This document shows positions 1 through 34,630 of a stretch of DNA of 34,630 nt, piece after piece. The DNA lies in the NCBI GenBank assembly GCA_028873845.1, contig JAPPNO010000034.1, forward strand, positions 1 through 34,630. The letters run 5' to 3'. Position 1 is the stretch's first letter. Each line of letters starts with the position of its first letter. The position numbers and the translations under genes were made by a program. Origin of the DNA: Gemmatimonadota bacterium. Its GTDB lineage: Bacteria > Gemmatimonadota > Gemmatimonadetes > Longimicrobiales > Gaopeijiaceae. The notes beneath the pieces are model-generated. The model saw nothing but the letters and a program-made list of their open reading frames with translations. It ran no database searches and was not told the origin of the DNA.

Positions 1-1790
1 CCCCCAAGCTGCCCCGTCATCGCCAGACGCAGCACATTGGCCCGGCCGCGGGTCGTATCACGCTCCTCCCGCGTCACGCGGTACGACGGACACATCACGC
101 CCGGGTCCATCCTGCGGCACGCCCCGTTGTTGTTGCACGCCTCGACCGCCCCCGCGAAGCCCCCGCTCTCCGACCAGTCGGTCACCGTCGGCAGTTCCAC
201 GCGCCGCGGATACTCCGGCCCGTACCGGAACAGCCCGCGGTCGTCCATGCGCGGCGCCCCCACGATCTTCCCCGGGTTCATCATCCCTCCCGGGTCGAAT
301 GCGTCCTTCACCTCTTCGAACGCCCGGGCCAGCCGCCGCCCCAGCACCGGTTCGATGAACTCCGAGCGCAGGATCCCGTCGCCGTGTTCGCCCGAGTGCG
401 ATCCCCCCAGCCGCCCCACCACCCCATGCACCTCCTCGGCGATGGCGCGGAAGGCGCGGATGTCGGCCGGGTCCTTCATGTCGAGCGACGGACGCACGTG
501 CAGGCACCCCACCGAGGCGTGCGCGTACCAGGTCGAGGAGGTGCCGTGCCGCGCGAAGATCTCCTCGACGGCCGCCCCGAACTCGGCCAGCACGGGGAGC
601 GGAACCGCGCAGTCCTCCACGATCGAGACCGGCTTCCTGTCGCCCTTCATGGACATCACGATGTTGAGCCCCGCGCGGCGAACCGCCCAGATCGCGGACT
701 GGGCGCCGGGGTCCTCCGCACGGGTCACCTCGCACCCGGGCCCGATGCCGCGCACCACCTCCTCGAGGCGCGACAACAACCGCCTGAGCGCCCCCTCGCC
801 GTCCCCCGCGAACTCCACCAGCAGCAGCGTATGGGCCGCCGCCGGAAAGAGCGCGTCCACCGTCGAGCGGAAGGCCGCATTCTCCCTGGCCAGGCCGGTC
901 AGGGTGTGGTCCATCAGCTCGACCGCGTGGGGTTCCAGTTCGACGATGTGCTGCACGGCGTCGAGCGCGCTCCCCAGCGAGGGGAAGGCGCAGACGCCCA
1001 GAACCCGGCGGGCCGGTCGGCGCGACAGCTTGAGCCGGATCCTGCGGAAGAAGGCCAGCGTGCCCTCCGACCCGACCAGCAACTCGGCCGGGGACGCTCC
1101 CGGACGCAGCAGCCGGTGCAGGTTGTACCCGGCCACATGACGGAGGACCTTCGGAACCCGCCTCTCCAGCTCGGCCGCCTCGCGCGCGGCGATCCGGCGC
1201 ACGGCCTGCATCAGATCGTCCGCTGCCGCCATTGCATCGCCCGGCGACCCGGGATCGTCCCCTCCGAACACCGCCACCCGCCCATCCGCCAGCGCCGCCT
1301 CGATGGCCAGCACGTTGTCGGCCATGATCCCGTAGCGGATCGAGCGCGCCCCGCCGCTGTTGTTGCCCGCCATCCCTCCGATGGTGGCGCGGCTCGCGGT
1401 CGCCACGTCCACGGGGAAGAAGAGGCCCGTCGGGGCCAGGCGGCGGTTCAACCGGTCGAGGACCACCCCCGGCTCCACCCGGACGGTCCGGGCCTCCCGG
1501 TCCACCGGTTCCACCCGGCGCAGGTACCGCGACGTGTCCACAACGAGCGCGCGGCCCACCGCCTGTCCGCACTGCGAAGTCCCCGCCCCCCGGGGCAGCA
1601 CCGGCACGCCTTCCTCGCGCGCGATCGCCATGGCGGCGCCGATGTCGTCGAGTGTGCGCGGAAGCACCACCCCGACCGGCTCGATTTGGTAGATGGAGGC
1701 GTCGGTCGAGTAGAGGCCTCTGGTGAGCGCGTCGAAGCGGACCGGTCCTTCCACGTTTTCGCGCAGCCTGGCGGCCAGGGTGGTAAACAT
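1..1790 (-). CDS. FAD-linked oxidase / Fe-S 2-hydroxyacid dehydrogenase, YdiJ-like (3' end outside window)
   Basis: Reading the minus strand from the ATG at 1790 gives about 596 residues with no stop before the window edge. The N-terminal part is a GlcD-type FAD-binding domain: a glycine-rich PRGAGTSQCGQ segment near residue 75 and TIGGMAGNNSGGARS near 145, which bind the FAD pyrophosphate in this family. The C-terminal FAD-oxidase half carries HSGEHGDGILRSEF. The last visible part has CNNNGACR and GVMCPSYR followed by TRGRANVLR, the start of the ferredoxin-like/CCG part of long YdiJ-type enzymes (about 1000 residues). These are flavin Fe-S dehydrogenases for D-2-hydroxyacids such as D-2-hydroxyglutarate or D-lactate. 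The exact substrate is not visible. It is divergent from the TRAP transporter genes, which suggests it oxidises the imported acid or a product of it. No clear Shine-Dalgarno precedes the ATG. Confidence 0.9.
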   Translation of the reverse strand, partial: MFTTLAARLRENVEGPVRFDALTRGLYSTDASIYQIEPVGVVLPRTLDDIGAAMAIAREEGVPVLPRGAGTSQCGQAVGRALVVDTSRYLRRVEPVDREARTVRVEPGVVLDRLNRRLAPTGLFFPVDVATASRATIGGMAGNNSGGARSIRYGIMADNVLAIEAALADGRVAVFGGDDPGSPGDAMAAADDLMQAVRRIAAREAAELERRVPKVLRHVAGYNLHRLLRPGASPAELLVGSEGTLAFFRRIRLKLSRRPARRVLGVCAFPSLGSALDAVQHIVELEPHAVELMDHTLTGLARENAAFRSTVDALFPAAAHTLLLVEFAGDGEGALRRLLSRLEEVVRGIGPGCEVTRAEDPGAQSAIWAVRRAGLNIVMSMKGDRKPVSIVEDCAVPLPVLAEFGAAVEEIFARHGTSSTWYAHASVGCLHVRPSLDMKDPADIRAFRAIAEEVHGVVGRLGGSHSGEHGDGILRSEFIEPVLGRRLARAFEEVKDAFDPGGMMNPGKIVGAPRMDDRGLFRYGPEYPRRVELPTVTDWSESGGFAGAVEACNNNGACRRMDPGVMCPSYRVTREERDTTRGRANVLRLAMTGQLG

Positions 1791-1857
1791 ATGGCAAATT
1801 GTGAATAATCCGTGGGGCCCACAAGCGAACCGGAAAACCAGGAGGCACCGGGGCACA
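1791..1857. promoter_or_regulatory. Divergent intergenic region of dehydrogenase and TRAP operon
   Basis: This 67-bp gap separates two divergent starts, so both promoters must lie in it or in the flanking 5' coding ends. It is locally A/T-rich (about 1785-1810) in an otherwise GC-rich stretch. A good Shine-Dalgarno, AGGAGG, lies at 1840-1845, 12 bases before the ATG at 1858, and supports that start for the solute-binding protein. I could not assign -35/-10 boxes with confidence. Confidence 0.4.
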
Positions 1858-2949
1858 ATGTCGCAGACTGCACGGGAATTCGTGGGTATGCATTCGGAAA
1901 CCGTCCTCATGGCCCGAGGGCGGAACCGGGCACCGGCGCCTCGCCGCAATCGGCGATCGTCCCGGGTTGTCGGGGGACTGCTCGCGGCGGGTGCGGTCCT
2001 CTCGGCGGGATGCGGCGGCGGTACTCATGCCGACGGCCCCCGCCAGCTCAGCTTCGGGCATGTGGGGGCGCCGGGATCGCTCTTCGCGCTCACCGCGGAG
2101 GAGTTCGCGCGGCGCGTGAACGAGCGCCTGAACGGCGAGGCCGAGGTGGTCGTCTACGGATCGAGCCAGCTCGGCGGCGACGACGTCCTGCTGCAGAAGC
2201 TCAAGCTGGGAACCGTCGACATGGCGCTGCCCTCGTCGATCATGTCGTCGCGGATCGCGGAGTTCGGACTCTTCGAGATGCCCTACCTGGTCCGGAACCG
2301 CGAGCACATGGCCCGCATCGAAGAGGAAATCGTGTGGCCCACGCTGGCGCCGCTCGCGGAGGCCGAGGGCTACCGGATCGTGGCGGTGTGGGAGAACGGG
2401 TATCGGCACGTAACCAACAACGTGCGCCCCGTGCGCGTACCGGATGACCTGGACGGCATCAAGCTGCGCACGCCCCGGGGGACCTGGCGCGTCAAGCTCT
2501 TCCAGCATTTCGGCGCCAACCCCGTCCCGATGGCCTTCTCGGATGTGCTGCTCGCGCTGCGCACCGGTGTGGTGGACGGACAGGAGAACCCGCTCGCGCA
2601 GATCAGCGCGGCGAACCTGGACGAGGTGCAGGACTTCCTTTCCCTGACCCGGCATGTGTATACGCCGGCCTATGTGACCGTTTCGGCGGAGCACTGGAAC
2701 GCGTTGCCCGAAGACGTGCGCACCGTTGTCGAGGAGGAGGCGCGGGGTCTGCGCAGCTTCGTGTACGACACCGCGAAGCGGCTGGACCGCGAGCTGCTGG
2801 TGGAGCTGGGTGCGACCGACATCTCGGTGAACTGGACGAACCACTCCGCCTTCGAGGGCGTCAGCCGGAGCGTGTACGACCAGTTCGCGTCGGATGTGGC
2901 GGTGGGGCGGGAGTTGATCGACCAGGCCCTGATGCTGGCCAATCAGTAG
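1858..2949 (+). CDS. dctP: TRAP transporter solute-binding lipoprotein (DctP family)
   Basis: A 363-residue extracytoplasmic substrate-binding protein for a tripartite ATP-independent periplasmic transporter. The N-terminus is basic, then a hydrophobic stretch ends in the lipobox LSAGC (Cys52), so it should be a lipid-anchored lipoprotein. DctP-family hallmarks are present: GSSQLGGDDVLLQKLKLGTV near the middle and ALRTGVVDGQENP later, the conserved ligand-domain segment that includes the usual carboxylate-binding arginine region (LRTPRGTWR). The start at 1858 was chosen for its AGGAGG; ATGs at 1888 and 1909 are in frame and would give a more usual signal-peptide length. It heads a same-strand run of transporter and CoA-metabolism genes. 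The ligand is likely an organic acid; which one cannot be read from sequence. Confidence 0.93.
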   Translation: MSQTAREFVGMHSETVLMARGRNRAPAPRRNRRSSRVVGGLLAAGAVLSAGCGGGTHADGPRQLSFGHVGAPGSLFALTAEEFARRVNERLNGEAEVVVYGSSQLGGDDVLLQKLKLGTVDMALPSSIMSSRIAEFGLFEMPYLVRNREHMARIEEEIVWPTLAPLAEAEGYRIVAVWENGYRHVTNNVRPVRVPDDLDGIKLRTPRGTWRVKLFQHFGANPVPMAFSDVLLALRTGVVDGQENPLAQISAANLDEVQDFLSLTRHVYTPAYVTVSAEHWNALPEDVRTVVEEEARGLRSFVYDTAKRLDRELLVELGATDISVNWTNHSAFEGVSRSVYDQFASDVAVGRELIDQALMLANQ

Positions 2950-3050
2950 CCCCGTGGACGGACCCGCGCGAATGTCGGGGGGGTTGCTTCCGCGGGCCGT
3001 TGGCATCCCGTGACTGAGACCCCGGCGGCGGATTCCCGGACGGGGGCGGG

Positions 3051-3551
3051 ATGAAGGAGACGCGGCGGGTCTTTCGGAAGGTGCTGGAGGCCGTGGTGGT
3101 CGTGCTGGTGGTGGCGCTTGCCGCGGTGGTCGTGCTCGGCGTCGGTTTCCGGAAGGCGGGGGCGGCGCTGGTCTGGTACGACGAGGCCGCATCGATCCTG
3201 CTGGCGTGGCTCACCTACTACGGCGCGGCGCTGGTGGCGCTGACGCGCGGGCACATCGGGGTGCCGGTCCTGGTCGAGCGGCTGCGCGGGCGGGCCCGCA
3301 CCTGTGTCCTGCTCGCGGGCGAGACCGCGGTCATCGGCTTCTTTCTCGTGCTGGCCTGGGCGGGTCTGCGGGTGCAGGGCGCGCTGGCGGGCACGACGCT
3401 GGTGAGCATGCCGGCCGTGCCCGCGGCGCTGGCGCAGTCGGTGATTCCGGTCGGGGCGGTGCTTTTCGTGGTGGCCCAGCTCCTGAGCCTGCCCCGCGCT
3501 CTCCGCGGCGGGAGCGGTGAGGCGGGCGAGGGTGGAGGCGTCCTTCCGTGA
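3051..3551 (+). CDS. dctQ: TRAP transporter small membrane subunit (DctQ family)
   Basis: A 166-residue protein with about four hydrophobic helices (roughly 12-34, 43-62, 82-104 and 124-147), the size and layout of TRAP small permease subunits. It contains the family-type YDEAASILLAWLTYYGAA segment with conserved acidic and Trp residues near the second helix, and ALVALTRGHIGVPVL after it. It follows dctP by 101 bp with nothing else recognisable between. It overlaps dctM by four bases (GTGA at 3548-3551), so the two membrane subunits are translationally coupled. It stabilises or orients the large subunit in the inner membrane. Confidence 0.9.
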   Translation: MKETRRVFRKVLEAVVVVLVVALAAVVVLGVGFRKAGAALVWYDEAASILLAWLTYYGAALVALTRGHIGVPVLVERLRGRARTCVLLAGETAVIGFFLVLAWAGLRVQGALAGTTLVSMPAVPAALAQSVIPVGAVLFVVAQLLSLPRALRGGSGEAGEGGGVLP

Positions 3552-4828
3552 CCGTCGCCCTGGTCCTGCTGCTCCTGGTCCTCATCCTGGTCAACGTACC
3601 CATCGCGGTGGCGCTGGGACTCGTGGCGGTGGTGGCGATCGTGGCCACGGGCGGCCTGGGGGCGCTCCCCAACGCGGGCCTGCTCATGTTCTCCGGGTCG
3701 ACGAAGTTTCCCCTCATCGCGATCCCGCTCTTCATCCTGGCGGGCGCGATCATGAACCGCTCGGGGATCTCGCGGCGCCTGGTGGCCTTCGCCTCGGCGG
3801 TCTTCGGGTTCATCCGGGGCGGCCTCTCGATGGTGAGCATCTCGGCGTCCATGTTCTTCGCCGAGATCTCGGGGAGTGCGGTGGCGGATGTGGCCGCGCT
3901 CGGGTCGATCCTGATTCCGGCCATGCGGAAGCGCGGCTACTCGCGCGAGTTCGCGGCCGCGGTGACCTCGTCGTCGGCCACCCTGGCCGTGATCATCCCC
4001 CCGTCCATTCCCATGATCCTCTACGGCGTGATGTCGGGCGCGTCGGTCGTGGAGTTGTTCGTGGCCGGGATCCTGCCGGGCATCGCGGGCGGCTTCCTCA
4101 TGATGTTCGTGGCGTACCTGTGGGCGCGGCGCAGGAATCTGCCCATGGAAGAGGCCTTCCGGCTCGGGCACGTGTGGCGGACGTTCCGCGAGGCCGGCTG
4201 GTCGCTGCTCCTGCCCGTGGTGATTCTGGGCGGGATCTTCGGAGGATGGGTGACCGCGACCGAGGGGGCGGGGCTGGCGGTGGTGGCTGCGCTGCTGATT
4301 GGCGGGGTCGTCTACCGGGAGCTGACCGCGGCGAAGCTCAGGAGGGCTGTTCTGGAATGCGGGCACCAGACGGCGGTGGTGATGCTGCTGGTGGCCGCGT
4401 CCGCGCTCCTGGGCGACTTCCTGACGGAGGTCAGAGTTCCGCAGCAGATCGCCGCTTCGATCATGGAGATCACCGACTCGAAGCTCGCGATCCTGGCGCT
4501 CCTCAACCTCTTTCTGCTGGCGGTCGGGCTCTTCCTGCACTCGGCCGCGGCGATCATCCTCGTCGTCCCGGTCGTGATGCCGCTGATCCAGGCCGCCGGG
4601 ATCGACCCGGTCCACTTCGGCCTGATCGTCACGCTGAACCTGGGGATCGGGCAGCAGACGCCGCCGGTCGCGTCGGTGCTGGTGACGGCGTGCTCGGTGG
4701 CGCGCGCGGACATCTGGCGGGTGACGCGCGCGAACCTCTGGTTCATCGGGGTGCTGGTCGCAGTCCTTGGGGTGGTGACGTATGTGCCCGGGTTCTCGAT
4801 GGCATTGGTGGAGCTGTTCTACCGGTGA
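3548..4828 (+). CDS. dctM: TRAP transporter large permease (DctM family)
   Basis: A 426-residue, strongly hydrophobic protein with about twelve helices, matching the usual DctM length (about 425-430). Family-typical segments include PLIAIPLFILAGAIMNRSGI near residue 55, FFAEISGSAVADVAALG near 103 and SSATLAVIIPPSIPMILYG near 140, and the second-half repeat has HFGLIVTLNLGIGQQTPPV. These are the two inverted halves that form the Na+-coupled transport path in TRAP permeases. Translation starts at a GTG inside the dctQ stop and ends in the GTGA that starts the crotonase gene, so both junctions are four-base overlaps. Confidence 0.95.
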   Translation: MTVALVLLLLVLILVNVPIAVALGLVAVVAIVATGGLGALPNAGLLMFSGSTKFPLIAIPLFILAGAIMNRSGISRRLVAFASAVFGFIRGGLSMVSISASMFFAEISGSAVADVAALGSILIPAMRKRGYSREFAAAVTSSSATLAVIIPPSIPMILYGVMSGASVVELFVAGILPGIAGGFLMMFVAYLWARRRNLPMEEAFRLGHVWRTFREAGWSLLLPVVILGGIFGGWVTATEGAGLAVVAALLIGGVVYRELTAAKLRRAVLECGHQTAVVMLLVAASALLGDFLTEVRVPQQIAASIMEITDSKLAILALLNLFLLAVGLFLHSAAAIILVVPVVMPLIQAAGIDPVHFGLIVTLNLGIGQQTPPVASVLVTACSVARADIWRVTRANLWFIGVLVAVLGVVTYVPGFSMALVELFYR

Positions 4829-5610
4829 GCGGTGCGGCGCGTGTGGCGACGAGCCGAGAGGGGGGGATTGTGACGGTGACCCTCGATCATCCCGTGAAGC
4901 TGAACGTGCTGGACCGGAGCGGGTGGGAGCTGTTGGGGGAGGTGTTCGAGGGGTTGGCGGGGGATGACAGCGTGAGGTGTGTGGTGGTGGAGGGGGCGGG
5001 GGGACGGGCGTTTTCGGCGGGATCCGATATCGGGGCTTTCGAGGAGCAGCGGAGGACGCCGGAGCAGGTGGGGCGCTACGGGGCGGCCATCCGGCGGGGG
5101 CTGGGTGGGGTGTACGACTGCCCGCATCCGACGGTGGCGGCGGTGAGGGGGATCTGCGTGGGTGGCGGGCTGATCATCGCGGCGTGCTGCGACGTGGTGG
5201 TGTGCGGGGAGTCCGGCCGGTTCGGGGCGCCGGTCAACCGGCTGGGCGCGACGATGGCGTACGAGGAGATGGGGCCGCTGCTGGCCGCGCTCGGGGCGGG
5301 GGCCGTGCTGGAGATTCTGTTGACGGGGGATTTGGTGGGGGCTCGCCGGGCCCGCGAGATGGGGCTGGTGAACCGGATCGTGCCGGATGGGGAGGTGGGG
5401 GAGGCGGGGGAGGCGATCGCGCGGCGGATCGCCGCCGGGGCGCCGCTGGTGAACAGGTGGCACAAGAAGTTCGTGAGGAGGCTGGCGGAGGGGCGGCCGC
5501 TGAGCGACGACGAGCGGGCCGAGGCGTACGAGTCGTTCCGGACGCGGGACTACCGGGAGGGGACGGCGGCGTTTGTGGAGAAGCGCGAACCGCGGTTTTC
5601 GGGGGAGTAG
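4825..5610 (+). CDS. Enoyl-CoA hydratase/isomerase (crotonase) family protein, atypical active site
   Basis: A 261-residue crotonase-fold protein. The open frame extends far upstream, but the GTG at 4825 overlaps the dctM stop by four bases and gives the usual family length. The two oxyanion-hole segments are visible: AFSAGSDIGAFE (residues 62-73) and CVGGGLIIAACCD (111-123). In mitochondrial-type hydratases one catalytic Glu lies in a FGxPE motif; here that reads FGAPV, with Val137 in place of Glu. The other Glu is retained (Glu163, in LEILLTGD). It therefore may not be a standard hydratase and could be another crotonase such as an isomerase, dehalogenase or acyl-CoA hydrolase. Acting with the downstream CoA-transferase, it likely processes a CoA thioester of the TRAP substrate in the cytoplasm. 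Confidence 0.9.
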   Translation: MSGAARVATSREGGIVTVTLDHPVKLNVLDRSGWELLGEVFEGLAGDDSVRCVVVEGAGGRAFSAGSDIGAFEEQRRTPEQVGRYGAAIRRGLGGVYDCPHPTVAAVRGICVGGGLIIAACCDVVVCGESGRFGAPVNRLGATMAYEEMGPLLAALGAGAVLEILLTGDLVGARRAREMGLVNRIVPDGEVGEAGEAIARRIAAGAPLVNRWHKKFVRRLAEGRPLSDDERAEAYESFRTRDYREGTAAFVEKREPRFSGE

Positions 5611-5616
5611 CGTGCC

Positions 5617-6867
5617 GTGAACGGTAGCGGAATTGCGAACGAAAGGGCTGCCGGGGAATGTGGGGGACGTGGGGCGCTGGCCGGGATCCGGGTCCTCGAG
5701 CTGGCGCACATCATGGCGGGGCCGGTCTGCGGCCGCATGCTCGCGGACATGGGAGCCGACGTGGTGAAGGTGGAGGCGCCGGGGGGCGGGGACCCGACCC
5801 GGGCGCTGGTGCCGCTGGAGGGGGTGGACACGTCGGGCGCGTTCGTGATGATGAACAGGGGGAAGCGGGGCATCGTGGTGGACCTGAAGGGGGAGGAGGG
5901 GCGGGGGGTGGTGCGGCGCTTGCTCGCGCGCTGCGACGTGGTGATCGAGAACTTCCGCAAGGGGGTGATGGAGGGATTCGGTCTGGGCTACGAATCGCTG
6001 CGGGCCGCGAATCCCGGTCTGGTGTATTGCCAGATCACCGGATTCGGGCGCACGGGGCCGCTGGCGGAACACGGCGGCTTCGACCTGATCGCCCAGGGGA
6101 TGACGGGGCTGATGAGCGTGACGGGGGAGGGGCCGGGGCGTCCTCCGGTCAAGTGCGGTCCCCCGCTGACCGACATCACGGCCGGGATCCTGGGCGCGAT
6201 GGGCGTGTTGGCGGCGCTGTATTCGCGGGAGCGGAAGGGGGTGGGCCAGCGGGTCGACACCTCGCTCTACGAAGCGGGACTGGTGCAGACCTTCTGGCAG
6301 TCGGCCGTCGCCCTCGCAACGGGCGAGTCACCCGGGCCCCTTGGGTCCGCCCATCCCCTGGCCGCCCCCTACGAGGCGCTGCCCACAGCCGACGGCTGGA
6401 TCACCATTGGAGGGTGGAACCAGGTCAACTGGCTGCGCCTGCTGGACGCTTTGGATCTCGGCGACCTGGCCGACGACCCCCGCTTCGCGACCAACGACGC
6501 GCGCATGAAGAACCAGGCGGCGTTGCGGGAAGTGCTGGCCCGGCGACTGAGGACTGCCACGTCGGAGGAGTGGCTCCAGCGGCTGGAGCGGGCCTCGGTT
6601 CCTGCGGGGCCGGTTCTGAGCATGCTGGAGGCGCTTCGTCATCCGCAGACCGTCGCAAGGGAGATGGTGGTGACGGTTGGGCAGGGCGGGGAAGCCGTGG
6701 AGACCCTGGGCATGCCGGTCAAGTTGTCCGAGGCGCCGGGCGCGATGGGGCGGGGTGCGCCGCGGCCGGGCGAGCATACGGAGGAGGTGCTCGGCGAATA
6801 CGGATTCGACGAGGGAGAGATTGCGCAGTTGCTCCGGTTGGGCGCGGTTGGCAGGTTCAAAGCGTGA
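5617..6867 (+). CDS. CaiB/BaiF (class III) CoA-transferase
   Basis: A 416-residue cytosolic CoA-transferase of family III. Recognisable parts are RVLELAHIMAGPVCGRML and GADVVKVEAPGGGDPTR at the N-terminus, NRGKRGIVVDLK (80-91), FDLIAQGMTGLMSVTGE, and PPLTDITAGILGAMGVLAAL, in which Asp186 aligns with the catalytic Asp that forms the aspartyl-CoA anhydride. The C-terminal part GMPVKLSEAPG and EVLGEYG is also typical. It starts at a GTG six bases after the crotonase stop and is the last gene of the operon. It would activate an organic acid by transferring CoA from another acyl-CoA. Donor and acceptor are unknown. Confidence 0.95.
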   Translation: MNGSGIANERAAGECGGRGALAGIRVLELAHIMAGPVCGRMLADMGADVVKVEAPGGGDPTRALVPLEGVDTSGAFVMMNRGKRGIVVDLKGEEGRGVVRRLLARCDVVIENFRKGVMEGFGLGYESLRAANPGLVYCQITGFGRTGPLAEHGGFDLIAQGMTGLMSVTGEGPGRPPVKCGPPLTDITAGILGAMGVLAALYSRERKGVGQRVDTSLYEAGLVQTFWQSAVALATGESPGPLGSAHPLAAPYEALPTADGWITIGGWNQVNWLRLLDALDLGDLADDPRFATNDARMKNQAALREVLARRLRTATSEEWLQRLERASVPAGPVLSMLEALRHPQTVAREMVVTVGQGGEAVETLGMPVKLSEAPGAMGRGAPRPGEHTEEVLGEYGFDEGEIAQLLRLGAVGRFKA

Positions 6868-7002
6868 AACACTCAATCCCCAGGTACCTGCACCGGCAGG
6901 CCCGTGGTCAAACTCTTCCCGGCAGCCCGGGGATCGACTCCAGCCGGAGTATCTCCTCGGACCGGCAGGCTGCGTTCCCCGTGACTCGGAGGCGATAGCA
7001 GG

Positions 7003-8157
7003 GTGGACTCTCTGACAGTGAACCTGCAGGATCTGTGGAGTAACGCGGTCGCCTATGCCGAGCCCCGCTGGCTGCCCAGCCTCATCGTCCTCGCACTCGC
7101 CGGCATCATCTACATCGTGGCCGGCTGGATCCTCCGCCGCCTTGAAAAACGGCTGGCCGCCAAGACCGAAACCGACCTGGACGACGAGTTTCTGCGGTCG
7201 CTGCGCAAGGTGGTCCGCCTCACGGTGGTCGCGTGGGCCATCTCGCAGCTCTTGGGCCAATGGGTGCCGGTCCTTGGTACCCGGCCTCCCGAGGGCGGCG
7301 AGTGGGTGGCGAACGACGTACAACCCCAGAACTGGGTTTGGGGAATCTGGACCATCCTCGTCTTCTTCCCCATCAGCCGGTTCGTCGGCCACCTGATGGC
7401 CACCTTCGAGCAGAAGGTGATGTCGCGCACCGACACCGCCCTCGACGAGACGGCCCTGCCGATGGTCAACCGGTTCGTCCGGTTCCTGGTGGTCGCCATC
7501 GGCGTTCTTCTCGCCCTGCCCCAGCTGGGCATCAGCATCGCGCCGCTCCTGGGAGGTGCGGGTGTGATGGGATTGGCCCTGTCCTTTGCCGCCAAGGACA
7601 CGCTCTCCAACCTGATCGCGGGCGTGCTGCTCATCATGGACCGCCCCTTCAAGGTGGGGGACCGGATCGAGCTCTGGAACGCGCCCCGCGAGACCGGCAC
7701 CTGGGGCGACGTGATCGAGATCGGGCTGCGCGCGACCAAGATCCGCAATCCCGACAACCTCGTGGTGGTGGTGCCCAACAACGAGATCATGCGGCGCGAC
7801 ATCATCAACTACACGATGTCGGGCGACGACATCCGGCTGCGGATCCCCTTCTCGTGCGCCTACGAGTCGGACATCGAGCGGGCGAAGGTGCTGCTGAAGG
7901 AGGTGGCGCACGAGGTCAAGGGCGTCAAGCTGGATCCCGCCCCGATCGTGATCGTGCGGGGCTTCGGGCCGTCGGAGGTGAACCTGCAACTGCGCGTGTG
8001 GATCGTGGAGGCGCGGTCGCGGCGCCGGATCGCGGACGAGATCACCGAGAAGGCGATGGTGGCGTTCGCCGGGGCCGGGGTGGAGATTCCGTACCCGAAG
8101 CGGGAACTGTACATCAGGGGGGGCGGGGCGGCGGGACTGCTGCCCAGTGGCGAGTAG
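7003..8157 (+). CDS. MscS-family mechanosensitive ion channel
   Basis: A 384-residue inner-membrane protein with helices near 20-45, 70-90, 110-128, 155-175 and 178-210. The pore helix carries the Gly/Ala-rich GGAGVMGLALSFAAKDTL motif, followed by NLIAGVLLIMDRPFKVGDRI, the hallmark junction to the cytoplasmic beta domain. VVVPNNEIMRRDIINYT, in the beta domain, is also diagnostic. It would open under membrane tension and release solutes during osmotic downshift. It starts at a GTG and is separated from the CoA-transferase by 135 bp in which I see no gene. Confidence 0.95.
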   Translation: MDSLTVNLQDLWSNAVAYAEPRWLPSLIVLALAGIIYIVAGWILRRLEKRLAAKTETDLDDEFLRSLRKVVRLTVVAWAISQLLGQWVPVLGTRPPEGGEWVANDVQPQNWVWGIWTILVFFPISRFVGHLMATFEQKVMSRTDTALDETALPMVNRFVRFLVVAIGVLLALPQLGISIAPLLGGAGVMGLALSFAAKDTLSNLIAGVLLIMDRPFKVGDRIELWNAPRETGTWGDVIEIGLRATKIRNPDNLVVVVPNNEIMRRDIINYTMSGDDIRLRIPFSCAYESDIERAKVLLKEVAHEVKGVKLDPAPIVIVRGFGPSEVNLQLRVWIVEARSRRRIADEITEKAMVAFAGAGVEIPYPKRELYIRGGGAAGLLPSGE

Positions 8158-8196
8158 GAATCGTTCCTGACTTACAAGACGAAAAGTGTGGGTCAC

Positions 8197-8622
8197 ATGA
8201 AAACGAACAGAAAAGCCTACCGCTATGCGTTCGCCCTCGCGCTGGGGGCCTCGTTCCTTCTCGCCTTGGTGAGCCCCGGCGTCGGGCTCATCGGAGCCGA
8301 TGGCGATCCCGCCAACGCAATGTACATCGGAGTGTTTGCCGTCGGGGGCGTCGGCGCCCTCGTCTCGCGGCTGCGGCCACGCGGCATGGCGCGCACGCTC
8401 GTCGGAATGGCGGTCGCGCAGGCGGTGGTCGCCGCCATCGCGCTGTTAGGGGGACTTGGCCGTCCCTGGAGCGGCCCGCTGGAGATCGTGCTCTCGAACG
8501 GATTCTTTGTCGTGCTGTTCGTCGGGTCCGCACGGCTGTTTCGGCGGGCGGCGACTTCGTCGGCAGGTGATCGGGAGATCAGCCCATGCGATTCGACTTC
8601 GGCCTACACCTCGCCGCGGTAG
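8197..8622 (+). CDS. Small four-helix membrane protein, unknown function
   Basis: A 141-residue protein beginning MKTNRKAYRYAFALALGAS, with four hydrophobic segments at about 9-35, 42-60, 67-90 and 93-112, and a polar C-terminal tail. An in-frame GTG at 8188 is possible, but the ATG at 8197 gives a normal positively charged N-terminus. It lies 39 bp after the MscS gene and 31 bp before the large exoprotein gene, all on one strand. I recognise no family or catalytic motif. It is probably an inner-membrane protein. Confidence 0.65.
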   Translation: MKTNRKAYRYAFALALGASFLLALVSPGVGLIGADGDPANAMYIGVFAVGGVGALVSRLRPRGMARTLVGMAVAQAVVAAIALLGGLGRPWSGPLEIVLSNGFFVVLFVGSARLFRRAATSSAGDREISPCDSTSAYTSPR

Positions 8623-8653
8623 CGCCTTCGTTCCACACGAGTGAGCAGGTTCC

Positions 8654-11600
8654 ATGACAGGTCTTGAAGGATTTGGGGGGACCATAGCCCTGGCGGTGGC
8701 GAGAGGTGTGCGACCTGCCGCCGGTCGCCTGCTCGTGCCCGGAGTGCTGTTCCTTGTCCTCGCGGTCGCCGAGGGTGCGTTCGCGGATGCGCAGCAACCG
8801 GGGGGCCCGGAAGAGAACGCACCGGTGCAGGGACCTCTCGACGAGACCCGGGACCGGTTGGACGAGCGCCTCAGCAGGCCGCCGGCAAACACCACCGACG
8901 CGACGCTGAGCGCACTCACCGTGGAGACGGTCGGTTCGGCAAGCGTCACCATCCGTCCGGCCTTTCACGCGGATTCCACCTCCTACCGCGCATTCGTCCG
9001 GAACGACACCGCGTCGATCATCGTCACCGCGACTAGGAATGACGGCAACGCGACGGTATCGATCGCGGACGATCCGGATACCTCCACTCCGGCCACGGCC
9101 ACGCTGGCGCTCACGGAAGGCGCCAACACGGTCACGGTCACCGTCACGGCCGAGGACGAGGTCACCACGCGAACCTACACGATCACGGTGGCGCGCGCGG
9201 CGGGCGCCCCGACGGCCGACCCGGAGGCGGTCTGGACGGCAAACCTGACCGTCGGCGTGAACGGGGACTCCCTGGGGTACAACAAGGCGGCCGGGACGGG
9301 CGCGCTGGCACCGCGGTCGTTCATGGTCGGGGACAGCACGTTCACGATGTCCCGGCTCGAGTACGTGCCCGCCTCCGAGTCGTTGCCGATCGAGTTCGAG
9401 GGATGGTTCCTGCTGAGTGCCATCCTGTACCTGGGCGAGTGGGGCGTGACCGCAACCCTCGACGACAAGGTTCTCGACTTCCGGGACGGCCTCCCCGACC
9501 TGCCCGCCATCGACTGGGCGTTCGGGGACGTGGTGCTCGTCAAGCTGTTCACCAATGCACCCGACAAGGTGACTGGCGTGCAGGTGACGTCGGGGAATGG
9601 ACAACTTGAGGTCATGTGGGACAAGCCACCGGCCGCGGAGGGGTACAAGATCCAGTGGAAGTCGGGTAGCGAGACCTTCGACGACGCCCCCGGGGACGGG
9701 CGCGAAGCGATCATCGACGACGAGGACACTACCAGCGACACGATTCCCGGTCTGACGAACGGCACGGAGTACATGATCCGTGTCATTGCGACGAACAATG
9801 TGGGTGATGGCGAGCCATCCGATGTCGCGAGTGGCGTGCCGCTGACGACCCCGGGGAAGGTGACGGGATTGACGGTGACGGATGGGGACGGTGGGCTTGG
9901 CCTGACGTGGACCAGACCGTCGCTGGCCTTCGGCTACAAGGTGCAGTGGAAGTCGGGGGGGCAGACGTTCAGCAATGCCGCCACGGACAACCGCGAGGAT
10001 GTGCTGCCGAAGGGGGACAGCACATCCCACAACATCACCGGCCTGGACAACGGGACCGAGTATGCGGTCCGGGTGATCGCGACGAACGCCGTCGCCGACG
10101 GTCCGCCCTCGGACGAGGCGACGGGCACGCCCGTGTCCTCGGACGCGACCCTAATGGCGCTCGCGCTCGCGACGGGTGGCTCCGCGAGCGTGTCGCTCAG
10201 TCCGGTCTTCCACCGGGATTCGACGGCCTACCGCGTGGTCGTTCACAACGACACGGCCACGGTCACCGTGACCGCGACGAAGAACGACGACGACGCGACG
10301 GTGGTGATCACGGACGATCCCGACGCGACCACGCCGGGCACGGCGACACTGGCGCTTTCCCAGGGCGAGAATGCCATCACGGTCACGGTGACGGCCGCGA
10401 ACACCGTGACGAAGAGGACGTACGCGATCACGGTGGTGCGCGCACGGGCCGCGCCCATGCCCGACCCGTCGGCGGCCTGGACGGCCAACCTGACGGTGGG
10501 GACCAGCGACGACGGCTCGGGCCGTCTGGGGTACCATGCCGCGAACGGCACGGGCGTCCTCGAGCCGGTGTCCTTCCAGCTCAACGACACCGCCCTCACC
10601 TTCAACCGGTTCGAGTACGACCCGGCGCAAAAGCGACTCCAGACGGGATATGTGGACCTCGACATCTTTACCGCTCTCTACTTCTTCCAGAGGGCGGGCG
10701 TGGTCATGCACCTCGGAAGCGTGGTCCTGGATTTGCGGGACGCGGTGCCGAGCGAAATCGATCTGGACTGGGCCTTCGGGGACGAGGTGCTCCTCAAGCT
10801 GTTCACGAATGTTCCCGAACAGGTGACCGGAGTCGAGGTGACCGCCGGAGACGGGCATCTCCGGGTGTCCTGGCAAAAGCCGAGGGCTGCCTGGGGATAC
10901 AAGGTGCAATGGAAGTCGGGAACGGAGAGCTTCGCCAACGCGGAAGCGGACGGGCGCCAGGCGATTCTCGACCACCCGGACAGCACCAGCCGCACGATCT
11001 CGGACCTTGCCAACGGCACGGAGTACATGGTTCGGGTCATCGCGACGAACGACGCGGGCGAGGCCGCGTCCTCCGACGTGAAGAACGGCACGCCAAACGC
11101 CCCGGTCACCGGCGATCTGCCCTGGTCCGCGACGATGACGGTCGGAAGCACCACCGGAAACACGCGCGGATACGACGGCACCGGAGGGACGCTGGACGAC
11201 GGCGATTTCGTCCACGACTCCGAGACCTACCAGGTCACTGCGGTACGGCTGGAGACGAGCAACGGCAACCTGGTCCTTCGCGTGGAGAACCAGGGTACGG
11301 GCCCCGACAGCCTCCCGGGCGCGCTGGTCTGGGAAGTCGCCGGTCTGGAACTGCCGCTGGACGAGATCACGACCAGCGCGTCCGACGGCAGATACCGGTA
11401 CAGCCAGAGTTGGCTGGCGACCAATGCCGCGTTCCTGCATCACACCAACGTCGGGCGGGCCGTACCGGTTGGGGCCGGGGTCACCGTGTGCCTGCGCACC
11501 GCGATGCCGGACTGTCCGGCCAATACCGCGGCCACCGGCCAGCCGCAGATCTCCGGAACACCGGAGGTGGGAGTCACCCTGACCGCCTCGACCGGCACGA

Positions 11601-13717
11601 TCACCGACGGCAACGGACTAGTCGGCGCGACCTACGGATACCAGTGGTTCCGTGTGGACGACTCGGACAACGAGACCGCCGTCGGGACGAATTCCGCTTC
11701 CTACGCGCTGGTGGCCGCGGATGCAGGCCACACGATCAAGGTGCGGGTGAGCTTCCTGGACGCGGGCGGCTTCGGCGAGATGCGCACGAGCGAGGCCACG
11801 AGCACCGTGGAGGCGGAGCCCCGGGGCGACCCGGCGGTGACCCTGCAGCCGAGGCAGGGAGAGGTTACCGAGGGAGACACGGTTCGCGTCCTGCTGCTCC
11901 TCGACCCGGTGTCGGCCTCGCAACTGACGGTCAGGATGTCCTGGAGCCAGGTCGGGTCGTTCTGGGCGGGCACGCCGCCATCGAGCGTGACGGTGGCGGC
12001 CGGGACGGCCGAAGTGGAGCTGGAGGTGCGCACCATCGACGACAACACGCAGGAGGACAACGGAAGCATTACGGCCCGGGTGCTTTCCGGCACCGGATAC
12101 GAGGTGTCCGACGACGAGTCCGTGACCACCGACGTGCTGGACAACGACTCGCCCTCGGGAATCTGCCGCAGGACCGCCCAAGTGCGCGACCGGATCCTTC
12201 TTCTGCTCAAGCATCGCCACAAGTACAAGGGCGACTGCAGCGGTGTGACGGACGCCCACCTGGCCAAGCTGAAGAGCCTGGACGTGATCGAAGCCGGCGT
12301 CACGAGCCTCCGCACGGGGGACTTCGCCGGCTTGAGCAACGTGACCGAACTGTCGCTGAGCGACAACCTGCTGACCGCGCTTCCCGCGGGGGTCTTCAAC
12401 GGGCTGGGCTCCCTCGAGGACCTCCGGCTGGGCGACAACCGGCTGTCATCTTCGCTCACCGGCGTGTTCGTGGACCTGCCCGCGCTGGAAAAGCTGACGC
12501 TCTACGACAACAGCCTGAACGACCTGCCTTTCGACGACCTGGAGAACCTGCCGTCGCTGGCGAAGCTCTACTGGAGCGGCAACCCGGGATACCGCTACGA
12601 GGTGCAGGTCTTCCCGTTGCGGCTGAACGTCGGCGCGAGCGACGTCCAGTACCGGGTTCGCCTCAAGCGCCCGCCCGGCTCCAGCGACGCGGTCGAGATC
12701 GCCCGGCACGCGCCCGGCGGGGTCAACGTGTCCCCGCAATCGCGGACGTTCGCGGACGACAACTGGTTCCGGTCGCAGACCTTCACGGTGGGCAGCATGA
12801 CGGCCGTGGGCGAGACGCGGTACGTCACCCATTTCGTTGACGCGGGCTCCTTCCGGGCCGACGGGATCGACAGCGTGGCGGTGACCAAGGTGGCGGGCAT
12901 GGTGGGTTCCTCCGAGGCCGAGGACCTGGCGCTTGCCGCCGGCCTGAGTCCGCAGGAAGCCGCGGCCGTCCTCTTCGGGGAAGCCGAACTCGACTCGGCG
13001 CGGCTCCGGGCGCTCGACCGGCTGGGCAACGGGAACGGGCGCTATGACCACGGAGATCTCATTGCCTGGGCCGACCGGTGCCGGCGTGGTGAGGCGGAGT
13101 GCGGCGGCTCCGGGGACTCCGGTCCCGGGGGGAACGCGCTGCCGTCGAAGGGGCGGGCCCGGAGTACCGGACGGAGACGCCGCGGCGGCGGGGACTGCGC
13201 GGCCGGTCACCCGCGTGACGGGTCGGGGACCGCCCCGAAGGGCCGCATGTCCGGTTGGGGACGGGCTGCGTTTGTCGTGGCGATGGCCGCGTGGGCGTGC
13301 ATGGGCGACGACCCCACCCGGCCACCCGCCGACGCGCCGCAGCCGGTCCGGGTGGACCAGCCGCCGGCGGGATTGCGCGGACCGCACGAAACGGCGCGGG
13401 TGCTGACGGTCGCACTGACGGCCCCGCCCCCGTCTCGCGCCGCCAGCGCCATGCTTCGTGTGGACGGCCCCGCGATCGATTCGTTGCGGGCACCCGGACT
13501 GACGATCTTCACGTCGGGTGCGTCATCGCCGGGGGGAAGAAGAGTGGTCGTAGCCGGCGACCTGTCAGCCGGAATCCTGCTCGAGATCCGGGTCCCCGCC
13601 GGGAGCGATGCCGCCGACTACAGCGTCGAGGTGCTCGAGGTCGCCGGCGAGGACTACGCGCTCCAGGATGTCGCGGGGTACTCGGCCTCGGTCTTCACAC
13701 CGATCCGCGGGCGCTAG
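8654..13717 (+). CDS. 1687-residue mosaic surface protein (cadherin-like, FN3, Ig-like, Calx-beta-like, LRR, EF-hand-like)
   Basis: A hydrophobic segment near residues 27-44 acts as an export signal. Modules in order: cadherin-like beta-sandwich (about 80-177), module X1 (193-295), FN3 (302-395), FN3 (399-495), second cadherin-like (496-596), X2 (606-720), FN3 (721-815), X3 (823-955), Ig-like (956-1053), Calx-beta-like (1058-1165), LRR (1169-1312), beta tail (1314-1416) and an EF-hand/dockerin-like loop, LGNGNGRYDHGD (about 1456-1467). A basic glycine-rich linker follows, then a second hydrophobic segment, GRAAFVVAMAAWAC (near 1536-1549), and a compact domain to the end. X modules start W(T/S)A-(N/T)-(L/M)-TVG and recur three times. 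Likely a secreted adhesion or binding protein; no catalytic motif seen. The second signal-like segment may mean a fusion of two ancestral genes or an internal anchor. Confidence 0.85.
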   Translation: MTGLEGFGGTIALAVARGVRPAAGRLLVPGVLFLVLAVAEGAFADAQQPGGPEENAPVQGPLDETRDRLDERLSRPPANTTDATLSALTVETVGSASVTIRPAFHADSTSYRAFVRNDTASIIVTATRNDGNATVSIADDPDTSTPATATLALTEGANTVTVTVTAEDEVTTRTYTITVARAAGAPTADPEAVWTANLTVGVNGDSLGYNKAAGTGALAPRSFMVGDSTFTMSRLEYVPASESLPIEFEGWFLLSAILYLGEWGVTATLDDKVLDFRDGLPDLPAIDWAFGDVVLVKLFTNAPDKVTGVQVTSGNGQLEVMWDKPPAAEGYKIQWKSGSETFDDAPGDGREAIIDDEDTTSDTIPGLTNGTEYMIRVIATNNVGDGEPSDVASGVPLTTPGKVTGLTVTDGDGGLGLTWTRPSLAFGYKVQWKSGGQTFSNAATDNREDVLPKGDSTSHNITGLDNGTEYAVRVIATNAVADGPPSDEATGTPVSSDATLMALALATGGSASVSLSPVFHRDSTAYRVVVHNDTATVTVTATKNDDDATVVITDDPDATTPGTATLALSQGENAITVTVTAANTVTKRTYAITVVRARAAPMPDPSAAWTANLTVGTSDDGSGRLGYHAANGTGVLEPVSFQLNDTALTFNRFEYDPAQKRLQTGYVDLDIFTALYFFQRAGVVMHLGSVVLDLRDAVPSEIDLDWAFGDEVLLKLFTNVPEQVTGVEVTAGDGHLRVSWQKPRAAWGYKVQWKSGTESFANAEADGRQAILDHPDSTSRTISDLANGTEYMVRVIATNDAGEAASSDVKNGTPNAPVTGDLPWSATMTVGSTTGNTRGYDGTGGTLDDGDFVHDSETYQVTAVRLETSNGNLVLRVENQGTGPDSLPGALVWEVAGLELPLDEITTSASDGRYRYSQSWLATNAAFLHHTNVGRAVPVGAGVTVCLRTAMPDCPANTAATGQPQISGTPEVGVTLTASTGTITDGNGLVGATYGYQWFRVDDSDNETAVGTNSASYALVAADAGHTIKVRVSFLDAGGFGEMRTSEATSTVEAEPRGDPAVTLQPRQGEVTEGDTVRVLLLLDPVSASQLTVRMSWSQVGSFWAGTPPSSVTVAAGTAEVELEVRTIDDNTQEDNGSITARVLSGTGYEVSDDESVTTDVLDNDSPSGICRRTAQVRDRILLLLKHRHKYKGDCSGVTDAHLAKLKSLDVIEAGVTSLRTGDFAGLSNVTELSLSDNLLTALPAGVFNGLGSLEDLRLGDNRLSSSLTGVFVDLPALEKLTLYDNSLNDLPFDDLENLPSLAKLYWSGNPGYRYEVQVFPLRLNVGASDVQYRVRLKRPPGSSDAVEIARHAPGGVNVSPQSRTFADDNWFRSQTFTVGSMTAVGETRYVTHFVDAGSFRADGIDSVAVTKVAGMVGSSEAEDLALAAGLSPQEAAAVLFGEAELDSARLRALDRLGNGNGRYDHGDLIAWADRCRRGEAECGGSGDSGPGGNALPSKGRARSTGRRRRGGGDCAAGHPRDGSGTAPKGRMSGWGRAAFVVAMAAWACMGDDPTRPPADAPQPVRVDQPPAGLRGPHETARVLTVALTAPPPSRAASAMLRVDGPAIDSLRAPGLTIFTSGASSPGGRRVVVAGDLSAGILLEIRVPAGSDAADYSVEVLEVAGEDYALQDVAGYSASVFTPIRGR
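8895..11100 (+). repeat. Imperfect tandem duplication of a cadherin-like/X/FN3 block inside the large exoprotein gene
   Basis: The stretch encoding residues about 80-395 (8895-9840) is repeated as residues about 496-815 (10140-11100), with an extra FN3 copy between them. The copies are recognisable at DNA and protein level. DATLSALTVETVGSASV corresponds to DATLMALALATGGSASV, and WTANLTVG and LDWAFGDEVL/IDWAFGDVVL occur in both. FN3 copies share the GYKVQWKSG and NGTEYMVRVIATN segments. This points to intragenic duplication rather than independent domain gain. Confidence 0.8.
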
Positions 13718-13727
13718 TGTTCGCGGC

Positions 13728-15410
13728 TCACCTTCCCCGATCCGCATCCCGAATCCCCCGAAACTCGTTTCCCTCGCGCCAGTTCGGCCAATCCCCCGAG
13801 GTCGCGATCCGGTACCCCACACGGAACACCAGCTCCAGGTCGTCCAGCGCCCCGGTCAGGTCCCACGACGGATCGAACTCGTCGGTCACCTTGTGATACC
13901 GGTTGCTGGTGTAGTCCGCCCGCCGCGCAAGCGTCCACTCCTCCCCGTGCTCGACGTGGTCGATGCCCGAATCGGTGTAGAGCGAAGGGACGCCGACCCT
14001 GGCGAAGCTGAAGTGGTCGGAGCGGTAATAGAACCCCTTCTCGGGCTCGGGATCCGGCCGCAGCGTGCGCCCCACCCGCCCCGCGGCCGCCTCCAGGTAT
14101 TCGTCCAGCTCCGAGGCCCCCATCCCCACCACGGTGATGTCGTTCATGGGGCCGTCCACGTTCACCCCGTCGATATTGATCGTCGCCACCGTGTTCGCCG
14201 TGGGGTAGACAGGGTTCGCCGCATAGTACGCTGACCCCAGCAGGCCCTGCTCCTCGGCGGTGACGGCCAGGAAGAGCACGGAGCGGGCCGGACGCTCGGG
14301 CAACGCCGCGAAGGCGCGCGCCAGCTCGATCAGCCCGGCTGTGCCGGTGGCGTTGTCGAAGGCGCCGTTGAAGATCGGGTCCTCCATGGTTTCGTCGCCG
14401 ACGCCGAAGTGGTCCCAGTGGGCGGTGTAGATGATCAGCTCGTCCGGCCGCTCGCTCCCCGGCAGCAACGCGAGCACGTTCCTCGACTCGGAGCGCTGGA
14501 TGTCGAAGGAGACGGCCACCGAGGCCGCGGCGCCGAGGGCAACGGCCTGGAAACCGGGACTCGTGGCCGCCTGCGCCAGCGCGTCGTAGTCGAAACCGCT
14601 CGCCGCGAAGATCTCCCGCGCCACCTCCGTCTGGATCCACCCCTCGACCTGCACCCGGTCCATGTTGCCGTCCTCGCCGGCCTGGTCGAACTGGGGGCCG
14701 GTCCAGCCGCCGCTCACGACCGCCCACGGGTATCCGGCCGCGGCTTCCTCGTGCACGACGATCGCGCCCGCCGCCCCCTGCCGCGCCGCCTCCTCGAACT
14801 TGTAGGTCCAGCGGCCGTAGTAGGTCATCGCGTTGCCGCGGAAGACCGCCTCGTCCTGGGTCGCGAACCCCGGGTCGTTGACCAGCATGACCACCGTCTT
14901 GCCGGCGGCGTCGACCCCCTCGTAGTCGTTCCAGCCGTACTCCGGCGCCACGATGCCGTAGCCGACGAACACCATCTCGGAGTCGTCGATCGATTCGTGC
15001 TCGACGACGCGCCGGGTCCAGGCGACGAACTCATCGGGCCAGTTGTAGCTGAGCTGCCCCTCCGCCGCGCGCACCGTCAGACGCGGCTCGCCCTGCTCGG
15101 TGAGCGCGACGAGGGGGACGTTCTGGAAGAAGGAATCGCCGTTTCCGGGCTCGAGGCCGACCGCCTGGAACTGCTCGACCAGGTAGTCGACGGTGAGTTC
15201 CTCGCCGGGGGTGGAGGGGGCGCGGCCCTCGAATTCGTCGCTGGACAGGGTCTGGATGGCGGCCGAGTAGGCCTCCAGGGACATGGCGGCGACGGCGTCG
15301 TCGGCCGGGTCGGGGGTGTCGGTCGTGGCGGTGTCGCCGCAGGCGAAGAGGGCGGTGCAGGCGAACAGCGCGGCGGGCAGGGTGGGGTGGGGGGAGGGGG
15401 CGGTTGTCAT
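13728..15410 (-). CDS. M28-family zinc peptidase, lipoprotein, with PA-type insert
   Basis: A 560-residue exported metallopeptidase. The signal sequence ends in the lipobox LFAC (Cys24). Residues about 140-270 look like a protease-associated (PA) insert (VFVGYGIVAPEYGWNDYEG). The M28 di-zinc ligands are all visible: His331 in AHWDHFG, Asp352 in GAFDNATG, Glu386/Glu387 in TAEEQGLLGS, Asp414 in NIDG and His506 in NRYHKVTDEFD. It probably trims peptides at the periplasmic face of a membrane as an aminopeptidase; related proteins include glutaminyl cyclase-like and carboxypeptidase members, so exact specificity is open. It is convergent with the large exoprotein gene (10 bp apart) and has shared operator site A 27 bp upstream of its start. 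Confidence 0.93.
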   Translation of the reverse strand: MTTAPSPHPTLPAALFACTALFACGDTATTDTPDPADDAVAAMSLEAYSAAIQTLSSDEFEGRAPSTPGEELTVDYLVEQFQAVGLEPGNGDSFFQNVPLVALTEQGEPRLTVRAAEGQLSYNWPDEFVAWTRRVVEHESIDDSEMVFVGYGIVAPEYGWNDYEGVDAAGKTVVMLVNDPGFATQDEAVFRGNAMTYYGRWTYKFEEAARQGAAGAIVVHEEAAAGYPWAVVSGGWTGPQFDQAGEDGNMDRVQVEGWIQTEVAREIFAASGFDYDALAQAATSPGFQAVALGAAASVAVSFDIQRSESRNVLALLPGSERPDELIIYTAHWDHFGVGDETMEDPIFNGAFDNATGTAGLIELARAFAALPERPARSVLFLAVTAEEQGLLGSAYYAANPVYPTANTVATINIDGVNVDGPMNDITVVGMGASELDEYLEAAAGRVGRTLRPDPEPEKGFYYRSDHFSFARVGVPSLYTDSGIDHVEHGEEWTLARRADYTSNRYHKVTDEFDPSWDLTGALDDLELVFRVGYRIATSGDWPNWREGNEFRGIRDADRGR

Positions 15411-15437
15411 GGCTGGGGCGTCTCGCTGGGAGTGGTT

Positions 15438-15475
15438 GTCAACTGCGGATTACTTTTTGTCAACCCTAGGTGACA
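15438..15475. promoter_or_regulatory. Shared 38-bp operator-like site A, upstream of the M28 peptidase
   Basis: Two tandem 18-bp dyads, counted from the T at 15437: TGTCAA-N6-ATTACT and, 21 bp on, TGTCAA-N6-GTGACA. It aligns without gaps to sites B, C and D in this window. It sits 27 bp before the peptidase ATG, where a repressor or activator would overlap promoter or leader. The minus strand also carries two TTGACA hexamers here, which could serve as -35 boxes. Confidence 0.6.
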
Positions 15476-15681
15476 TCTGACGGCTCCGTATCGTGCTGGT
15501 TTTCCTGGAGACGGGGCCGTCGAGGCGGATGGCGGGCGAGCGGGTCGAACCGGTGGGCTCGTGCGATGCAAGGGGCAGGGTAGCCGGGGCGCTCGGATCG
15601 GGTCAAGATGCATGGTCCCGGGGAGCGCATTCGTCCTTGGGTTGTTGCTTCTCCCGCCGAACATACCGATAGGAACACCGC

Positions 15682-16920
15682 ATGAAGACTCGACTCGCCG
15701 CCGCACTAGTCGCGATGGGAATGCTGGCCTGCCAGGAGGAGAGTGATGAGCCCGATGCCGCCCCGCCCGAAACACCCGGCAGCGCTGAAGTGCGGAGCGC
15801 CGATGCCCAGACCGGGGAATACCCGTTCGAGGTCTGGGGCAAGCTCCCGGCCTCCGAGGGCCGGGACAGCGCGGGCATCCGGATCGTCGAGAACGCCAGT
15901 CCCGAAAAGGGGTCGCGGCTGCACTGGGTGATCGGACCGGAGCCGGACGTCTCGATCGGGGACATCGATGGCGAGGATCCCTACCTGTTCCGCTACGCCT
16001 GGGACGCCACGAGGCTGTCCGACGGACGGATCGTCGTGGCCGACCGTTCCACAAGCGAGCTGAGGGTGTTCGACGCTGCCGGCGTGTACCTGACGAAGTG
16101 GGGTGGACAGGGCGAGGGGCCCGGCGAGTTCCCCTGGGCGAGCCTCGGCGACGTGGAGCCGTGGCCGGGCGACTCGATCGTGGCCTGGTATGCGGACGCG
16201 CAGACCATCGCCGTATTCGACTCGGCCGGGAACTTCGGCCGGTCGTTCAATCGGCCCGGCGCCGGCCAGAGGCCGGGGGAAGTGACACGGCCGGAACTGG
16301 TCAGGAGGGACGGTAGCATCCTGGCGACCCTCGCGAGAAGGGAGAACGCGGGCACCACCGAGGTCCGGATCCTGAACGGCGAGGGTGGACTCCACATGTC
16401 CCTGGGCGACCATCGCAGCCGCCGGGCCCTGTACTTCAGCCGGGAGCTGAAACTCGGCCTCTGGGGCGACCTTGCCGTCGTGGCCCCGAGCGACCGGTAC
16501 GAACTCAACGCCTACGCCGACGACGGCACGCTGGTTCGAATCGTCCGCCGCGAGCACGTCCCCCGGGTCCCCAGGGCGGAAGACATCCTGGTCAACCCCG
16601 GGCTGCGGGACGAACTGCGGATCCCCATGGAGGCCGAAATGCTCCGGGTCCCGCAGAGCAAGCTCGAGGAGGCCTTCCCCGCCTTCGCGGAGATCATGTC
16701 CGACGCGGCCGGCTACCTGTGGGTGCGCGAATACGAACCCCCGAAGGAGGCGGGCCCGGCACCGGTCTGGACGGTGTTCAGCCCCGAGGGGAGGGTGCTG
16801 GGTTTCGTCGAGACGCCGGCGGGGCTGAAGATCTACGAGATCGGCGCGGATTACCTGCTCGGGCACGCCGAGGGTGAACTGGACGTGGAGATGATCCAGC
16901 TTTGGCCGCTGGTGCGGTAG
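15682..16920 (+). CDS. Six-bladed beta-propeller lipoprotein
   Basis: A 412-residue protein with lipobox MLAC (Cys17) and a Pro/Glu/Ala-rich tether to about residue 50. The body has propeller-style blades: ATRLSDGRIVVADRSTSELR followed by FDAAGVYLTKWGGQGEGPGE is a typical NHL/6-bladed propeller unit with the GxGPGEF signature, and SIVAWYADAQTIAVFDSAGN is the next blade. This family is abundant in Gemmatimonadota-like genomes, generally of unknown ligand. It is divergent from the peptidase gene, with 271 bp between. The SRPBCC gene starts 13 bp after it and is probably cotranscribed. Confidence 0.85.
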   Translation: MKTRLAAALVAMGMLACQEESDEPDAAPPETPGSAEVRSADAQTGEYPFEVWGKLPASEGRDSAGIRIVENASPEKGSRLHWVIGPEPDVSIGDIDGEDPYLFRYAWDATRLSDGRIVVADRSTSELRVFDAAGVYLTKWGGQGEGPGEFPWASLGDVEPWPGDSIVAWYADAQTIAVFDSAGNFGRSFNRPGAGQRPGEVTRPELVRRDGSILATLARRENAGTTEVRILNGEGGLHMSLGDHRSRRALYFSRELKLGLWGDLAVVAPSDRYELNAYADDGTLVRIVRREHVPRVPRAEDILVNPGLRDELRIPMEAEMLRVPQSKLEEAFPAFAEIMSDAAGYLWVREYEPPKEAGPAPVWTVFSPEGRVLGFVETPAGLKIYEIGADYLLGHAEGELDVEMIQLWPLVR

Positions 16921-16933
16921 GTAGGGGGATACC

Positions 16934-20953
<4,020 letters not shown>

Positions 20954-21183
20954 GATCGGCTATCTCTTTCTCCGGTGACGCAGGTAATGACGACGGGTCG
21001 ATCGGGCCCGGCAATGGCACGCCGGCGGGTCACAGGCGGGAGTGTAGGCGCGTGCGGGTTGGAGCGCAATGCGGCGCGGCGCGGTCGATTTCGGGCACAT
21101 GTGATGGATTCGCCGGACTCTTGAGCGGGCCGGGACCGGGGAGATCAGGGGGTAGGGGACCGGCGATCGTTTCGGCAGTCTGT

Positions 21184-21221
21184 GTCAATTGCAGTTTACA
21201 TTTTGACAAGTATCGTGTACA
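21184..21221. promoter_or_regulatory. Shared 38-bp operator-like site B, upstream of the vWA protein gene
   Basis: Two dyads 21 bp apart, counted from the T at 21183: TGTCAA-N6-TTTACA and TGACAA-N6-TGTACA. It aligns without gaps to sites A, C and D. It lies 84 bp upstream of the vWA start and 230 bp from the divergent sterol-reductase start, so the vWA gene is the more likely target. Confidence 0.6.
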
Positions 21222-21223
21222 CT
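21195..21223 (+). promoter_or_regulatory. Candidate sigma-70 type promoter overlapping site B
   Basis: TTTACA (21195-21200) and TACACT (21218-21223) are 17 bp apart, a good match to -35/-10 spacing. The promoter would sit inside the tandem dyads, so a protein bound at site B would compete with RNA polymerase. Transcription would start about 75 bp before the vWA ATG. Confidence 0.4.
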
Positions 21224-21305
21224 TGGACGGCATGGTTGACCGAACCCGCTGCCCATAGACCGAGCGCAGGACCCGTGACCCCCCACACGGAGCGGACCGC
21301 AAGCC

Positions 21306-22316
21306 ATGAAGAAGAGCAACCCCGCACCGAACCCGTTCGGAATTGCGGCTCTGGACCTGTTCGCGTCGGCGCTGGGCGCCTTCATCCTGATCGCGGTCGT
21401 CATCTTCCCGATGATCGGGGAGGTGGTGCCCGACATCCCGGCCCCGCCCGCTCCGATCATCATGGCGGTGCCGACGCCCGACTCGGTGATCTGCCCGGTG
21501 TGCCCCACGTGCCCGGTCGTCGCCGCCGTTACCAAGCCGATCGACTGCCCGGTGTGCCCCACCTGTCCGGTCCCGGAACCCGTGCCGGAGACGATCTGCC
21601 CCGAAGTCGCCGTACCCGACCCCGTCGAGTGCCCGGTCTGCCCGCTGGTGCCCGCCCCGGTCATCTGCCCGGAGCCCGCTCCCGCGCCCATCCAGGTCGA
21701 CGCCCCGCACTTCCGGTTCCCCCACCTCGACATCATCGTCGCGCTGGATGTCACCAACAGCATGGGCGGGCAGATCGCCAAGCTGAAGGCGGAGGTTGAG
21801 CAGCTCGCCGTGCTTCTGAACCGGATCTCGCCCAGCTTCGGCATCGGCATGGTGGCATTCGGAGATCGGCGATGGGAGAGCCCGATGTTCCTGTTCCCGT
21901 TGCGGGAGCTCTCCGGTCCGGCCGCGAACCGCGATGCGTTCCGCACCTTCGTGAACGGCCTCTCGGTAGGCATGGGAACCGGGCGCGGTACCAATCCCGA
22001 CCAGCCCGAGGCCTTCTACGACGCGCTTGCGGCGGCGTCGCGAATGACCTGGCGGCCGCGATCCGAGCGAAGGGTCATCGTGCTGGTGACCGACAACCCG
22101 GCGTACAGCGAGGAGATCGATCGGTCCATACAGGCCGCGACCGGCATCGGACGACCGGAGGGACATCGCGTGTCGACGGTCTACGTCAAGACCGGGGGCT
22201 CGAACAACTCCGCCACGGAGGAGTTTCTTCGAAGCGTCGCCGAAGCCGGCGGCGGCCAGTACGTGCGCGACGTGGGAGGCTCGCTGACGGTCAACCTGCT
22301 TCTGTCCCTGTTCTGA
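21306..22316 (+). CDS. One-TM von Willebrand factor A protein with Cys-Pro linker; candidate motor B-subunit
   Basis: A 336-residue protein. A short basic, polar N-terminus precedes one helix (about 12-37) whose start reads ALDLFASALGAFILI; Asp17 sits where MotB, TolR and ExbD have the proton-binding Asp at the cytoplasmic side of their single helix. Residues about 40-135 form a Pro-rich linker with ten cysteines, including CPVCPTCP twice. The rest is a vWA domain: Asp148, Thr150 and Ser152 in DVTNSM form the first MIDAS motif, GTNPDQPEAF and TDNPAY (Asp263) supply the others. The domain should face the periplasm. The gene is convergent (9 bp) with the MotA/TolQ-like gene, which suggests partnership. 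It could instead be an ordinary membrane-anchored vWA protein. Operator site B lies upstream. Confidence 0.8.
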   Translation: MKKSNPAPNPFGIAALDLFASALGAFILIAVVIFPMIGEVVPDIPAPPAPIIMAVPTPDSVICPVCPTCPVVAAVTKPIDCPVCPTCPVPEPVPETICPEVAVPDPVECPVCPLVPAPVICPEPAPAPIQVDAPHFRFPHLDIIVALDVTNSMGGQIAKLKAEVEQLAVLLNRISPSFGIGMVAFGDRRWESPMFLFPLRELSGPAANRDAFRTFVNGLSVGMGTGRGTNPDQPEAFYDALAAASRMTWRPRSERRVIVLVTDNPAYSEEIDRSIQAATGIGRPEGHRVSTVYVKTGGSNNSATEEFLRSVAEAGGGQYVRDVGGSLTVNLLLSLF

Positions 22317-22325
22317 CCGGCCCCG

Positions 22326-23201
22326 CTACCGTCCGCCCGGACTCCGTTCCTCGTGCAGCCTGTTGGACAGATTGCCGAGGCAGTACTGGCCGATCCTGTT
22401 CAGGGCACCCTCTTCCTTCCCCCGCATGATGTGCATCGCGAACATCAGCACCGCCGATTGCAGGAGGGCGAGCAGGGTCGTGTAGAACGCGACCCCGAGG
22501 TCCCCGGTCAACTGCTCCATCATCTCGGGTCCGATCGTTCCGTCCATGATGCTGGCGCCGGCGAACATGACCCCGGCGGAGCGCATCGCGAAGGCGATGC
22601 CCAGCACGGTTCCGATGAAGCCGAGCGTCGGTATCAGCCAGATGACGTAGCGCAGCATGTTGTACCGCAACTCGATTTCATGCTGGTAGAGCTCGAGCGA
22701 CAGGTTCACCATCGAGTTGACCTGGTCCACCGATCCGCTGTTGCGGAACTGCAACAGGGCGCCGGTCAGCAGGCGTTGCAGCAGGTACCGCCTCTCCGGG
22801 TCGGACTCGACCACCCGCTCGTAGATCGGGGTAAGATCGCTCTTGCGCAGAATGGTCTCGTCGTCCTCGGGAAGCAGCCCGAGGTAGATCTGGTCGCCCT
22901 CCCGGCGGCCGGTGAAATGGCGCACCGCCAGCTCGCCGGCGGCCATGCAGAAGCCAAGCCACATCACATTCTGTATGGTGAACGGGTAGGGGAAGATGCG
23001 GGTGTTCCTGTCGACCAGCAGCTCGGCGCCCACGCTGTCGGCACCGGCGGGGAAGACGTACGACAGGGCCCCCACGAGGACGATCCCGGCCAGCAGGGAG
23101 ACGAAGAGAGTCACGGCCCGGAACGGTACCTGCTCGTCCCTCTCCACGGGTCGTTGCGGGGTGTGCGCCCGCTTCGGCGGCGCGTCCGCGTTGTCGCTCA
23201 T
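22326..23201 (-). CDS. MotA/TolQ/ExbB-family ion-channel protein
   Basis: A 291-residue inner-membrane protein with helices at about 27-50, 73-95, 183-206 and 234-257 and a large cytoplasmic section between the second and third. The diagnostic family segments are IPTLGFIGTVLGIAFAM in helix 3 and DLGVAFYTTLLALLQSAVLM in helix 4; these line the ion path in TolQ, ExbB and MotA pentamers. An upstream in-frame ATG exists, but the ATG at 23201 overlaps the stop of the preceding LRR gene as ATGA, so I take that start. It is the last gene of a three-gene, tightly overlapping operon. It lacks the long cytoplasmic tail of ZorA. It probably forms the stator with the one-TM vWA protein encoded opposite. 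Confidence 0.85.
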   Translation of the reverse strand: MSDNADAPPKRAHTPQRPVERDEQVPFRAVTLFVSLLAGIVLVGALSYVFPAGADSVGAELLVDRNTRIFPYPFTIQNVMWLGFCMAAGELAVRHFTGRREGDQIYLGLLPEDDETILRKSDLTPIYERVVESDPERRYLLQRLLTGALLQFRNSGSVDQVNSMVNLSLELYQHEIELRYNMLRYVIWLIPTLGFIGTVLGIAFAMRSAGVMFAGASIMDGTIGPEMMEQLTGDLGVAFYTTLLALLQSAVLMFAMHIMRGKEEGALNRIGQYCLGNLSNRLHEERSPGGR

Positions 23202-24679
23202 TGCCGCCCGCACTCGGGAAGGCGAACCCCGCCCAGCTGCGGATTGATGCCGGACTCGAAGCGCATCAGCGCCTTCGGTATGCACCCCGACAGGCGATTG
23301 TTGCTGAGCGTCAGCCGCTTGAGGTTGGTCAGGTTGCCCAGCTCGGGAGGGATCTGCCCGGAAAGCTGGTTGCCGCTGAGGGCGAGGAGCTCGAGGTGCC
23401 GCAGGTTGCCCAGCTCGGCCGGTATCCGGCCGGCGATCTCCGTACGGGACAGGCGCAGCCGCTTGAGGTTAACCAGGTTCCCGACTTCGGGCGGGATGAT
23501 CCCGGTCAGGGGGTTGTTGTACAGGTGCAGGTCCACGAGGCTCGAGAGCGAGCCCAGTTCGGCCGGTATCTCGCCCGACAGCTGGTTGTCTTCGAGGTAC
23601 AGCGCCTCGAGTTTGTCGAGCGCACCCAGTTCGGCCGGAATCGCGCCGGACAGCCGGTTTCCGCCCAGGTTGATGAGCTCCAGCTCCGTCAGGCGCGTGA
23701 GCCGCGGGGGAATCCCGCCCCCCAGATTCCGCCCGTTGAGATCGAGGCCCACGACGTTCTCGCCGCGCGACCGCACACCCGTCCAGGACCGACGATTCAG
23801 GGTAACGCGCCAGTTCAGGTCGCCGGTGGTCCCGGCCAGACCGCCTTTCGAAGCGAGGAGAAGCTGGTCGTCGGTGAGCCGCTCTTCGGCCCGTCGCTGC
23901 GCCGCCTCCAGGAGGTCGGCCTGTCGCTGCGCCGGGTCCGCCAACCGGGCGGCCGCGGTCCGGCGGGCCTCCTCCAGCCGTTCCTGCTCCGCCTGGCGTT
24001 CCTGCTCGGCCCGGCGCGCCTCCTCTTCCAGCCGTTCCTGTTCTGCCCGGCGGGCCTCCTCCGCGAGCCGCTCCTGCTCCGCTTGGCGGGCTTCCTCGGC
24101 CAGACGTGCCTCCTCCGCGATCCGGTCCATCTCCCGGCGGGCCTCTTCCGCGAGCCGCTCCTCCTCTGCCAGGCGGGCTTCCTCTGCCAGCCGCTGCTCC
24201 TCTGCACGCCGGGCGGAGTCGAGACGGGCCCGTTCCGCCAGCCGTTCCTCCCGGGCGATCCGGCGTTCCTCGGCGAGCCGCTGCGTCTCGGCTTCCAGCT
24301 CATCCCTGCGCCGCTGCTCCTCCGCCTCCGCCTCGGCCTGCCTGCCGGCCGCCACCAAATCCGCCAGGCTCGCGCGGTCCAGGTACCCGGTGGCATCGAT
24401 TCCGCGGTCCGCCTGCCATTCGCGGAGCGCCTCGCGGGCCTCGGGTTCCAGCACGCCGTCGGCGTCCCCGTGGTAGCGGCCCTCGGCGGACAGTCCCAGT
24501 TCCACCAGCGCAAGGACATCGGTGCCGAGGCCGAGCTGTGTCTCCTGAGCCGCGGCGAGCTGCTCGGGCGTGAGGGTCCGGTTCCGCGCGATCGAGACCA
24601 TGGCCGCCGCCATCCCCACGACCATGATGACGCCGGCCGCATAGTGGAGACGACGACGGCCTGCCCCGGGGCGGCGCAT
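23198..24679 (-). CDS. TM protein with peptidoglycan-binding-like domain, long coiled coil and plant-type LRRs
   Basis: A 493-residue protein (a GTG three bases upstream, overlapping the previous stop as GTGA, is an alternative start). A basic N-terminus and one helix (about 13-31) anchor it. Residues about 50-112 resemble a PG_binding_1 domain: LGLSAEGRYHGDADGVLEPE, then WQADRGIDATGYLD. Residues about 112-275 are an almost unbroken Glu/Ala/Arg-rich coiled coil with EEARLAEEERLAEEARR-type repeats. Residues about 310-480 contain leucine-rich repeats of the plant-like form NxLSGxIPxELGxL, about seven copies. It probably spans or measures the periplasm, gripping the cell wall while the LRR end binds a partner. 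The gene overlaps both neighbours, so all three products are likely made together. Confidence 0.8.
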   Translation of the reverse strand: MRRPGAGRRRLHYAAGVIMVVGMAAAMVSIARNRTLTPEQLAAAQETQLGLGTDVLALVELGLSAEGRYHGDADGVLEPEAREALREWQADRGIDATGYLDRASLADLVAAGRQAEAEAEEQRRRDELEAETQRLAEERRIAREERLAERARLDSARRAEEQRLAEEARLAEEERLAEEARREMDRIAEEARLAEEARQAEQERLAEEARRAEQERLEEEARRAEQERQAEQERLEEARRTAAARLADPAQRQADLLEAAQRRAEERLTDDQLLLASKGGLAGTTGDLNWRVTLNRRSWTGVRSRGENVVGLDLNGRNLGGGIPPRLTRLTELELINLGGNRLSGAIPAELGALDKLEALYLEDNQLSGEIPAELGSLSSLVDLHLYNNPLTGIIPPEVGNLVNLKRLRLSRTEIAGRIPAELGNLRHLELLALSGNQLSGQIPPELGNLTNLKRLTLSNNRLSGCIPKALMRFESGINPQLGGVRLPECGRQ

Positions 24680-25737
24680 CACCGGCTCCAGGCGAGACCG
24701 ATCTCGGTGCGGCCCACGACGCGCCTGACGAAGAGCTCAGGCCCCACCCGGGCGGCCGGAGCCCCCCGCGGCGCCGGCGACTCGACGACGCGTGAGATCG
24801 CCTCGATCTCGGCCATCTTCCTCGACCCGAGCACCCAATCGGCGGCGCCCCAGACTGCGAGCAGGCTTCCCACGCCGATGAACCACCTGTTCGCGGTTTC
24901 GGTCCGGTCCCGCCTGTGCACCGCGGACAGGTATTCCCACTCCGTATCGTAGTCCTCCCGCTCCGGGACACCCAGCCAGGGCAGCCACTTGACGGTCACG
25001 TAGGACCCACCCGCCATACCGGCGCCCCAGAGGAATTTCCTCTTCCCCGACCCGCGCCTCGCGGCGGCCTCCTCGTACTGCACCTCCAAAGCCGGATCGG
25101 CCAACGCGGGGAGCTCCCCTTCCATCGTCACCATGTCCCGGCTTCCCAGGATGTAGTCCGCGGCGCCCCAGGTGAGGAGACCAACACCGGCCAGCGTGAC
25201 GGCATTCCTGACGGTCCGCGCCGAGGAGTGCCTGTCAACCGCGGACTGATGGGAGGCCGAGTCCGCATAGGCTTCCTCGTCCCCCGCCTCGAACACGACC
25301 TTGGTTGTGGCGATGGCGATCGCGGCCATCGCCCCTCCCCAGAGCCATCTCTTCAAGCCCGACGACCGGCGCGCCTTCGATCTCTCGTACTGCACGTGGA
25401 TGTCCGGAATCCCGGCCCCCGTCATCGAGGGGTTCCCGCCGCCGGACGCGGCTCCCACGACCTCGACCTCGGAGGCCAGGACATATCCGATCAGGTCGTC
25501 CTCGCCGGGCTGCCCGGGGATCGACACGATGTGGTACGGACCGGACTCCCCGATCCAGTCGAGCGTAGCGCCCGGCGCCAGGTTGGCGATGACCGGGCTG
25601 GAATCGGACGGGTCGAGCCGGACGGCCGCGCCATCGCTGAGTGCCCGGACCTGTTGGGCCGAAGCGAAAGCGGGTGCTGCGAAGGAGACTCCGATGAACA
25701 TGATGCCAGCGCCGACCAGGCCGAGCTTCAGCTTCAT
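24679..25737 (-). CDS. SH3b-like exported membrane protein with internally duplicated helix pairs
   Basis: A 352-residue protein. The open frame extends to 25956, but the ATG at 25737 is followed by a clean signal sequence ending AFASAQ and is preceded by GAGGA. Residues about 28-95 look like an SH3b domain (ALSDGAAVRLDPSDSSPVI; GYVLASEVEVV). The rest is an internal duplication: residues about 115-205 and 219-310 each contain VQYE(R/E)-x-(K/A)ARR, a K/R-(W/F)-LWG helix, then WGAAD(Y/W)(I/V)LGSR after a second helix, giving four helices. I know no named family for this. It is the first gene of the SH3/LRR/MotA-like operon. Confidence 0.75.
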   Translation of the reverse strand: MKLKLGLVGAGIMFIGVSFAAPAFASAQQVRALSDGAAVRLDPSDSSPVIANLAPGATLDWIGESGPYHIVSIPGQPGEDDLIGYVLASEVEVVGAASGGGNPSMTGAGIPDIHVQYERSKARRSSGLKRWLWGGAMAAIAIATTKVVFEAGDEEAYADSASHQSAVDRHSSARTVRNAVTLAGVGLLTWGAADYILGSRDMVTMEGELPALADPALEVQYEEAAARRGSGKRKFLWGAGMAGGSYVTVKWLPWLGVPEREDYDTEWEYLSAVHRRDRTETANRWFIGVGSLLAVWGAADWVLGSRKMAEIEAISRVVESPAPRGAPAARVGPELFVRRVVGRTEIGLAWSR

Positions 25738-25933
25738 TCTCGTTGTTGCTTCCTCGCGCTGTCCTGATCCGCCCCAGGTGGACCAGTCCCGCTTTCGCGG
25801 ACGGTTGGTTGCCCCGGTCGAATCTAGCGGAACGGCTTGGTGGGGTCTATGGAATTCTGGCACGGATGGGGTGGTGGGCGGGGCATCGACCTGTCCGAAT
25901 CTGTCGCTGTGCTGTCGCCGTTCATGTCGACAA
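25738..25933. other. Region upstream of the motor-like operon and of the DUF4143 remnant
   Basis: The promoter of the minus-strand operon should lie here. I see no gene and none of the 38-bp operator sites. The segment also marks where the missing N-terminal ATPase half of the DUF4143 gene would have been. Confidence 0.5.
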
Positions 25934-26942
25934 ATGGTGTCCGTTTCTGCTATCAAAACAGTGCCAAACGTGTCGCTACGCCATGATCACGTGCGGCGCG
26001 CCGTGGACGATCGACGCCTCCCGGGTCAATTCATCCTCACCGGATCCGCCGTGCCGGCCGACGACGCGACCCGCCACACGGGGGCCGGACGCCTGACGCG
26101 CCTTCGCATGCGCCCGCTTTCGCTGTTCGAACTCGGGCGCTCTTCAGGCGAAGTCTCGCTGGCGGGCCTTCTGGACGGGGAGCATGTCTCGGCAGGCCGG
26201 GCGGTGATCCCGCTCGACGATCTGGCCGAGTTGATCTGCGTCGGCGGGTGGCCGGTCAACCTGGGACGCAGCACGCGGCTGGCACTTCGCGCCAACGTGG
26301 ATCATCTGGACGAGATCCGCCGCCTGGACATTGCGAATGGAGACGGCAGGCGGAGAGACCCGGTGAGAGTGGGAATGCTGCTTCGGTCCCTTGCCCGCAA
26401 CGTCGCCACCCCCGCGGCGACCGCGACCCTCGCCTCCGACACCGGCGAAGGCGTGTCCGCGATCACGGAGCACACCGCGGCCGGGTACCTGAGGGCGCTC
26501 GAGCGGATCATGATGGTCGAGAATCAACCCGCCTGGCCCACGCACCTCAGGTCGAGGTCGGTTCTGAGACGCAAACCGGTTCGACACCTCACGGATCCTT
26601 CGCTAGCGGTGGCCGCCGTTCGGGCGACGCCCGCCCGCCTGCTCCGCGACCTCGACTTTCTGGGGCTCCTCTTCGAGTCGATGGGTAGTGCGGGATCTGA
26701 GGGTCTACGCCCAGGCCGCGGACGCCGAGGTGTTCCACTACCGGGAGAAGGGGGGGTTGGAAGTGGACGCGATCGTGCAGGCGAACGACGGTCGCTGGGC
26801 GGCTTTCGAGGTCAAGCTGGGGGAGGGGAGGGTGGATGAGGCTGCGCGCAATCTGCGGAGGTTGGCGGCGCGGGTGGATCCGGAAAGGATGGGGGAGCCG
26901 GCGGCGCTGGGGGTGATTCCGGTGGGGGGGTTGGGGCCGTAG
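25934..26942 (+). pseudogene. DUF4143-type AAA ATPase, 5'-truncated and frameshifted
   Basis: The plus-strand frame carries RRAVDDRRLPGQFILTGSAV, then HTGAGRLTRLRMRPLSLFE, both standard in ATP-binding DUF4143 proteins, and later RHLTDPSLAVAAV and LGLLFESM. The N-terminal Walker A/B ATPase domain is missing. At 26683-26685 a GGG run appears to carry one extra G: dropping one base joins FESM to VVRDLRVYAQA and continues through GGLEVDAIVQ and AAFEVKLG to the stop at 26942. Both defects make a functional product unlikely. The frameshift alone could be a sequencing error, but the missing N-terminus cannot. Confidence 0.85.
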
Positions 26943-27011
26943 GCGGACTTCGAACGCTACAATGGCCTATGACCTTGAAGACGGTCTTGTTGCCGTGCGC
27001 TTCTGAAATCG

Positions 27012-28032
27012 TCACATTCTGTCAGCGCCATCAGAAAGCCCGCCGTCCCTGGCCAGATTGAGCAGCTTCGGGAAGACCCACAGTGCGGCCCTACGCCCGG
27101 CGGGCGGGACGAGCTCCCGTAGAACGCCGCCCTCCCGCAGCACCGTCAGAACGCGGCGTGCCGTCGACGCCGGAGTCCCTGCGTTCCGCCCGAAGTCGGT
27201 GCTCGCAAAGATCGGCCTCTCGAACACCCAGTCCACCGCCAGCGTCGCGTACTGCGACCGGGTCATCCTGGGAATTCGGTTCCTCAGGTCGTCGTGCAGC
27301 TCCAATATCCCCTTCGCCTTCGCCAGGTTCTCCTCCGCCTGGGCGCGCACGGCCTTGAGGAAGAAGAGAGTCCATGCCGTCCAGTCGTGGTCGCGCGACA
27401 CCCCAAGGAGAGAGTCATAGTAGTCGTTCCGGTTTGCCTCCAGGAATCCGCTGACGTAGAGGTGCGGCCGCTCCATCATCTTCCACTGCCAGAGCAGCAG
27501 GGGGACGAGCATGCGGCCCAGGCGACCGTTCCCGTCCAGAAAGGGATGCAGCGCCTCGAACTCGGCATGGAGCACGGCTAACTGAACCAGGCGGTCCGGC
27601 ACACCGTTCGCGCCTTCGTTGGCATACCTTTCCCACCGGCCCATGGCATCCGGGATCTCGTGGGCGGCAGGGGGAACGAAGCGGGCCTCCTCGATTCCGC
27701 ACCCGGGGGGACCGATCCAGTTGGGCGTCTTCCGGTACTCACCCGGCGACTTTCCCGTCCCCCGCACGCTGTCCAGAAGCACTGCGTGGGCCCTGCGAAT
27801 CACGCGGCCGCATACCGGAAGCGTCTCCAGCATCAGCTCGGCCTCGTGCATCGCCCGGCGGTAGTTGAGGATCTCGTGGATGTCCTCCCGGCGCTCCGGC
27901 GACTCGGCGTCGGCCCCGGCCTCCACTTCCAGCACCTCGGTCATCGTCGCCTGTGTCCCCTCGATGCGCGACGAGAGCACGGTCACCCGTCGGTGGAAAC
28001 GCGCCCGCGTGATAGTGGACCGGAGGCATCAT
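27012..28032 (-). pseudogene. fic gene with 5' internal deletion and frameshift (core Fic domain intact)
   Basis: A good start exists at 28032/28029 (GAGGAGG before ATGATG), and its first residues PPVHYHAGAFPP match the start of Fic proteins of this type. After about 15 codons the frame is lost. The conserved core resumes in another frame at 27986 with SSRIEGTQATM, only 43 bases after the ATG at 28029, whereas family members have roughly 60 codons there. The 324-residue frame from GTG 27986 keeps the inhibitory motif (Ser5...Glu9-Gly10) and the AMP-transferase motif HPFLDGNGRLGR (His147). Fic enzymes transfer AMP from ATP to hydroxyl side chains of target proteins. Expression would need initiation at the GTG; otherwise it is dead. 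C-terminal winged-helix-like region is present. Confidence 0.75.
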
Positions 28033-28164
28033 CCGCCTCCTCGCCCTACCGTAGGGCTCACCAGTCGTTCTTGTCGGTCTATGGGGGCAATAGTGGGTGA
28101 CAACCGATCTTCTGGACGCTAGATTTGGCGAACTCAGGGCCCGGAGCGGGGCCATTGCAAACGC

Positions 28165-28176
28165 GGGGGGGGGGGG
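28165..28176 (+). repeat. Homopolymer of twelve G
   Basis: An uninterrupted G12 run in non-coding DNA, 114 bp left of site C and 326 bp before the AlbA_2 GTG. Such tracts slip during replication and can vary in length. Confidence 0.9.
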
Positions 28177-28289
28177 TGATTGAATTGGCATCGGCGGCTG
28201 ATCGGCTCGCCGGTGGGTCGGACGGGGTGCATTCGGAAAGCGACGTACGGCGTTCGAGTCAAGCATCGGGGTGCTGCGGGACAGGCTGT

Positions 28290-28327
28290 GTAATGTGAAG
28301 TTTCCAATGTGGAAACTGTACTTTACA
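28290..28327. promoter_or_regulatory. Shared 38-bp operator-like site C, upstream of the AlbA_2 gene
   Basis: Two dyads 21 bp apart, counted from the T at 28289: TGTAAT-N6-TTTCCA and TGGAAA-N6-TTTACA. The centre also forms an exact inverted repeat AGTTTCC-N5-GGAAACT. It is the most symmetric of the four sites. It lies 174 bp upstream of the AlbA_2 GTG and 257 bp from the old fic start. Confidence 0.6.
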
Positions 28328-28501
28328 TGGGGGGACGGGCGTGGCGTGTGCCGAGAATGACATTGATGAGGTTCCAAACCCGATGCCTTAGCTTGATTCG
28401 GTGAACCGGCCGGGAATGCCCGATGGAAGTTGGTCCGACATGTAGGTTGGACCATCGGCGAAGGTCCCCGCGCCACCGGAGCCACTCAGGGAGCAAGGGC
28501 C

Positions 28502-29731
28502 GTGTCTGTACACCTTTCGGAAGCCGAGATCCCAACAGCCCTCTCCCAGGGGGAAGGGCAGTTCCGCGAGTTCAAGTCGGCTTGGGACCGGAGTGCGGGC
28601 TCGCCCCGGAAGCTGAATTGGAAGACCCTGCGGGACAAGATCGCCGATGCGGTTGCGGCGTTCGCCAACGCGGACGGCGGCCTCCTCTTCGTGGGCGTGG
28701 AGGACGACGGACGTCCGAGCGGCCACGGCTACTCCGACAAGCATGTGGAGGGCCTGCTGGCGGTGCCGGACAGCCGGCTTCGGCCGGGAGTCCGCTGTAG
28801 GACCGCCCGAGTCGAGATCGATGGCAAGGAGGTGCTGGTGTTCGATGTGCCTCAGTCCACGGAAGCTGTCATGGTGGAGGCCGATGGCTTCCCATACCGG
28901 GTTGGTGCCGGGATTCAGCTGGAGCCGCAGGAACTGATCAACCAGCGGAAGCAGGCGCTGCGGGTGGTGGGCTACGAGCAGCGATTCCGGGCGGAGGCCA
29001 CACTTGATGACCTCGATCTGGAGTTGGCAGGCCGATTCCTGGACCGGACGCCGGTGGGCAAGCGCGCCATTGAGGAGGCCTTGGCGTACTACGGCCTGAT
29101 CGACCGCTACCTCGGGCAGTGGAAGATCACCAATGCGGGGCTCCTGCTTTTCGCTCGCCGCCCGGCGCTCAAGTGGCACCCGAGGGCGGGGATCAGGGTT
29201 TTCCGCGTCGCGGGAAGGAAGCGGCTCCACGGACGTCGGCGCAACGTGACGCAGGTCGGGCGCGCGGACCCTCCGCTGGCCTTGTCTCTGACGGAAGCCA
29301 GAGCACTGGCCGGGGCTCAGGTTCGGCAGAGCGAGCGGCTGAACGGGCTCTACTTCGAAGGCGTGCCGGAGTACCCGGAGTTCGCCTGGCAGGAGGTACT
29401 GGTCAACGCCATTGCCCATCGCGACTATGAGGTCACCAGCCGCGAGACGGAGGTCTGGTTCTACGACGACAGGGTCGAAATCTCCAATCCGGGGAACCTG
29501 ATTGCGCCCGTGACACTCGAGCGCCTCCGGGAGGGCGGTCGCGCCCACGGAACGAGGAACCCGATGCTCGTCAGGGTGCTGGCGGAGGTCGGCGCCATGC
29601 GGGACGAGGGAGAAGGCATCGCACGCATCTTCGACGAGATGGCAGACCGGCGGCTGCCCGATCCGGACATTGAGTGCGATAGCGGTCTGTTCACCTTCAG
29701 GCTCTTCGCGGAAGGGGGCGGTTCCGGGTAG
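28502..29731 (+). CDS. AlbA_2/Schlafen-type domain ATP-binding protein
   Basis: A 409-residue protein from GTG 28502 (AGGGAG nine bases upstream); a TTG at 28430 would add 24 residues but has no good ribosome site. The N-terminal AlbA_2 domain shows GEGQFREFKSAW, FANADGGLLFVGVEDDG and a following beta domain. The C-terminal half has the helicase-related/GHKL-like ATP-binding part: EVLVNAIAHRDYEV, DDRVEISNPGNL and MRDEGEGIARIFDEM. This architecture occurs in putative transcriptional regulators and in several anti-phage systems; the function here is unknown. It is convergent with the PD-(D/E)XK-like gene, six bases apart. Confidence 0.88.
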   Translation: MSVHLSEAEIPTALSQGEGQFREFKSAWDRSAGSPRKLNWKTLRDKIADAVAAFANADGGLLFVGVEDDGRPSGHGYSDKHVEGLLAVPDSRLRPGVRCRTARVEIDGKEVLVFDVPQSTEAVMVEADGFPYRVGAGIQLEPQELINQRKQALRVVGYEQRFRAEATLDDLDLELAGRFLDRTPVGKRAIEEALAYYGLIDRYLGQWKITNAGLLLFARRPALKWHPRAGIRVFRVAGRKRLHGRRRNVTQVGRADPPLALSLTEARALAGAQVRQSERLNGLYFEGVPEYPEFAWQEVLVNAIAHRDYEVTSRETEVWFYDDRVEISNPGNLIAPVTLERLREGGRAHGTRNPMLVRVLAEVGAMRDEGEGIARIFDEMADRRLPDPDIECDSGLFTFRLFAEGGGSG

Positions 29732-29737
29732 GACCCG

Positions 29738-31570
29738 CTACCACGGTCCGCCGGCCCGCTCCCTCATCCACGCCATCATGCCCTCGACGAGTTCCTTGAA
29801 CCTTTTTCGCAGCCGACGATTGGGGCGCAGGACGCGCCGCATTCCCTTCGCCAGGAGATGGTTCTTCATGGTGCTGTCGCGGTAGGTGCCGTTCTTGATT
29901 CGCTCCAGAAGCAGGTCGGCGAGACTGCCGCCCCCAGCCATGTACTCTTCCAGCTGCTCGAGCTCCGACACAGAAAGCACCTGCAGTGGGCGTGCCTTGC
30001 GGTGCTTCAGCGCATTGCGATCGGCGATGACACCTTCGATCGTCCGGTAGAAGAACGGCTCCACGGGGATCGTTTCGAGGGTGACCACCAGCGGCAGGTA
30101 ACGCGTTACGGTCTCTGGCCTGACCAGATCCGCCAGATTCCCGCTCTCGACGGCCAGTATCGTGTCGTCGAACTGCTCAGCCGCCTTGCCGAAGATGTTC
30201 CCAACCTTGCTCCGCAGCCCATCGAGGTCTCCCCCGGCCCGGACTCCGTAGGGGAGTAGCGTGGCCTTGCATTCGAGCAGCAGAACCGTGTCGCCGTAGA
30301 GTACGGCGCCGTCGCACGCCTTCATCCCGGCGGGGATGCGCTCGCGAAGTGACTTCCCGTCCGCGTAGCGTCCAGCTTCGTGCGGAAGGACCCGCCGGAG
30401 CAGAGCCTCGACGTAGTCCTCGAACACATGGCCTATGTGGATGAAGTACTCGCGACGCCGGGCGTCGTCATTTCGCTTGCTGGGCCGGAGAAAGACGTGG
30501 TGCAGCCCGGTAGTGATCTTCCAGCGGAGGAGCCGCACCGAAGGACAGTACAGACGCCCCTCAAGGCGGACCAGGGGTGAGCGGTCCAGCGGCGCGATAT
30601 CGTACGGCCGCAAAGAGCCCGGTCCACAGCCTCGTTCGCGCAGTGTCGCCTTTGCTTTGCCTGCATCCGCTGCGAACAGGGTGGTCAACGCGTTGATTTC
30701 GCCATCGGAGATGTTGAGAGCCTGCATGTAGGCTTGGAGGCTCAGCGGTCCAGGTGGTTGATCTGACTTGGGGTCAATGGTCTGCCAGTTCGCAAGCAGA
30801 GCGAGTCCCATTCCCCAGGCGAAGTCGGGATCAAGTCCCGTAATCTCCCGAAAGCGAGCTCGAAGATCGACGGCGCTATCGTCGTCGGGCCGATGGTCCG
30901 AAAGGTAGAGGTCGTGCGTTCGGGCCAGAGATTCCGCGAAGTCTTCCGACGCGTTGAACGTCCCGTTCATCACGATGAACCTGAGCCAAGCGTCCCGGTT
31001 GGCGCGTGACCGAAAGTCAGGCGGGCCAGCCAAGTCCTCTTCCCGGTCGATCAGATCAGCGGCCATGATCAGCGCCTCACCGATCGGCTCGACCGATCCG
31101 CTCGACCTCTCAGTCACATGCGGGCAGACCAGCAGCGCGATCTTCGCGATCGCGACCACCTGCTGTTCACTGAAGAACCACACCGGGTCGGTCACCCCCT
31201 CGGGCTTCAGCCTCTCCCGGTAGGCTTGGAAAGCGCGCCCGACCCTGTCGGGGTCCTGGAACAACGCCTGGATGATCCGGCGCTGGCCTTGGAGCGGCTC
31301 ATAGAAGTTGAGCAAGGCGCTGACGCCACCCAACACGAGCAGCACCTGCCCAAGCCCAAATCCCGACAACCGATCTGCCACATCCTTCCAGGAAGCTCGC
31401 TCCCCATAGACGTCGTGCCACGTGCCACGGACCTGAAACCACTCCATTCCCGAGGGCCGGTCTGGCTTCGCGAGGCGATCCGGCAGAAAGAGGCCTGTCT
31501 CTGTGGAACGTGTGAATCCACGTGCTACGGTCGACTCTGGGCCGGGAGATCTGCGCGAGGGCACGGTCAT
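29738..31570 (-). CDS. Large protein of unknown family with PD-(D/E)XK-like nuclease motif
   Basis: A 610-residue soluble protein I do not recognise. Residues about 380-440 carry a nuclease-like arrangement: Glu384 in HVFEDYVEALL, Asp420 in KACDGAVLYGD and Glu433-Cys-Lys435 in VLLLECKATLLP, fitting the E...D-x(12)-ExK active site of PD-(D/E)XK enzymes. The N-terminal 350 residues are mostly helical and have no motif I can name. The C-terminus is basic (RRVLRPNRRLRKRFKEL), consistent with nucleic-acid binding. ATG 31570 and Met42 (31447) are both possible starts; the region between looks coding. Convergent with the AlbA_2 gene, it could be part of a defence locus, but the pairing is not proof. 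Confidence 0.6.
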   Translation of the reverse strand: MTVPSRRSPGPESTVARGFTRSTETGLFLPDRLAKPDRPSGMEWFQVRGTWHDVYGERASWKDVADRLSGFGLGQVLLVLGGVSALLNFYEPLQGQRRIIQALFQDPDRVGRAFQAYRERLKPEGVTDPVWFFSEQQVVAIAKIALLVCPHVTERSSGSVEPIGEALIMAADLIDREEDLAGPPDFRSRANRDAWLRFIVMNGTFNASEDFAESLARTHDLYLSDHRPDDDSAVDLRARFREITGLDPDFAWGMGLALLANWQTIDPKSDQPPGPLSLQAYMQALNISDGEINALTTLFAADAGKAKATLRERGCGPGSLRPYDIAPLDRSPLVRLEGRLYCPSVRLLRWKITTGLHHVFLRPSKRNDDARRREYFIHIGHVFEDYVEALLRRVLPHEAGRYADGKSLRERIPAGMKACDGAVLYGDTVLLLECKATLLPYGVRAGGDLDGLRSKVGNIFGKAAEQFDDTILAVESGNLADLVRPETVTRYLPLVVTLETIPVEPFFYRTIEGVIADRNALKHRKARPLQVLSVSELEQLEEYMAGGGSLADLLLERIKNGTYRDSTMKNHLLAKGMRRVLRPNRRLRKRFKELVEGMMAWMRERAGGPW

Positions 31571-31767
31571 CCTGTCACCCGAACACGAAATGCAGTCGTA
31601 TCACAATCAGCCTCACCGAACGAGCTGCTCCAGGAGCCTCCGCAGCATCCGGCCCTCTCGTCCACCTCGCGCCGCAAGAGCCACCACCGGGGGCAAGGAG
31701 ATCCGGATCACACCACAGGTCCGCCACGCAGGGGGGCATGATCGGTGGTTCGTGCCGTGCACCCCCT
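31571..31767. other. Intergenic region, no gene seen
   Basis: About 197 bp between two minus-strand genes. I see no coding, no 38-bp operator and no convincing terminator. Confidence 0.5.
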
Positions 31768-34203
31768 TCACGACACCGCCCTCCCCCGCACCCGCACCAC
31801 GAACAACCCCTCCCCCCAGCTCGACACCACCACAACCCCACTCTCAAAGAACGGGTAATTACTCCAAGCCCCCCCAAACGCCGGCAACCCCGCATCATCC
31901 GGCACCGTATCGAAGTACCCGATCTCCACCGGATTCTCCACATCGCTGATGTCCAGCACGCGCAGCCCGCTCATCAGGTTCGCCTGGTACAGCCGGTTCC
32001 CGCGCACGTACTGGTTGTGGTCGATCGTCCCCGTCTCGGCGAAGTGCTCCTTCAGCAGCAGCGGATCGTCCAGGTCGGCCACGTCCCAGATGAGCGTCCG
32101 GGTCCGCTCCACGCTGCCCTCCACCTCGTCCCCCTCGTCGCCCATGAAGAAATAGCGGTGGTCCTCGGTCAGCCAGCCCTGGTGCGCGTAGGCCACGTTG
32201 GGATACTCGCCGCGGGCGACGGCGACGGGGTTTTCGCGGTCGGTCACGTCGGCGATGCTGAGCGCGGTCTCGTTGGCGCCGAAGCAGATCTCGCGGCCCT
32301 GGTAGTCCTCGTCGGGACCCCGGTAGGTGACGCACTGGGGGTCGTGGGAGTAGCCGGTGCGCGCTCGGCCGGTGGTGCCGTCGGCGAAGCAGCCCAGGAA
32401 GACGGGCTCGGCGGGAGTGCGCACGTCGATCATGTGGAGGCCGCCGCCGCAGGTCTCGCCGCCCATGCTGCTGCCGACTGCGTACGCCGTCCCCGTCTCC
32501 TCGTTGATAACGATGTTGTGGGCGCTGTGGATGCCGTCGTAGCGGGCGGTCTCCGCGAAGGTGACGGGCGGGCCCGAGGCGTCCCGCAGTTGGGTGAGGT
32601 CGAAGATCTGCACGCCGTGTGCCCCGGCGCCGTCGGCGACGATGAAGGCGTGGTCGCGGTACACCTTGATGTCGCGCCAGAGGTTCTCGGTGGCGCCCTC
32701 GGTCAGGGGGAGTTGGCCGGCGTAGCGGGGGTTGGCGGGGTCGCTGAGGTCGACGAAGGCCGTGGCGTCGGAGCGTCCCACCAGCGCCCAATCCCTGCCG
32801 GTCACGGGGTCGGTCCAGCCCCAGATGTCGTTGAGGATGGTGCCCGGATCGGCGCCCAGCGCGTCGAGCGGCACGAAGGCGACCAGGTCGACCTGGGAGC
32901 AGTCGAACGGACCAGTCGCGCCGTCGGTGCAGGGGGCCTCCCCGCCCATGACCGCGTCGAGGGCGCGGGTGGACTCGCGCAGGGTGGTGCCTTCGACCCA
33001 GGCGCCGTCCTCGCGCTCGAAGACGACGGCGGCGCCGAGCCGCAGGTCCGCATTCGAGGCCGCGACCACCGCCACGTCGCCGCGCAGGGCGACGAAGGAG
33101 CCGAAGAGGGCGCCGCGGTTGAATCCGGGTGCGGGGATGGTGTTTTCGCTCTCCAGCGTCATGGCCCCCTCCACGACGCGGAAAACCTGTGTGCCGCCCG
33201 TGCCCTCGCCCGCTCCGCTCGCGCCGACCCATGCGCTGCGGCCGTCGAAGGCCACCGCCGAGCCGTAGCCGGCGGGGCCCGCCTCGGGGAAGAAGAGGCG
33301 GGCTGTCTCGTTCCACTCGCCGTCGTCGCTCCTGGTGAAACGGGCTGCCGCGCCCGCTCCCTCGTTCGCGCCGGGAGCCCCGGCGAGGACGGAGGTGCCC
33401 GACGCGGTCAGGCTTGTGCCGAAGGCGTCGCCGCCGCGGCCGTCGGAGAGCGACAGGACCGCGATGGGAGAAGGGCCGGTGGCCGGTGAGCCGGCGTCGA
33501 AGACGTGGACCGCGCCCCGGTCGTCACGGGTCCCGGGCGCTCCGACGAAGAGGAGGTCGCCGGTAAGGGAGAGGGACGCGCCGAAACGGTCGATGGCGGA
33601 GAGGATGGGGGAGGGGAGAAGCGTGGCGGACCCGCCTGCCGCCGGGAACCGCAGCACGGCGCCGGGGCCTGCGTCGGACGGCGCACCGAGGTAGACGGCG
33701 TCGCCGGAGAGCACGACGGAGGTACCCGCGCCACGGATCTCCCCGTCGGCCGGAGGCACGAACTCGATCGTCTGCGCCCACGCGCCATCGTTGCCCCGCT
33801 CGAAGATGTAGGCGCCGCCCCGATCCTCACCACGCCCCGGCGAGCCAACCAGCAACCGGTCCCCGTCGACCGCCAGCGCCGCCCCGAACTCGTCCCCGAT
33901 CTCCACATCGTCGCCCGTGATGATGTACGCGAACTCCCAGCCTTCGTCCCCTCGCTCGAACACGTAGACACTCCCCGGCGACGGGTAGATCGCACCCGCC
34001 ACCCCCCCGCCGGTCCGCCCCACGAAGATCTCCCCATCACCGATCGCGATCGCGGCCCCGAACCCGGCGGCCCTCCACGGCGCCTCGTGCTCGGGCGAAA
34101 AGGCCTGACCACCCAGGGGACCGGATGGCACGAGGAGCCCCACGGCACTCGAAACCGTGGCAAGAAAAACGCTCGTGGCGGACGAGAAGACTCTGGACCT
34201 CAT
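31768..34203 (-). CDS. Secreted FG-GAP / choice-of-anchor B family beta-propeller protein
   Basis: An 811-residue exported protein with a signal sequence (about 1-33). Residues about 40-410 hold FG-GAP-like repeats of the form FGAALAVDGDRLLVGSPG and FGASLSLTGDLLFVGAPG, an integrin-type propeller. Residues about 450-805 are a choice-of-anchor B domain: WGWTDPVTGRDWALVGRSD, LWRDIKVYRDHAFIVADGAG, GGETCGGGLHMIDV, CFGANETALSIADVTD and VAYAHQGWLTEDHRYFF. Such proteins are extracellular or cell-surface with unknown ligands. The start has AAGGGAG eight bases upstream. Operator site D lies 65 bp before it. Confidence 0.92.
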   Translation of the reverse strand: MRSRVFSSATSVFLATVSSAVGLLVPSGPLGGQAFSPEHEAPWRAAGFGAAIAIGDGEIFVGRTGGGVAGAIYPSPGSVYVFERGDEGWEFAYIITGDDVEIGDEFGAALAVDGDRLLVGSPGRGEDRGGAYIFERGNDGAWAQTIEFVPPADGEIRGAGTSVVLSGDAVYLGAPSDAGPGAVLRFPAAGGSATLLPSPILSAIDRFGASLSLTGDLLFVGAPGTRDDRGAVHVFDAGSPATGPSPIAVLSLSDGRGGDAFGTSLTASGTSVLAGAPGANEGAGAAARFTRSDDGEWNETARLFFPEAGPAGYGSAVAFDGRSAWVGASGAGEGTGGTQVFRVVEGAMTLESENTIPAPGFNRGALFGSFVALRGDVAVVAASNADLRLGAAVVFEREDGAWVEGTTLRESTRALDAVMGGEAPCTDGATGPFDCSQVDLVAFVPLDALGADPGTILNDIWGWTDPVTGRDWALVGRSDATAFVDLSDPANPRYAGQLPLTEGATENLWRDIKVYRDHAFIVADGAGAHGVQIFDLTQLRDASGPPVTFAETARYDGIHSAHNIVINEETGTAYAVGSSMGGETCGGGLHMIDVRTPAEPVFLGCFADGTTGRARTGYSHDPQCVTYRGPDEDYQGREICFGANETALSIADVTDRENPVAVARGEYPNVAYAHQGWLTEDHRYFFMGDEGDEVEGSVERTRTLIWDVADLDDPLLLKEHFAETGTIDHNQYVRGNRLYQANLMSGLRVLDISDVENPVEIGYFDTVPDDAGLPAFGGAWSNYPFFESGVVVVSSWGEGLFVVRVRGRAVS

Positions 34204-34268
34204 GGCGATGCTCCCTTCATGGCTGGGTGAGCTTCAAAATCCATCGCCCCGCTGCCGGACGCAAACCA

Positions 34269-34306
34269 GTCAACTGCACATTACATTATGGAAATCGGAG
34301 TTGACA
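34269..34306. promoter_or_regulatory. Shared 38-bp operator-like site D, upstream of the FG-GAP protein
   Basis: Two dyads 21 bp apart, counted from the A at 34268: AGTCAA-N6-ATTACA and TGGAAA-N6-TTGACA. It shares the GTCAACTGC start with site A. It lies 65 bp upstream of the FG-GAP protein ATG, in an A/T-rich patch. Confidence 0.6.
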
Positions 34307-34349
34307 TTCACCGCGCCTACGTGCCCAGCGCGATGGTGTCACAGCCCTC

Positions 34350-34630
34350 TCACCGCGCCCGCTCGCTCATCCATGTGGGGATTTCGCGCCGACCATGCAG
34401 GACACGCCACACGTCGATGTGGCCACTCCCTTCCATGTAGAAGACGATTTGGGGATGGGACTCGAGCGCCCAAAACCTCAGCCCTTCCAGGTTCAGCTCA
34501 TGTCCATATCGAGGCGACCCCGATGCGGGATGGCGGGCGATGTGCCGCAGAGCCACCTCGAGCGCATCGACGAAACCGAGCGCGACATCCGCTCCAGCCT
34601 CTTCCGCATAGTGGGCCACCGCATCGTCCA
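34350..34630 (-). CDS. ParE/RelE-type toxin of a type II toxin-antitoxin system (5' end outside window)
   Basis: About 93 residues are visible and the frame stays open to the right edge (the first complete residues are DDAVAHYAEEAGADVALGF), so the true start is outside. The ParE-superfamily pattern is clear: a helix FVDALEVALRHIARHPASGS, then SPRYGHELNLEGLRFWALES, IVFYMEG, and the C-terminal HIDVWRVLHGRREIPTW. ParE toxins poison gyrase; RelE relatives cut mRNA in ribosomes. The antitoxin gene would be expected beyond the right edge. Nothing after the toxin on this strand looks like one. Confidence 0.85.
   Translation of the reverse strand, partial: DDAVAHYAEEAGADVALGFVDALEVALRHIARHPASGSPRYGHELNLEGLRFWALESHPQIVFYMEGSGHIDVWRVLHGRREIPTWMSERAR

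Follow-up and report, generated by a model that had tools for sequence, protein, structure and literature searches.

The window (the whole stretch of DNA analysed, 34,630 nucleotides) comes from an uncultured member of the Gemmatimonadota, probably a sponge associate. Positions 21306-25737 hold four genes, which encode a channel of the TolQ/ExbB/MotA fold, a vWA protein, a PG-binding/LRR protein, and an SH3-like/TM protein, as follows.

21306..22316, + strand: B-subunit candidate, 336 aa (Pfam VWA, 7.1e-6)
22326..23201, - strand: A subunit, a MotA/TolQ/ExbB-type channel, 291 aa (PF01618, 3.8e-9)
23198..24679, - strand: TM, PG_binding_1, coiled-coil, and plant-type LRR protein, 493 aa (PG_binding_1, 1.3e-6; LRR_1, 5e-23)
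24679..25737, - strand: secreted SH3-like protein, 352 aa (SH3_3, 0.0026, below cut-off; signal peptide; hydrophobic segments)

All four open reading frames lie where an earlier reading of the sequence alone (the sequence-only reading) had placed them, and its convergent arrangement of channel and vWA genes, with stop codons 9 bases apart, was confirmed. The four-base overlaps it described hold for the LRR and channel genes (ATGA); the SH3-like and LRR genes share a single base (TGATG), reaching four only with an upstream GTG, and the ATG giving the one-base overlap is the start used in relatives. Candidate channel starts are ATG 23201 (291 aa) and GTG 23285, of which the former is the best placed, given the ATGA overlap and the agreement of relatives. 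As dN/dS ranges from 0.07 to 0.48 across all four genes, which stay together in every complete relative locus, the set is not a product of chance.

The PF01618 match of the channel is above cut-off, and an extra N-terminal TM helix (residues 27-49) precedes its TolQ-like core. Its sequence profile returned no match at E 1 against PDB chains, so that only the fold search tied the channel to solved structures. In that search, a comparison that the sequence-only reading had proposed against TolQR and MotAB, the closest solved fold to the channel model was TolQ (8odt_A, Z 14.4, rmsd 3.7, 213 aligned), followed by ExbB (Z 13.3), ZorA (Z 11.5), and PomA/MotA (Z ~9-10). Thr198 and Thr242 occupy the pore-threonine positions of the family in the predicted pore, are invariant in 26/26 aligned channels of the window type, and align with the same motif in an ExbB-type channel of the same genome. 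Channels of the window type form one group relative to canonical ExbB/TolQ (100/100).

The vWA protein has a single TM helix (~19-37) with Asp17 immediately upstream, inside the pore-helix motif FGxAALDLFASALGAFIL. A Pro/Cys-rich linker (~40-135) that contains all 10 Cys residues leads to the vWA domain (~140-336), whose MIDAS-type residues D148/T150/S152/E235/D263 are, like D17, invariant. The VWA match is above cut-off and is the sole Pfam match in the protein, which carries no OmpA-like peptidoglycan-binding domain by this measure; a one-TM vWA protein with Asp17 at the start of its helix, as first read, is thus borne out. Integrin beta I-like domains were the top matches of a sequence profile search against the PDB, and vWA folds ranked first in a structure search. 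Because the monomer model was poor (mean pLDDT 46), we used the overall vWA fold and no details.

The channel is present in 20/395 Gemmatimonadota genomes, and the vWA gene accompanies it at the same locus in 20/20, although 18/20 of these genomes represent one genus and the counts are therefore not independent. This co-occurrence, whose absence from relatives would have told against the sequence-only reading, holds across three gene orders. In the window clade the two genes are convergent, with the channel on the opposite strand; in a second order, SH3-LRR-channel-vWA, 3 bp separate channel from vWA (L055 and L107, and L105 with an added LRR gene); and the third reads vWA-SH3-SH3-LRR-channel (L056-L058, L108-L110, and L112). 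Complete Gemmatimonadota loci contain a single vWA gene, and two genomes (G009 and G016) have a vWA match without a channel, in both cases close to a contig end. No ExbD/TolR gene lies near the locus, the ExbD genes of this genome being located elsewhere. In genome G024, an FHA gene follows the vWA gene. Horizontal transfer to a gammaproteobacterium (L107) was considered and rejected because L107 matches a site in G252, which is assigned to the same family; the deposited organism name of L107 looks wrong.

In proteobacterial relatives, the same pore helix accompanies the same channel even where the periplasmic domain is not a vWA domain, and a constant helix under a swapped domain is the expectation for a pore-bound helix. 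The motif occurs beside every window-type channel, save those close to a contig end, and is absent from 3/3 canonical ExbB loci; a scan of 2873 ORFs gave 2 chance-like matches. Plasmid searches returned one true relative, a Rhizobium plasmid; matches on Anabaena and Microcystis plasmids were only distant and were set aside. That the channel and vWA genes are neighbors by chance, without joint function, could be argued from their convergent orientation in the window clade and from the restriction of the exact four-gene set to one phylum. Against this stand the 20/20 co-occurrence, its persistence through three gene orders (in one of which just 3 bp part the two genes), and the conservation of the pore helix beside related proteobacterial channels, and we regard a chance association as extremely improbable.

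The third protein has one TM segment at residues 13-31, a PG_binding_1 domain, a coiled coil of ~160 residues, and plant-type LRR, with both Pfam matches above cut-off. The sequence-only reading made it the wall anchor in trans; its relatives show it to be something other than a generic anchor. The homologue in L058 carries a Pkinase domain (7e-18) and is laid out as a cytoplasmic kinase, a TM segment, and a peptidoglycan-binding ectodomain. This kinase looks dead, as the VAIK Lys and DFG Asp are replaced (a pseudokinase); the L056, L057, and L109 homologues keep a remnant of the kinase N-lobe, and in the window clade the kinase domain is missing, while the ectodomain is retained under purifying selection. 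By sequence comparison, then, what survives as the LRR protein is the ectodomain portion of a membrane-spanning receptor Ser/Thr kinase whose kinase domain was lost. Wall anchoring by this protein is plausible from the PG_binding_1 match, and gene linkage makes it a likely wall-bound partner of a motor.

Predicted TPH-vWA/TolQ-like systems of the Idiomarina type, with a vWA axle in a TolQ-like pentamer, have been published (PMC12204202; Mol Biol Evol 2025, msaf138), and AF3 predictions there put such helices in the pore for similar systems. The idea of a motor with a vWA axle, put forward as new in the sequence-only reading, is therefore not new. The same study also proposes, in other bacteria, vWA proteins that act as TolA/TonB-like force transducers on the side of the TolQ-like pentamer, and these have an SHLS-type Ser/His motif and a co-encoded tolR pair. 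If the vWA protein of the window were of this kind, a separate TolR-like dimer would fill the pore; the LRR protein, too, is TolA-like in combining a TM segment, a long helix, and a C-terminal domain. However, no TolR/ExbD gene lies nearby, the vWA helix bears the pore Asp and no SHLS-type Ser/His motif, and the helix of the LRR protein lacks a conserved Ser/His pair, on which ground a TolA/TonB-like role for the LRR protein itself was also rejected. A side-binding transducer is accordingly very unlikely. Taken with the 20/20 co-occurrence, the invariant TM Asp and channel Thr pair, and the absence of ExbD/TolR near the locus, the published prediction of a like pairing makes it very likely that the vWA protein is the B subunit.

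Flagella run on ion-driven 5:2 motors, as do iron uptake, gliding, phage defence, and the constriction of the outer membrane. What was observed or computed here (family membership, the channel and vWA folds, conserved residues, co-occurrence, and domain history) points to the channel and vWA protein probably forming an inner-membrane motor of this type, with a vWA axle and the LRR protein as its natural partner. From these we infer the stoichiometry, a flow of ions, rotation, contact between the vWA and LRR proteins, and the output. A vWA dimer would contribute two helices, enclosed by five channel subunits, and the axle would be turned or pulled as protons, or other ions, moved past Asp17 and the ring formed by Thr198/Thr242. 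The periplasmic vWA domain, on its long Pro/Cys-rich stalk, would then act on a ligand via its metal site, the candidate being the co-encoded LRR protein, which may hold or sense the wall and display its LRR at a more outward position in the envelope. An accessory envelope role would fall to the SH3-like/TM protein. This protein was predicted from sequence as an SH3/four-TM protein; the signal peptide and approximately four TM stretches stand (three clear by hydropathy), arranged after the SH3-like domain as two duplicated TM-hairpin units, while the SH3 assignment itself falls below cut-off. Its gene is found in every complete locus and is duplicated in G006, G018, and G021. Our best guess at the motor output is wall-coupled force or envelope remodelling.

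The neighborhoods of proteobacterial relatives raise the question of signaling. FHA, PP2C, Ser/Thr-kinase, or trypsin(-FHA) genes lie near 13/14 proteobacterial loci of the channel subfamily, the FHA gene usually directly before the channel; such FHA/PP2C/kinase genes are almost lacking from the published-type loci sampled, and the window clade yielded no match to any of these signaling genes. Together with the receptor-kinase descent of the LRR protein and the FHA gene of G024, this is consistent with an ion-powered sensor or gate that reports the state of the wall or a ligand to the cell via the PG-binding/LRR protein, with a relay through FHA, PP2C, and Ser/Thr kinase in the proteobacterial relatives and by another route in the window lineage. 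In Gemmatimonadota, though, the kinase looks dead, is a remnant, or is gone, depending on the locus, while the ectodomain was kept, the window clade has no detected signaling genes, and signaling may merely control a motor; we consider a sensor unlikely. On the preferred reading of a vWA-axle motor, we tentatively raise the possibility that phosphorylation controls a class of ion motors. The proteobacterial motor might be run by an FHA/PP2C/receptor-kinase/trypsin-FHA module whose ectodomains act as sensors, while the pore helix stays constant and carries load domains that can be exchanged; the Gemmatimonadota might have lost the kinase, leaving the PG-binding/LRR ectodomain to serve the vWA axle as a mechanical partner bound to the wall. 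The constant pore helix, the swapped working domain, and the kinase, phosphatase, and phosphopeptide-binding neighbors suggest that Ser/Thr phosphorylation may control such motors. Our literature search found no description of such control and no paper linking TolQ-like channels with FHA/PP2C, most subscription journals lying outside its reach. Methylobacterium variabile DSM 16961 and Rhizobium leguminosarum BT01, the latter with its locus on a plasmid, are cultured organisms in which the role of such motors could be learned.

Among known systems, MotAB/PomAB share with the window the channel superfamily, a B-subunit helix that begins with the pore Asp, and peptidoglycan binding somewhere in the system (here the PG_binding_1 match). 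Unlike in these stators, the B subunit has no OmpA-like domain, the peptidoglycan-binding motif sits on a separate protein, and the channel is nearer TolQ (Z 14.4 versus ~9-10). TolQR(A) and ExbBD(-TonB) share the channel fold and the pore Thr motif; here the channel has its extra N-terminal TM helix, vWA replaces the ExbD/TolR periplasmic domain, and no TolA/TonB-type transducer is encoded alongside. Zorya ZorAB contains a channel relative (ZorA, with a weak PADLOC match of 7.5e-4), but the window has no long ZorA tail, no OmpA-like ZorB, and no PADLOC match for the other three proteins. ZorB, ZorC/ZorD, or ZorE was found neither among the four proteins (PADLOC) nor recognizably in the main flanking genes (Pfam). 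A defence function, one of the outputs first suggested, was set aside, as PADLOC recognized no defence genes among the four proteins beyond the weak ZorA match.

Some receptor Ser/Thr kinases of bacteria, e.g., PASTA kinases, have ectodomains that bind the wall. The L058 homologue shares their layout, but differs in its PG_binding_1, coiled-coil, and LRR composition, in a kinase that is degenerate or, in relatives, lost, and in being encoded with a motor channel. Close in design as well are the TPH-vWA/TolQ-like systems, in which a tolQ-like gene likewise neighbors the gene of a TM-tethered vWA protein whose pore helix carries the Asp, with no tolR/exbD. Their vWA genes occur predominantly in heterologous pairs, a tendency rather than a requirement (PMC12204202), whereas in the window type, which belongs to Gemmatimonadota, one vWA gene encodes a helix reading LDLFASALGAF and is accompanied by PG-binding/LRR and SH3 genes. 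Loci that fit the published description (L172-L177, L185, and L186; the Idiomarina family was matched by description only) have helices of the FSLSFLDxMSCGFGA type and in some cases a second vWA gene, and their channels are related but more distant (60-75 bits). Judged on these features, the window system appears to be a subfamily separate from the published type, and what appears new is its lineage, its wall-binding, receptor-derived partner, and the link of its relatives to protein phosphorylation.

The four open reading frames that the sequence-only reading had proposed at 21306-25737 were confirmed with their coordinates unchanged. The vWA gene and other features of the window are as follows.

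21306-22316, + strand: vWA protein (Pfam VWA, 7.1e-6)
19814-20953, adjoining the locus: ERG4/ERG24 sterol reductase family protein (Pfam, 6.6e-35)
8654-13717: adhesion-type protein of 1687 aa, cadherin-like/fibronectin III/LRR
31768-34203: adhesion-type FG-GAP repeat protein
27012-29731: adjacent Fic family and Schlafen/AlbA-type ATPase-like genes, a possible mobile or stress module

In the vWA protein, a single transmembrane (TM) helix immediately follows Asp17, which is invariant together with a MIDAS set (D148, T150, S152, E235, and D263), and the best PDB profile matches are integrin beta I-like domains (1.4e-6). The stalk is Pro/Cys-rich, with all ten cysteines in residues 63-121 (window 21492-21668); its Cys/Pro repeats are of CPVCP type, and a disulfide staple of the dimer is possible. 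The channel belongs to PF01618 (Pfam, 3.8e-9), and its start is best placed at ATG 23201 because of the ATGA overlap with the LRR gene and agreement with relatives. The LRR protein comprises one TM helix, PG_binding_1 (1.3e-6), a coiled coil of ~160 residues, and LRRs, while the SH3-like domain of the SH3-like/TM protein fell under the Pfam cut-off. Purifying selection acts on each of the four genes (dN/dS 0.07-0.48).

The closest solved fold to a structure model of the channel (pLDDT 73) was TolQ (8odt_A; Z 14.4, 213 residues, rmsd 3.7), followed by ExbB and then by ZorA and PomA/MotA; the channel carries one additional N-terminal TM helix. T198 (within GTVxGI) and T242 are invariant in 26/26 aligned channels of the same type and align with the same motif in an ExbB-type channel of the same genome, at what we take to be the TolQ/ExbB pore-threonine positions. 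The genome also carries three ExbD genes and three further channels, all away from this locus, which is thus an extra system.

Co-occurrence was scanned in 59 relatives and then in 395 genomes of the phylum (channel threshold, E < 1e-12). The channel was present in 20 of the 395, and the pairing with vWA claimed by the sequence-only reading held at the same locus in 20/20, counts that are not independent since one genus supplies 18 of the 20. In two further genomes (G009 and G016), the channel is missing but vWA is present, close to a contig end; G024 encodes a distant vWA/pore-helix protein. All four genes are present in each complete locus. Gene order is convergent in the window's clade, SH3-LRR-channel-vWA on one strand with a 3-bp channel-vWA gap in L055 and L107 (similarly in L105, plus an extra LRR gene), and vWA-SH3-SH3-LRR-channel on a single strand in L056-L058, L108-L110, and L112. 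These changes are a stronger argument for channel-vWA linkage than genome counts. Named records are Gemmatimonadota/Longimicrobiales MAGs, whose putative sponge origin is our reading of isolate names. L107 (JAPPJO010000066.1) was deposited as a gammaproteobacterium, probably wrongly, and matches a place found in G252, assigned to the window's own family.

A genome scan, a plasmid search, and class-level scans of Gamma- and Alphaproteobacteria added proteobacterial loci in which the channel relative is strong (14 loci) or weaker (8 loci). Most of these loci encode a protein whose first ~38 residues match the pore helix of the vWA protein; for a Rhizobium protein, the match (47% identity; hhalign, 4e-12) is limited to those residues. 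The rest of the protein is vWA in L169, L171, L178, L179, and L182. Three pore-helix proteins (L114:7968-8564, L137:6787-7524, and L183:3094-4643) carry a non-vWA periplasmic domain with a VDLHV/VDIDLGV motif and no clear Pfam family match. The loci that lack a pore-helix protein (L168, L170, L175, L180, and L181) are truncated at contig ends. The pore-helix motif was missing from 3/3 canonical ExbB loci searched and gave 2 chance-like matches among 2873 ORFs. Channels accompanied by such helices group together, apart from canonical ExbB/TolQ (support, 100/100), and include the Gemmatimonadota clade; deeper branching order is unsure owing to long branches.

FHA, PP2C, Ser/Thr kinase, or trypsin-FHA genes adjoin the channel in 13/14 strong proteobacterial loci, a small sample with several short contigs, and the FHA gene is usually immediately upstream. 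As loci were picked by channel alone, this count is not circular. The 8 weaker loci, which fit a published description (PMC12204202), had one distant kinase as their sole such gene, and 0/3 canonical loci had any. Operons combining channel relatives with FHA, PP2C, Ser/Thr kinase, and trypsin-TM-FHA genes occur in L113, L114, L137, L168-L171, and L178-L183. Judged by gene content, the proteobacterial relatives look like a phosphorylation-controlled motor. Separately, Anabaena plasmid pANACY.03 (L138) has a distant MotA/TolQ/ExbB-family gene flanked by type III-B CRISPR genes on one side and a viperin gene on the other, a placement that hints at another defence-linked channel.

The LRR-protein homologue in L058, from a complete genome, has a kinase-TM-PG_binding-coiled coil-LRR architecture (Pkinase, 7e-18) and shows 44% identity to the L169 kinase. 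Its kinase domain is probably a pseudokinase, because Thr replaces the VAIK lysine and the HRD and DFG motifs read HLD and GFG. Only the N-lobe persists in L056, L057, and L109, and the kinase part is absent from the LRR protein in L055, L105, and the window's clade. Given the proteobacterial operons, we infer that the kinase is ancestral and not a single-lineage gain; as the ectodomain is kept while the kinase decays, the LRR protein likely serves in the envelope itself, not in phosphotransfer. Directly downstream of the channel in L057 (G018) lies a 1444-aa protein (175-4509) containing an M66 peptidase domain as well as numerous LRRs and bacterial Ig domains.

Overall, we consider it quite likely that the locus encodes a 5:2 ion-driven motor in which vWA is the axle. 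The stalk, rich in cysteine in the window's protein and resembling a coiled coil in many relatives, would in either form be suited to holding a dimer, and the putative wall-binding LRR protein would be the most likely motor partner. Our best guess at the output, based on the PG-binding domain and LRR reach, is wall-coupled force or envelope remodelling.

In the papers searched, we found neither the Gemmatimonadota subfamily nor descriptions of load domains being exchanged on a constant pore helix, of PG-binding/LRR and SH3 partners, or of an FHA/PP2C/kinase link to these channels. TM-tethered vWA proteins were proposed in 2025, with AF3 models, as the dimeric axle of TolQ-like pentamers, in systems that are predominantly from Proteobacteria and Verrucomicrobia and mostly contain vWA pairs (PMC12204202). 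The core idea of the sequence-only reading, a motor with a vWA B subunit, had therefore already been published as a prediction and is not new.

Follow-up and report, generated by a model that had tools for sequence, protein, structure and literature searches.

A convergent gene pair of a GapS1-like nuclease and a shortened BREX-type Schlafen protein in Gemmatimonadota, a candidate mobile anti-phage cassette

For GapS1 (GAPS1), PMC12774648 refers to Mahata et al. 2024, and for bacterial Schlafens PMC12839542 refers to a preprint by Taboada et al. 2025. A protein of the Klebsiella phage ST437-OXA245phi4.1 is termed GAPS1-like in the accessible part of PMC12774648. By its place and length we took gp49 to be this protein; with 393 bits against the GapS1 model it scores as a true GapS1. 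Schlafens are linked to BREX systems: in the available portions of a 2026 BREX survey (PMC12839542), RNases of the Schlafen type that carry a minimal histidine kinase and a wHTH appear as BREX-linked effectors. Neither the Schlafen family nor its occurrence with BREX is therefore new.

Here we describe a locus in which a distant relative of GapS1 and a Schlafen protein are encoded tail to tail. The window, i. e. the whole stretch of Gemmatimonadota DNA that was analysed, is 34,630 nucleotides long. The forward-strand gene (28502-29731) encodes a protein of 409 residues with SLFN_AlbA_2 and HATPase_c_4 domains, a candidate RNase-type effector or sensor judging by Pfam matches, conserved residues and dN/dS. 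The reverse-strand gene (29738-31570) encodes a GapS1-like, predicted PD-(D/E)XK nuclease of 610 residues, assigned by its match to the NCBIfam model NF047931 (antiphage GapS1), its predicted fold and its conserved residues. Both are complete frames in the window. They converge, and the ORF calls bear out the preliminary description of this DNA, according to which the genes end six bases apart: 6 bp (29732-29737) lie between the two stop codons, which leaves no room for a separate terminator. A junction hairpin serving as shared terminator was rejected, as the hairpins folded no better than shuffles (z -0.08 to -1.46 in six stretches from five loci, with the window folded on both strands).

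NF047931 was the sole NCBIfam match of the 610-residue protein (E 1.7e-12, residues 232-497), and no Pfam model matched it above cut-off. It scores 47 bits where the curated cut-off is 320 bits, and it is therefore to be called, on its sequence, a distant relative of GapS1 rather than a member of the family. It also differs in length (455 model positions versus 610 residues) and in having a convergent Schlafen partner. The cut-off was reached by none of the 395 genomes of the phylum. All seven further Gemmatimonadota proteins submitted to NCBIfam, paired and unpaired, matched the GapS1 model alone (E 0.01), and so did both plasmid proteins submitted (same threshold). Profile alignment of the nuclease family with gp49 gave an E-value of 2.3e-6 and a probability of 89.

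The resemblance to gp49 includes the GapS1 active-site pattern, E...D...(E/D)xK, which the two share. Residues E384, D420, E433 and K435 were invariant in all nine aligned proteins, or in 11 of 11 with two rows from named contigs. When 17 sequences including gp49 were aligned, the first glutamate was kept in 16 (Q in one), the aspartate and the lysine in all 17, and the remaining acidic position was E in 16 and D in one. The preliminary description had drawn attention to an E-D-ExK geometry. The residues are indeed present as E384-D420-E433-x-K435, but a loose form of this geometry arises in 1384 of 2000 shuffles of the protein, so that we discarded the motif by itself as nuclease evidence. 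What lends it significance is its conservation, taken with the profile match to GapS1 and the outcome of the fold search.

The AlphaFold model of the 610-residue protein has a mean pLDDT of 50; block means between residues 381 and 580 range from 42 to 91 and mostly exceed 60. The predicted core comprises a helix with E384, strands 421-425 and 428-435, a helix at 449-475 and a strand at 490-497, and extends over approximately residues 378-584 (window about 29819-30439). Structure comparison placed N.BspD6I on top (Z 9.9, 163 residues, rmsd 3.6), and further PD-(D/E)XK folds were matched by the R.BspD6I small subunit (Z 9.5) and FokI (Z 8.9). Cleavage domains of the N.BspD6I/FokI type were thus the best matches (Z 8.6-9.9), with an identity of 10-16%; E418 and D456 of N.BspD6I, which are named in entry titles, have a spacing resembling that of E384 and D420. 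Upx (PDB 9wuf) was matched with Z 9.0 over 290 residues (206-591), i. e. beyond the nuclease core, but its chain has 1212 residues, identity is 7%, the rmsd is 4.7, and the match lies partly in low-confidence parts of the model. Foldseek alone was weak (best E 4.3e-3, also N.BspD6I), and comparing the nuclease alignment with PDB profiles returned nothing significant, with an McrBC-system chain at E 0.67. The documentation of the comparison tool notes that models lacking clear relatives often reach Z-scores of 7-8, and acetyl-CoA carboxylase made up six of the 50 rows; the nuclease claim therefore needs fold, motif and GapS1 homology together. Taken together they support the assignment as a PD-(D/E)XK nuclease, with a predicted core fold that has acidic residues and lysine as expected. 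The possible PD-(D/E)XK fold of the preliminary description is upheld in this respect, structure prediction and fold search both being nuclease-like.

Nuclease homologues were found in 10 of the 23 genomes of the window's genus, and profile matches in 20 of the 395 genomes of the phylum, six of these being short and weak. Close relatives of the nuclease were not found in phages, and among IMG/VR viral contigs no close relative of either the nuclease or the Schlafen protein was confirmed. Four plasmid records carry relatives with 22-23% identity (Nostoc, two haloarchaea and Kovacikia); the annotation of the Nostoc and the two haloarchaeal plasmids names no Schlafen, most neighbours being 'hypothetical'. 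One further relative is borne by JAPPHB010000058.1, which is titled 'Gammaproteobacteria'. Its gene layout is identical to that of the G391 contig in the window's family, so title and placement are in conflict, by label or by binning. A relaxase gene adjoins the relative on this contig.

For the 409-residue protein, both domains matched above the Pfam gathering cut-offs: SLFN_AlbA_2 (PF04326) at residues 18-138 (E 1.6e-16, 61.3 bits versus a cut-off of 25.3) and HATPase_c_4 at residues 315-398 (E 2.2e-20). E18, E23, D68, D69 and residues of the ATPase region are invariant in 11 of 11 Schlafen relatives. Rat SLFN13 has, as given in excerpts of PMC5862951, a three-carboxylate site of E205, E210 and D248. 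E18 and E23 have the same five-residue spacing as the first two of these and may correspond to them; the AlphaFold model of the Schlafen protein (six sequences) had a pLDDT of 34 and was unusable for a structural match. The segment with D68 and D69 aligns to SLFN5, SLFN12 and the Schlafen chain of 5yd0. Hence the description as an AlbA_2 ATP-binding protein was right as to the domains and probably too narrow as to the role: given the conserved carboxylates and the kinship to BREX-associated Schlafens, an RNase-type effector is the more likely reading of the sequence.

The nearest other Schlafens are 64-65% identical over SLFN_AlbA_2 and HATPase_c_4, come from the same genus and adjoin BREX-type genes in the four loci examined (G017, G008, G014 and G022). 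In G017 and G008 PADLOC identified PglX, PglZ and BrxL on the proteins of the contigs L041 and L042; by clustering with these proteins, the neighbours in G014 are of the PglX, PglZ and BrxL types, and those in G022 of the PglX type only. None of the BREX-linked loci examined contains a GapS1-like gene. One of them also encodes a Dsr2-like SIR2 protein (445 bits, L041:1576-5262), with the PglX-type gene on one side and the Schlafen region on the other.

The paired Schlafens differ from the BREX-linked ones in length and in setting. Whereas the three intact BREX-linked proteins have 559-561 residues, the seven measured paired ones have 404-411, the value of 404 depending on the start selected by the ORF picker. 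Thus none of the seven has the extension of about 150-160 residues that follows the ATPase in the BREX-linked form (a wHTH in the portions of PMC12839542 available), and the missing part was not found nearby. Clustering of neighbouring ORFs revealed no BREX-type cluster beside the pair. BrxL at an identity of at least 83% occurs in six of the 23 genomes (G007, G008, G011, G014, G017 and G019). The genome of the window (G000) has no BrxL match; hence the paired Schlafen does not serve a BREX of that type there.

The preliminary description had called for co-occurrence analysis, and the genes are indeed linked in other genomes. In all eight congeners that carry this nuclease clade (G000, G007, G008, G009, G015, G016, G017 and G019) the Schlafen gene is adjacent and convergent, with 5-9 bp between the stop codons. 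Relative to the window, the nucleases of these loci are 65-100% and the Schlafens 75-100% identical; in G015 the contig breaks off within the nuclease gene, and a single in-frame stop interrupts the Schlafen of G007. Across the 23 genomes, no intact close relative of either protein was found apart from its partner, the only separated close Schlafen being a fragment in G019. By contrast, no such Schlafen lies beside the six distant nuclease loci, as judged by tblastn for G005, G021, G093 and G391 (for two of these on named copies of the same contigs) and by ORF clustering for G354 and G254. Since distant nucleases occur without a Schlafen, and BREX Schlafens without a GapS1-like gene, neither protein generally needs the other. 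All eight pairs are closely related, and their linkage may therefore date from one event.

The pair occupies several neighbourhoods. DNA shared with the window ends at about 28.36-28.54 kb and 31.51-31.55 kb in blastn comparisons, and the flanks beyond differ. The largest stretch shared with other pair loci (28361-31529, from blastn boundaries and upstream alignment) is taken as the mobile unit; it includes a conserved promoter-side region upstream of the Schlafen gene (28361-28501, upstream alignment). A slot next to the gene at 31768-34203 is common to the window, G009 and G016, and G019 keeps pieces of the surroundings. The stretches examined in G007, G008 and G017 contain no other window DNA, except for a palindrome-bearing piece of 0.16 kb in G017. 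The flanking gene is present at an identity of at least 82% in 13 of the 23 genomes, 10 of which have no pair DNA beside it (merely 1.8-2.0 kb being examinable in G002 and G004). This linkage in several neighbourhoods, the Schlafen-free distant nucleases and the longer BREX-side Schlafens suggest a mobile cassette in which a GapS1-like nuclease has been combined with a Schlafen of BREX type and reduced length.

The interpretation that we prefer, and to which we give about even chances, is that this is a mobile anti-phage cassette in which a DNA-cutting GapS1-like nuclease and an RNA-cutting Schlafen are the arms of one module. The two genes would be kept and moved as a unit. The nuclease, a distant GapS1 relative with a PD-(D/E)XK fold, would cut DNA upon infection. 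The Schlafen-HATPase, of the BREX kind and devoid of the C-terminal extension, would cleave tRNA or other RNA once its ATPase part registers the infection, so that a single module would attack DNA through one protein and RNA through the other. We infer the DNA and RNA substrates, the ATPase as sensor and the union of the arms in one response; the anti-phage role probably holds, given homology and island context.

The main rival is that the cassette holds two independent single-gene defence systems, brought together by one past event and travelling as one recombination unit of 3.1 kb. The evidence separates it poorly from a cooperating module; we regard it as plausible, though we would sooner expect it to be wrong. 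Distant relatives of each protein do occur without the other, and convergent genes cannot share a promoter and are no operon. Moreover, parts may have been exchanged separately: in the Schlafen DNA of the window and G017, the first approximately 160 codons are 90-100% identical and the next approximately 160 only 70-78%. Together with the palindrome-bearing flank shared with G017, this step is a sign of recombination. Independence fits less well with the lack of intact separated copies in the 23 genomes, with a spacing of 5-9 bp that is kept down to 65% nuclease identity, and with the uniform length of the measured paired Schlafens.

A closer form of cooperation, which we hold to be rather unlikely, would be a two-component system. 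The Schlafen, having lost its C-terminal regulatory part, would control the GapS1-like nuclease or be controlled by it, and one trigger would lead to destruction of both RNA and DNA. The tight convergent junction would then be a trace left when the Schlafen C-terminus and the BREX neighbours were replaced.

Transcriptional control by the Schlafen-HATPase, i. e. a DNA-binding regulator of the nuclease gene, seems very improbable. AlbA_2 Schlafen domains are described as DNA-binding in Argonaute operons in the part of PMC6299218 that was available. However, the nuclease promoter is 1.8 kb off, on the side of its gene that faces away from the Schlafen gene, the carboxylates E18, E23, D68 and D69 are invariant, and the C-terminal extension, the wHTH of the BREX survey as excerpted (PMC12839542), is absent. 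Upstream alignment of the pair loci also showed no conserved operator-like palindrome before the Schlafen gene. An 'operator site C' had been proposed there, and the palindrome itself is real: it has 39 bp (28289-28327), lies in the left flank outside the mobile unit and belongs to a family with the half-sites TGT(C/A)AA and TT(T/G)ACA. Degenerate copies are at 15437-15475, 21183-21221 and 34268-34306, and all four sites are intergenic. A loose pattern matched 24 times in the genome (one site counted on both strands) and not once in the reversed control. It recurs, however, in only one of the seven other pair loci (G017, between the Schlafen and a divergent 656-residue gene). As a member of a dispersed family it was rejected as the control site of the pair; its copies are probably either sites bound by a regulator or a dispersed repeat.

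A role outside defence (in DNA repair or in maintaining mobile elements), or a remnant in decay, would agree with the state of the neighbouring genes, which had been noted as decayed Fic and DUF4143 genes. Domain searches found that the Fic protein (27012-27986, reverse strand) lacks about 60 N-terminal model positions, and by eye a Fic-N-like stretch lies upstream in a different frame. The DUF4143 ATPase (25961-26942, forward strand; ORFs and Pfam) is a remnant broken into two frames, while its homologue in G009 is intact (416 residues). Both genes lie outside the pair. The in-frame stop in the G007 Schlafen and the orphan fragment in G019 point in the same direction. Nevertheless, the frames are complete in the window, and dN/dS is well below 1 for both genes (Schlafen 0.10-0.24 in 21 pairs; paired-nuclease clade 0.13-0.34, calculated without the G007 rows, i. 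e. with eight of 36 pairs dropped, one further pair giving no dS). By these ratios both genes are under purifying selection.

The match to an anti-phage family and the restriction-system neighbours likewise speak against such a role or a remnant, which we consider improbable. In G017 the neighbours of the pair include genes for a type I restriction enzyme and a PDC-M33A-like protein, and in G008 an Eco57I-type methylase gene adjoins it; G093, in which the nuclease is unpaired, has a type I restriction gene as well. The accessory or defence-island setting proposed earlier agrees with these neighbours. Beside the G017 pair lies a block of three genes (L037:11186-15032) for proteins of 656, 270 and 360 residues, the first weakly similar to PADLOC PDC-M33A and the other two without PADLOC or Pfam match; the block is possibly an unrecognised defence operon. 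Near the end of the window, an ORF for a ParE-type toxin (34350-34619, Pfam E 1.6e-8) has a relative in the G019 copy of the region.

We found no publication on a combination of GAPS1 and Schlafen in a literature set with few subscription papers and bioRxiv preprints. With this locus the GapS1 anti-phage family reaches, as distant homology, into Gemmatimonadota, from whose MAGs most of the named relatives come. The pair also places a BREX-type Schlafen outside BREX, in a shorter form and linked to a nuclease gene. Should the proteins cooperate, it would offer a small natural example of an attack on RNA coupled with one on DNA.
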